Assembly: GCA_944472135.2 (NCBI GenBank)
Contig: OX235263.1
Location: 28,573,379-28,637,378 of the forward strand
Direction: 5' to 3'
From: Trichobilharzia regenti
Lineage: Eukaryota > Platyhelminthes > Trematoda > Strigeidida > Schistosomatidae
DNA length: 64,000 bases
Each line of letters opens with the position of its first letter. Position 1 is the first letter of the stretch. The position numbers and the translations under genes are program-made. Positions 1-64,000 of the stretch are shown here, piece by piece. Below the pieces are notes generated by a model. The model saw only the letters and a list, made by a program, of their open reading frames with translations, made no database searches and had not been told where the DNA came from.

Positions 1-368
1 TATATAATATAATATGAGTGTTTGTTGACAGTCCGTTGCTTGGTGACATATATCCATATATGAGTGGTTGTTGACACGTCTGCTATATTTCGCTATGTCT
101 ATATGGATCGATACTTCATTATAATTGGCCATTCATGTTAAGACTGTCTAATGATTGTTCACACCCTTGTCATATATATTTCGCTCTCACAATTTGTGTG
201 ACTACTTACCACTTACTTTGGTGTGATACCACTTATTGCTTCTCCTTGTGTTTGGAAAATAGAAGTATCATCGCAAACCTAGTGGTCTTCTGATTTCCGC
301 CTTCTTGCGTCAGGACTATTAGTTTCTCGACCAGTCCATAACAATAATTTAGCGACGAGTACATAACA
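1..368 (+). repeat. LTR 1 of tandem LTR element (5' cut by window edge)
   Basis: This stretch repeats almost base for base at 2047-2414, and most of it again up to 4247. It lies immediately upstream of a gag reading frame, as an LTR should. The right end is placed after ACATAACA at 368, two bases before a primer-binding-like TTGGCGACGGGG. Only the 3' part is in the window; the start would be TGATATGTATCC, as in the two later copies. It holds AT-rich TATA-like runs and no gene. Confidence 0.75.
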
Positions 369-370
369 AT

Positions 371-382
371 TTGGCGACGGGG
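371..382 (+). other. Candidate primer binding site, copy 1
   Basis: TTGGCGACGGGG begins two bases after the presumed LTR end and is repeated at 2417-2428. Position and composition suit a tRNA primer binding site of a reverse-transcribing LTR element. I did not match it to a particular tRNA. The gag ATG follows only 6 bases later, so there is essentially no separate leader. Confidence 0.4.
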
Positions 383-388
383 AAAACT

Positions 389-1921
389 ATGGATCCTTCT
401 AAATTGGAATTACTATTCGAACAACAAATGAAATTAATGGAAATGTTCGTCAACCAACAGACTGGTCCAGCTTCACCTTCAAGCAATCCGAACCATACCA
501 TGCTACCATCTGTCGACGGAATTGTGAATAGTATTTCACAGTTCAATTATAATCCAGATGCTAATGTCACTTTCGACACATGGCATCAACGTTATGAGGA
601 TTTATTCACTGTTGATCTCGCCTCACAAGACGATGCTTGGAAGGTGCGAGTGTTGTTACGTAAATTGGGTCCCGCAGAATATGAACGGTACTGCAACCTA
701 ATTTTACCCCAGAAACCACGTGACAAGTGTTTCGATGATACAATAAAGCTGCTGCGTGAACATTTTGGAGACCACTCCTCATTATTCAGCATACGTTATC
801 GTTGCCTCAAGCTGACAATGAATGAAAATGATGATTTTCTTACTCACGTTGGCACAGTCAACCGAGAATGTGAGAGATTTCGACTCAGGTCCTCAACAGA
901 TGATCAATTCAAAGCCTTGATTCTCATATGCAGTCTTCAATCTCCTCGTTTCACAGATATCCGAACTCGACTGCTCAATCAGCTAGAACAAAATCCTCAG
1001 TTGACATTACATGACATAGCTGATGAATATCAACGGCTGATTAATTTGCAGAAAGACACACACCTGGTCGAATCAACACCTTCGAGAAGCTCTGATATTC
1101 ATGCATTACGAAAGAGCAGAAACCTCTCATCATCCACTCCTGACCCACTTTCTTCTAATATTCCACGGAAATCTACACATACTCGTCCAACTTCACAAAA
1201 TACTGCAAAGAAGACCCCTCCATCACCATGCTGGGATTGTGGCGCGTGGCACTTTGTAAAGTCTTGTCCATACAAAAGTCATCGTTGCAGCAAGTGCAAA
1301 ATCATCGGCCATAAAAATGGTTTTTGTCAGCCACGCAAACCCAGATATCATAATCCAGCGAAAGCTCGACAAACTGTTGGTCCTAAATCTCCAAGGAGAT
1401 CATTGAGTCTGGTCGCAACTTGTCAAGTCACAACACCAGCTAGGCGGAAATATCTTGATCTTCAGATGAATGGTCATGATACACGTCTGCAGCTAGATAG
1501 CGCCTCTGATATTACTGTTATATCAGAGAAACTTTGGAATAATATTGGCAGACCACCAATCGGAAATACTTCCCAGACTCTTCTCAGCGCCTGTGGTGGG
1601 CGGCTCAAACTAATTGGTGAACTCAAATGTTCTGTTTCCTTCCGCAATATCAAATTCACAGGTATTTGCTACGTCACCAAGAGTGATTTAAATCTTTTGG
1701 GACTTGATTGGTTCGATCGTTTGCATCTGGCTGATGTCCCACTAAATTCGCTATGCAATGCGGTCAAGAAGCATAAAATGTCAGACAATTCCGGACGAAG
1801 CCGAAGCCGCAAACCCAACAGGCAGACGAAACGACAGACGTCAACAACAAGCCCAAAGGTTCCAGATAAACCCCCAAGAAAACATCCTACTAATCATCAA
1901 TCTTCTCAAAAGGGGAGGTGA
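389..1921 (+). CDS. LTR retrotransposon gag-protease polyprotein, copy 1 (510 aa)
   Basis: Gag plus aspartic protease of a Ty3/Gypsy-like LTR element. Gag packages the element RNA and the protease would mature it. The start is the ATG at 389 (MDPSKLELLFEQQMKLMEMF); the open frame upstream is only the primer-site region read through a TTG. The first 250 residues are a helical gag domain. Two zinc knuckles follow: CX2CX3HX4C (CWDCGAWHFVKSC) and canonical CX2CX4HX4C (CSKCKIIGHKNGFC). The protease core has LDSASDITVIS as active-site loop, then LLSACGG and LNLLGLDWF as the C-terminal hydrophobic motif. A basic tail (RSRSRKPNRQTKR) ends at TGA inside the polypurine tract/LTR junction. No reverse transcriptase, RNase H or integrase follows before the next LTR, so the unit is non-autonomous. 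I cannot assign a named family. Confidence 0.85.
   Translation: MDPSKLELLFEQQMKLMEMFVNQQTGPASPSSNPNHTMLPSVDGIVNSISQFNYNPDANVTFDTWHQRYEDLFTVDLASQDDAWKVRVLLRKLGPAEYERYCNLILPQKPRDKCFDDTIKLLREHFGDHSSLFSIRYRCLKLTMNENDDFLTHVGTVNRECERFRLRSSTDDQFKALILICSLQSPRFTDIRTRLLNQLEQNPQLTLHDIADEYQRLINLQKDTHLVESTPSRSSDIHALRKSRNLSSSTPDPLSSNIPRKSTHTRPTSQNTAKKTPPSPCWDCGAWHFVKSCPYKSHRCSKCKIIGHKNGFCQPRKPRYHNPAKARQTVGPKSPRRSLSLVATCQVTTPARRKYLDLQMNGHDTRLQLDSASDITVISEKLWNNIGRPPIGNTSQTLLSACGGRLKLIGELKCSVSFRNIKFTGICYVTKSDLNLLGLDWFDRLHLADVPLNSLCNAVKKHKMSDNSGRSRSRKPNRQTKRQTSTTSPKVPDKPPRKHPTNHQSSQKGR
1908..1918 (+). other. Polypurine tract before LTR 2
   Basis: AAAAGGGGAGG sits directly before the LTR start TGATATG at 1919, the expected place for plus-strand priming. 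The same tract in the second copy has one A fewer (about 3954-3963), which changes the end of the gag frame. Confidence 0.6.
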
Positions 1922-2414
1922 TATGTATCCATATATATATGTATGTGTGTACAGGGTGATCTCTCTTTCTGTTTGCTCGCTTAGTCTGTGACCATTTCAC
2001 CTTGATGAACCTGTCTCCTCTAACAATGTATATTCCCCTTATATTATATATAATATAATATGAGTGTTTGTTGACAGTCCGTTGCTTGGTGACATATATC
2101 CATATATGAGTGGTTGTTGACACGTCTGCTATATTTCGCTATGTCTATATGGATCGATACTTCATTATAATTGGCCATTCATATTAAGACTGTCTAATGA
2201 TTGTTCACACCCTTGTCATATATATTTCGCTCTCACAATTTGTGTGACTACTTACCACTTACTTTGGTGTGATACCACTTATTGCTTCTCCTTGTGTTTG
2301 GAAAATAGAAGTATCGTCGCAAACCTAGTGGTCTTCTGATTTCCGCCTTCTTGCGTCAGGACTATTAGTTTCTCGACCAGTCCATAACAATAATTTAGCG
2401 ACGAGTACATAACA
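1919..2414 (+). repeat. LTR 2, complete (about 496 bp), shared by two internal regions
   Basis: It begins TG after the polypurine tract and ends ...CA two bases before TTGGCGACGGGG. It contains the whole of the sequence seen in LTR 1 (1-368) plus the 5' part seen again at 3964-4247. Differences from LTR 1 are a handful of point changes (GTATCATCGC against GTATCGTCGC; TCATGTTAAG against TCATATTAAG), so the copies are young or homogenised. It serves as the 3' LTR of copy 1 and the 5' LTR of copy 2. Confidence 0.75.
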
Positions 2415-2434
2415 ATTTGGCGACGGGGAAAACT

Positions 2435-4105
2435 ATGGATCCTTCTAAATTGGAATTACTATTCGAACAACAAATGAAATTAATGGAAATGTTCGTCAAC
2501 CAACAGACTGGTCCAGCTTCACCTTCAAGCAATCCGAACCATACCATGCTACCATCTGTCGACGGAATTGTGAATAGTATTTCACAGTTCAATTATAATC
2601 CAGATGCTAATGTCACTTTTGACACATGGCATCAACGTTATGAGGATTTATTCACTGTTGATCTCGCCTCACAAGACGATGCTTGGAAGGTGCGAGTGTT
2701 GTTACGTAAATTGGGTCCCGCAGAATATGAACGGTACTGCAACCTAATTTTACCCCAGAAACCACGTGACAAGTGTTTCGATGATACAATAAAGCTGCTG
2801 CGTGAACATTTTGGAGACCACTCCTCATTATTCAGCATACGTTATCGTTGCCTCAAGCTGACAATGAATGAAAATGATGATTTTCTTACTCACGTTGGCA
2901 CAGTCAACCGAGAATGTGAGAGATTTCGACTCAGGTCCTCAACAGATGATCAATTCAAAGCCTTGATTCTCATATGCAGTCTTCAATCTCCTCGTTTCAC
3001 AGATATCCGAACTCGACTGCTCAATCAGCTAGAACAAAATCCTCAGTTGACATTACATGACATAGCTGATGAATATCAACGGCTGATTAATTTGCAGAAA
3101 GACACACACCTGGTCGAATCAACACCTTCGAGAAGCTCTGATATTCATGCATTACGAAAGAGCAGAAACCTCTCATCATCCACTCCTGACCCACTTTCTT
3201 CTAATATTCCACGGAAATCTACACATACTCGTCCAACTTCACAAAATACTGCAAAGAAGACCCCTCCATCAGCATGCTGGGATTGTGGCGCGTGGCACTT
3301 TGTAAAGTCTTGTCCATACAAAAGTCATCGTTGCAGCAAGTGCAAAATCGTCGGCCATAAAAATGGTTTTTGTCAGCCACGCAAACCCAGATATCATAAT
3401 CCAGCGAAAGCTCGACAAACTGTTGGTCCTAAATCTCCAAGGAGATCATTGAGTCTGGTCGCAACTTGTCAAGTCACAACACCAGCTAGGCGGAAATATC
3501 TTGATCTTCAGATGAATGGTCATGATACACGTCTGCAGCTAGATACCGCCTCTGATATTACTGTTATATCAGAGAAACTTTGGAATAATATTGGCAGACC
3601 ACCAATCGGAAATACTTCCCAGACTCTTCTCAGCGCCTGTGGTGGGCGGCTCAAACTAATTGGTGAACTCAAATGTTCTGTTTCCTTCCGCAATATCAAA
3701 TTCACAGGTATTTGCTACGTCACCAAGAGTGATTTAAATCTTTTGGGACTTGATTGGTTCGATCGTTTGCATCTGGCTGATGTCCCACTAAATTCGCTAT
3801 GCAATGCGGTCAAGAAGCATAAAATGTCAGACAATTCCGGACGAAGCCGAAGCCGCAAACCCAACAGGCAGACGAAACGACAGACGTCAACAACAAGCCC
3901 AAAGGTTCCAGATAAACCCCCAAGAAAACATCCTACTAATCATCAATCTTCTCAAAGGGGAGGTGATATGTATCCATATATATATGTATGTGTGTACAGG
4001 GTGATCTCTCTCATTCTGTTTGCTCGCTTAGTCTGTGACCATTTCACCTTGATGAACCTGTCTCCTCTAACAATGTATATTCCCCTTATATTATATATAA
4101 TATAA
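2435..4105 (+). CDS. LTR retrotransposon gag-protease polyprotein, copy 2 (556 aa, runs into LTR)
   Basis: Nearly identical to the copy at 389-1921: same helical gag, two zinc knuckles and protease. Visible differences include protease LDTASD in place of LDSASD, knuckle residue I to V (CSKCKIVGH), and P to A just before the first knuckle. A one-base deletion in the polypurine tract removes the usual stop, and the frame continues about 46 residues into LTR 3 (MYPYIYVCVYRV), ending at 4105. That tail is LTR sequence read through, not a conserved domain. As in copy 1, no pol domains follow. Confidence 0.8.
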   Translation: MDPSKLELLFEQQMKLMEMFVNQQTGPASPSSNPNHTMLPSVDGIVNSISQFNYNPDANVTFDTWHQRYEDLFTVDLASQDDAWKVRVLLRKLGPAEYERYCNLILPQKPRDKCFDDTIKLLREHFGDHSSLFSIRYRCLKLTMNENDDFLTHVGTVNRECERFRLRSSTDDQFKALILICSLQSPRFTDIRTRLLNQLEQNPQLTLHDIADEYQRLINLQKDTHLVESTPSRSSDIHALRKSRNLSSSTPDPLSSNIPRKSTHTRPTSQNTAKKTPPSACWDCGAWHFVKSCPYKSHRCSKCKIVGHKNGFCQPRKPRYHNPAKARQTVGPKSPRRSLSLVATCQVTTPARRKYLDLQMNGHDTRLQLDTASDITVISEKLWNNIGRPPIGNTSQTLLSACGGRLKLIGELKCSVSFRNIKFTGICYVTKSDLNLLGLDWFDRLHLADVPLNSLCNAVKKHKMSDNSGRSRSRKPNRQTKRQTSTTSPKVPDKPPRKHPTNHQSSQRGGDMYPYIYVCVYRVISLILFARLVCDHFTLMNLSPLTMYIPLILYII

Positions 4106-4247
4106 TATGAGTGTTTGTTGACAGTCCGTTGCTTGGTGACATATATCCATATTATATGTGTGGTTGTTGACACGTCTGCTATATTTCGCTATGTCTATAT
4201 GGATCGATACTTCATTATAATTAGCCATTTATGTTAAGACTGTCTAA
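3964..4247 (+). repeat. LTR 3, 3'-truncated
   Basis: It matches LTR 2 from its TG start up to TTAAGACTGTCTAA at 4247, then changes abruptly to TTTTCCCCGGCG. The 3' end of the LTR is therefore missing, and the tandem element array ends here. Confidence 0.7.
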
Positions 4248-4592
4248 TTTTCCCCGGCGTTTTGGATCACAGCTAATCATTATCTCCGTATGCCTGTCAT
4301 TCTAAGCAATAACCTCCCCGGCGTATACGACCCATCTGCTCTCTCTAACATCTATCAATTCATTCACGGATGTAGAATTCTCGAAACATCTTTAGAAGTG
4401 ATCACGACGAAAATTTAAACAAAATTACGCAATAACAACAAGGCAAGAATACAACGATTAAACACGATGAATCCAAAAAACACCAATTGATATGACACAC
4501 CACTAATATACACAAACTGTACACACAAACTCGCGGATCATGTCTTGATGGAATTCCTTTGAAGAATCTCAGGACTTACACCAGTACGCCTG
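4248..4592. repeat. Intergenic; ends in a dispersed ~185-bp repeat motif
   Basis: No gene is visible. TCCCCGGCGT occurs twice in short order (about 4252 and 4316). From about 4470 the sequence matches the family at 13.56-13.88 kb, with the signature GGACTTACACCAGTACGCCT at 4572-4591. The downstream half of that repeat (ACCCTTCTCAGGTTGACG) is found at 5721, after the 1.1 kb repeat, so this copy is split by an insertion. Confidence 0.5.
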
Positions 4593-5717
4593 CAGAAGTT
4601 AAGAGGGTGGTGACTGCTAGTCAGCGGTTATGATGGTGGGGACATTTGTGAACCACCCTTATCTGTGGGACAGCACTCTATTGCTAAGACTCCTGAGTTC
4701 GAATGGCTTCTGCAAAATGAGAATAAATAAATAAGTAGAAACTTAAAAAAAATAATGAAAAAAGAAGTAGAAGTTGAAAATTGCCTGGAGCCGAAGTTTA
4801 AACGCAAACTCCCGAATGAAAGTAAATGGTATAAGTCCGCTACTTCAGAAGGACACCGAACTGTATACTTCAGAAAAACATACATTACTAGGCCGTCGCT
4901 TTTCTTTTACATAGCTCACGCACTCCGACTTTTGTGTTTTACTCCTTTTAAACCTCGTAAGTAGGTGAAATTATCACCTGTCTTTCACTTTAAACTTATT
5001 GTTCGCAGAAAAGACTGTAAAATATCGGGAAAATAATATTTCTTGAAAAAAAACAATAAAAAATGATGAACTCAATGCCTGTTATGTATTTTGAATTATT
5101 AACACCTTTTATATACTTCTGCACCTGTCTGCCGGTTTTCTTGTGTCTTCTTCTCTTTTCAAAGATACTGCTTTCAACGAAGGTACTGATACAGCGCTGA
5201 AATTCTCTACTTATTTGTGATATTGCTAGCTCATCTGGTGAATAACGGGATCATCGGTATTATAAAATCTGCTGACAAGTTCAAAGTGGGTCTCATAAAC
5301 AACTGGAAATGTCACAAATATCATGTACTTACAGGTGAATATAAAATTTAATAAACTTTAAAACTCTTTCTGAATGATTTACTGATAATTATTGTTTATT
5401 CTGCATCTCTTATGTACCACGTCAACACCTGTACAGAAATGCTACTTACCTTCCTCAACTAACGCAATCATTCATGATTCCCGCGTGAAATTGACATGTA
5501 TTTTTTTCAATCACAGTTTAGATTTGACGCTATATCTATTTCCTTATTTGTACACTTCATTTTAAATGTTTCTCTCACACTTACCAGTATTCAACTTGTT
5601 TCTAAATTAACAAATCATATTATATATGCCATAAGTTTTCATAAGTGTACATATGTTCATGCCTGTAAAAATGGCTGGTTTCTGTTACAGAAATAAATAT
5701 TATTATTTATTATTATT
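4593..5717 (+). mobile_element. 1.1-kb dispersed repeat, copy A
   Basis: This repeat recurs almost identically at about 19496-20590. The 5' part (TAGTCAGCGGTTATG about 4620, GAGTTCGAATGG about 4695) resembles the A and B boxes of a tRNA-type promoter, suggesting a SINE-like head, though the spacing is longer than in a tRNA. The 3' end is AT-rich (AAATAAATATTATTATTTATTATTATTA). It interrupts the repeat whose two halves flank it. No convincing coding sequence: the short frames on both strands are poorly conserved in character. The boundary is approximate by a few bases. Confidence 0.55.
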
Positions 5718-6749
5718 ATAACCCTTCTCAGGTTGACGATTGTAAGTTGTGGAATGTCCGGACACAAACAAGATTAACCAACAATTAGAATAATTGGAAC
5801 TCACACAATTATTTATGTATCTCTTTCTTCCTGTTTATGCAGGAACATACCAATTCTACAGGCATGAATAAGTTATTATATAAATTACACATAATTTGAT
5901 GTATAATGGACTTACAGTTTGGTTGTTCTTTCTGACATTAGGGTCAGTCGGAACAGTCTGCTATAAAGTCTGTTTGTGTTATACATAAAGAGATATAAAA
6001 TTTTTGTTTTCGCATTAACAAAAAACCCAGACGTCAGATGAATGTAATACAAATATCTGGGAAAAATAAAGCTTTAAGTCAATTCTCCTACACAACTTTG
6101 TTGTGAACAGCACCCTTGGTTTAAGGTTTATTGATGCATTATGTTGAGATCGGTGATATATTTATTCCATTTTTTCAGTAGTCTTATCGTAGTTTTATAA
6201 CAGGAAAGAAATTTGATCGTGGATGCGAAAACTAGATAAGGTCATGTGAAGTTGTTTTACTGCATCAAATGGTGCCGAGGTCGATTCGAGAATTCTCCAT
6301 TTGCGCCATTCGTGTCTGCATGGCGGAATGTATTCGTAAGTTGAGTAAAATGTTGAAAACTGTTTGAAAACTAGTTGCTTCTTCATTTCAGGTCATGAAT
6401 ACTCATTTACAGCATGTTCGCCAGCGTCTTCAAATGGTAGAATTGCATCATTCATGGAATTTGAGTGGTTATGAGATAAATGGTTTGGAATTAATCTTCA
6501 TTTCAGTTTAGGTGCAGGGTTGTTCGACCTCGACCAGAAGATAAATAGGAGCAGCAGAATATCAGGAAGACAAAGTATGTGAACAAGAAAAGGACATTAA
6601 TATTTTATGCACTTATAAATGTTTATGTCGATTGTATATTATACTTCAGTAAAGCTTTAACTATATTGTAGTTGTGTTTTCACGTATTTATGCGAAGTCT
6701 TAGAGTTTATTTAGTGTCATAATGTGTATCAATGAGTCTGAGCGTTTAA
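5718..6749. other. No gene seen; distal half of split repeat, then AT-rich unique sequence
   Basis: 5721-5790 is the second half of the repeat begun at about 4470 (CTTCTCAGGTTGACG, then GTCCGGACA). The rest is AT-rich, without a recognisable domain or repeat within the window; the only longer frame (6195-6386, minus) looks random. Confidence 0.4.
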
Positions 6750-6920
6750 GTGTTCTAATGACTGATGCGTTTCAGAAATAAGTGATGGGTTTTGTTAGGG
6801 ATAGTCATTGGGACAAAACAGTTTATATAGCAAGCGTTTGAAGGTTACAGTAGAGTGACACGTCCTATTTCCAAGGGTAAACTATTCCTCTATGTTCAGT
6901 ACTAAGTCTTTATGCATCCA
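6750..6920 (-). pseudogene. Decayed second copy of a CR1-like ORF2 C-terminus
   Basis: On the minus strand this matches, at reduced identity, the CR1 C-terminal coding region at 7023-7134: AATAGTTTACCC against AATAGCCTACCC, and TTCAAACGC, CTATA and CTGTTT in the same order and spacing. The frame is broken by small shifts and a stop. It is an older fragment of the same or a related non-LTR family lying just downstream of the younger copy. Confidence 0.5.
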
Positions 6921-7022
6921 TGCTGCTAGTTTATTTATATTTTTTAGATTGCTAAGGGTGTTGAAGTGCGTCTTTTAGGTGATGTAGTAGACTAATAGTT
7001 GGTTCGTTCTAGGAATAAATAG

Positions 7023-7148
7023 TTAATTTACATAATCAGTAGAGTGAAACAGTCTGTATAGAGAGCGTTTGAAGATTTTAACCGAAGAGCAAGTTCTGAT
7101 ATCTAGGGGTAGGCTATTCCATATTTTAGAATACATGACTGTGAAGAA
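7023..7148 (-). pseudogene. CR1-like retrotransposon ORF2, extreme C-terminus, severed by insertion
   Basis: Read on the minus strand, the frame gives the IWNSLP motif and a KRSLYRLF block typical of the CR1/jockey ORF2 C-terminus, ending in TAA at 7023-7025. It continues in frame from the coding sequence ending at 8818-8831 if one copy of the 14-bp duplication and the inserted element are removed. That shows the Penelope-like element landed inside this ORF. Confidence 0.75.
7135..7148. repeat. Target site duplication, left copy
   Basis: ATGACTGTGAAGAA is repeated exactly at 8818-8831, flanking the Penelope-like insertion. The host reading frame is restored when one copy is removed, which supports a true target duplication. 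Confidence 0.75.
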
Positions 7149-7319
7149 TTGATATAAGAATAAAACTTGTGCACTGTGGTAGAGTGTAATTCCATTATGG
7201 GTAAATTTTGTTTTGATAAAGTCTCACAGTGTTATACAGTAATGTTTACTGGTGACGTTTCGAGCACAATTTATTGCTCATAATCATATCAAGGTAATCA
7301 CACGACTTCCTAAATTCAT

Positions 7320-8089
7320 TTATATAGTTCCATTGTTTTTCTCTTGATTTTCACTTGATTTGATTGGTAATAGTATTTTCCATATTTCAGGTATGAGTGA
7401 CGAGTCATTCCTATTGCATGTGTTGGGTGTAGACTCGATGAACAAGGATTCAGTAATCAACCTCTCTCTCCACCTACCTAGATTACTTTTTAGAATTTTA
7501 ACCCTCTCCACCCTATTGTGTGGTTGTGTGTTAGCGCATGCATTGCAATTGCTGAGCTTTTTTCTAAATTATTTATTTTCTCGGGGTCAACCATTCTTAC
7601 CTTAGCTAAATTTTTATGCTCTGACAATCTGACTACCCCTGACCTACTAGTTTGACCTATGTAGTTGACCTCACAGTCATTGCATGGTATTTTGTAAATA
7701 ATATTATTTTGTCTAATTGGGTCAACTGGGTCCTTTAACCTACAGAGCTTGTCCCTGAGTGAGTTTGTAGGTTTAAATGCCACCCTAATTCCTATTTTAT
7801 TCAGAATCCTACGTAATGTCTCAGATGTCCCCTCTTTATATGGTATAACTGTGGATGACTTATATTCTTTCTTATTTATGTTATTACTACTAGTTTCACA
7901 ATTATTTTTATTTTGTTTTTGGCCTTTAGTGATCTTCCTAATGAATTTTATAGGATAGTTATTCAACACCAACGCTTCTTCTATCTGTTTTAATTCATCA
8001 TTTAGATCGTTTTTTGTGCTACTTAGTGCCACTGCTCGGTTTGTTAAACATTTAACTAAGCCTGCCTTAACAGTTAAAGGATGAGACAA
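7320..8089 (-). pseudogene. Penelope-like element RT C-terminus plus GIY-YIG endonuclease, left arm
   Basis: The minus-strand frame starts in the end of the RT thumb (HPLTVKAGLVKCLTNRA, then NNYPIKFIRKI). It runs through a linker into a GIY-YIG nuclease with NIIYKIPCNDCEVNYIGQTS, R and EHK (RLSEHK) and a HALTHNH block. A one-base deletion near 7511 (GGGTGGAGAGGG against GGGTGGGAGAGGG in the other arm) shifts the frame, and the last 60 or so residues (GRWRERLITESLFIE to the TAA) continue in another frame. 5'-truncated: no catalytic RT motifs. Confidence 0.75.
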
Positions 8090-8091
8090 AA

Positions 8092-8688
8092 CAAAATAAA
8101 AATAATTGTGAAACTAGTAGTAATAACATAAATAAGAAAGAATATAAGTCATCCACAGTTATACCATATAAAGAGGGGACATCTGAGACATTACGTAGGA
8201 TTCTGAATAAAATAGGAATTAGGGTGGCATTTAAACCTACAAACTCACTCAGGGACAAGCTCTGTAGGTTAAAGGACCCAGTTGACCCAATTAGACAAAA
8301 TAATATTATTTACAAAATACCATGCAATGACTGTGAGGTCAACTACATAGGTCAAACTAGTAGGTCAGGGGTAGTCAGATTGTCAGAGCATAAAAATTTA
8401 GCTAAGGTAAGAATGGTTGACCCCGAGAAAATAAATAATTTAGAAAAAAGCTCAGCAATTGCAATGCATGCGCTAACACACAACCACACAATAGGGTGGG
8501 AGAGGGTTAAAATTCTAAAAAGTAATCTAGGTAGGTGGAGAGAGAGGTTGATTACTGAATCCTTGTTCATCGAGTCTACACCCAACACATGCAATAGGAA
8601 TGACTCGTCACTCATACCTGAAATATGGAAAATACTATTACCAATCAAATCAAGTGAAAATCAAGAGAAAAACAATGGAACTATATAA
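8092..8688 (+). pseudogene. Penelope-like GIY-YIG endonuclease, right arm, 5'-truncated
   Basis: This is the same protein as the left arm from the linker onward, with an intact frame through the nuclease to TAA at 8686-8688. It shows IIYKIPC, NYIGQTSRSGV, RLSEHK, HALTHNHTIGW and TESLFIES; the last contains the likely metal-binding Glu of GIY-YIG nucleases. Most of the RT is missing, so it could encode only a free nuclease domain, and no promoter or start is evident. The frame stays open from the palindrome spacer, but no good ATG exists. Confidence 0.7.
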
Positions 8689-8817
8689 ATGAATTTAGGA
8701 AGTCGTGTGATTACCTTGATATGATTATGAGCAATAAATTGTGCTCGAAACGTCATCAGTAAACATTACTGTATAACACTGTGAGACTTTATCAAAACAA
8801 AATTTACCCATAATGGA

Positions 8818-8831
8818 ATGACTGTGAAGAA
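8818..8831. repeat. Target site duplication, right copy
   Basis: An exact copy of the 14 bases at 7135-7148. It marks the right edge of the Penelope-like insertion within the CR1-like ORF2. Confidence 0.75.
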
Positions 8832-9278
8832 GTTTTCACGGAGTGTTGACTTAAAAGAATGAGTTGTCACTGTGCAAGTTTGGTTACGCAGATCGTAAGA
8901 ACCTTCCTGTGCGAATTGTATGTCCCTGTTACCTGAGAATGATATTTTGTGAAGGACCTTAAAGAAGAATATTAGGTTTATAATAAGTCGCCTTGTCCAA
9001 AGTGGGTCAAGTTTTAGGATCATGCACCGTGAGATGTAGTCTTTCTTACAATCGTAGCCAAGTAGTTTTGAGGTAAAATATCGTTGGATACTTTCCATCC
9101 TTAGCTTATCACGTGTGCGAGTGCTGCTTATAATAAATGGACAGTATTCTAGTAGTGGTCTGACACATGTTTTGTACAGAATTAGCTTGGCTTCATTGTC
9201 GTGAAAGTTCCTGAGTATGCATCCTAAGAGCATCCTCGATTTTCTAGTCTGTGATGCTACTTGCTCAGAGAATGTCAA
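8818..9278 (-). pseudogene. CR1-like ORF2 C-terminal region, frameshifted from RT
   Basis: The minus-strand frame with FSEQVASQTRKSRMLLGCIL, NEAKLILYKTCVRPLLEYC and RMESIQRYFTSKLLG is the conserved thumb and post-RT region of jockey/CR1-superfamily ORF2. It is out of frame with the RT fingers/palm upstream (junction near 9280-9300). Its own C-terminus is interrupted at 8818 by the Penelope-like insertion and resumes at 7148. Confidence 0.8.
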
Positions 9279-9298
9279 GTCACTAGAGTACCTCAGGC

Positions 9299-10505
9299 CT
9301 AGGTCAACGACACTTCGGAGTCTGTTAGGTTAGCAGATTGAAGCGTTAATTTCAGGTCAATTGAGGGTGCACCGAAGCAGATCCAGCCACATTTGTTCAG
9401 ATTAAATTGGAGATTCCATAGGGACGACCAAGCAGTCATTTTATCTAATTCCTTCTGCACTACATTCTCGAAGTTCCCTAAGTCATCACGTTGGAATGTA
9501 TAAGCTACTTTTAGGTCATCTGCAAAGATGAATGGTTTCCCGTGCGTGAAGCAAGCGCATATGTCATTGATGTATAGTGTAAATAGGAGGGGTCCAATGA
9601 CACTACCTTGTACTACACCAGAAGTGATAGGGCTAGGTTTGGAGGTTGCAGACCCGAGTTTAACTATTTGGGACCTATTGTTAAGGAATGATTTAAGCCA
9701 TCCTAATAATGGGTCACGTATTCCTAAGGAGTTCAGTTTATTTGTTAGCAGTAAATGGTCAACACGGTCAAATGCCTTAGAAATGTCAAAGTAGATGACA
9801 AGTACTAGTTGCCGTCTGTCACGACTGCTGGTTACAAAATTGAAGAAGTCTAGGTGACATGTTAAACATGATCTGGATTTCAGGAATCCATGTTGGTTCG
9901 GACTTATAATATTGCAGCTAAGCATATGTTTGATTAAGTTATCTTTGACTAGTCTCTCCATGATTCTAGATGCTATAGGTGTGATATTGATTGGCCGGTA
10001 GTTACTGACTTCAGTTTTCGAGCCAGATTTGTGTTTAGGCATAATGAATGTTGTCTTCCATATGTCAGGGTAAGTTTGGTTTCTAGGGACATTGTGAATA
10101 TTTTAAGCAGCAGTAGAGGAATGTCAGGGCCACCATATTTATAGAAGTAAGATGATATACCGTCGGTACCGAAACCTTTTGAACTTTTGAGGGTTCTTAT
10201 AGTTTGGTTAATATTAGCGTAAGTGAATTGAACAGTGCTAATTTGGTTTGGTGTGAGTGGAGATGGAGTTTGTGCCATATAGTAATAGGGTGTATATCGA
10301 GTAGCTGGACTGAGGGCTTAAGGTAGTTACCTGCAAACGTTTTGTTGAATAGTTCACATATGTCTGCAGAGTTAGTGCATAGCCTACCTTTGTCTATGAG
10401 GAGAGAAATGCTGTGATTTTTGCGATTCATTCGCTTCCTTAAGATTTCTGTGAGTGCATACACTCTAGCAGGACTGGCTACTGCGATGCGTTCTTCCTTT
10501 CTCAT
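9299..10505 (-). pseudogene. CR1-like reverse transcriptase, frameshifted
   Basis: Three overlapping minus-strand frames (10505-10197, 10278-9973, 10042-9299) together give an ordered RT. They show SSKGFGTDGISSYFYK (fingers), SNYRPINITPIASRIMERL, QHGFLKSRSC, LVIYFDISKAFDRVDH, GVVQGSVIGPLLFTLYIND, then the FADD catalytic box and the thumb (LNKCGWICFG). At least two frameshifts interrupt it, so it cannot be active as it stands. CR1/jockey superfamily by ORF order; clade not resolved. Confidence 0.85.
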
Positions 10506-10683
10506 ACGGAAATCTTGAGCTTGTGTGATGGAGCTAAGGGTTTAAGTATTAGACCTAGAGTGCCAAAGTCGTGGTGTTTGAAGTAACTTGTTGAGAGTTT
10601 CTTCAGTTTCTTACGATCCTTTGGTTTTATGAATGACTTTCTGTGTGGGGAAACCTTTAGTGTTTGGAGTGGAATGACAGCAT
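10506..10683 (-). pseudogene. CR1-like ORF2 linker between endonuclease and RT
   Basis: After a one-base shift near 10684 the minus strand gives LNICLDAVIPLQTLK and KDRKKLKKLS, the usual basic linker that follows the endonuclease in this superfamily. It links the two ORF2 domains and shows that they belong to one element. Confidence 0.55.
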
Positions 10684-11640
10684 CTAAGCATATGTTGAGT
10701 TATGGTAGAAGATGGTTAGGGCTCTCGATAGGTCATCAGTAGTGAAGTATTCATCCCATTTGGAGGATCTTAGCATCGATTCAACTAAGGCCCAGTTTGC
10801 CTTACTATAGTTCCTATATATTACTTGTTGTGAAGTGGAGGTATGAGATGCATTGCTACTCAGCGGAATTGGCAGTGCACATATCACTGTTTTGTGGTCG
10901 CTCCCTGGAAACTCAGAACCTACTAGCGTTGAAAGGGGGCTTATATTGTGGCAGAAGATTAAGTCTAGTACGTTGTTACCTCTTGTGGGAGTAGTGACAG
11001 TTTGTTTCCAGCCAAGTATATCCAGTGTGTCTAAGAACTTATCAAATTTAGTTGGGCCTGTGGGTATATCCCAGTTGATTTCAGGTAAGTTAAAGTCCCC
11101 ACATAGGATCTTATGATCGTATTGTAAGTCGGATAATTGCTCCAGAGTATTAATAAGTTGGGTCTCGTAATTACTAAAGGTGCCAGGTGCTCTGTAGGTG
11201 CATCCAATTAATGCTGTTACGTTATTTAAGTGTACATTAACCCATAGAGTCTCAGGCATGTTAAGTGTACTACTTTCTAGCTGTGATACAGTAAGTGCAT
11301 TCAGAAAGTACATGAGACAACCCCCTCCCTTACCACCTTCCCTGTCACACCGAAAGTGTGTGTAGTTATCTAAGCTTATTTCTTCATCCAGGATGTTCGA
11401 ATGACACCAAGATTCAGTGATGACAATTACAGGGGGTTTGTATATTACTGTGAGTGCTCTGAGCATCGGCAATTTATTTAGAACAGATCTAGCATTTATG
11501 AGGATTAGGTAAAGATGAGAGTTGAAGTAGCATTTGAAGTATTTAAGTTCGTTAGTCAGCCCCGAATATGGTTCAGCACCCAGTAGTTCTGCTGGACATG
11601 ACGATCCTATGTTAAGAGGAGTTTCAGCATCATGCTCACC
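10684..11640 (-). pseudogene. CR1-like apurinic endonuclease domain of ORF2
   Basis: Exonuclease-endonuclease-phosphatase domain that nicks target DNA for reverse transcription. The minus-strand frame includes NARSVLNKLPML upstream of the first ATG-based call (11472), so the domain starts before it. Motifs in order: VIVITESW, DREGGKGGGC, GCTYRAPG, LCGDFNLPEINWD, TPTRGNNVLDLIF, PGSDHKTVIC. The catalytic Glu, Asp/Asn and SDH residues are all visible. The frame ends at a shift near 10684, so the ORF is broken before the RT. Confidence 0.85.
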
Positions 11641-12546
11641 TATGTCTATCGAGTTGTGTGTGCTGTTTTCGGTGAAGAATTAGGAGTTGGAGTACTGGAT
11701 TTGCTATAGACTAAGGAATTTTTATTTTTAGTTAGGTTACAGAAGTGGGTAGGGTTCTTTATTTGGCCTATACTTGTGCAAGTGTCAAGTGTGCCTAATG
11801 GATACGGGTGCACTAGACCGTTCCTGTTTTCATGCAAGGAGGGAGCCAGCACTAGTGGTTTAGGAGTGTTAACATCCCTACCAGCTGTTTTTTCAACGCT
11901 GACAGGGACGCGGGGGATAAAAAATGATTGGATCCTTGTGATGACCATGGCTTATTATTCCACCTATTGTTTGATGCTAGTTGTGTCCTTGTGTGGGTTT
12001 CGTGTGTACTGCATTGTGGGTTAGTTCCCAGCAGACTTGTACCATATATCCGGTCGAAATTTGTTTGTGTGCCATACTCTGAAGACCCTGAGTTGTTGGT
12101 AGCCGAGTTCTGACTATTACCACTTGTACTTTTGAGGGTGACATTGTTGTGACATTGGATATCAGTGTGTGCCATGGTGCGATTTAGCACGTTGTGGGTG
12201 CTAATACTATTGACCGTGGGAGTGTGGGCTTATTTAAGCTGCCACTGTTTTTGTTGGTATGATTTAGGGGCATATTTTCCTTATCTTTAGCAATGGAGTT
12301 ATGGCTAGGAGAGGACAAAGTCGAATTTCGGGGGTTTTGACTTTTTTTCTGGGGTTATTTAGTGGCATTTTAGATTCTGCGGTGATGGGTGGTATGGTTT
12401 TATTATTTATTTGGTTACAGTCTAGTGGCCTTTCGGCTGGTGTTGCACTCTGATGGGATAATTCTGTGTGTTTTGAGAGGGGTGATGCGGTGGGGTCTAC
12501 TGTATCTTTCACAGGGTTGGGAATAATGGCTGCAATGTCCTATTAC
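11641..12546 (-). pseudogene. CR1-like ORF1/ORF2 junction, broken frames
   Basis: Several overlapping minus-strand frames (12512-12264, 12190-11852, 11948-11646) are Ser/Thr/Asn-rich and without recognised motifs. They lie between the ORF1 coiled-coil part and the endonuclease, and probably represent the low-complexity ORF1 C-terminus and the ORF2 N-terminus after frameshifts. No zinc knuckle is visible. Confidence 0.5.
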
Positions 12547-13428
12547 CTATTTCACAATTAGTCTTAGCGAGATATTTGATGCGCGCCTTTCTATGACTGT
12601 TTTGTCCACCCCGACCTTTATATGTTTGTAGTTTCTGGCTTGCGATAGGGTGTGTTGGGAGTGGATGAATTTTCTGGTCTCTGCCGGTGTTTCGAACTGA
12701 AAACGAATAGGACAACACTTTTCATGTTGACTCTTCTTCAGCCTATAGCACTTAGTCTTGGAGTTAGGCATTTTCGCTTCACTAAGTAAGATGCGCTGTA
12801 CCTTTTTTAGTGCCTCATTGTCCGGAACGTTGTAGACAATAGCACTCAGTTTTGCGTCGAGTCGTTTTGTTACTTCTGTGGTAACAAAGTTAATGAGGTT
12901 ATCTACCTTAGTTACCGATTCTGTGTCAAGCTTGTTAAGGTTTACCGTTTTCATGAGGATAGTTAGAGGTGTCAGTTCACAGACCTGCGATCTGATATCG
13001 CTGATCTGATCTGATAATTTGGATATCTCGGTATTGGTTTCGATGTTTCCAGCATTTACTGACTTACTGTTTTTTATTTCCCTTAACTCAGCCTTAAGTT
13101 CTCCTATAGACAACTTTAGAAGTTCTATTTCTGAAGATAGTACTGAAAAAGAGCTTGATGGCTGGAGTTTCTCCATAAGCACATAAGGTGAAGGGAGGAG
13201 TTCTGTATGAGCAGAGGGTACTGAATTTTTAGGAGTAGTGCTAATACTAGCTGTCAGTACAGTTTTATCCTCAGTTCCAGCTCGACGCTTACGGCATACA
13301 AGTGAGTTATGTGACTCACTATAGCCGTTTGTAGGGGGTGTGTTGCTTGATGTAGCAATCAAGGACGTTAAATTAGACACCAGTTTTACAGGGGAATGGG
13401 TTCGTTGCTTTTTACTTTGATTAACCAT
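12547..13428 (-). CDS. CR1-like ORF1 protein, N-terminal part (293 aa)
   Basis: The minus-strand ORF starts at ATG 13428 (MVNQSKKQRTHSPVKL), with a basic N-terminus. It then has a predicted coiled coil (SSEIELLKLSIGELKAELRE, then ISKLSDQISDIRSQV) and a C-terminal RRM-like part (LSAIVYNVPDN; then KCCPIRFQFETPAE; ARNYKHIKVG). That is the standard layout of ORF1 RNA-binding proteins of jockey/CR1/L1-type elements, which trimerise and coat element RNA. It lies upstream of the endonuclease on the same strand, as expected. The end of the frame may be premature (the neighbouring frame continues). Confidence 0.7.
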   Translation of the reverse strand: MVNQSKKQRTHSPVKLVSNLTSLIATSSNTPPTNGYSESHNSLVCRKRRAGTEDKTVLTASISTTPKNSVPSAHTELLPSPYVLMEKLQPSSSFSVLSSEIELLKLSIGELKAELREIKNSKSVNAGNIETNTEISKLSDQISDIRSQVCELTPLTILMKTVNLNKLDTESVTKVDNLINFVTTEVTKRLDAKLSAIVYNVPDNEALKKVQRILLSEAKMPNSKTKCYRLKKSQHEKCCPIRFQFETPAETRKFIHSQHTLSQARNYKHIKVGVDKTVIERRASNISLRLIVK

Positions 13429-13439
13429 AACTATTAGAA

Positions 13440-13927
13440 ATGGTAGTTAGTGGTTACAAGTATGGAAGTTGTATAGTACTTGTGCAAGTATTACAACAAG
13501 ATAAATTTTATGTAACGAATCACGTAAAAATGTAACGCAAACGTTGAACGTACCGCGATACACAAACATATGTACAATCAACACATCAAATGTTGTGGAT
13601 TCTGGCACGACAAACTACCCTTGAAGAACTGTAGGACTTACAACAGTACGCCTACATTCCTTCTCAGATTGATGATCCAAGTGGAAGTTGTCCGGACAAA
13701 GACAGAATTACCAACAGCTAGATGACATATGATACCAATTCAGTATATACAATATGAACATATGTACAAAATCACACACCAAGCACAGTGGACTGCTCAT
13801 TGATGCGCTACCCTTTGAAGAACTGTAGGACTTACACCAGTACGCCTACAACCCTTCTCAGGTTGACGCCCTAGGTTGGAAAATCATTGCAGAGTTCATT
13901 TGCCGACTTCCTTCTATCAGCTATAAC
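13440..13927. repeat. Two tandem copies of a ~185-bp dispersed repeat
   Basis: The block with TTGAAGAACTGTAGGACTTA, CAGTACGCCTAC and CTTCTCAG occurs at about 13620-13670 and again at about 13808-13863. The intervening ACATATGTACAA sequence is also repeated. The same family occurs around 4470-4592 and 5721-5790. No coding sequence. Confidence 0.6.
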
Positions 13928-15420
13928 CTAAAATCTGAACGACAACACACTCATGTCATTGAATCGTAGAATATAGATGACGAACAAACATACGACGTAT
14001 CTGGTCAACCAAGCGTAGGCACAGAGTAATTTACACCAAAGATAATAGCATTCAAATAGTAACTTGAAACTAGAAATGCCTTTATTCGTGCAAGTCAATT
14101 TAACAATTACTCTCTCGTTTACACTTGGCTTATCTTCACTAAACTGAGCTAAATCTTTCGCCTTTTCAGATGCACTAATACTATCATAGTCATTGCACAA
14201 GATACTTGAGTTGATGGGCGTCTGTTTCATTGTGGATGACAACACCAACGAGGGCTGATTGATACCAGTTGATGAACTTAGCGGTGGATCAGAAGCTGTT
14301 CTTTTTCGGCTTTCAGATAGTTGTCTAACTGTAAGATTACCACCACTGCTGTCTTTCACTACTAGTTCAGGTTTAGCACTATCATCTGACGATAGGTGGG
14401 CTACACGCTGATCAATTACACTGACAGACTCATGAGAATCCATACCTTATGCGACTGCATCTGCGTTCAGTTCTACTTCACATTCAAGTTGTACAGATCC
14501 TTTGTTCAACTTAGCAGTAGTATGCATTCCCCTCATTTCATCATGATCAACCAAAGACAAATCTGCACTATCATGACCATTATCACAAATATTCAATTTA
14601 CCGTCATCTATCTGGCCGACTTCATCATTTTCAAACTCTTTAATAAAAGAAGTAGACAATTTTGGTTCCTCCTCACAAATCAATAAAGGTTTTATGTCTT
14701 CACTTTTACTAGTAATACCTTGTAAACTTGTGGAGTCAGAACTGCACTCTGAAGCAGTAACTCTATCCTGTGACACTCTATTCAACAATGGCTTACCAGT
14801 TGCAACTACAGACTGCTTGACCACACCGTTATCGTCACACAATTCGGAGTCAGACTTTGATTTCACATTTAGCTTTTCGTTAAACTTGCTTGCCGATTCA
14901 CAGCTCACCTTTGTATGCACCTCTTGCAAACGTGTAAAACACAACCGTGTTTGTCTTGCATCTTGTAACTTATCTGTTGAGGATGTACTACGAAACCTGT
15001 TACACTCACTAGGTCTATATGTATTACTAGACACCATAGAGCCCTCTCGATATCCACCTCTCTGAGACCCTTTCGTCATCAATAATTGCATTTTGTTCTC
15101 AGACTGCTCTATTCTAGGGGTGGGATGCAATAGACTGGCGAACTTGCTCATAGATTGATTGACGCTATCTTTTACCAGTTTTTGGATATCATCAAACCTT
15201 ATCTCGATACCTTCATCCTCTATACGGGAGCTTATCTTCACCCACTCCCTTTGCGATCGAGTAGGTAGGCGTCATGCTATTACCTCTAGGACTGAGCTCG
15301 AGTTGAGGTCACTCATGCAATTCATAGAAATCAAGGTATTCTTGTAGGTCATCAGATTATCCAAAAACTCAGTGAGTGCCTTGGAGTCATCTTGTAGTTG
15401 ACTGCCGTTGCCTTTGACAG
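13928..15420 (-). pseudogene. BEL/Pao-type LTR retrotransposon gag remnant
   Basis: The minus strand reads LTEFLDNLMTYKNTLISMNC, MSDLNSSSVLEVIA, a TGA stop at 15274-15272, then RLPTRSQREWVKISS. That resembles the DUF1759 gag region of BEL/Pao elements (LNS...L..I..KLP....W pattern). The frame continues to 14447 as a Ser-rich 264-residue stretch, and a further 171-residue frame (14443-13928) follows after a stop. No zinc knuckle, protease or RT is found downstream; the sequence runs into the 185-bp repeats. A G8 run at 15433-15441 marks the other side. It is an old, truncated copy. Confidence 0.6.
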
Positions 15421-17239
15421 CTTCGTTAACGAGGGGGGGGTGGCGTTAGCTGATCAGTAGATATGGTGGGGGTCACTAAGGTGAATCGCCCCATTCTGCA
15501 GGAACAGCAATATACAAATTAAAGGCTCGAGATATTTTTGATTTTTATGAGGGCTTAGATCTTTATCTTGAAAAAGATAATAATGAACGCCTACACAGAT
15601 CATGCTTCTACCTCTAAATATATACTATTCGCCCAGCCTATTGTTGAGATGCGACCATGTGGGATGTGCACAGATTTATGGGGCATCTTATAAACTAACT
15701 TGCTGTCCATTGACTGATCTTTAAATACCACTTCACAATGTCTTATCTCATTCATTTTCCAATAACGTCTTTACTTGATCCTCATTATATCCCATTAAAC
15801 CTAACATTTTACAGCTCTTTATGACTTATTATATTCCTACTCTCTGAAGGGTACGGTTGTACATTAAATGCACAAAAAGGTATAAAACTAAAACAGCTGG
15901 CACAACTGAGGATAAATGTATTAAAACCAAAAGTGGACATCATGATAGTACGAGATATACGTGTAGCATTATACATTGCAAATGAACGTTGTCAGCCTAG
16001 GGAGTTTTCTTTTTTTTAATGCATTTATTAATGATACTTGCACTTACCTATTTCATTGCAATTTAATGATTCACCTCAGCACTTTTACTTTTCTAAAACA
16101 GCTTCCAATCCCTTGTAAACGTTGTACTTACCTCAATATTGGTTGGTTATCGAATGCCTACAACCACGGGATGAAAACGAAACGAAGTCGATTTTCCCGC
16201 TCAACCTGGAGGACAACTGTACAATTCAATAACTATACGGCCTAGTTCAGAAAATGAGTGTAATTATATATATGTATCAAATATTTAACTGTTGAAACAT
16301 TATTAACTTGTAGACAATCTACGATTTGATATTATATCATACTTGATCGTGCCTGTAAAAATGGCATGCATTTTCATGTAAATTTATATGTTTATATGAG
16401 AATATACATTATTATTATTATTATTATTATTAAGAAGACGAAGATGCGGAAGAAAGGGCTTTTTATTCCACCACACAAAGTTTAAATTATTCGGGTACAA
16501 GCTGCGTATCGTCATTTATAACGAGCTTTGACAATCGGTCTTCTTCTGGCTTTAAAGCAGCCAGGCCAGATTTTTTTCTGAAAAAAAGGAAATGAGAAAT
16601 TCATTTAGCGGTATCATGCTAGTTTTTATCTCATTACAGTGGCACCGTATCGATTTCGTTTAAATGCCGAATACAGGTATTGCACAATGAACTGTCAGTA
16701 GAGCGTGATGTCCTGAGAAATATGCGTGAGGATAAAGAGTCTATACCACGTACTTCTTCTACTCTATTTCCACAGATCCTTTATAGGACAGAGGCCAACA
16801 ATTTCTATCAGGTATCTGTGGAGTGAATTAACAATGCATTTATATGTAAAGGGAAAGCTATATGTGTTCCATTGAGTGAGAACTCTTCTAAAGCGGGTTA
16901 TTTGAGGTACTGATATGATCAGAAGTGTCAAAGACAATTACACATATCCACCATGTTTGGTCATTGTACACTAGTAAACAGGACATTCAGGTAAGAGTGA
17001 TCCTTATTACCAAACCCAAAAATCCTTGAACAATATGAGATGTCCGTAGGAGTGCAGCGCCTTAACAACATGGTCTGCTATGTCCACCAAAATGAGGTAT
17101 ACAAGATAGGAATCCAGGGAGACAGTAGTGTTACGATGTGGGGGAACATCCCAATTCATGGATTACAAAAATTTCTTTATCCACTGAACGAAAAATGAAA
17201 GCTCTCCAGTTCAGGAGAACATATATTCCTCGTTTCACT
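15421..17239. other. No gene seen; repeat-rich intergenic sequence
   Basis: Contains the G8 run (about 15434) and an ATT microsatellite (about 16408-16431). One 89-codon plus frame (15976-16245) has no recognisable features. The remainder matches nothing else in the window that I could see. Confidence 0.4.
16408..16431. repeat. (ATT)n microsatellite
   Basis: About eight uninterrupted ATT units, plainly visible. Confidence 0.9.
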
Positions 17240-17672
17240 GACCAGAAGAAGCAGGATAAATGATTGAATGACACAGAATTCGTGAAATGTCGACGTCAGT
17301 GTGCTTGACACGAATGTGTGCAGTGTGATCAAGATGCAAGGTGGTAGGACGAATACTCGAGAGTTATGCTATCGTGATAAATCAATTCACGGAACACTGT
17401 GTTCACTTCGCTTGGTAGTCCGTCGACATAATAAACATGGTACATTTGACTGAATTATCTTCGTGAGGACTAGGTTTGTATCATTCTTCGTTGGACCGTG
17501 TGCATGAAGTCTTCTTTGTTATATCTAAGGTGAAGTGGATTCTTTGAATATACTCCCAATAGCCTGAAATACATTTGTTTTCTAGTGTAACCAGTTACAG
17601 TGTGACAGAATAGAGTGTAAGACCAACAGTTATTTGATTCAATGCATAAAATCTTCAAGGTCAGATGACTTG
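17240..17672 (-). repeat. Dispersed repeat B, inverted fragment
   Basis: The reverse complement of this stretch matches 44224-44655, including the sequence encoding KILCIESNNCWSYTLFCHTV. The adjoining 17690-18665 is the upstream part of the same repeat in the opposite orientation, so the element here is rearranged: its tail is duplicated and inverted ahead of its head. Confidence 0.65.
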
Positions 17673-17689
17673 GTTTTGGAGTTTTGTAG

Positions 17690-18665
17690 ATATGGCGTGA
17701 TGAAATATAATATGTAATATGTGAAATAACTCATCGAGCGTATGGTTATTCAGAATATTTTAAAAACTAAAAAGATATCTTAGGAGATCCATCCGTCGTA
17801 ATCCTCGTTTCACCTACTTTTCTATAGTGGGGTACTGCGGTTGCAGACAGAGGGTGTTTTCCATGCAAAATCGGGAGCGACTGTCAGTATGGCTTTGAAG
17901 GGTTGAGGGAGGTTATATGAAGCAGAATTCTAGAACATTCAACCAACTTCCGGTTCCCAAACTACTCGGACAACTGTTTCCTCCGTCGCTTTTATTAGTT
18001 TTACTCATTATATTGTGTGTAATGTTAAACTCCATCTAATCCAACTTGTCACCTCATTATGTGGTGCTTTACTTGCTGTCTTATCTTCACAATTTCAAAC
18101 CAATTTCTAGGATCCAGATAACCTATGAAATAGAAAAAGTTTGGCTCATAGCTTAGTAATTGCTTATTGAGATACATGCGACATCTTATGTATATTGTAT
18201 TTGTCTATTCATATTTCTTACATAGTGGAATCTTGTTGAATTAGGTTTTCGGATGTAACCCTAATTGTATTTTAAATTTCCGTTGACTATACAGTGTCTA
18301 GTCGAGATGCTAAACTCTGAGGTCGACAATCAGGCAAATTTGAATGAACCATCACAACTAGAACAACAAGGGTTTGAAGACATCCTCACCACTTCACTAT
18401 CCGTGAATATCATCAAAATCCATAAGCAGCTATCTTAATAAGACTGTGATGATGGTAGACATCATGTCTAGAAAACTCTAAACCAAGTCATCTGACCTTG
18501 AAGATTTTATGCATTGAATCAAATAACTGTTGGTCTTACACTCTATTCTGTCACACTGTGACTGGTCACACTAGCAAGCGAATGTATTTCAGGCTATTGG
18601 GAATATTTCCAGGGAATCCACCTCACTGTAGATACGATAAAGAAGACTTCATGCACACGAAATAC
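17690..18665 (+). repeat. Dispersed repeat B, forward copy
   Basis: Matches 43441-44395 with scattered point differences, from GATGAAATATAATATGTAA to GAAGACTTCATGCACACG. The short frame 18498-18704 is conserved as a frame in the 44-kb copy but has no signal or domain; repeat copying explains this better than coding. Confidence 0.65.
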
Positions 18666-19495
18666 AGATCAAACTCTTTCACTGTGAGAGAGCGTTGTAT
18701 TTAGAAGCGTCTTTCAACTGAAATTAGAAACAGTCCTACCCCAAATACTTTCTCATCTCTGTTGAACAAATATTTTATTAACAACTGGTTAGAAGGGGTA
18801 TGCGAAAAACTAATAATTAGAGATCGAATAAGGCACTCCTCTGACCCTCACTGTTAGTTCGCGAAGTCTGTAAACTCTATGTCTGACACTACTTTCACTA
18901 TGATTTTTTTCACAACCGTAGTCACCTATTTTTAATCAGCCTTCAATTTTAAAATATTTTGTTTTTCAAATATTTTCGCATATATCCCTTATAATATTGT
19001 ATTATGAGTATTTCAGTATGCTAAGGTTTAATCTCAAGATCCGGATGCAAACCAACTGAAGACGACTGGTATTAAGATATCTCTGCCTGCCTACGTAAGC
19101 ACTGTCCATCTCTACGCAAAATTAAGGCCCAAATGGTGGTTGTCTAAATAATCAAATAAACGAACAGCATATTATAACTTACCACTACGTATTTGCCTAA
19201 TGCTGCACGATTATTCCCCGATTTTTAAGCTACATTTGTTTATATCTAAAATCTACACTCCAATATTCTATTTTCCTTACATTTTTCTTCTCAAAAATGC
19301 TGTAACAGATGAAACATAAATGATGTTCTTCTGAAAGTAGTCATTCATACCATGACTTTGAGTGAGTCAACGAGTAAATGTTTAGAAAAACAGGTTGTGG
19401 CATATTACAAAAGAAGTTAGAAAATAAGATAAAAAATAAAAAAATAATTCAAAAAATCAAGCATTCCGCCAGGGCCTTGCACAAAAAACGTGGTA
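18666..19495. other. No gene seen
   Basis: AT-rich sequence between two dispersed repeats, without a long reading frame or a repeat I could match. Confidence 0.4.
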
Positions 19496-20590
19496 GGGTG
19501 GTGATTGCTAGTCAGCGGTTATGATGGTGGGGACATTTGTGAACCACCCTTATCTGTGGGACAGCACTCTATTGCTAAGGCTCCTGAGTTCGAATGGCTT
19601 CTGCAAAATGAGAATAAATAAATAAGTAGAAACTTAAAAAAAATAATGAAAAAAGAAGTAGAAGTTGAAAATTGCCTGGAGCCGAAGTTTAAACGCAAAC
19701 TCCCGAATGAAAGTAAATGGTATAAGTCCGCTACTTCAGAAGGACACCGAACTGTATACTTCAGAAAAACATACATTACTAGGCCGTCGCTTTTCTTTTA
19801 CATAGCTCACGCACTCCGACTTTTGTGTTTTACTCCTTTTAAACCTCGTAAGTAGGTGAAATTATCACCTGTCTTTCACTTTAAACTTATTGTTCGCAGA
19901 AAAGACTATAAAATATCGGGAAAATAATATTTCTTGAAAAAAAACAATAAAAAATGATGAACTCAATGCCTGTTATGTATTTTGAATTATTAACACCTTT
20001 TATATACTTCTGCACCTGTCTGCCGGTTTTCTTGTGTCTTCTTCTCTTTTCAAAGATACTGCTTTCAACGAAGGTACTGATACAGCGCTGAAATTCTCTA
20101 CTTATTTGTGATATTGCTAGCTCATCTGGTGAATAACGGGATCATCGGTATTATAAAATCTGCTGACAAGTTCAAAGTGGGTCTCATAAACAACTGGAAA
20201 TGTCACAAATATCATGTACTTACAGGTGAATATAAAATTTAATAAACTTTAAAACTCTTTCTGAATGATTTACTGATAATTATTGTTTATTCTGCATCTC
20301 TTATGTACCACGTCAGCACCTGTACAGAAATTCTACTTACCTTCCTCAACTAACGCAATCATTCATGATTCCCGCGTGAAATTGACATGTATTTTTTTCA
20401 ATCACAGTTTAGATTTGACGCTATATCTATTTCCTTATTTGTACACTTCATTTTAAATGTTTCTCTCACACTTACCAGTATTCAACTTGTTTCTAAATTA
20501 ACAAATCATATTATATATGCCATAAGTTTTCATAAGTGTACATATGTTCATGCCTGTAAAAATGGCTGGTTTCTGTTACAGATATAAATA
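19496..20590 (+). mobile_element. 1.1-kb dispersed repeat, copy B
   Basis: Almost base-for-base the same as 4605-5695, beginning GGTGGTGATTGCTAGTCAGC and ending in an AT-rich tail after GGCTGGTTTCTGTTACAG. Differences are few (GATTGC against GACTGC; ACTATAAAAT against ACTGTAAAAT), so the two copies are recent. A fragment of repeat B follows directly. Confidence 0.65.
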
Positions 20591-20605
20591 TTACTATCAT
20601 CATTA

Positions 20606-20915
20606 AATGTATTTCAGGCTATTGGGAGTATATTCAAAGAATCCACTTCACCTTAGATATAACAAAGGAGACTTCATGCACACGGTCCAACGAAGAATGA
20701 CACAAACCTAGTCCTCACGAAGATAATTCAGTCAAATGTGCCATGTTTATTATGTCGACGGACTACCAAGCGAAGTGAAGACAGTGTTTTGTGAATTGAT
20801 TTATCACGATAGCATAACTCTTGAGTATTTGTCCTACCACCTTGCATCTTGATCACACTGCACACATTCGTGTCAAGCACACTGACGTCGACATTTCACG
20901 AATTCTGTGTCAACT
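20606..20915 (+). repeat. Dispersed repeat B, tail fragment
   Basis: Corresponds to about 44320-44633 (from ATGTATTTCAGGCTATTGGG to CACGAATTCTGTGTCA). It lies directly after the AT-rich tail of the 1.1-kb repeat, suggesting that repeat was inserted beside or into a repeat B copy. Confidence 0.6.
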
Positions 20916-21641
20916 CAACTGCATGTTACTTAGAAGCGTAGTTTCAAATTAATTTTAGTTGTTTAGGATCATTTTTGGTTCACCGACGATCGGTTTCTCA
21001 CATTTTATATCTCCACAACTGTGTAACCTACTTTAATTGTAATTAAGACTGAACCGTTGAATACTGATGAACGTTTATGCTTTGAATATAAGTATATTGT
21101 AAACGTCTCGGGATCTCACGCTTTCACAACTCCTATTAAGTAGATGTAATAAGTAGATTCACTATTATGCTTTATCGCGTACTACATGCAATTGATATAG
21201 TCCTGATTTTTTAAAGCTGTCGCAGGTTTCGATTTGGACCATTACATAGTAATGCGTTAGTGGTTCTCATGTCACAGTGGCAAATTTATTAGAAGTAAGT
21301 TGTTTTCAGTAGAAGGTTAGGACGAATAATATCTGGATGATATATGTTCACTTGTATTCGCAGTCTCATTCGTTTGTCATAAGTGCCATTAGCATTTTCA
21401 TTCTTATTCATCAAACGTAGGCGTTATTTCTGAATTTTTCATAAGGTGGAATCATCATTTTGAAGGACTTCACAGCTTCCTAAAAACGTATATGTCAATA
21501 CCTACAGACAGGGTAAAGGTGTATACCGTAGATAAGAAACCTTGGTATCTTAAGTTAAGTAAAGAAAGGAGAAACTGCAGCTGACACTATAAAATTTTCA
21601 CTTAAGAGAGCAGTATATAGAACATTTCCTGCAGCTTAACT
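20916..21641. other. No gene seen
   Basis: AT-rich sequence upstream of the Penelope-type nuclease remnant. It may contain decayed element sequence, but I could not recognise RT motifs. Confidence 0.35.
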
Positions 21642-22071
21642 GATACTCAACTTCTCAACTAAACCAGTACTCACACCGCAAGCCAAGGATGAATTATCAA
21701 AGATGGCCTCACCAATGTGCATCTATAAATTCAACTGCTCATGTGGAGCTCTTTACATTGGCCATACTCAGAGGGCTTTATCCATGCGTTCGCGAGAACA
21801 TGTACCTGTATGGTTGAGTAAAGGAGTAACCAAACGCATGAATAATGCAGTCTTAGCCCGCTTGGTAAATACTGAATACCCGATAAAAACTCGACCAGGC
21901 CTTCTCAGTTATATACCGCGTCTTGTACCGCAAATACTGTTTGCAATAAAGCTGTTTTCATTATCTAGAGAAGCTCGACTAAGTTTTCTATCAGTAGGTG
22001 AAGCGGTGGCAATTATTACCAGAAGACCATCTCTTTGCATACAGAAGAAGAATGTTCAACCTCTATGTTGA
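21642..22071 (+). pseudogene. Second Penelope-like element: GIY-YIG endonuclease remnant
   Basis: The frame, open from ILNFSTKPVLTPQAKDELSK, runs into a GIY-YIG nuclease: MCIYKFNCSCGALYIGHTQR, then SMRSREHVPVWLSKG, and near the end SVGEAVAIITRRPSLCIQKK with the likely catalytic Glu. A TAA (GCAGCTTAAC) just upstream and the absence of RT show it is 5'-truncated. It belongs to a different subfamily from the element at 7-9 kb (EHVPVWLSKG in place of EHKNLAKV; CSCG in place of CNDC). The downstream AT-rich DNA to about 22790 (GCCTGAAGAAG at about 22731) may be its 3' tail. Confidence 0.7.
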
Positions 22072-23024
22072 CCTTGGCCTACAACAAAGCCAACAAATCT
22101 TCCATTAACACTATAAATTCCTTTCACAATTTTCTTCTCTTTTCTTCTTCTTCCATTCATCTGTTTCATTGACATACGTTCATTTTCGACTTTTATGATT
22201 TCATGGCCTTTCTTATGATTGTATTACCTTAGATTTATGCAGTGCTTTGCTAACTTATTATCGTATTTACAAAATCCTCTTCATTCCACCTCATTATATT
22301 CATTATTATTACTATTATCATTATTATTATATGACAATCATTCACCAATAGTACTTGCAATTTTACGACATATCATCGTTATTATTACTTCACAGTCATT
22401 CTTATTGTCGTTATTTTCAAACTTGAACTTATGTCTAGACTGCCCCATTTGTTGGTTTATTTTCATATTGGCTCACACACCCTGATTACACTCACTCTTC
22501 AAAAATCCTGTATTTTCTGTTGACTATATTTATATATATACACACACATCATTAAATTAAATTACTTCATCTCATTTTGCCCCATGTTCTCATTGACCAT
22601 GCATATTAAAAAATATATGACTGTTGTTCCATCCCGTCTTATACTTGTCCCGCAATACACTTTCTGATATGATTCTAATTTGCCTTTACTGGCTATTGTA
22701 TGCTTAAATTAATGGATTTATAATTGTAGAGCCTGAAGAAGAATTTATTTAAACCACAATTGTTTGCTCTAAATATTTTTGTTCTGTATAAATTATGGGA
22801 ATATTCAAATTACTGAAGTATTATTTCATTGGAAATATTCTTTGAGTATTTTAAAAGTCATACCATTAAATATGTTCAGTGAACGAAGTATGTTCTGTTC
22901 AAAGAGTCCTTCCTCTTCATGGGCCACATATGCAAATATGAGGTAAAGAATAATTAGCGAAATAGACGTTCCATGTGACAAGCAGTTGTCCTGCATCAAA
23001 CTGCGTTTCTAATACTGTACTGAA

Positions 23025-23027
<3 letters not shown>
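22072..23027. other. No gene seen; probable 3' tail of the Penelope-like remnant
   Basis: CT- and AT-rich, with short TTATTA runs around 22300-22330. The GAGCCTGAAGAAG motif at about 22730 is reminiscent of Penelope-type 3' regions, but this is only a resemblance. The plus frame 22219-22485 is low-complexity. Confidence 0.35.

Positions 23028-23068
<41 letters not shown>
23028..23068. repeat. (TA)n microsatellite
   Basis: About 20 uninterrupted TA units, directly visible. Confidence 0.95.
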
Positions 23069-23071
<3 letters not shown>

Positions 23072-24099
23072 ACACGCATGGATTAAACGTTTAGTTCATG
23101 GTCATGAGTGTCAATGAATTTTCTAAAATGAAATTGCTCATGTTTGATGGTGACAGTGTATAGGTTGAATATCACAACTGGTGTTCGAGAGGAATATCAT
23201 CCTGTCCAAATGTAGAGTTGGTGTAGATGAAAAACAGAGGGAGGAATTCGGGTGGAAATATATGTCTGTTTCTTTGTGTAACAGTGAATGTTGAACTCGT
23301 GGTCGAGATGAATTTAAAAAATCAATTGATAGGTATTGTCCTCACAGTCCTTCTCGAAAGATTTGAAGCACAACCGATCATCAGTGTTCAATAGTCCAGT
23401 CTTAATTACAATGAAAGTATGTTACATAGTCGAGGAGACATGAAATTTGCGAAACCGGTCGCGTGTGAACTAAACTGGATTAAACCGAAATTACCTTATT
23501 TAAAAAATACGCTTCAATGTTACATGCATTTGAGTTGCTGTACACGCATATAAAAGGGTTCTATAGTATTTATTCTATACTCATATGTGCACAATGTCTA
23601 TTCGTGTCTGTAAAATGTCAAACGAATCTGAAATCTCGTATTACCGTGGTGTCAAGATAATGGCTTTATCGCCTGACCATCTAAACAGAAGAGATTCCAT
23701 GCACCACACTATTTTAAATTTCATCGCGCCATGTCAAATAACTTGCATGTTGTATTCAGTTATAAAATCAAGAGTTAATCACCTTCAACCTAATGTATGA
23801 GTACAGTATACAGTTGAAGCCAGATTTACGATCACTACAATATTTTGCACCTCCAAGAATTATGTGAGGCACAGACAAATTTAAGGAATTACTTTGATGT
23901 TAGAAGCGTAATTATACATCGTGATATTCGGTCTGAAACTGATGAACACATAATTCGGAAATAATGCAAACTCCCAAAAAGCCAAAGCCATCAAAATCAC
24001 GGAGACAAGTACTGTCTGTCTCAGTAACAATATGCAACAATATGAGATACAGCGCAATCATTACAAATAAATTCTGTGTATGTTTGTTGAGAAAGTTTT
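23069..24099. other. No gene seen
   Basis: No reading frame with recognisable features (the 71-codon plus frame at 23585 is unremarkable). TTAGAAGCG occurs here (about 23900) and at 18701 and 20933, hinting at another shared repeat end. Confidence 0.35.
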
Positions 24100-24641
24100 G
24101 TTTTCATTTGTATTTATCATTTAGGCAAATTAATTTTATCATATATGCATAAGTTCATTGTGGGTATTTCTATCAGATATAGATACTTGAATTCACTCAT
24201 CTATACCTGGTATCCGTGTGGGTTGTACTACTGAAAAAATTGTATGTAGGTAGTGATGACAGCCGTAATCACAGAACAAGTATACACATCTACCTGTGGT
24301 ACACTATGTAGGCGTAGTGTAAATGCACTACTTCCTTAGTGTGTAAACACTCCTTTAATGGTAGTGTGACAGTTTCTGAATCCTGATTAGTAATAACCGC
24401 TACATAGACGAAGTTGTTCTCATGGTAAACCTACACTGTATCTATTACGACATTCAGTCTGTCATAATCAGAGAATTTAAACACAAGTTTATTCCTCGAA
24501 ATATGTCAAATAAATTACACTCGCAATGTGTAAGAACTCCTTGAAATCAAAAAATACTTCAAACAAACTTTTGAATGAGGGTACCGTGATAATCATTATT
24601 ATCACAACCACAAAACATCTTCTCCTTTTAACTTTATCAAC
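24100..24641. repeat. Left flank of array 1, similar to its right flank
   Basis: From GGAAAGTTTTG-like sequence near 24090 through TTTCTATCAGATATAGATACTT and TGGTATCCGTGTGG to TTCTCATG this matches 42215-42555. On the minus strand it encodes HENNFVYVAVITNQDSETVT, close to the frame at 42442-42735. The last 150 bases resemble, at low identity, the part of the array unit that precedes GTCAGCGGAATC. The flanks are therefore an older relative of the unit boundary. Confidence 0.5.
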
Positions 24642-24920
24642 GTCAGCGGAATCAAAGAAAACTAGCTTAATAAAGAATAAGTTAGATGATTGCGATAGCT
24701 GTATATTTGGAAATGTACATAATTTTCACATGATATATGGAAAATTTGTGATGATGTGCACATATCAGAATGTCATCCTAAACATGTAACCACTTAACAG
24801 GGAAATATGAAGAATCAAACGATTGGATAGTAGTTTCTGAAAGGAAATGCAGCATGTTAAAGAAATGATTCGTCAAGGAATAGCTAGGCAACATATCAAT
24901 TTATCAAGTGATCGTTTGGA

Positions 24921-25094
24921 CAGATAAATTGGTCTGTTGTGAAGTTCGAAACTCTGACAGGTTTATTTGACAAGATTCTTTTGTTTCACAAGGCTTTGAG
25001 ATGTCATTGTGAATGCCTGAATACGTCACCATGCGCAATTTTAACTGCGTCGTACACCTCTCAAATAATTGAAAGCCAACAAAATTATGACTGA
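24921..25094 (+). pseudogene. Coding-like fragment 1 of array unit (unidentified gene)
   Basis: The plus frame QINWSVVKFETLTGLFDKIL, then LFHKALRCHCECLN, ending QQNYD and TGA, has the amphipathic, Cys-containing look of real protein and no start codon. A CAG precedes it, so it could be an internal exon. It recurs in all units about every 2307 bp. In the eighth unit (41088 onward) the frame differs at several codons (SPSTISTAL) and runs into an AT-rich insertion. I do not recognise the protein. Confidence 0.35.
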
Positions 25095-25876
25095 ATAACT
25101 TCGCGTATCACCGTACAGAAAGTAAATCATTCACAAATCTCTCTGATTTGTGAGTTAATGCACGTGAATTGACTCCCAACACCAAGCTTCTGGTTGCAAA
25201 ACACTTTCTTCACTTCACCATTCCGATATAGTTTTCGTTATCAGCTTTCGCGGAACACGTCCGTTGACACTTTGATGCAGCATGTAGCACATCAGCAGAT
25301 GATATGGTCTATGTATTTGGATGTAATCGAAATTCACAATTAGATCATCACTTATGAGTGAACATGTACAACAAACATGAGTAGCTTTGTGATATAAGGA
25401 TCAAACACCGGCTTGCTCAGTTAAACAGATGCGTAATCATATGAGGACTCTCTGTTGTTTAAGTCATCATGTTAGGCGAACCGACGCCATCTACTAACAT
25501 ATTTTCATTAAGAATCAACCCGCTTCTATGTAACATGCAGTTGAGTTGCCATAAACTTTGTTAAAATGTCTTCTTATGTTTTCTTTCAGTCTATGCTCGG
25601 TACTTTCACATCCACCAATCGCCCAATTATAATGCTATTTATTGACACCCTCGCTACAATCACCCACATCCTCATTATGGAATCAGATTCCCTAAATTAC
25701 AGAAGTCAAAGTTATGTAAACTGTAGACAATCCAAGAAAATCCTACATCCCATGAACATATCAAGTAGTGCCATAAATCTTCCCTCTTTAGTTACTAACG
25801 TATATGGGAGCTTTGTGAATAAGCGTAGTATCGGCAGTTCTACCAGTCACTTCTGATTTCCAGTGTTCGCTTTCAG

Positions 25877-26134
25877 AAGGCAGAAGTGGTCGACACAAAA
25901 TTAATGACGGTGAAATGTACTCTGAATCTTAAAAGCAATATCCAACTATATGATTGCCAACGTGCTGTATTGTGACAACCTTCTGGTTGGTTGTTGGAGC
26001 TACTGCGTTCCATCGTCGAAGCTTCCATTATAGAAGCCAATATGTCAACATTGGCCAAGCATTTCGTTCCGTTTCACGAAAGAGCAGGTGAAAAATTGAA
26101 CGAAAATCAAGACGTGTTTCCGGCTAATGACTAA
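25877..26134 (+). pseudogene. Coding-like fragment 2 of array unit, interrupted by TGA
   Basis: After a splice-acceptor-like TTCGCTTTCAG the plus frame reads KAEVVDTKLMTVKCTLNLKS, then NIQLYDCQRAVL, a TGA at 25973-25975, and QPSGWLLELLRSIVEASIIE and HFVPFHERAGEKLNENQ. The same stop is present in all seven copies (next copies begin at 28184, 30492, 32800, 35106, 37412 and 39718), so the fragment was dead before amplification. Copies 2-7 also carry an extra C (TTTCCCGG) that ends the frame early. Identity unknown. Confidence 0.4.
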
Positions 26135-26667
26135 AGGGATAAAACCTTTCCAGTTAACTCAGTCAGTTTGTTTACGATGTCCCACTTTCTCAGAGAAGAC
26201 ATTTTTAATGCAAGCTGTAAATTCTTTTCAAATAACCTCATTCGTCGTGCTACGAGTGTTTTGTGACTGTTCATTTTTCTACTACTCCCTAGTAGTAAGT
26301 AGCCTAAGTGTATACACTGCTTAATATTTCTCTACCTCATCGGTATTAATGTTCTTTTCATAGAACTGAAACTCATTCACTTTTATGACACTATCATTTC
26401 TTCTGTGATGAAGTTATACTCCGCCACATTGTCTGAGCACTAGACTTTACTTAATGAGTCTCATTACGTAAATTAAGATTGTTTAGCTTATGCACTTATT
26501 TTCGTCTAACGAATAGTTTACCCTTGTTCAAAGTTAAGCTCGAGTGTTAGACTCTCTTTCACTTCGTGTAGTCTAACCAATTTCCCGCGTTCATTTCCAT
26601 TTGGAGTTCTGTCTGAATTTGTCAAATCCTACTTGAATCAATATAAGTCACATCAAATTGTACTTAC

Positions 26668-26743
26668 CTGCATCTCTTGCCTTGCTGAATATTTTGAATG
26701 CTTGAATAATAAACAAAAGTACACATTACTAATGCTTCATCAT
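26668..26743 (-). pseudogene. Dead MEG signal-peptide exon in array unit (first of 7 copies)
   Basis: On the minus strand, ATGATGAAGCAT is followed by TAG TAA and then a hydrophobic run (CVLLFIIQAFKIFSKARDA) ending GCAG|GTAAGT. It aligns residue for residue with the intact MEG first exon at 45766-45844 (CILLVIVQVFTITIKPSEA), including the phase-1 end and donor. The two adjacent stops (26731-26726) are in every copy: 28976-29051, 31284-31359, 33592-33667, 35898-35973, 38204-38279 and 40510-40585. Upstream, the ACGTGGC(A/T)AATGTAAATTAG block is shared with the intact gene, but its TATAAAT is not. Seen: homology and stops. Inferred: an inactivated MEG paralogue caught in the amplified unit. Confidence 0.75.
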
Positions 26744-29700
26744 TCTACTTGGCATTGTGATCAGAGAAAGTAAACAGAAATCTATTCATTAGAATATTTC
26801 ACCTAATTTACATTAGCCACGTGTAAGACCTTCAAGATTTCTAGAAATACCGCAAAAATATCACCTCATTTTTTTCTGAAGGAATGTGGTGTGATTATAA
26901 TTTAATTAAAAAAACACAAACAATTTTCTGCTTTTCTTCATTTATAAGGTCAGCGGAATCAAAGAAAACTAGCTTAATAAAGAATAAGTTAGATGATTGC
27001 GATAGCTGTATATTTGGAAATGTACATAATTTTCACATGATATATGGAAAATTTGTGATGATGTGCACATATCAGAATGTCATCCTAAACATGTAACCAC
27101 TTAACAGGGAAATATGAAGAATCAAACGATTGGATAGTAGTTTCTGAAAGGAAATGCAGCATGTTAAAGAAATGATTCGTCAAGGAATAGCTAGGCAACA
27201 TATCAATTTATCAAGTGATCGTTTGGACAGATAAATTGGTCTGTTGTGAAGTTCGAAACTCTGACAGGTTTATTTGACAAGATTCTTTTGTTTCACAAGG
27301 CTTTGAGATGTCATTGTGAATGCCTGAATACGTCACCATGCGCAATTTTAACTGCGTCGTACACCTCTCAAATAATTGAAGGTCAACAAAATTATGACTG
27401 AATAACTTCGCGTATCACCGTACAGAAAGTAAATCATTCACAAATCTCTCTGATTTGTGAGTTAATGCACGTGAATTGACTCCCAACACCAAGCTTCTGG
27501 TTGCAAAACACTTTCTTCACTTCACCATTCCGATATAGTTTTCGTTATCAGCTTTCGCGGAACACGTCCGTTGACACTTTGATGCAGCATGTAGCACATC
27601 AGCAGATGATATGGTCTATGTATTTGGATGTAATCGAAATTCACAATTAGATCATCACTTATGAGTGAACATGTACAACAAACATGAGTAGCTTTGTGAT
27701 ATAAGGATCAAACACCGGCTTGCTCAGTTAAACAGATGCGTAATCATATGAGGACTCTCTGTTGTTTAAGTCATCATGTTAGGCGAACCGACGCCATCTA
27801 CTAACATATTTTCATTAAGAATCAACCCGCTTCTATGTAACATGCAGTTGAGTTGCCATAAACTTTGTTAAAATGTCTTCTTATGTTTTCTTTCAGTCTA
27901 TGCTCGGTACTTTCACATCCACCAATCGCCCAATTATAATGCTATTTATTGACACCCTCGCTACAATCACCCACATCCTCATTATGGAATCAGATTCCCT
28001 AAATTACAGAAGTCAAAGTTATGTAAACTGTAGACAATCCAAGAAAATCCTACATCCCATGAACATATCAAGTAGTGCCATAAATCTTCCCTCTTTAGTT
28101 ACTAACGTATATGGGTGCTTTGTGAATAAGCGTAGTATCGGAAGTTCTACCAGTCACTTCTGATTTCCAGTGTTCACTTTCAGAAGGCAGAAGTGGTCGA
28201 CACAAAATTAATGACGGTGAAATGTACTCTGAATCTTAAAAGCAATATTCAACTATATGATTGCCAACGTGCTGTATTGTGACAACCTTCTGGTTGGTTG
28301 TTGGAGCTACTGCGTTCCATCGTCGAAGCTTCCATTATAGAAGCCAATATGTCAACATTGGCCAAGCATTTCGTTCCGTTTCACGAAAGAGCAGGTGAAA
28401 AATTGAACGAAAATCAAGACGTGTTTCCCGGCTAATGACTAAAGGGATAAAACCTCTCCGGTTAACTCAGTCAGTTTGTTTACGATGTCCCACTTTCTCA
28501 GAGAAGACATTTTTAATGCAAGCTGTAAATTCTTTTCAAATAACCTCATTCGTCGTGTTACGAGTGTTTTGTGACTGTTCATTTTTCTACTACTCCCTAG
28601 TAGTAAGTAGCCTAAGTGTATACACTGCTTAATATTTCTCTACCTCATCGGTATTAATGTTCTTTTCATAGAACTGAAACTCATTCACTTTTATGACACT
28701 ATCATTTCTTCTGTGATGAAGTTATACTCCGCCACATTGTCTGAGCACTAGACTTTACTTAATGAGTCTCATTACGTAAATTAAGATTGTTTAGCTTATG
28801 CACTTATTTTCGTCTAACGAATAGTTTACCCTTGTTCAAAGTTAAGCTCGAGTGTTAGACTCTCTTTCACTTCGTGTAGTCTAACCAATTTCCCGCGTTC
28901 ATTTCCATTTGGAGTTCTGTCTGAATTTGTCAAATCCTACTTGAATCAATATAAGTCACATCAAATTGTACTTACCTGCATCTCTTGCCTTGCTGAATAT
29001 TTTGAATGCTTGAATAATAAACAAAAGTACACATTACTAATGCTTCATCATTCTACTTGGCATTGTGATCAGAGAAAGTAAACAGAAATCTATTCATTAG
29101 AATATTTCACCTAATTTACATTAGCCACGTGTAAGACCTTCAAGATTTCTAGAAATACCGCAAAAATATCACCTCATTTTTTTCTGAAGGAATGTGGTGT
29201 GATTATAATTTAATTAAAAAAACACAAACAATTTTCTGCTTTTCTTCATTTATAAGGTCAGCGGAATCAAAGAAAACTAGCTTAATAAAGAATAAGTTAG
29301 ATGATTGCGATAGCTGTATATTTGGAAATGTACATAATTTTCACATGATATATGGAAAATTTGTGATGATGTGCACATATCAGAATGTCATCCTAAACAT
29401 GTAACCACTTAACAGGGAAATATGAAGAATCAAACGATTGGATAGTAGTTTCTGAAAGGAAATGCAGCATGTTAAAGAAATGATTCGTCAAGGAATAGCT
29501 AGGCAACATATCAATTTATCAAGTGATCGTTTGGACAGATAAATTGGTCTGTTGTGAAGTTCGAAACTCTGACAGGTTTATTTGACAAGATTCTTTTGTT
29601 TCACAAGGCTTTGAGATGTCATTGTGAATGCCTGAATACGTCACCATGCGCAATTTTAACTGCGTCGTACACCTCTCAAATAATTGAAAGCCAACAAAAT

Positions 29701-32700
29701 TATGACTGAATAACTTCGCGTATCACCGTACAGAAAGTAAATCATTCACAAATCTCTCTGATTTGTGAGTTAATGCACGTGAATTGACTCCCAACACCAA
29801 GCTTCTGGTTGCAAAACACTTTCTTCACTTCACCATTCCGATATAGTTTTCGTTATCAGCTTTCGCGGAACACGTCCGTTGACACTTTGATGCAGCATGT
29901 AGCACATCAGCAGATGATATGGTCTATGTATTTGGATGTAATCGAAATTCACAATTAGATCATCACTTATGAGTGAACATGTACAACAAACATGAGTAGC
30001 TTTGTGATATAAGGATCAAACACCGGCTTGCTCAGTTAAACAGATGCGTAATCATATGAGGACTCTCTGTTGTTTAAGTCATCATGTTAGGCGAACCGAC
30101 GCCATCTACTAACATATTTTCATTAAGAATCAACCCGCTTCTATGTAACATGCAGTTGAGTTGCCATAAACTTTGTTAAAATGTCTTCTTATGTTTTCTT
30201 TCAGTCTATGCTCGGTACTTTCACATCCACCAATCGCCCAATTATAATGCTATTTATTGACACCCTCGCTACAATCACCCACATCCTCATTATGGAATCA
30301 GATTCCCTAAATTACAGAAGTCAAAGTTATGTAAACTGTAGACAATCCAAGAAAATCCTACATCCCATGAACATATCAAGTAGTGCCATAAATCTTCCCT
30401 CTTTAGTTACTAACGTATATGGGTGCTTTGTGAATAAGCGTAGTATCGGAAGTTCTACCAGTCACTTCTGATTTCCAGTGTTCACTTTCAGAAGGCAGAA
30501 GTGGTCGACACAAAATTAATGACGGTGAAATGTACTCTGAATCTTAAAAGCAATATTCAACTATATGATTGCCAACGTGCTGTATTGTGACAACCTTCTG
30601 GTTGGTTGTTGGAGCTACTGCGTTCCATCGTCGAAGCTTCCATTATAGAAGCCAATATGTCAACATTGGCCAAGCATTTCGTTCCGTTTCACGAAAGAGC
30701 AGGTGAAAAATTGAACGAAAATCAAGACGTGTTTCCCGGCTAATGACTAAAGGGATAAAACCTTTCCAGTTAACTCAGTCAGTTTGTTTACGATGTCCCA
30801 CTTTCTCAGAGAAGACATTTTTAATGCAAGCTGTAAATTCTTTTCAAATAACCTCATTCGTCGTGCTACGAGTGTTTTGTGACTGTTCATTTTTCTACTA
30901 CTCCCTAGTAGTAAGTAGCCTAAGTGTATACACTGCTTAATATTTCTCTACCTCATCGGTATTAATGTTCTTTTCATAGAACTGAAACTCATTCACTTTT
31001 ATGACACTATCATTTCTTCTGTGATGAAGTTATACTCCGCCACATTGTCTGAGCACTAGACTTTACTTAATGAGTCTCATTACGTAAATTAAGATTGTTT
31101 AGCTTATGCACTTATTTTCGTCTAACGAATAGTTTACCCTTGTTCAAAGTTAAGCTCGAGTGTTAGACTCTCTTTCACTTCGTGTAGTCTAACCAATTTC
31201 CCGCGTTCATTTCCGTTTGGAGTTCTGTCTGAATTTGTCAAATCCTACTTGAATCAATATAAGTCACATCAAATTGTACTTACCTGCATCTCTTGCCTTG
31301 CTGAATATTTTGAATGCTTGAATAATAAACAAAAGTACACATTACTAATGCTTCATCATTCTACTTGGCATTGTGATCAGAGAAAGTAAACAGAAATCTA
31401 TTCATTAGAATATTTCACCTAATTTACATTAGCCACGTGTAAGACCTTCAAGATTTCTAGAAATACCGCAAAAATATCACCTCATTTTTTTCTGAAGGAA
31501 TGTGGTGTGATTATAATTTAATTAAAAAAACACAAACAATTTTCTGCTTTTCTTCATTTATAAGGTCAGCGGAATCAAAGAAAACTAGCTTAATAAAGAA
31601 TAAGTTAGATGATTGCGATAGCTGTATATTTGGAAATGTACATAATTTTCACATGATATACGGAAAATTTGTGATGATGTGCACATATCAGAATGTCATC
31701 CTAAACATGTAACCACTTAACAGGGAAATATGAAGAATCAAACGATTGGATAGTAGTTTCTGAAAGGAAATGCAGCATGTTAAAGAAATGATTCGTCAAG
31801 GAATAGCTAGGCAACATATCAATTTATCAAGTGATCGTTTGGACAGATAAATTGGTCTGTTGTGAAGTTCGAAACTCTGACAGGTTTATTTGACAAGATT
31901 CTTTTGTTTCACAAGGCTTTGAGATGTCATTGTGAATGCCTGAATACGTCACCATGCGCAATTTTAACTGCGTCGTACACCTCTCAAATAATTGAAAGCC
32001 AACAAAATTATGACTGAATAACTTCGCGTATCACCGTACAGAAAGTAAATCATTCACAAATCTCTCTGATTTGTGAGTTAATGCACGTGAATTGACTCCC
32101 AACACCAAGCTTCTGGTTGCAAAACACTTTCTTCACTTCACCATTCCGATATAGTTTTCGTTATCAGCTTTCGCGGAACACGTCCGTTGACACTTTGATG
32201 CAGCATGTAGCACATCAGCAGATGATATGGTCTATGTATTTGGATGTAATCGAAATTCACAATTAGATCATCACTTATGAGTGAACATGTACAACAAACA
32301 TGAGTAGCTTTGTGATATAAGGATCAAACACCGGCTTGCTCAGTTAAACAGATGCGTAATCATATGAGGACTCTCTGTTGTTTAAGTCATCATGTTAGGC
32401 GAACCGACGCCATCTACTAACATATTTTCATTAAGAATCAACCCGCTTCTATGTAACATGCAGTTGAGTTGCCATAAACTTTGTTAAAATGTCTTCTTAT
32501 GTTTTCTTTCAGTCTATGCTCGGTACTTTCACATCCACCAATCGCCCAATTATAATGCTATTTATTGACACCCTCGCTACAATCACCCACATCCTCATTA
32601 TGGAATCAGATTCCCTAAATTACAGAAGTCAAAGTTATGTAAACTGTAGACAATCCAAGAAAATCCTACATCCCATGAACATATCAAGTAGTGCCATAAA

Positions 32701-35700
32701 TCTTCCCTCTTTAGTTACTAACGTATATGGGAGCTTTGTGAATAAGCGTAGTATCGGAAGTTCTACCAGTCACTTCTGATTTCCAGTGTTCACTTTCAGA
32801 AGGCAGAAGTGGTCGACACAAAATTAATGACGGTGAAATGTACTCTGAATCTTAAAAGCAATATCCAACTATATGATGGCCAACGTGCTGTATTGTGACA
32901 ACCTTCTGGTTGGTTGTTGGAGCTACTGCGTTCCATCGTCGAAGCTTCCATTATAGAAGCCAATATGTCAACATTGGCCAAGCATTTCGTTCCGTTTCAC
33001 GAAAGAGCAGGTGAAAAATTGAACGAAAATCAAGACGTGTTTCCCGGCTAATGACTAAAGGGATAAAACCTCTCCGGTTAACTCAGTCAGTTTGTTTACG
33101 ATGTCCCACTTTCTCAGAGAAGACATTTTTAATGCAAGCTGTAAATTCTTTTCAAATAACCTCATTCGTCGTGTTACGAGTGTTTTGTGACTGTTCATTT
33201 TTCTACTACTCCCTAGTAGTAAGTAGCCTAAGTGTATACACTGCTTAATATTTCTCTACCTCATCGGTATTAATGTTCTTTTCATAGAACTGAAACTCAT
33301 TCACTTTTATGACACGATCATTTCTTCTGTGATGAAGTTATACTCCGCCACATTGTCTGAGCACTAGACTTTACTTAATGAGTCTCATTACGCAAATTAA
33401 GATTGTTTAGCTTATGCACTTATTTTCGTCTAACGAATAGTTTACCCTTGTTCAAAGTTAAGCTCGAGTGTTAGACTCTCTTTCACTTCGTGTAGTCTAA
33501 CCAATTTCCCGCGTTCATTTCCGTTTGGAGTTCTGTCTGAATTTGTCAAATCCTACTTGAATCAATATAAGTCCAATCAAACTGTACTTACCTGCTTCTC
33601 TTGACTTGCTGAATATTTTGAATGCTTGAATAATAAACAAAAGTACACATTACTAATGCTTCATCATTCTACTTGGCATTGTGATCAGAGAAAGTAAACA
33701 GAAATCTATTCATTAGAATATTTCACCTAATTTACATTAGCCACGTGTAAGACCTTCAAGATTTCTAGAAATACCGCAAAAATATCACCCCATTTGTTTC
33801 TGAAGGAATGTGGTGTGATTATAATTTAATTCTAAACACAAACAATTTTCTGCTTTTCTTCATTTATAAGGTCAGCGGAATCAAAGAAAACTAGCTTAAT
33901 AAAGAATAAGTTAGATGATTGCGATAGCTGTATATTTGGAAATGTACATAATTTTCACATGATATACGGAAAATTTGTGATGATGTGCACATATCAGAAT
34001 GTCATCCTAAACATGTAACCACTTAACAGGGAAATATGAAGAATCAAACGATTGGATAGTAGTTTCTGAAAGGAAATGCAGCATGTTAAAGAAATGATTC
34101 GTCAAGGAATAGCTAGGCAACATATCAATTTATCAAGTGATCGTTTGGACAGATAAATTGGTCTGTTGTGAAGTTCGAAACTCTGACAGGTTTATTTGAC
34201 AAGATTCTTTTGTTTCACAAGGCTTTGAGATGTCATTGTGAATGCCTGAATACGTCACCATGCGCAATTTTAACTGCGTCGTACACCTCTCAAATAATTG
34301 AAGGTCAACAAAATTATGACTGAATAACTTCGCGTATCACCGTACAGAAAGTAAATCATTCACAAATCTCTCTGATTTGTGAGTTAATGCACGTGAATTG
34401 ACTCCCAACACCAAGCTTCTGGTTGCAAAACACTTTCTTCACTTCACCATTCCGATATAGTTTTCGTTATCAGCTTTCGCGGAACACGTCCGTTGACACT
34501 TTGATGCAGCATGTAGCACATCAGCAGATGATGTGGTCTATGTATTTGGATGTAATCGAAATTCACAATTAGATCATCACTTATGAGTGAACATGTACAA
34601 CAAACATGAGTAGCTTTGTGATATAAGGATCAAACACCGGCTTGCTCAGTTAAACAGATGCGTAATCATATGAGGACTCTCTGTTGTTTAAGTCATCATG
34701 TTAGGCGAACCGACGCCATCTACTAACATATTTTCATTAAGAATCAACCCGCTTCTATGTAACATGCAGTTGAGTTGCCATAAACTTTGTTAAAATGTCT
34801 TCTTATGTTTTCTTTCAGTCTATGCTCGGTACTTTCACATCCACCAATCGCCCAATTATAATGCTATTTATTGACACCCTCGCTACAATCACCCACATCC
34901 TCATTATGGAATCAGATTCCCTAAATTACAGAAGTCAAAGTTATGTAAACTGTAGACAATCCAAGAAAATCCTACATCCCATGAACATATCAAGTAGTGC
35001 CATAAATCTTCCCTCTTTAGTTACTAACGTATATGGGAGCTTTGTGAATAAGCGTAGTATCGGAAGTTCTACCAGTCACTTCTGATTTCCAGTGTTCACT
35101 TTCAGAAGGCAGAAGTGGTCGACACAAAATTAATGACGGTGAAATGTACTCTGAATCTTAAAAGCAATATCCAACTATATGATTGCCAACGTGCTGTATT
35201 GTGACAACCTTCTGGTTGGTTGTTGGAGCTACTGCGTTCCATCGTCGAAGCTTCCATTATAGAAGCCAATATGTCAACATTGGCCAAGCATTTCGTTCCG
35301 TTTCACGAAAGAGCAGGTGAAAAATTGAACGAAAATCAAGACGTGTTTCCCGGCTAATGACTAAAGGGATAAAACCTCTCCGGTTAACTCAGTCAGTTTG
35401 TTTACGATGTCCCACTTTCTCAGAGAAGACATTTTTAATGCAAGCTGTAAATTCTTTTCAAATAACCTCATTCGTCGTGTTACGAGTGTTTTGTGACTGT
35501 TCATTTTTCTACTACTCCCTAGTAGTAAGTAGCCTAAGTGTATACACTGCTTAATATTTCTCTACCTCATCGGTATTAATGTTCTTTTCATAGAACTGAA
35601 ACTCATTCACTTTTATGACACGATCATTTCTTCTGTGATGAAGTTATACTCCGCCACATTGTCTGAGCACTAGACTTTACTTAATGAGTCTCATTACGTA

Positions 35701-38700
35701 AATTAAGATTGTTTAGCTTATGCACTTATTTTCGTCTAACGAATAGTTTACCCTTGTTCAAAGTTAAGCTCGAGTGTTAGACTCTCTTTCACTTCGTGTA
35801 GTCTAACCAATTTCCCGCGTTCATTTCCGTTTGGAGTTCTGTCTGAATTTGTCAAATCCTACTTGAATCAATATAAGTCCAATCAAACTGTACTTACCTG
35901 CTTCTCTTGACTTGCTGAATATTTTGAATGCTTGAATAATAAACAAAAGTACACATTACTAATGCTTCATCATTCTACTTGGCATTGTGATCAGAGAAAG
36001 TAAACAGAAATCTATTCATTAGAATATTTCACCTAATTTACATTAGCCACGTGTAAGACCTTCAAGATTTCTAGAAATACCGCAAAAATATCACCCCATT
36101 TGTTTCTGAAGGAATGTGGTGTGATTATAATTTAATTCTAAACACAAACAATTTTCTGCTTTTCTTCATTTATAAGGTCAGCGGAATCAAAGAAAACTAG
36201 CTTAATAAAGAATAAGTTAGATGATTGCGATAGCTGTATATTTGGAAATGTACATAATTTTCACATGATATACGGAAAATTTGTGATGATGTGCACATAT
36301 CAGAATGTCATCCTAAACATGTAACCACTTAACAGGGAAATATGAAAAATCAAATGATTGGATAGTAGTTTCTGAAAGGAAATGCGACATGTTAAGGAAA
36401 TGATTCGTCAAGGAATAGCTAGGCAACATATCAATTTATCAAGTGATCGTTTGGACAGATAAATTGGTCTGTTGTGAAGTTCGAAACTCTGACAGGTTTA
36501 TTTGACAAGATTCTTTTGTTTCACAAGGCTTTGAGATGTCATTGTGAATGCCTGAATACGTCACCATGCGCAATTTTAACTGCGTCGTACACCTCTCAAA
36601 TAATTGAAAGCCAACAAAATTATGACTGAATAACTTCGCGTATCACCGTACAGAAAGTAAATCATTCACAAATCTCTCTGATTTGTGAGTTAATGCACGT
36701 GAATTGACTCCCAACACCAAGCTTCTGGTTGCAAAACACTTTCTTCACTTCACCATTCCGATATAGTTTTCGTTATCAGCTTTCGCGGAACACGTCCGTT
36801 GACACTTTGATGCAGCATGTAGCACATCAGCAGATGATGTGGTCTATGTATTTGGATGTAATCGAAATTCACAATTAGATCATCACTTATGAGTGAACAT
36901 GTACAACAAACATGAGTAGCTTTGTGATATAAGGATCAAACACCGGCTTGCTCAGTTAAACAGATGCGTAATCATATGAGGACTCTCTGTTGTTTAAGTC
37001 ATCATGTTAGGCGAACCGACGCCATCTACTAACATATTTTCATTAAGAATCAACCCGCTTCTATGTAACATGCAGTTGAGTTGCCATAAACTTTGTTAAA
37101 ATGTCTTCTTATGTTTTCTTTCAGTCTATGCTCGGTACTTTCACATCCACCAATCGCCCAATTATAATGCTATTTATTGACACCCTCGCTACAATCACCC
37201 ACATCCTCATTATGGAATCAGATTCCCTAAATTACAGAAGTCAAAGTTATGTAAACTGTAGACAATCCAAGAAAATCCTACATCCCATGAACATATCAAG
37301 TAGTGCCATAAATCTTCCCTCTTTAGTTACTAACGTATATGGGAGCTTTGTGAATAAGCGTAGTATCGGAAGTTCTACCAGTCACTTCTGATTTCCAGTG
37401 TTCACTTTCAGAAGGCAGAAGTGGTCGACACAAAATTAATGACGGTGAAATGTACTCTGAATCTTAAAAGCAATATCCAACTATATGATTGCCAACGTGC
37501 TGTATTGTGACAACCTTCTGGTTGGTTGTTGGAGCTACTGCGTTCCATCGTCGAAGCTTCCATTATAGAAGCCAATATGTCAACATTGGCCAAGCATTTC
37601 GTTCCGTTTCACGAAAGAGCAGGTGAAAAATTGAACGAAAATCAAGACGTGTTTCCCGGCTAATGACTAAAGGGATAAAACCTCTCCGGTTAACTCAGTC
37701 AGTTTGTTTACGATGTCCCACTTTCTCAGAGAAGACATTTTTAATGCAAGCTGTAAATTCTTTTCAAATAACCTCATTCGTCGTGTTACGAGTGTTTTGT
37801 GACTGTTCATTTTTCTACTACTCCCTAGTAGTAAGTAGCCTAAGTGTATACACTGCTTAATATTTCTCTACCTCATCGGTATTAATGTTCTTTTCATAGA
37901 ACTGAAACTCATTCACTTTTATGACACGATCATTTCTTCTGTGATGAAGTTATACTCCGCCACATTGTCTGAGCACTAGACTTTACTTAATGAGTCTCAT
38001 TACGTAAATTAAGATTGTTTAGCTTATGCACTTATTTTCGTCTAACGAATAGTTTACCCTTGTTCAAAGTTAAGCTCGAGTGTTAGACTCTCTTTCACTT
38101 CGTGTAGTCTAACCAATTTCCCGCGTTCATTTCCATTTGGAGTTCTGTCTGAATTTGTCAAATCCTACTTGAATCAATATAAGTCACATCAAATTGTACT
38201 TACCTGCATCTCTTGCCTTGCTGAATATTTTGAATGCTTGAATAATAAACAAAAGTACACATTACTAATGCTTCATCATTCTACTTGGCATTGTGATCAG
38301 AGAAAGTAAACAGAAATCTATTCATTAGAATATTTCACCTAATTTACATTAGCCACGTGTAAGACCTTCAAGATTTCTAGAAATACCGCAAAAATATCAC
38401 CTCATTTGTTTCTGAAGGAATGTGGTGTGATTATAATTTAATTCTAAACACAAACAATTTTCTGCTTTTCTTCATTTATAAGGTCAGCGGAATCAAAGAA
38501 AACTAGCTTAATAAAGAATAAGTTAGATGATTGCGATAGCTGTATATTTGGAAATGTACATAATTTTCACATGATATACGGAAAATTTGTGATGATGTGC
38601 ACATATCAGAATGTCATCCTAAACATGTAACCACTTAACAGGGAAATATGAAGAATCAAACGATTGGATAGTAGTTTCTGAAAGGAAATGCAGCATGTTA

Positions 38701-41235
38701 AAGAAATGATTCGTCAAGGAATAGCTAGGCAACATATCAATTTATCAAGTGATCGTTTGGACAGATAAATTGGTCTGTTGTGAAGTTCGAAACTCTGACA
38801 GGTTTATTTGACAAGATTCTTTTGTTTCACAAGGCTTTGAGATGTCATTGTGAATGCCTGAATACGTCACCATGCGCAATTTTAACTGCGTCGTACACCT
38901 CTCAAATAATTGAAGGTCAACAAAATTGTGACTGAATAACTTCGCGTATCACCGTACAGAAAGTAAATCATTCACAAATCTCTCTGATTTGTGAGTTAAT
39001 GCACGTGAATTGACTCCCAACACCAAGCTTCTGGTTGCAAAACACTTTCTTCACTTCACCATTCCGATATAGTTTTCGTTATCAGCTTTCGCGGAACACG
39101 TCCGTTGACACTTTGATGCAGCATGTAGCACATCAGCAGATGATGTGGTCTATGTATTTGGATGTAATCGAAATTCACAATTAGATCATCACTTATGAGT
39201 GAACATGTACAACAAACACGAGTAGCTTTGTGATATAAGGATCAAACACCGGCTTGCTCAGTTAAACAGATGCGTAATCATATGAGGACTCTCTGTTGTT
39301 TAAGTCATCATGTTAGGCGAACCGACGCCATCTACTAACATATTTTCATTAAGAATCAACCCGCTTCTATGTAACATGCAGTTGAGTTGCCATAAACTTT
39401 GTTAAAATGTCTTCTTATGTTTTCTTTCAGTCTATGCTCGGTACTTTCACATCCACCAATCGCCCAATTATAATGCTATTTATTGACACCCTCGCTACAA
39501 TCACCCACATCCTCATTATGGAATCAGATTCCCTAAATTACAGAAGTCAAAGTTATGTAAACTGTAGACAATCCAAGAAAATCCTACATCCCATGAACAT
39601 ATCAAGTAGTGCCATAAATCTTCCCTCTTTAGTTACTAACGTATATGGGAGCTTTGTGAATAAGCGTAGTATCGGAAGTTCTACCAGTCACTTCTGATTT
39701 CCAGTGTTCACTTTCAGAAGGCAGAAGTGGTCGACACAAAATTAATGACGGTGAAATGTACTCTGAATCTTAAAAGCAATATCCAACTATATGATTGCCA
39801 ACGTGCTGTATTGTGACAACCTTCTGGTTGGTTGTTGGAGCTACTGCGTTCCATCGTCGAAGCTTCCATTATAGAAGCCAATATGTCAACATTGGCCAAG
39901 CATTTCGTTCCGTTTCACGAAAGAGCAGGTGAAAAATTGAACGAAAATCAAGACGTGTTTCCCGGCTAATGACTAAAGGGATAAAACCTCTCCGGTTAAC
40001 TCAGTCAGTTTGTTTACGATGTCCCACTTTCTCAGAGAAGACATTTTTAATGCAAGCTGTAAATTCTTTTCAAATAACCTCATTCGTCGTGTTACGAGTG
40101 TTTTGTGACTGTTCATTTTTCTACTACTCCCTAGTAGTAAGTAGCCTAAGTGTATACACTGCTTAATATTTCTCTACCTCATCGGTATTAATGTTCTTTT
40201 CATAGAACTGAAACTCATTCACTTTTATGACACGATCATTTCTTCTGTGATGAAGTTATACTCCGCCACATTGTCTGAGCACTAGACTTTACTTAATGAG
40301 TCTCATTACGCAAATTAAGATTGTTTAGCTTATGCACTTATTTTCGTCTAACGAATAGTTTACCCTTGTTCAAAGTTAAGCTCGAGTGTTAGACTCTCTT
40401 TCACTTCGTGTAGTCTAACCAATTTCCCGCGTTCATTTCCGTTTGGAGTTCTGTCTGAATTTGTCAAATCCTACTTGAATCAATATAAGTCACATCAAAT
40501 AGTACTTACCTGCTTCTCTAGCCTTGCTGAATATTGTGAACGCTTGAATAATAAACAAAAGTACACATTACTAATGCTTCATCATTCTACTTGGTATTGT
40601 GATCAGAGAAAGTAAACAGAAATCTATTCATTAGAATATTTCACCTAATTTACATTAGCCACGTGTAAGACCTTCAAGATTTCTAGAAATACCGCAAAAA
40701 TATCACCTCATTTGTTTCTGAAGGAATGTGGTGTGATTATAATTTAATTAAAAAAACACAAACAATTTTCTGCTTTTCTTCATTTATAAGGTCAGCGGAA
40801 TCAAAGAAAACTAGCTTAATAAAGAATAAGTTAGATGATTGCGATAGCTGTATATTTGGAAATGTACATAATTTTCACATGATATACGGAAAATTTGTGA
40901 TGATGTGCACATATCAGAATGTCATCCTAAACATGTAACCACTTAACAGGGAAATATGAAAAATCAAATGATTGGATAGTAGTTTCTGAAAGGAAATGCG
41001 ACATGTTAAAGAAATGATTCGTCAAGGAATAGCTAGGCAACATATCAATTTATCAAGTGATCGTTTGGACAGATAAATTGGTCTGTTGTGAAGTTCGAAA
41101 CTCTGACAGGTTTATTTGACAAGATTCTTTTGTTTCACAAGGCTTTGAGATGTCATTGTGAGTGCCTGAATACGTCACCAAGCACAATTTCAACTGCGTT
41201 GTACACCTCTCAAATAATTGAAAGCCAACAAAATT

Positions 41236-41320
41236 ATTTTATTTATTTATTTTTATTTTTGGTTACAGCTTGATTCCACACCGTATTTTTGGTACAAGTG
41301 TGGAATTTTCAGCGTGGATA
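41236..41320. repeat. AT-rich insertion in the eighth array unit
   Basis: After CAACAAAATTA the unit sequence GACTGAATAACTTCGCG is replaced by TTTTATTTATTTATTTTTATT followed by about 55 bp of unrelated sequence (GGTTACAGCTTGATTCCACA...), and the unit resumes at GTATCACCG. It accounts for the longer last period (2378 bp between equivalent frames). Confidence 0.7.
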
Positions 41321-42135
41321 TCGGTATCACCGTGCAGAAAGTAAATCATTCACAAATCTCTCTGATTTGTGAGTTAATGCACGTGAATTGACTCCCAACA
41401 CCAAGCTTCTGGTTGCAAAACACTTTCTTCACTTCACCATTCCGATATAGTTTTCGTTATCAGCTTTCGCGGAACACGTCCGTTGACACTTTGATGCAGC
41501 ATGTAGCACATCAGCAGATGATATGGTCTATGTATTTGGATGTAATTGAAATTCACAATTAGATCATCACTTATGAGTGAACATGTACAACAAACATGAG
41601 TAGCTTTGTGATATAAGGATCAAACACCGGCTTGCTCAGTTAAACAGATGCGTAATCATATGAGGACTCTCTGTTGTTTAAGTCATCATGTTAGGCGAAC
41701 CGACGCCATCTACTAACATATTTTCATTAAGAATCAACCCGCTTCTATGTAACATGCAGTTGAGTTGCCATAAACTTTGTTAAAATGTCTTCTTATGTTT
41801 TCTTTCAGTCTATGCTCGGTACTTTCACATCCACCAATCGCCCAATTATAATGCTATTTATCGACACCCTCGCTACAATCACCCACATCCTCATTATGGA
41901 ATCAGATTCCCTAAATTACAGAAGTCAAAGTTATGTAAACTGTAGACAATCCAAGAAAATCCTACATCCCATGAACATATCAAGTAGTGCCATAAATCTT
42001 CCCTCTTTAGTTACTAACGTATATGGGAGCTTTGTGAATAAGCGTAGTATCGGAAGTTCTACCAGTCACTTCTGATTTCCAGTGTTCACTTTCAGAAGGC
42101 AGAAGTGGTCGACACAAAAATAAATAACGGTGAAA

Positions 42136-42865
42136 TTTTCTCGGAGTCCCAAAAACTATAGACGTTTATATGTTTTTAACTCTTTCTTTCCAAATTATTT
42201 CTGATTATATTTGTTTGGAAAGTTTTGTTTTTATTTATTGTTTATCATTTACCTTAGATAATATTATTATAGATGCATAATTTCACTCTGAATATTTCTA
42301 TCAGATATAGATACTTGTATTCACTCATCTGCACCTGGTATCCGTGTGGTTTTTACTACTTTAACAATTTTATGTAAGTAGTGATGACAGCCGTAATCAC
42401 AGAACAAGTTTACACATCTACCTCTGGTACAATATGAAAGCCTAGTGTAAATGCACTACTTCCTTAGTGTGTAAACACTGTTTTAATCGTAGTGTGACAG
42501 TTTCTGAGTCCTGATTAGTAATAACAGTTACATAGACGAAGGTGTTCTCATGATGAACCTTCATGGTATTTTTTATGCCGATTCTTCTGTCTTCATATTG
42601 AATGGATTTTGATATGGGCTTATTCAGGTTGTTTGACCTGAGGGTGAAGATTAAACTGATCACAATTTTCGTTTCACTATTTCTTATTTGTAAGCTTGAG
42701 TTATATTTGGCTTTCCACGAAAAGAAGTATAACATACAGAGAACGACGATAAGGTGAAGCTACTTCTAGTTCAAGAATCAGCTTCAATGAAATTTGTTGT
42801 TTCTAGTTGTCAAACAGTTTACAACTGTCACAATTACTAATTCGCTCGCAAACAATTTCTGACTT
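42136..42865. repeat. Right flank of array 1
   Basis: Array similarity fades after GGTCGACACAAAAATAAATA. About 42215-42555 resembles 24100-24430 to the left of the array, as a direct repeat around it. The rest is unmatched. Confidence 0.5.
42442..42735 (-). CDS. Possible coding remnant shared by both array flanks
   Basis: The minus-strand 97-codon frame ends with NTMKVHHENTFVYVTVITNQ, then DSETVTLRLKQCLHTKEVVH. A related peptide (HENNFVYVAVITNQDSETVT...) is encoded on the minus strand at 24.3-24.43 kb, where the stop codon is replaced and the frame runs further. Between the two most differences change the amino acid, yet neither has a stop within the shared part. The N-terminal half is probably not coding. 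It may be an exon of a fast-evolving gene or an old pseudogene; no family is recognised. Confidence 0.25.
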   Translation of the reverse strand: MLYFFSWKAKYNSSLQIRNSETKIVISLIFTLRSNNLNKPISKSIQYEDRRIGIKNTMKVHHENTFVYVTVITNQDSETVTLRLKQCLHTKEVVHLH

Positions 42866-43180
42866 ATGAATATTAGTATCACAATCAACTCACTCAATGT
42901 TCTGTGTTTGTTGTCACTGCCTTTCCGAACCTCAGGAAATCTGTTTTGTGGCGTCAAATTCAAAGTTTCTTCCTCCGAATCGGAGAATGACGCTCAACAC
43001 CGATTCGGCTTGAAGAAACCGACTTTTGGATTAATTACTGCTGACCGACAATTCGTGATGTTGTGGACGAATAATGCTGTTCATGAATCTTTACTTTTGC
43101 CAGCAGATCAGAGGGCCAGTGAAGCGGGAAACACTTTGTCAAACAAATGGAGGAGCGCTCATTCAACGTTCAACGGATAG
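42866..43180 (+). CDS. Hypothetical 104-aa ORF
   Basis: The frame opens with a moderately hydrophobic stretch (MNISITINSLNVLCLLSLPF) and continues with KVSSSESENDAQHRFGLKKP. A near-palindrome (CCGAATCGGAG/CACCGATTCGGC) lies inside it. There is no second copy, no splice pattern and no recognised family; it may be a chance frame or a retroelement fragment. Confidence 0.2.
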   Translation: MNISITINSLNVLCLLSLPFRTSGNLFCGVKFKVSSSESENDAQHRFGLKKPTFGLITADRQFVMLWTNNAVHESLLLPADQRASEAGNTLSNKWRSAHSTFNG

Positions 43181-43440
43181 AGAAAACCCAACAAGGCGTA
43201 AAGAAGATATTCTTCCTACTTCGTGACACGTACTTTCCCTCCGAATTCCTCACCTACTTATAGTATCTGAGTGGACACGGGAAACCACGTTGAAGAAGCT
43301 TTATGGGCTTACAAATCTCTCGTGTGCCTTGAGAATTCTTGGGTCAGGAAATAAACACAACATAACACTGACCTGAATGTCCAGTTTACTAGCATATACT
43401 GAGCAAATGCTACTACTAATAATACTAGTAATCACATTTA

Positions 43441-44655
43441 AGTGTGATGTGATGAAATATAATATGTAACATGTGAAATCACTCATCGAGCGTATGGATA
43501 TTCAGAATATTTTAAAATCTAATAGGATATCTTAAGAGTTCCATCCATCAAAATCCCCATTTCACCCACTTTTCGATAGTGGAGTACTGTAGTGCTTTCC
43601 ATGCGAAAACGAGAAAGAATGTCAGTATGATTTTGAAACGGTTGAGGGAGGTTATATGAAGCAGAATTCTTGAACATTCAACCAACTTCCGGCTCCAAAA
43701 CTACTCGGACAACTGTTTCATGCGTCGCTTTTATTAGTTTCACTCATTATATTGTGTATAATGTTAAACTCCATTTAATTCAACTTGTCACCTTATTATG
43801 TGGTGCTTTATTTGCTGTCTTATCTTCACAATCTCAAACCAATTTCTAGGATCCAGATAACCTATGAAATCGAAAACGTTTGGCTCATAGCTTAGTAATT
43901 GCTTATTGAGATACATGCGACATCGTTATGTTTATTGTATTTGCCTATTCATATTTCTTATTTAGTGGAATCTTGTTGAATGAGGTTTTCGGATGTCACC
44001 CTAATTGTATTTTAAATTTCCGTTGACCAAACAGTGTCTAGTCGAGATGCTAAACTCTGAGGTCGACAATCAGGCGAATTTGAATGAACCATCACAACTA
44101 GAATAACAAGGGTTTAAAGACATCCTCACCGCTTCAGTATCCGTGAATATCATCAAAATCCATAAGCAGCTATCTTAATAAGACTGTGATGATGGTAGAC
44201 ATCATGTCTACAAAACTCTAAACCAAGTCATCTAACCTTGAAGATTTTATGCATTGAATCAAATAACTGTTGGTCTTACACTCAATTCTGTCACACTGTA
44301 ACTGGTCACACTAGCAAGCAAATGTATTCCAGGCTATTCGGAATATTTTCAGGGAATCCACTTCACTGTAGATACGACAAAGAAGACTTCATGCACACGG
44401 TCCAACGAAGAATGACACAAACCTAGTCCTCACGAAGATAATTCAGTCAAATGTACCATGTTTATTATATATACGGACTACCAAGCGAAGTGAAGACAGT
44501 GTTTTGTGAATTGATTTATCACGATAGCATAACTCTCGAGTATTCGTCCTACCACCTTGCATCTTGATCACACTGCACACATTCGTGTCAAGCACACTGA
44601 CCTCGACATTTCACGAATTCTGTGTCATTCAATCATTTATCCTGCTTCTTCTCAA
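43441..44655 (+). repeat. Dispersed repeat B, most complete copy
   Basis: It continues from the part matched by 17690-18665 into the part matched in inverted orientation by 17240-17672 and by 20606-20915. It therefore shows the original order of these fragments. The 62-codon frame at 44238-44426 parallels the frames in the other copies but has no functional signature. No terminal repeats or target duplications were found. Confidence 0.65.
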
Positions 44656-45435
44656 ATTTGTTCATGAGCTTCATAACCATACCAAGACATCTGATGACTG
44701 ACTCTTCCCAACACTTATTTCTATATACGTAAATATCAGCTGTATATCTGGGTGAATCGAGTCAAAACGCATCACTTCTTCTTCTGTTTTCCTGGACGTC
44801 CATCGAACACGGCTTTCTCTCTCTTGACTTCATTCACTAGGCATGTGTGAAATGGCGTTTGGAAACTTGGAATCCAGGAGGAAACTTCAAAACATGTCTT
44901 ACTTAAGCCAACCACAGCGTCCAGTTATTTGTAATTTCAAATTATCTTTGTTCTGTTGGCCGAAAATCTGTTTTGCAATCATAGTGATTCACACCATTAT
45001 TCACTCATTATCATGTCTCAAAAATTAATCGTGAATGCAAAGCTAAACAAGGCCTCAGCCTTTTAGCTATACACTTATGTATAATTTTGTAGGCAAAATC
45101 TAAAGCTTTTCCATGTCTATAAACTCTGTAACCATTGCATTCGCGGTTGATGTAATCGGTGGTATAATATCTTACTCATGTAAACCATCGCTGCAACTAG
45201 CAGTTAGTGTTTATGTTATGTATCTCGGAGACTACTTTAGGACGTATAAATGGATCAAAGACTCTGAAGTCTCAAAATAATTGCGGCGATTCACTTTTGT
45301 TTCAAAAATCACTGTAATTTCTTAAAAAAACTGGTACTTTATTATGTCCATTTTCCCCGTAAGTACTACTTTCTCAGTATTTGTTAGTAATGCTTACGCG
45401 TTAGCGTTTCATGTTATTAACGGCAATCTGATATG
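44656..45435. other. No gene seen
   Basis: AT-rich DNA between repeat B and the MEG promoter region; no convincing frame or repeat. Confidence 0.35.
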
Positions 45436-45765
45436 TGCAAATCATCACACATTTTCCATATATCGTGCAAAAATTATGTACAGCCCTGAATATACAGCGA
45501 TTGGAATCACCTAACTTATTCTTTATTAAGCTATTATTCTTTGATTCCGGTGACCTTATAAATGAAGAAAAGCAAAAAATTGCTTGTATTTATAATTAAA
45601 ATTATATTTACGGCACATTCCTTCATAATTATATGGGGTGATACTTTGAAGTATATTTAGAATTCTAGAAGGTCCTATACGTGGCAAATGTAAATTAGCT
45701 GAAATCTATTGGTCACAGGACTATATAAATACTGGTTTTTCATTTATTCAACAAATACTATAACG
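45436..45765 (+). promoter_or_regulatory. MEG promoter region, homologous to array-1 unit in reverse
   Basis: This stretch is, on the plus strand, a diverged match to the minus strand of the array-1 unit: ATGTACA..., CTTATTCTTTATTAAGCTA, TTTGATTCCG.TGACCTTATAAATGAAGAAAAGCA, then ACGTGGCAAATGTAAATTAG. It contains a TATA box at 45722-45729 (TATATAAA), 37 bp before the ATG. If transcription starts about 30 bp downstream of it, the 5' UTR is only about 10-15 bases unless a spliced leader is used. Confidence 0.6.
45722..45729 (+). promoter_or_regulatory. TATA box of the MEG
   Basis: TATATAAA within GGACTATATAAATACTGG. The corresponding position in the seven dead array-1 copies lacks it (TTCTAATGAATAGATTTCTG on the same strand sense). 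Confidence 0.55.
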
Positions 45766-45844
45766 ATGACGACGAAGAACATGTTTTGTATCCTGTTGGT
45801 AATTGTTCAAGTGTTCACAATAACTATCAAGCCAAGTGAAGCAG
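45766..45844 (+). CDS. MEG exon 1: signal peptide
   Basis: 79 nt: 26 codons plus one base (phase 1). The peptide has a short charged n-region (MTTKNMF), a hydrophobic core (CILLVIVQVFTITI) and KPSEA at the likely cleavage site. The donor is GCAG|GTAAGC. This ATG is the first after the TATA box; no upstream ATG intervenes. Confidence 0.8.
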
Positions 45845-48800
45845 GTAAGCAAAATTTGAGGTGATTAACTATAATTATTATCATTATTATTGATGATAAT
45901 ATTATTGTTTCAAGTAAGATTTGACATATTCAGAGCAGTTCTGTCCCATTAGCATATCACATTTATTTATCAGTTTACTTAAATAACAATGATGTAAAAG
46001 TTAAATTGATTTAAATTAGTTATTTTAACCTGTGAAATTTGAGATTACACACATGTATTTCTGATCAATTCTATGAAATTGATTGATTACAAAAACAGCA
46101 GTCAGTGTAGACATTAGGAACATGTAGACGGAAACACTTGAAGATAAACTCACAATACTCCACTGACTGACGGAAACTTCATGAATGCACACAGTCATAG
46201 ACATAAACACATATGTATGAACCTTGATCACAGACCGAATACAAATTTCTTCACAATAGCCAATTTGTCAACCAATGCATACCGTGATATTTTATAGTGT
46301 TAACCACTAAAACTGTGTAGAAGAGGGCGTAATGCAATTAAAATCGTTTGATATCATTTACTGGACATTAAAATTTAACACAAAATAGGTGAAGAAGACA
46401 TGCTTAAGTGCACAAATAACACTGTTCATGATCATGCATTTAACTCCTAATAACATTTGGTGTACTATGAAATAAAAGAGAAAATATGAAGCCTTGTTAA
46501 GTAGATTCGAAGTGACATTCATTACAACGAATGATGAATTGATGAAAACCTCTAGCCTAAAGAATATAACTGGTCTCTTGACAGTGTATATATATATGGT
46601 AATTAGGAATTCAAATCGTCGACACATTTGAAAAAGATCAGTGATTAATCACAGCAAAAACCAATTAAAATAAATCAAAACAAAATTCACCAGCGAGTAT
46701 TATATAAAACATGATGAATAAAATTCATAGGAACGAGAAAAAAAGATATAACAAAAGCACAGAAAACAAACCGTTGAAAAACCAGGCATCAAGGAAAGCT
46801 CCAAAAGAAAAAAAACACAAGAACAAAAAAAACCATGAGCAGAGAAAAAACAGAATTTCACATCCGACATCATGACGGATATGATTGTGATCACCACATA
46901 ACTCTTGTATTCGCTTCCACTCAAAAGTCACGTCCCGTATATTTTCTAAACAATTCGCATATCTATTTGTTTTCTTCCACAAGTGAATATAGACGAGGGC
47001 GAGACGCTATATGGTGAGTATTAAAATATGAAATCTACCGTCGTCATAAAATTGTGAAATATGAAAGTCACACATCTATAAAGATTAACGTGAATAAGCG
47101 AAATCTAACATTGAAAGATTGCTTATATTTATTTATAGGAGTGAAGAATATCTACCACACCGAATGCATTACTCAAGGTGAGAAGGAAGAAATCTTTTCC
47201 ACTGTTCACCTTTACCCATAGTCTGAAGGCAAATGTGCGATATCAGTGAGCGGAAATGCTGAGTGCTTTCCGTGAAATCTGACCTGTGATAATTAGTTGG
47301 ACAATATGTGTGAGGAGAAAGTCAGGTGCTCATGTGTGGAGCAGACTAGTGACGTGAGGCTGAAAATGCGAATGGAAATGTGTGTGAGCATCATGGATGA
47401 CACACAGGCTCACATGCAATTTAAAATGTAAGTATATGAATGTTGTGGATTCAGGTGAATATCCAGACCATGTGAAAGGAAGACAGTTCATGTGTATTGC
47501 CGAGGCACGAGCAAGAAACATAGACGGTTTTGTGTGTTCCACATTGGTGTGAGGGACTGTGACAAATCTGGCAGTCACTGTGGAAGTCATATTCCGACTC
47601 TGGTGCTATTTAAGATACTGTTTATTTTCAATCTCTTTCATTTCAGTGAAGAAAAATATTGTTGAAGAAACAACAACACAAAGTGAGTTTTGTGAGTACG
47701 TGAATTTATTCGACTTGACGTGAGACAACACCCTCGTCTCTTTAATTCAGACTCAGTCAGATTATCTTGATGATCTGCGAAGTGCATATTTGAAGCTTAT
47801 CACTTCAGTGGTGTGACAACTGATCAGACGTCTGTCCTATATCTCTTCTGACAGATCTGCCAGCCACCGAACCCACAAAACCAGAAAAAGTTGAAGAAAA
47901 AACACCAACGAGTAAGACCTTTCAAATACTGATTGACACTGCTTAAATTGCATTTCTACTATGTAGAACCACTTCGTGTCACATTTCATACTCCATCCGA
48001 GGTGTATTAGGATTCGTGCAGTTAGGCTCAATTCGATGAGGCTATACGAATGGATTGTGTGAAGGACTTTCGAGCCAATCGGAACAATGCACAACATGAG
48101 ATACGTGTTTCAATTCTCCTCCTGCACAGCCGACAGTCACCATCTCCACGAAAGTGTAGACAGAGACTGAGTGCCTGTCACTGCTTTTCACATATTCTCG
48201 ACAACAACGTCAACGCGTCTCCTTCCACGTGCTCATTTGCATCGGAACAACATTGTCACAGATGTCGGATATTCACTCTTCACCATTCCACATTTGTCGA
48301 TTTCGTCACCCGCTCATTGAGTGAGAGGTGCAGGTGGCATCTCCATATTCACGGCCACTTCTGATATGAAAGTCACTCTGCGTCTTTGTTGTGTAGTTCT
48401 CATGGGCTTCATATTGTCGTGACCATCCCACTGTGTCAATCTCCTTATCAAGTGTGGCTACAAATTTCGTGGTGTGCATAGCGATTCCACAAAGATTTCG
48501 TCAGTTTCTGAGCTGGTGCACACTGTGCTTGTCTGAATCATTTCGTGGAAGGGACACACGCTGCGCCGTTAACGGGACACCTGAACTCTCAGTAGACTGG
48601 AATGCAGGCGATTTGTGGAAGTCGATACGGTGGAGACTGGAATTCAAGTGCAACAACCACTCGGTGTGAGCAGAGACCAGCGTTGCATCGCTCAGTCTGC
48701 ATACTGTCATACATGGTTGTGATCACTGATTAACTGTCGTGTTCGTCTCCACTCAAACGTCACGTCCCGTATATTTTCTAACGAATTCGCACCTATCTTT

Positions 48801-51800
48801 GGTTTCCCCCACTAGTGAACGTCGATGAGGAAGAGGTGATCTTTGGTGAGCCTTACAATCTGAAATTTATCGTATTCGAGATTTTGTGACGTGAATTCTG
48901 CATGTCATACATCTATAAAAATACAATGAATAGCGTATTCTAACACTCGAGGATTGGTTTCTCTTATTTTCAGGGGTGACGAACATTTATCCTAGCAAGT
49001 GCTATAATAAAGGTGAGAAGGAAGAAATCTTTTCCACTGTTCACCTTTACCCATAGTCTGAAGGCAAATGTGCGATATCAGTGAGTGGAAATGCTGAGTG
49101 CTTTCCGTGAAATCTGACCTGTGATAATTAGTTGGACAATATGTGTGAGGAGAAAGTCAGGTGCTCATGTGTGGAGCAGACTAGTGACGTGAGGCTGAAA
49201 ATGCGAATGGAAATGTGTGTGAGCATCATGGATGACACACAGGCTCACATGCAATTTAAAATGTGAGTATATGAATGTTGTGGATTCAGGTGAATATCCA
49301 GACCATGTGAAAGGAAGACAGTTCATGTGTGTTGCCGAGGTACGAGCAAGAAACATAGACGGTTTTGTGTGTTCCACATTGGTGTGAGGGACTGTGACAA
49401 ATCTGGCAGTCACTGTGGAAGTCATATTCCGACTCTGGTGCTATTTAAGATACTGTTTATTTTCAATCTCTTTCATTTCAGTGAAGAAAAATATTGTTGA
49501 AGAAACAACAACACAAAGTGAGTTTTGTGAGTACGTGAATTTATTCGACTTGACGTGAGACAACACCCTCGTCTCTTTAATTCAGACTCAGTCAGATTAT
49601 CTTGATGATCTGCGAAGTGCATATTTGAAGCTTATCACTTCAGTGGTGTGACAACTGATCAGACGTCTGTCCTATTTCTCTTCTGACAGATCTGCCAGCC
49701 ACCGAACCCACAAAACCAGAAAAAGTTGAAGAAAAAACACCAACGAGTAAGACCTTTCAAATACTGATTGACACTGCTAAATCGCATTTCTACTATGTAG
49801 AACCACTTCGTGTCACATTTCATACTCCATCCGAGGTGTATTAGGATTCGTGCAGTTAGGCTCAATTCGATGAGGCTATACGAATGGATTGTGTGAAGGA
49901 CTTTCGAGCCAATCGGAACAATGCACAACATGAGATACGTGTTTCAATTCTCCTCCTGCACAGCCGACAGTCACCATCTCCACGAAAGTGTAGACAGAGA
50001 CTGAGTGCCTGTCACTGCTTTTCACATATTCTCGACAACAACGTCAACGCGTCTCCTTCCACGTGCTCATTTGCATCGGAACAACATTGTCACAGATGTC
50101 GGATATTCACTCTTCACCATTCCACATTTGTCGATTTCGTCACCCGCTCATTGAGTGAGAGGTGCAGGTGGCATCTCCATATTCACGGCCACTTCTGATA
50201 TGAAAGTCACTCTGCGTCTTTGTTGTGTAGTTCTCATGGGCTTCATATTGTCGTGACCATCCCACTGTGTCAATCTCCTTATCAAGTGTGGCTACAAATT
50301 TCGTGGTGTGCATAGCGATTCCACAAAGATTTCGTCAGTTTCTGAGCTGATGCACACTGTGCTTGTCTGAATCATTTCGTGGAAGGGACACACGCTGCGC
50401 CGTTAACGGGACACCTGAACTCTCAGTAGACTGGAATGCAGGCGATTTGTGGAAGTCGATACGGTGGAGACTGGAATTCAAGTGCAACAACCACTCGGTG
50501 TGAGCAGAGACCAGCGTTGCATCGCTCAGTCTGCATACTGTCATACATGGTTGTGATCACTGATTAACTGTCGTGTTCGTCTCCACTCAAACGTCACGTC
50601 CCGTATATTTTCTAACGAATTCGCACCTATCTTTGGTTTCCCCCACTAGTGAACGTCGATGAGGAAGAGGTGATCTTTGGTGAGCCTTACAATCTGAAAT
50701 TTATCGTATTCGAGATTTTGTGACGTGAATTCTGCATGTCATACATCTATAAAAATACAATGAATAGCGTATTCTAACACTCGAGGATTGGTTTCTCTTA
50801 TTTTCAGGGGTGACGAACATTTATCCTAGCAAGTGCTATAATAAAGGTGAGAAGGAAGAAATCTTTTCCACTGTTCACCTTTACCCATAGTCTGAAGGCA
50901 AATGTGCGATATCAGTGAGCGGAAATGCTGAGTGCTTTCCGTGAAATCTGACCTGTGATAATTAGTTGGACAATATGTGTGAGGAGAAAGTCAGGTGCTC
51001 GTGTGTGGAGCAGACTAGTGACGTGAGGCTGAAAATGCGAATGGAAATGTGTGTGAGCATCATGGATGACACACAGGCTCACATGCAATTTAAAATGTGA
51101 GTATATGAATGTTGTGGATTCAGGTGAATATCCAGACCATGTGAAAGGAAGACAGTTCATGTGTATTGCCGAGGCACGAGCAAGAAACATAGACGGTTTT
51201 GTGTGTTCCACATTGGTGTGAGGGACTGTGACAAATCTGGCAGTCACTGTGGAAGTCATATTCCGACTCTGGTGCTATTTAAGATACTGTTTATTTTCAA
51301 TCTCTTTCATTTCAGTGAAGAAAAATATTGTTGAAGAAACAACAACACAAAGTGAGTTTTGTGAGTACGTGAATTTATTCGACTTGACGTGAGACAACAC
51401 CCTCGTCTCTTTAATTCAGACTCAGTCAGATTATCTTGATGATCTGCGAAGTGCATATTTGAAGCTTATCACTTCAGTGGTGTGACAACTGATCAGACGT
51501 CTGTCCTATTTCTCTTCTGACAGATCTGCCAGCCACCGAACCCACAAAACCAGAAAAAGTTGAAGAAAAAACACCTACGGGTAAGACCTTTCAAATACTG
51601 ATTGACACTGCTTAAATTGCATTTCTACTATGTAGAACCACTTCGTGTCACATTTCATACTCCATCCGAGGTGTATTAGGATTCGTGCAGTTAGGCTCAA
51701 TTCGATGAGGCTATACGAATGGATTGTGTGAAGGACTTTCGAGCCAATCGGAACAATGCACAACATGAGATACGTGTTTCAATTCTCCTCCTGCACAGCC

Positions 51801-54800
51801 GACAGTCACCATCTCCACGAAAGTGTAGACAGAGACTGAGTGCCTGTCACTGCTTTTCACATATTCTCGACAACAACGTCAACGCGTCTCCTTCCACGTG
51901 CTCATTTGCATCGGAACAACATTGTCACAGATGTCGGATATTCACTCTTCACCATTCCACATTTGTCGATTTCGTCACCCGCTCATTGAGTGAGAGGTGC
52001 AGGTGGCATCTCCATATTCACGGCCACTTCTGATATGAAAGTCACTCTGCGTCTTTGTTGTGTAGTTCTCATGGGCTTCATATTGTCGTGACCATCCCAC
52101 TGTGTCAATCTCCTTATCAAGTGTGGCTACAAATTTCGTGGTGTGCATAGCGATTCCACAAAGATTTCGTCAGTTTCTGAGCTGATGCAAACAAAACAAA
52201 AGCACAAAACAAAACAAAAGCACAAAAACAAAAGCACAAACAAACAAACCGTTGAATAACCAGGCATCAAGGAAAGCTCCAAAAGAAAAGAAACACAAGA
52301 ACAAAAATACCATGAGCAGAGAAAAAACAGAATTTCACATCCGACATCATGACGGATATGATTGTGATCACCGCATATCTCTTGTATTCGCTTCCACTCA
52401 AAAGTCACGTCCCGTATATTTTCTAAACAATTCGCATATCTATTTGTTTTCTTCCACAAGTGAATATAGACGAGGGCGAGACGCTATATGGTGAGTATTA
52501 AAATATGAAATCTACCGTCGTCATAAAATTGTGAAATATGAAAGTCACACATCTATAAAGATTAACGTGAATAAGCGAAATCTAACATTGAAAGATTGCT
52601 TATATTTATTTATAGGAGTGAAGAATATCTACCACACCGAATGCATTACTCAAGGTGAGAAGGAAGAAATCTTTTCCACTGTTCACCTTTACCCATAGTC
52701 TGAAGGCAAATGTGCGATATCAGTGAGCGGAAATGCTGAGTGCTTTCCGTGAAATCTGACCTGTGATAATTAGTTGGACAATATGTGTGAGGAGAAAGTC
52801 AGGTGCTCGTGTGTGGAGCAGACTAGTGACGTGAGGCTGAAAATGCGAATGGAAATGTGTGTGAGCATCATGGATGACACACAGGCTCACATGCAATTTA
52901 AAATGTGAGTATATGAATGTTGTGGATTCAGGTGAATATCCAGACCATGTGAAAGGAAGACAGTTCATGTGTGTTGCCGAGGTACGAGCAAGAAACATAG
53001 ACGGTTTTGTGTGTTCCACATTGGTGTGAGGGACTGTGACAAATCTGGCAGTCACTGTGGAAGTCATATTCCGACTCTGGTGCTATTTAAGATACTGTTT
53101 ATTTTCAATCTCTTTCATTTCAGTGAAGAAAAATATTGTTGAAGAAACAACAACACAAAGTGAGTTTTGTGAGTACGTGAATTTATTCGACTTGACGTGA
53201 GACAACACCCTCGTCTCTTTAATTCAGACTCAGTCAGATTATCTTGATGATCTGCGAAGTGCATATTTGAAGCTTATCACTTCAGTGGTGTGACAACTGA
53301 TCAGACGTCTGTCCTATTTCTCTTCTGACAGATCTGCCAGCCACCGAACCCACAAAACCAGAAAAAGTTGAAGAAAAAACACCAACGAGTAAGACCTTTC
53401 AAATACTGATTGACACTGCTAAAATCGCATTTCTACTATGTAGAACCACTTCGTGTCACATTTCATACTCCATCCGAGGTGTATTAGGATTCGTGCAGTT
53501 AGGCTCAATTCGATGAGGCTATACGAATGGATTGTGTGAAGGACTTTCGAGCCAATCGGAACAATGCACAACATGAGATACGTGTTTCAATTCTCCTCCT
53601 GCACAGCCGACAGTCACCATCTCCACGAAAGTGTAGACAGAGACTGAGTGCCTGTCACTGCTTTTCACATATTCTCGACAACAACGTCAACGCGTCTCCT
53701 TCCACGTGCTCATTTGCATCGGAACAACATTGTCACAGATGTCGGATATTCACTCTTCACCATTCCACATTTGTCGATTTCGTCACCCGCTCATTGAGTG
53801 AGAGGTGCAGGTGGCATCTCCATATTCACGGCCACTTCTGATATGAAAGTCACTCTGCGTCTTTGTTGTGTAGTTCTCATGGGCTTCATATTGTCGTGAC
53901 CATCCCACTGTGTCAATCTCCTTATCAAGTGTGGCTACAAATTTCGTGGTGTGCATAGCGATTCCACAAAGATTTCGTCAGTTTCTGAGCTGATGCACAC
54001 TGTGCTTGTCTGAATCATTTCGTGGAAGGGACACACGCTGCGCCGTTAACGGGACACCTGAACTCTCAGTAGACTGGAATGCAGGCGATTTGTGGAAGTC
54101 GATACGGTGGAGACTGGAATTCAAGTGCAACAACCACTCGGTGTGAGCAGAGACCAGCGTTGCATCGCTCAGTCTGCATACTGTCATACATGGTTGTGAT
54201 CACTGATTAACTGTCGTGTTCGTCTCCACTCAAACGTCACGTCCCGTATATTTTCTAACGAATTCGCACCTATCTTTGGTTTCCCCCACTAGTGAACGTC
54301 GATGAGGAAGAGGTGATCTTTGGTGAGCCTTACAATCTGAAATTTATCGTATTCGAGATTTTGTGACGTGAATTCTGCATGTCATACATCTATAAAAATA
54401 CAATGAATAGCGTATTCTAACACTCGAGGATTGGTTTCTCTTATTTTCAGGGGTGACGAACATTTATCCTAGCAAGTGCTATAATAAAGGTGAGAAGGAA
54501 GAAATCTTTTCCACTGTTCACCTTTACCCATAGTCTGAAGGCAAATGTGCGATATCAGTGAGCGGAAATGCTGAGTGCTTTCCGTGAAATCTGACCTGTG
54601 ATAATTAGTTGGACAATATGTGTGAGGAGAAAGTCAGGTGCTCGTGTGTGGAGCAGACTAGTGACGTGAGGCTGAAAATGCGAATGGAAATGTGTGTGAG
54701 CATCATGGATGACACACAGGCTCACATGCAATTTAAAATGTGAGTATATGAATGTTGTGGATTCAGGTGAATATCCAGACCATGTGAAAGGAAGACAGTT

Positions 54801-57800
54801 CATGTGTGTTGCCGAGGCACGAGCAAGAAACATAGACGGTTTTGTGTGTTCCACATTGGTGTGAGGGACTGTGACAAATCTGGCAGTCACTGTGGAAGTC
54901 ATATTCCGACTCTGGTGCTATTTAAGATACTGTTTATTTTCAATCTCTTTCATTTCAGTGAAGAAAAATATTGTTGAAGAAACAACAACACAAAGTGAGT
55001 TTTGTGAGTACGTGAATTTATTCGACTTGACGTGAGACAACACCCTCGTCTCTTTAATTCAGACTCAGTCAGATTATCTTGATGATCTGCGAAGTGCATA
55101 TTTGAAGCTTATCACTTCAGTGGTGTGACAACTGATCAGACGTCTGTCCTATTTCTCTTCTGACAGATCTGCCAGCCACCGAACCCACAAAACCAGAAAA
55201 AGTTGAAGAAAAAACACCAACGAGTAAGACCTTTCAAATACTGATTGACACTGCTAAAATCGCATTTCTACTATGTAGAACCACTTCGTGTCACATTTCA
55301 TACTCCATCCGAGGTGTATTAGGATTCGTGCAGTTAGGCTCAATTCGATGAGGCTATACGAATGGATTGTGTGAAGGACTTTCGAGCCAATCGGAACAAT
55401 GCACAACATGAGATACGTGTTTCATTTCTCCTCCTGCACAGCCGACAGTCACCATCTCCACGAAAGTGTAGACAGAGACTGAGTGCCTGTCACTGCTTTT
55501 CACATATTCTCGACAACAACGTCAACGCGTCTCCTTCCACGTGCTCATTTGCATCGGAACAACATTGTCACAGATGTCGGATATTCACTCTTCACCATTC
55601 CACATTTGTCGATTTCGTCACCCGCTCATTGAGTGAGAGGTGCAGGTGGCATCTCCATATTCACGGCCACTTCTGATATGAAAGTCACTCTGCGTCTTTG
55701 TTGTGTAGTTCTCATGGGCTTCATATTGTCGTGACCATCCCACTGTGTCAATCTCCTTATCAAGTGTGGCTACAAATTTCGTGGTGTGCATAGCGATTCC
55801 ACAAAGATTTCGTCAGTTTCTGAGCTGATGCACACTGTGCTTGTCTGAATCATTTCGTGGAAGGGACACACGCTGCGCCGTTAACGGGACACCTGAACTC
55901 TCAGTAGACTGGAATGCAGGCGATTTGTGGAAGTCGATACGGTGAAGACTGGAATTCAAGTGCAACAACCACTCGGTGTGAGCAGAGACCAGCGTTGCAT
56001 CGCTCAGTCTGCATACTGTCATACATGGTTGTGATCACTGATTAACTGTCGTGTTCGTCTCCACTCAAACGTCACGTCCCGTATATTTTCTAACGAATTC
56101 GCACCTATCTTTGGTTTCCCCCACTAGTGAACGTCGATGAGGAAGAGGTGATCTTTGGTGAGCCTTACAATCTGAAATTTATCGTATTCGAGATTTTGTG
56201 ACGTGAATTCTGCATGTCATACATCTATAAAAATACAATGAATAGCGTATTCTAACACTCGAGGATTGGTTTCTCTTATTTTCAGGGGTGACGAACATTT
56301 ATCCTAGCAAGTGCTATAATAAAGGTGAGAAGGAAGAAATCTTTTCCACTGTTCACCTTTACCCATAGTCTGAAGGCAAATGTGCGATATCAGTGAGCGG
56401 AAATGCTGAGTGCTTTCCGTGAAATCTGACCTGTGATAATTAGTTGGACAATATGTGTGAGGAGAAAGTCAGGTGCTCGTGTGTGGAGCAGACTAGTGAC
56501 GTGAGGCTGAAAATGCGAATGGAAATGTGTGTGAGCATCATGGATGACACACAGGCTCACATGCAATTTAAAATGTGAGTATATGAATGTTGTGGATTCA
56601 GGTGAATATCCAGACCATGTGAAAGGAAGACAGTTCATGTGTGTTGCCGAGGCACGAGCAAGAAACATAGACGGTTTTGTGTGTTCCACATTGGTGTGAG
56701 GGACTGTGACAAATCTGGCAGTCACTGTGGAAGTCATATTCCGACTCTGGTGCTATTTAAGATACTGTTTATTTTCAATCTCTTTCATTTCAGTGAAGAA
56801 AAATATTGTTGAAGAAACAACAACACAAAGTGAGTTTTGTGAGTACGTGAATTTATTCGACTTGACGTGAGACAACACCCTCGTCTCTTTAATTCAGACT
56901 CAGTCAGATTATCTTGATGATCTGCGAAGTGCATATTTGAAGCTTATCACTTCAGTGGTGTGACAACTGATCAGACGTCTGTCCTATTTCTCTTCTGACA
57001 GATCTGCCAGCCACCGAACCCACAAAACCAGAAAAAGTTGAAGAAAAAACACCAACGAGTAAGACCTTTCAAATACTGATTGACACTGCTTAAATCGCAT
57101 TTCTACTATGTAGAACCACTTCGTGTCACATTTCATACTCCATCCGAGGTGTATTAGGATTCGTGCAGTTAGGCTCAATTCGATGAGGCTATACGAATGG
57201 ATTGTGTGAAGGACTTTCGAGCCAATCGGAACAATGCACAACATGAGATACGTGTTTCATTTCTCCTCCTGCACAGCCGACAGTCACCATCTCCACGAAA
57301 GTGTAGACAGAGACTGAGTGCCTGTCACTGCTTTTCACATATTCTCGACAACAACGTCAACGCGTCTCCTTCCACGTGCTCATTTGCATCGGAACAACAT
57401 TGTCACAGATGTCGGATATTCACTCTTCACCATTCCACATTTGTCGATTTCGTCACCCGCTCATTGAGTGAGAGGTGCAGGTGGCATCTCCATATTCACG
57501 GCCACTTCTGATATGAAAGTCACTCTGCGTCTTTGTTGTGTAGTTCTCATGGGCTTCATATTGTCGTGACCATCCCACTGTGTCAATCTCCTTATCAAGT
57601 GTGGCTACAAATTTCGTGGTGTGCATAGCGATTCCACAAAGATTTCGTCAGTTTCTGAGCTGATGCACACTGTGCTTGTCTGAATCATTTCGTGGAAGGG
57701 ACACACGCTGCGCCGTTAACGGGACACCTGAACTCTCAGTAGACTGGAATGCAGGCGATTTGTGGAAGTCGATACGGTGAAGACTGGAATTCAAGTGCAA

Positions 57801-60800
57801 CAACCACTCGGTGTGAGCAGAGACCAGCGTTGCATCGCTCAGTCTGCATACTGTCATACATGGTTGTGATCACTGATTAACTGTCGTGTTCGTCTCCACT
57901 CAAACGTCACGTCCCGTATATTTTCTAACGAATTCGCACCTATCTTTGGTTTCCCCCACTAGTGAACGTCGATGAGGAAGAGGTGATCTTTGGTGAGCCT
58001 TACAATCTGAAATTTATCGTATTCGAGATTTTGTGACGTGAATTCTGCATGTCATACATCTATAAAAATACAATGAATAGCGTATTCTAACACTCGAGGA
58101 TTGGTTTCTCTTATTTTCAGGGGTGACGAACATTTATCCTAGCAAGTGCTATAATAAAGGTGAGAAGGAAGAAATCTTTTCCACTGTTCACCTTTACCCA
58201 TAGTCTGAAGGCAAATGTGCGATATCAGTGAGCGGAAATGCTGAGTGCTTTCCGTGAAATCTGACCTGTGATAATTAGTTGGACAATATGTGTGAGGAGA
58301 AAGTCAGGTGCTCGTGTGTGGAGCAGACTAGTGACGTGAGGCTGAAAATGCGAATGGAAATGTGTGTGAGCATCATGGATGACACACAGGCTCACATGCA
58401 ATTTAAAATGTGAGTATATGAATGTTGTGGATTCAGGTGAATATCCAGACCATGTGAAAGGAAGACAGTTCATGTGTATTGCCGAGGCACGAGCAAGAAA
58501 CATAGACGGTTTTGTGTGTTCCACATTGGTGTGAGGGACTGTGACAAATCTGGCAGTCACTGTGGAAGTCATATTCCGACTCTGGTGCTATTTAAGATAC
58601 TGTTTATTTTCAATCTCTTTCATTTCAGTGAAGAAAAATATTGTTGAAGAAACAACAACACAAAGTGAGTTTTGTGAGTACGTGAATTTATTCGACTTGA
58701 CGTGAGACAACACCCTCGTCTCTTTAATTCAGACTCAGTCAGATTATCTTGATGATCTGCGAAGTGCATATTTGAAGCTTATCACTTCAGTGGTGTGACA
58801 ACTGATCAGACGTCTGTCCTATTTCTCTTCTGACAGATCTGCCAGCCACCGAACCCACAAAACCAGAAAAAGTTGAAGAAAAAACACCAACGAGTAAGAC
58901 CTTTCAAATACTGATTGACACTGCTTAAATCGCATTTCTACTATGTAGAACCACTTCGTGTCACATTTCATACTCCATCCGAGGTGTATTAGGATTCGTG
59001 CAGTTAGGCTCAATTCGATGAGGCTATACGAATGGATTGTGTGAAGGACTTTCGAGCCAATCGGAACAATGCACAACATGAGATACGTGTTTCAATTCTC
59101 CTCCTGCACAGCCGACAGTCACCATCTCCACGAAAGTGTAGACAGAGACTGAGTGCCTGTCACTGCTTTTCACATATTCTCGACAACAACGTCAACGCGT
59201 CTCCTTCCACGTGCTCATTTGCATCGGAACAACATTGTCACAGATGTCGGATATTCACTCTTCACCATTCCACATTTGTCGATTTCGTCACCCGCTCATT
59301 GAGTGAGAGGTGCAGGTGGCATCTCCATATTCACGGCCACTTCTGATATGAAAGTCACTCTGCGTCTTTGTTGTGTAGTTCTCATGGGCTTCATATTGTC
59401 GTGACCATCCCACTGTGTCAATCTCCTTATCAAGTGTGGCTACAAATTTCGTGGTGTGCATAGCGATTCCACAAAGATTTCGTCAGTTTCTGAGCTGATG
59501 CACACTGTGCTTGTCTGAATCATTTCGTGGAAGGGACACACGCTGCGCCGTTAACGGGACACCTGAACTCTCAGTAGACTGGAATGCAGGCGATTTGTGG
59601 AAGTCGATACGGTGAAGACTGGAATTCAAGTGCAACAACCACTCGGTGTGAGCAGAGACCAGCGTTGCATCGCTCAGTCTGCATACTGTCATACATGGTT
59701 GTGATCACTGATTAACTGTCGTGTTCGTCTCCACTCAAACGTCACGTCCCGTATATTTTCTAACGAATTCGCACCTATCTTTGGTTTCCCCCACTAGTGA
59801 ACGTCGATGAGGAAGAGGTGATCTTTGGTGGGCCTTACAATCTGAAATTTATCGTATTCGAGATTTTGTGACGTGAATTCTGCATGTCATACATCTATAA
59901 AAATACAATGAATAGCGTATTCTAACACTCGAGGATTGGTTTCTCTTATTTTTAGGGGTGAAGAATTATTATCCTAGCAAGTGCTATAATAAAGGTGAGA
60001 AGGAAGAAATCTTTTCCACTGTTCACCTTTACCCATAGTCTGAAGGCAAATGTGCGATATCAGTGAGCGGAAATGCTGAGTGCTCTCCGTGAAATCTGAC
60101 CTGTGATAATTAGTTGGACAATATGTGTGAGGAGAAAGTCAGGTGCTCGTGTGTGGAGCAGACTAGTGACGTGAGGCTGAAAATGCGAATGGAATTGTGT
60201 GTGAGCATCATGGATGACACACAGGCTCACATGCAATTTAAAATGTGAGTATATGAATGTTGTGGATTCAGGTGAATATCCAGACCATGTGAAAGGAAGA
60301 CAGTTCATGTGTATTGCCGAGGCACGAGCAAGAAACATAGACGGTTTTGTGTGTTCCACATTGGTGTGAGGGACTGTGACAAATCTGGCAGTCACTGTGG
60401 AAGTCACATTCCGACTCTGGTGCTATTTAAGATACTGTTTATTTTCAATCTCTTTCATTTCAGTGAAGAAAAATATTGTTGAAGAAACAACAACACAAAG
60501 TGAGTTTTGTGAGTACGTGAATTTATTCGACTTGACGTGAGACAACACCCTCGTCTCTTTAATTCAGACTCAGTCAGATTATCTTGATGATCTGCGAAGT
60601 GCATATTTGAAGTTTATCACTTCAGTGGTGTGACAACTGATCAGACGTCTGTCCTATTTCTCTTCTGACTGATCTGCCAGCCACCGAACCCACAAAACCA
60701 GAAAAAGTTGAAGAAAAAACACCAACGAGTAAGACCTTTCAAATACTGATTGACACTGCTTAAATCGCATTTCTACTATGTAGAACCACTTCGTGTCACA

Positions 60801-63664
60801 TTTCATACTCCATCCGAGGTGTATTAGGATTCGTGCAGTTAGGCTCAATTCGATGAGGCTATACGAATGGATTGTGTGAAGGACTTTCGAGCCAATCGGA
60901 ACAATGCACAACATGAGATACGTGTTTCAATTCTCCTCCTGCACAGCCGACAGTCACCATCTCCACGAAAGTGTAGACAGAGACTGAGTGCCTGTCACTG
61001 CTTTTCACATATTCTCGACAACAACGTCAACGCGTCTCCTTCCACGTGCTCATTTGCATCGGAACAACATTGTCACAGATGTCGGATATTCACTCTTCAC
61101 CATTCCACATTTGTCGATTTCGTCACCCGCTCATTGAGTGAGAGGTGCAGGTGGCATCTCCATATTCACGGCCACTTCTGATATGAAAGTCACTCTGCGT
61201 CTTTGTTGTGTAGTTCTCATGGGCTTCATATTGTCGTGACCATCCCACTGTGTCAATCTCCTTATCAAGTGTGGCTACAAATTTCGTGGTGTGCATAGCG
61301 ATTCCACAAAGATTTCGTCAGTTTCTGAGCTGATGCACACTGTGCTTGTCTGAATCATTTCGTGGAAGGGACACACGCTGCGCCGTTAACGGGACACCTG
61401 AACTCTCAGTAGACTGGAATGCAGGCGATTTGTGGAAGTCGATACGGTGAAGACTGGAATTCAAGTGCAACAACCACTCGGTGTGAGCAGAGACCAGCGT
61501 TGCATCGCTCAGTCTGCATACTGTCATACATGGTTGTGATCACTGATTAACTGTCGTGTTCGTCTCCACTCAAACGTCACGTCCCGTATATTTTCTAACG
61601 AATTCGCACCTATCTTTGGTTTCCCCCACTAGTGAACGTCGATGAGGAAGAGGTGATCTTTGGTGGGCCTTACAATCTGAAATTTATCGTATTCGAGATT
61701 TTGTGACGTGAATTCTGCATGTCATACATCTATAAAAATACAATGAATAGCGTATTCTAACACTCGAGGATTGGTTTCTCTTATTTTTAGGGGTGAAGAA
61801 TTATTATCCTAGCAAGTGCTATAATAAAAGTGAGAAGGAAGAAATCTTTTCCACTGTTCACCTTTACCCATAGTCTGAAGGCAAATGTGCGATATCAGTG
61901 AGCGGAAATGCTGAGTGCTCTCCGTGAAATCTGACCTGTGATAATTAGTTGGACAATATGTGTGAGGAGAAAGTCAGGTGCTCGTGTGTGGAGCAGACTA
62001 GTGACGTGAGGCTGAAAATGCGAATGGAATTGTGTGTGAGCATCATGGATGACACACAGGCTCACATGCAATTTAAAATGTGAGTATATGAATATTGTGG
62101 ATTCAGGTGAATATCCAGACCATGTGAAAGGAAGACAGTTCATGTGTATTGCCGAGGCACGAGCAAGAAACATAGACGGTTTTGTGTGTTCCACATTGGT
62201 GTGAGGGACTGTGACAAATCTGGCAGTCACTGTGGAAGTCATATTCCGACTCTGGTGCTATTTAAGATACTGTTTATTTTCAATCTCTTTCATTTCAGTG
62301 AAGAAAAATATTGTTGAAGAAACAACAACACAAAGTGAGTTTTGTGAGTACGTGAATTTATTCGACTTGACGTGAGACAACACCCTCGTCTCTTTAATTC
62401 AGACTCAGTCAGATTATCTTGATGATCTGCGAAGTGCATATTTGAAGTTTATCACTTCAGTGGTGTGACAACTGATCAGACGTCTGTCCTATTTCTCTTC
62501 TGACAGATCTGCCAGCCACCGAACCCACAAAACCAGAAAAAGTTGAAGAAAAAACACCAACGAGTAAGACCTTTCAAATACTGATTGACACTGCTTAAAT
62601 CGCATTTCTACTATGTAGAACCACTTCGTGTCACATTTCATACTCCATCCGAGGTGTATTAGGATTCGTGCAGTTAGGCTCAATTCGATGAGGCTATACG
62701 AATGGATTGTGTGAAGGACTTTCGAGCCAATCGGAACAATGCACAACATGAGATACGTGTTTCAATTCTCCTCCTGCACAGCCGACAGTCACCATCTCCA
62801 CGAAAGTGTAGACAGAGACTGAGTGCCTGTCACTGCTTTTCACATATTCTCGACAACAACGTCAACGCGTCTCCTTCCACGTGCTCATTTGCATCGGAAC
62901 AACATTGTCACAGATGTCGGATATTCACTCTTCACCATTCCACATTTGTCGATTTCGTCACCCGCTCATTGAGTGAGAGGTGCAGGTGGCATCTCCATAT
63001 TCACGGCCACTTCTGATATGAAAGTCACTCTGCGTCTTTGTTGTGTAGTTCTCATGGGCTTCATATTGTCGTGACCATCCCACTGTGTCAATCTCCTTAT
63101 CAAGTGTGGCTACAAATTTCGTGGTGTGCATAGCGATTCCACAAAGATTTCGTCAGTTTCTGAGCTGATGCACACTGTGCTTGTCTGAATCATTTCGTGG
63201 AAGGGACACACGCTGCGCCGTTAACGGGACACCTGAACTCTCAGTAGACTGGAATGCAGGCGATTTGTGGAAGTCGATACGGTGGAGACTGGAATTCAAG
63301 TGCAACAACCACTCGGTGTGAGCAGAGACCAGCGTTGCATCGCTCAGTCTGCATACTGTCATACATGGTTGTGATCACTGATTAACTGTCGTGTTCGTCT
63401 CCACTCAAACGTCACGTCCCGTATATTTTCTAACGAATTCGCACCTATCTTTGGTTTCCCCCACTAGTGAACGTCGATGAGGAAGAGGTGATCTTTGGTG
63501 AGCCTTACAATCTGAAATTTATCGTATTCGAGATTTTGTGACGTGAATTCTGCATGTCATACATCTATAAAAATACAATGAATAGCGTATTCTAACACTC
63601 GAGGATTGGTTTCTCTTATTTTCAGGGGTGACGAACATTTATCCTAGCAAGTGCTATAATAAAG
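45766..63664 (+). CDS. Micro-exon gene (MEG-like) with tandem four-exon blocks; 3' end not identified
   Basis: A secreted, repeat-built protein. Exon 1 (45766-45844) encodes a signal peptide. It is followed by blocks of micro-exons of 30, 39, 36 and 57 nt, each flanked by AG and GT and all phase 1-1, so every junction keeps frame and any exon can be skipped. Nine full blocks plus exons 1-2 of a tenth are present: 39 exons, 1606 coding nt, at least 535 residues, with no stop in the joined frame. One block encodes about 54 residues: VN(I/V)DEEEV.., then GV(T/K)NIYPSKCYNK with the only Cys, then VKKNIVEETTTQ, then NLPATEPTKPEKVEEKTPT. The Thr/Glu/Lys/Pro-rich composition suggests a disordered, possibly O-glycosylated product. 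The architecture is that of schistosome MEGs (secreted from gland cells and eggs, variable by splicing; family knowledge). I cannot assign a MEG number. The joined transcript is inferred, not observed, and further micro-exons could be missed. Confidence 0.75.
45845..46983 (+). other. MEG intron 1
   Basis: About 1.14 kb between the signal exon and the first micro-exon. It holds TTATTA-rich runs near 45876-45905 and a TATATATATA run near 46590. The stretch from about 46745 to 46983 is closely repeated at 52195-52460 inside the array. The minus-strand frames here are hydrophobic shadows of AT-rich DNA. An additional micro-exon cannot be excluded. Confidence 0.6.
46984..47911 (+). CDS. MEG block 1 (exons 46984-47013, 47139-47177, 47647-47682, 47855-47911)
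   Basis: Founder-type block with distinct first exons: VNIDEGETLY and GVKNIYHTECITQ. Acceptors are CCACAAG, TTTATAG, TTTCAG and TGACAG; donors GTGAGT, GTGAGA, GTGAGT and GTAAGA. The 57-nt exon ends ACGA, so joined to block 2 it gives ATG across the junction. Confidence 0.75.
48816..49746 (+). CDS. MEG block 2 (exons 48816-48845, 48974-49012, 49482-49517, 49690-49746)
   Basis: Standard-type block: VNVDEEEVIF (first residue Met because of the preceding A), GVTNIYPSKCYNK, then the shared third and fourth exons. Acceptors CACTAG and TTTTCAG, donors GTGAGC and GTGAGA. Confidence 0.75.
50650..51580 (+). CDS. MEG block 3 (exons 50650-50679, 50808-50846, 51316-51351, 51524-51580)
   Basis: As block 2, except the 57-nt exon ends CCTACGG|GTAAGA instead of CCAACGA|GTAAGA. 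Its last base is therefore G and the next block begins with Val, matching the founder-type exon that follows. Confidence 0.75.
52461..53388 (+). CDS. MEG block 4, mosaic (exons 52461-52490, 52616-52654, 53124-53159, 53332-53388)
   Basis: The first two exons are identical in type to block 1 (VNIDEGETLY; GVKNIYHTECITQ) and so is the preceding intron back to about 52190. There the standard unit breaks off at GAGCTGATGCA and joins AACAAAACAAAAGCAC repeats. The third and fourth exons are of the shared type. This junction explains the 1808-bp spacing. Confidence 0.75.
54293..55223 (+). CDS. MEG block 5 (exons 54293-54322, 54451-54489, 54959-54994, 55167-55223)
   Basis: Standard type, all splice sites consensus. 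From here the following units keep an exact 1835-bp spacing. Confidence 0.75.
56128..57058 (+). CDS. MEG block 6 (exons 56128-56157, 56286-56324, 56794-56829, 57002-57058)
   Basis: Standard type. It shares with block 5 a few intron variants (for example TTTCATTTCTCC against TTTCAATTCTCC in the long intron before blocks 6 and 7), so neighbouring blocks share duplication history. Confidence 0.75.
57963..58893 (+). CDS. MEG block 7 (exons 57963-57992, 58121-58159, 58629-58664, 58837-58893)
   Basis: Standard type, splice sites intact. Confidence 0.75.
59798..60728 (+). CDS. MEG block 8, splice-altered (exons 59798-59827, 59956-59994, 60464-60499, 60672-60728)
   Basis: Differs from the standard in four places. 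The first donor is GTGGGC, not GTGAGC. The second exon encodes GVKNYYPSKCYNK after acceptor TTTTTAG. The fourth exon acceptor is TGACTG in place of TGACAG, so the normal AG is lost. The next AG (GCCAG, ending 60680) would give an exon nine bases shorter and still in frame; otherwise the exon is skipped, also in frame. Confidence 0.65.
61633..62563 (+). CDS. MEG block 9 (exons 61633-61662, 61791-61829, 62299-62334, 62507-62563)
   Basis: Shares with block 8 the GTGGGC donor and the GVKNYYPSKCYNK exon, but has the normal TGACAG acceptor for the fourth exon. The second exon ends AAAA|GTGAGA rather than AAAG|GTGAGA, which would change the first residue of the next exon from Val to Met. Confidence 0.7.
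63468..63664 (+). CDS. MEG block 10, first two exons only (63468-63497, 63626-63664)
   Basis: Standard-type exons with normal splice sites (GTGAGC, TTTTCAG). The unit is cut at about 63877, before the third and fourth exons, and unrelated AT-rich sequence follows. Either the gene resumes beyond the window or this block is the broken end of the array. Confidence 0.65.
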
Positions 63665-63876
63665 GTGAGAAGGAAGAAATCTTTTCCACTGTTCACCTTT
63701 ACCCATAGTCTGAAGGCAAATGTGCGATATCAGTGAGCGGAAATGCTGAGTGCTTTCCGTGAAATCTGACCTGTGATAATTAGTTGGACAATATGTGTGA
63801 GGAGAAAGTCAGGTGCTCGTGTGTGGAGCAGACTAGTGACGTGAGGCTGAAAATGCGAATGGAAATGTGTGTGAGC

Positions 63877-64000
63877 CTTATTGTTATACTTATGGTTGAT
63901 TGTGTTTCCCGGTTTCATCCATTTTTTTGTGCGTCTGCTTCTTTTTCTCGATAGCATATTTGTTTATTTTAATTTCATATTTTCGGTCTGTTTTTCCCAA
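63877..64000. other. Sequence beyond array break
   Basis: After GGAAATGTGTGTGAGC the unit sequence ATCATGGATGACACACAGG is replaced by CTTATTGTTATACTTATGG and T-rich DNA that matches nothing else in the window. It may be an inserted element or the true array edge. Confidence 0.5.

What the first reader, a model, noticed from the sequence alone, without database searches (positions are those of the whole stretch)
45766..63664. A micro-exon gene grown by tandem duplication of a four-exon block, 39 exons visible
The 30/39/36/57-nt exons recur in the same order in ten blocks, all phase 1-1, with no stop when joined after a signal-peptide exon. The chance of 38 short AG-exon-GT segments all preserving frame is small. 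A secreted repeat protein of 54-residue units, each skippable, would generate very many length and sequence variants at a host interface. The combination of MEG exons and a genomic array of whole blocks seems unusual.
Basis: partly seen in the sequence, partly recalled or inferred. Interest (0 to 1): 0.9.

Follow-up and report, generated by a model that had tools for sequence, protein, structure and literature searches.

The report
Fluke secreted-protein gene with repeated micro-exons
A flatworm gene, probably of a bird schistosome and for a secreted protein, carries a block of four tiny exons copied about ten times over, which is a clear new example of a gene style already known in blood flukes.

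Summary
Exon 1 (45766-45844) encodes a signal peptide; ten blocks follow with exons of 30, 39, 36 and 57 nt (block 10 shows two), open in phase 1. Correction: 37 of 38 micro-exons have AG...GT; the 57-nt exon of block 8 lacks its acceptor. A splice-site scan of one block returns exactly its four exons; 1000 shuffles gave at most two. Support from outside: an uncharacterised Trichobilharzia regenti protein (375 aa, E 4e-111) has the same kind of signal peptide and six full 54-residue units. The window is most likely Trichobilharzia. Exons C and D and most intron sequence are near-identical between blocks, exons A and B come in two diverged types, and one intron is chimeric, pointing to unequal exchange. 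Splicing and expression were not tested. The design has precedents: S. mansoni MEG-4/10-3 and SmPoMuc. Most likely: a disordered secreted repeat protein whose length varies through block number and exon skipping (inferred). New member of a known kind. An inverted array of decayed promoter and signal-exon copies lies upstream.

The parts
45406..45765 (+). Upstream region with a TATA-like sequence at 45722, 44 nt before the ATG; presumed promoter
   Evidence: 45406-45864 recurs at about 75% identity in the inverted upstream array; TATA match (5 such matches on the + strand of the window)
45766..45844 (+). Exon 1, signal peptide (26 codons + 1 nt), donor GTAAGC
   Evidence: aligns to the T. regenti P0082 signal peptide
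46984..47911 (+). Block 1 (type I A and B): A 46984-47013, B 47139-47177, C 47647-47682, D 47855-47911
48816..49746 (+). Block 2 (type II): A 48816-48845, B 48974-49012, C 49482-49517, D 49690-49746
50650..51580 (+). Block 3 (type II): A 50650-50679, B 50808-50846, C 51316-51351, D 51524-51580 (D ends in a different base, changing the junction codon)
51581..52460 (+). Chimeric D3-A4 intron: first about 612 nt array-type, last about 234 nt like the end of intron 1, with an A-rich repeat between
52461..53388 (+). Block 4 (type I A and B): A 52461-52490, B 52616-52654, C 53124-53159, D 53332-53388
54293..55223 (+). Block 5 (type II)
56128..57058 (+). Block 6 (type II)
57963..58893 (+). Block 7 (type II)
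59798..60728 (+). Block 8 (type II, B variant); its D exon 60672-60728 lacks the AG acceptor
61633..62563 (+). Block 9 (type II, B variant as in block 8)
63468..63664 (+). Block 10: A 63468-63497 and B 63626-63664; similarity to the other blocks ends at about 63877
24467..41237 (-). Inverted upstream array, period 2306-2308: seven copies of a decayed promoter and signal-peptide exon (same two in-frame stops in 7 of 7; donor kept) and one partial promoter copy

Best explanation
This is a protein-coding micro-exon gene (MEG) of a schistosome, probably Trichobilharzia. SHOWN by sequence: one signal-peptide exon followed by ten visible tandem copies of a block whose four symmetric phase-1 micro-exons would encode a 54-residue unit, with a homologous repeat protein in T. 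regenti. SHOWN: copies of C, D and most of the introns are near-identical, A and B exist in two diverged types, and one intron is a recombinant of intron 1 and an inter-block intron. INFERRED: the array grows, shrinks and homogenises by unequal exchange and gene conversion, as proposed for SmPoMuc. INFERRED: the transcript is spliced across the blocks into a secreted, largely disordered acidic protein rich in Glu, Thr, Lys and Pro, with one cysteine per unit; because the micro-exons are symmetric, skipping any of them keeps the frame, and so would skipping the acceptor-less exon of block 8. INFERRED: the benefit is a long, multivalent, length-variable and probably O-glycosylated secretion at the host interface, by analogy with MEG-4.1 and MEG-14 of the oesophageal gland.
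For: Exon map and open phase; splice-site scan against shuffles and against the rest of the window; T. regenti P0082 with the same unit length and 27-31 of 54 residues identical per full unit; no in-frame stop in 37 single-exon or 703 contiguous skips; type I versus type II A+B (22 codons): synonymous 10.5 of 12.7, nonsynonymous 14.5 of 53.3 (Fisher p 0.0002-0.003 on rounded counts), as for a selected peptide; C+D peptides uniform across the window's blocks and across the T. regenti units but only 18 of 31 identical between the two, as if homogenised separately; chimeric intron; reverse transcriptase in the window 94% identical to a T. szidati protein over 64% of the query.
Against: No transcript or peptide was available, and the homologue is an uncharacterised database protein whose transcript support is unknown. 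The gene's 3' end is outside the window. Recent duplication alone would keep blocks alike, so identity of C and D copies is no evidence of selection. The synonymous difference (83%) is far above that of the A-B intron (32%), which simple purifying selection does not explain; the sites are few. The type I/II split is not mirrored in T. regenti: its first unit is no closer to type I (12 of 23 in A+B) than to type II (13 of 23). MEG-like function is analogy. AlphaFold on the single T. regenti sequence gave mean pLDDT 47, compatible with disorder but also usual for a single-sequence run.
Confidence: 0.88

Rival explanations
1. The array is a decaying, mostly non-functional amplification: the gene in use needs only the first block or two, and the other blocks are passengers, as in the inverted upstream array of broken signal exons.
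For: D8 has lost its acceptor; the neighbouring array carries a broken signal exon in 7 of 7 copies, so amplification of dead pieces does happen here; block identity can be explained by recency.
Against: 37 of 38 micro-exons keep both splice sites; T. regenti encodes six full units; all 703 ordered joins stay open.
Confidence: 0.12
2. The array serves length polymorphism at the DNA level (a coding VNTR), and alternative splicing contributes little. (Overlaps with the best explanation; differs in where variation arises.)
For: Near-identical blocks make exon choice largely a choice of length and order; the chimeric intron shows unequal exchange; T. regenti P0082 keeps all four exons' worth of residues in each of its six full units.
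Against: Symmetric exons and the MEG literature favour skipping; P0082 is one sequence of a cluster with 9 members, whose others were not seen. No second individual was available.
Confidence: 0.4
3. It is a member of MEG-4 or MEG-14, the known repeat-bearing oesophageal MEGs, diverged beyond recognition.
For: Same plan: signal peptide, then hydrophilic Thr/Pro-rich repeats.
Against: The T. regenti homologue has no hydrophobic stretch after the signal peptide (best 17-residue mean 0.11) and ends in a partial A-B unit, whereas MEG-4 has a conserved hydrophobic C-terminus and MEG-14 a membrane anchor; the printed MEG-4.1 repeat looks different, though no alignment was run; no MEG-4 or MEG-14 was returned by the two searches.
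Confidence: 0.07
4. The exon pattern is a chance product of a satellite-like repeat.
For: All blocks are copies, so one coincidence would be repeated.
Against: Shuffle test, rest-of-window control and the T. regenti protein.
Confidence: 0.01

Closest known systems
Schistosoma mansoni MEG-4.1 / antigen 10-3
   Same: Signal peptide, hydrophilic Thr/Pro-rich repeats; gene with 27-bp exons and 81-bp repeats (review passage in PMC4015677; [quoted passage not shown] that paper is not held)
   Different: Unit of 81 bases, in three 27-nt exons (three: recalled), against 162 bases in four exons of unlike length; MEG-4 has a conserved hydrophobic C-terminus that the T. regenti homologue of this gene lacks
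SmPoMuc polymorphic mucins of S. mansoni
   Same: Signal peptide followed by a genomic array (up to about 20) of units with introns over 93-94% alike and exon types that stay distinct; [quoted passage not shown]
   Different: One 27-bp exon per roughly 1-kb unit, 9-residue repeat, 15-exon gene with an intronic hammerhead ribozyme; no Rfam match at gathering threshold in this window, though the comparable 3' part lies outside it
S. mansoni MEG-26.2 and MEG-26.4
   Different: Two copies only; proteins with amphipathic helices
MEG-14
   Same: 26-residue signal peptide and a repeated, O-glycosylation-rich central region (passage of PMC3723592)
   Different: Membrane anchor at the C-terminus, absent from the T. 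regenti homologue
Trichobilharzia regenti A0AA85K6J0 (uncharacterised, P0082)
   Same: Similar signal peptide, a distinct first unit and then five near-uniform 54-residue units
   Different: Full units share only 27-31 of 54 residues with the window's; ends in a partial A-B unit with its own end, not seen in the window

Membership tests
Micro-exon gene (structural definition of PMC7653826: micro-exons under 70 nt and divisible by 3; at least 7 exons; at least half micro-exons; a run of at least 4) | Exon lengths, number and run | tested here: met
   38 of 39 predicted exons are under 70 nt and multiples of 3; definition seen in a passage. The exons are predicted, not from transcripts
Micro-exon gene | Signal peptide in the 5' exon | tested here: met
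   Best 17-residue mean hydropathy 2.34 from residue 5; similar signal peptide in P0082; no dedicated predictor was run
Micro-exon gene | Exon skipping seen in transcripts | not testable with these tools
   No cDNA available
MEG-4 | Conserved hydrophobic C-terminus of about 60 residues | tested here: not met
   Not met in the T. regenti homologue P0082; the window's own 3' end lies outside
MEG-4 | Thr/Pro-rich tandem repeats | tested here: met
   Thr 14.5% and Pro 8.2% of the mature model; analogous plan, not shown homology
MEG-14 | C-terminal membrane anchor | tested here: not met
   Best 17-residue mean hydropathy of mature P0082 is 0.11; the window's own 3' end lies outside
SmPoMuc | Array unit of about 1 kb with a single 27-bp exon | tested here: not met
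   Unit of 1835 nt with four exons
SmPoMuc | Intronic hammerhead ribozyme between exons 9 and 10 | tested here: inconclusive
   No Rfam match at gathering threshold in the window, but the 3' part of the gene is not in it
A known S. mansoni MEG family by sequence | Detectable protein similarity | tested here: inconclusive
   Two word-seeded searches returned nothing (267 candidates) and only the T. regenti protein (7993 candidates scored, a capped set); both limited by protein length

The most novel reading that the evidence does not exclude
The gene is a Trichobilharzia-specific length-variable secretion system: block number differs between worms by unequal exchange, two diverged A-B modules are reshuffled onto a constantly homogenised C-D module, and exon repetition or trans-splicing extends the protein further, as proposed for SmPoMuc.
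Probability: 0.3. Interest if true: 0.6.

Novelty: new member of a known kind. Interest (0 to 1): 0.42.

Why it matters
It gives an apparently well-resolved view of how a micro-exon gene can grow: whole blocks copied, most of the block near-identical, one module kept in two diverged forms, and a splice-site loss that need not break the frame because the exons are symmetric. Such genes are hard to see: PMC2576457 says the SmPoMuc repeats prevented assembly and PMC7653826 that MEGs challenge gene finding. This locus is a tractable case for asking whether block number varies between individual worms and whether length or sequence is what selection acts on.

Tried and rejected
Tandem Repeats Finder did not see the array because its longest period is 500. 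Rfam at gathering threshold gave nothing in the window. A text search for six peptide strings of the model found no paper. A first protein search with a two-block model (134 aa) found nothing at E up to 1 among 267 candidates; only proteins of about 74-234 aa are candidates there. The 516-residue model found the T. regenti protein. Pfam listed seven families for P0082 at E up to 1 (best 2.5e-05), none reaching its curated cut-off; the PDB gave none at E up to 0.1. The AlphaFold model (mean pLDDT 47.1) is too poor for a fold search, so none was run. I first took the upstream signal-exon copies to be frame-shifted; the alignment and translation showed that the frame is kept and two stops interrupt it. 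That exons vary more than introns among blocks (7 of 162 against 22 of 1673, p 0.011; one search had used 20 before a recount) is recorded but not leaned on: counts are by hand, leave out columns that merely separate type I from type II and the chimeric stretch, and adjacent changes may be one event. The type I/II test points the other way, to purifying selection, so I claim no positive selection; the type II against block 8 comparison (1 synonymous, 3 nonsynonymous) decides nothing. I looked for sign that the window's type I is the counterpart of T. regenti's distinct first unit and found none. Whether a T. regenti schistosomulum transcript annotated by a bacterial peptidase M26 hit (Table 2 of PMC4749378) is this gene is an untested guess.

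Papers: passages only of PMC4350168, PMC7653826, PMC5825161, PMC4671649, PMC2576457, PMC4015677, PMC3961193, PMC3723592, PMC4749378 and PMC13219023; passages and one whole section of PMC6362228; parts 1 and 2 of 5 of PMC10526429; others in search listings only. DeMarco 2010 (PMC2909574) and Davis 1988 (PMC365566) are not held. Searches for prior description; no listed result or passage seen described this locus, but lists were capped and most subscription papers are not held.
Full report
What is there. Exon 1 (45766-45844, + strand) begins with ATG, encodes 26 codons plus one base, has a hydrophobic core (best 17-residue mean 2.34) and ends at a strong donor. A TATA-like sequence lies 44 nt upstream of the ATG. 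Ten blocks follow, nine complete, with exons A (30 nt), B (39), C (36) and D (57); block 10 shows A and B, after which similarity to the other blocks ends at about 63877. The start-to-start spacing is 1835 in seven of nine steps, with one of 1834 and one of 1808.

Is it more than chance. Every micro-exon is a multiple of three and is open when entered in phase 1; in the blocks printed (1, 2 and part of 8) each exon type has a stop in at least one other phase. None of 703 ordered junctions among exon 1 and the 37 canonical micro-exons creates a stop. Since blocks are copies, the fair test is one block: at thresholds equal to the weakest of its four exons, the scan of block 3 returns these four and nothing else on + and nothing on -; 1000 dinucleotide shuffles gave 0 (959), 1 (40) or 2 (1). 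With the same thresholds the array yields 23 hits, all of them reader exons, with 15 of the 38 falling below threshold, against one hit on each strand of positions 1-45000. The weights are recalled approximations.

One exon is not as described. D8 (60672-60728) has no AG before it, so 37 of 38 micro-exons have both canonical sites. Because the exons are symmetric, skipping it would keep the frame.

Homologue and source. The 516-residue model found one protein at E up to 10 among 7993 scored candidates (a capped set): P0082, an uncharacterised T. regenti protein of 375 aa (UniRef A0AA85K6J0; cluster of 9 sequences), E 4.4e-111. Cut into 54s after the signal peptide it gives a distinct first unit, five units that differ from each other by one residue at most, and a partial A-B unit at its end. 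Each full unit shares 27-31 of 54 residues with the window's units. The shared unit length and order support the predicted borders. A reverse transcriptase elsewhere in the window has its best matches in T. szidati (78% over 74%, 94% over 64%) and T. regenti (56% over 97%). The window is therefore most likely Trichobilharzia and not T. regenti; T. szidati is a guess. The genome search did not complete, so the assembly itself was not consulted.

How the array evolved. Blocks 1 and 4 carry one form of A and B (type I), the other eight another (type II). Between block 1 and the type II consensus the difference is 21% in the last 104 nt before A, 37% in A, 32% in the A-B intron and 36% in B, and then 0.4% in the B-C intron, 0 in C, 0.6% in the C-D intron, 0 in D and 0.4% in the aligned D-A intron: the change of regime falls at the end of exon B. 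Type I/II differences in A+B are mostly synonymous for their opportunity (10.5 of 12.7 against 14.5 of 53.3; p 0.0002-0.003 on rounded counts), as for a selected peptide; but that synonymous figure is well above the intron's 32%, which I cannot explain, and the sites are few. The chance that as many random changes leave no stop is 0.42, so openness alone says little. The intron before block 4 is a chimera of an inter-block intron and the end of intron 1, joined in an A-rich stretch. Variants are shared in patches (blocks 8 and 9; 5 and 6; 1 and 3; 2 and 4). C and D peptides are uniform within the window, nearly so in T. regenti, and 18 of 31 identical between them. Unequal exchange and conversion, separately in each species, explain this best; direction and dates are inferred, and no tree was built. 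The two types of the window are not matched one to one in T. regenti: its first unit shares 12 of 23 A+B residues with type I and 13 with type II.

What it probably does. The mature model is acidic (pI 4.8), rich in Glu, Thr, Lys and Pro, with one Cys per unit, no N-glycosylation sequon and no second hydrophobic stretch in the visible part; P0082 is alike (pI 4.2, 7 Cys, no sequon). The single-sequence model of P0082 has mean pLDDT 47. I infer a secreted, mostly disordered repeat protein, probably O-glycosylated (no predictor was run). Host-interface secretion is by analogy with MEGs expressed in the oesophageal gland. A study of T. szidati and T. regenti found 10 and 4 MEG transcripts, some not closely related to S. 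mansoni MEGs; whether this gene is among them is unknown.

What exon choice could add. All 37 single-exon skips and 703 contiguous skips stay free of stops. The 37 give 37 distinct proteins in 4 lengths; the 703 give 601 distinct proteins in 163 lengths. The building pieces are few: 2 A, 3 B, 1 C, 1 D by whole internal codons.

Comparison. By structure it meets a published MEG definition. It works like MEG-4/10-3 and SmPoMuc, which already combine tiny exons with tandem repeats in the gene, but its T. regenti homologue lacks the C-terminal feature of MEG-4 and MEG-14, and its unit is not that of SmPoMuc. No Schistosoma relative was found in two searches of limited reach. Verdict: a real, well-supported new member of a known kind, with a larger block than the precedents I could read about.

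Neighbourhood. Upstream, 24467-41237 on the - strand is a second tandem array (period 2306-2308). Seven units hold a copy of the promoter region and signal exon, 68-72% identical to the T. regenti signal peptide but with the same two in-frame stops in 7 of 7. No A-D exons were found there by tblastn with P0082 or with the 53-residue unit, nor by the splice-site scan of one unit. It shows that dead pieces of this gene family are amplified too, which is the best argument for the rival that part of the exon array is passenger DNA.

Noticed in passing
window 24467-41237 (-): Tandem array of about 2.3-kb units with seven decayed copies of a promoter and signal-peptide exon, closer to T. regenti's signal peptide (72% in five copies, 68% in two) than the live exon 1 is (62.5%); all seven share two in-frame stops.
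   Followed up: partly
window 1-4248: Direct repeat of about 2.05 kb (99.3%), each copy with a gag-like ORF; the first matches DUF7083, the second was not scanned.
   Followed up: no
window 8766-13428 (-): LINE-like remains: reverse transcriptase at 9299-10042 (best relatives in Trichobilharzia) and endonuclease at 10684-11472; the other ORFs were not scanned.
   Followed up: partly
window 7186-8822: Inverted repeat (99.6% over 735 nt) with ORFs on both strands, unexplained; the ORF at 8224-8688 had no Pfam match.
   Followed up: no
window 17244-20912 and 43449-44652: Dispersed repeat shared between the two places at 92-94%, the second copy lying between the two arrays.
   Followed up: no
window 4604-5706 and 19495-20597: Direct repeat of 1103 nt, 99.4% identical, nature unknown.
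   Followed up: no
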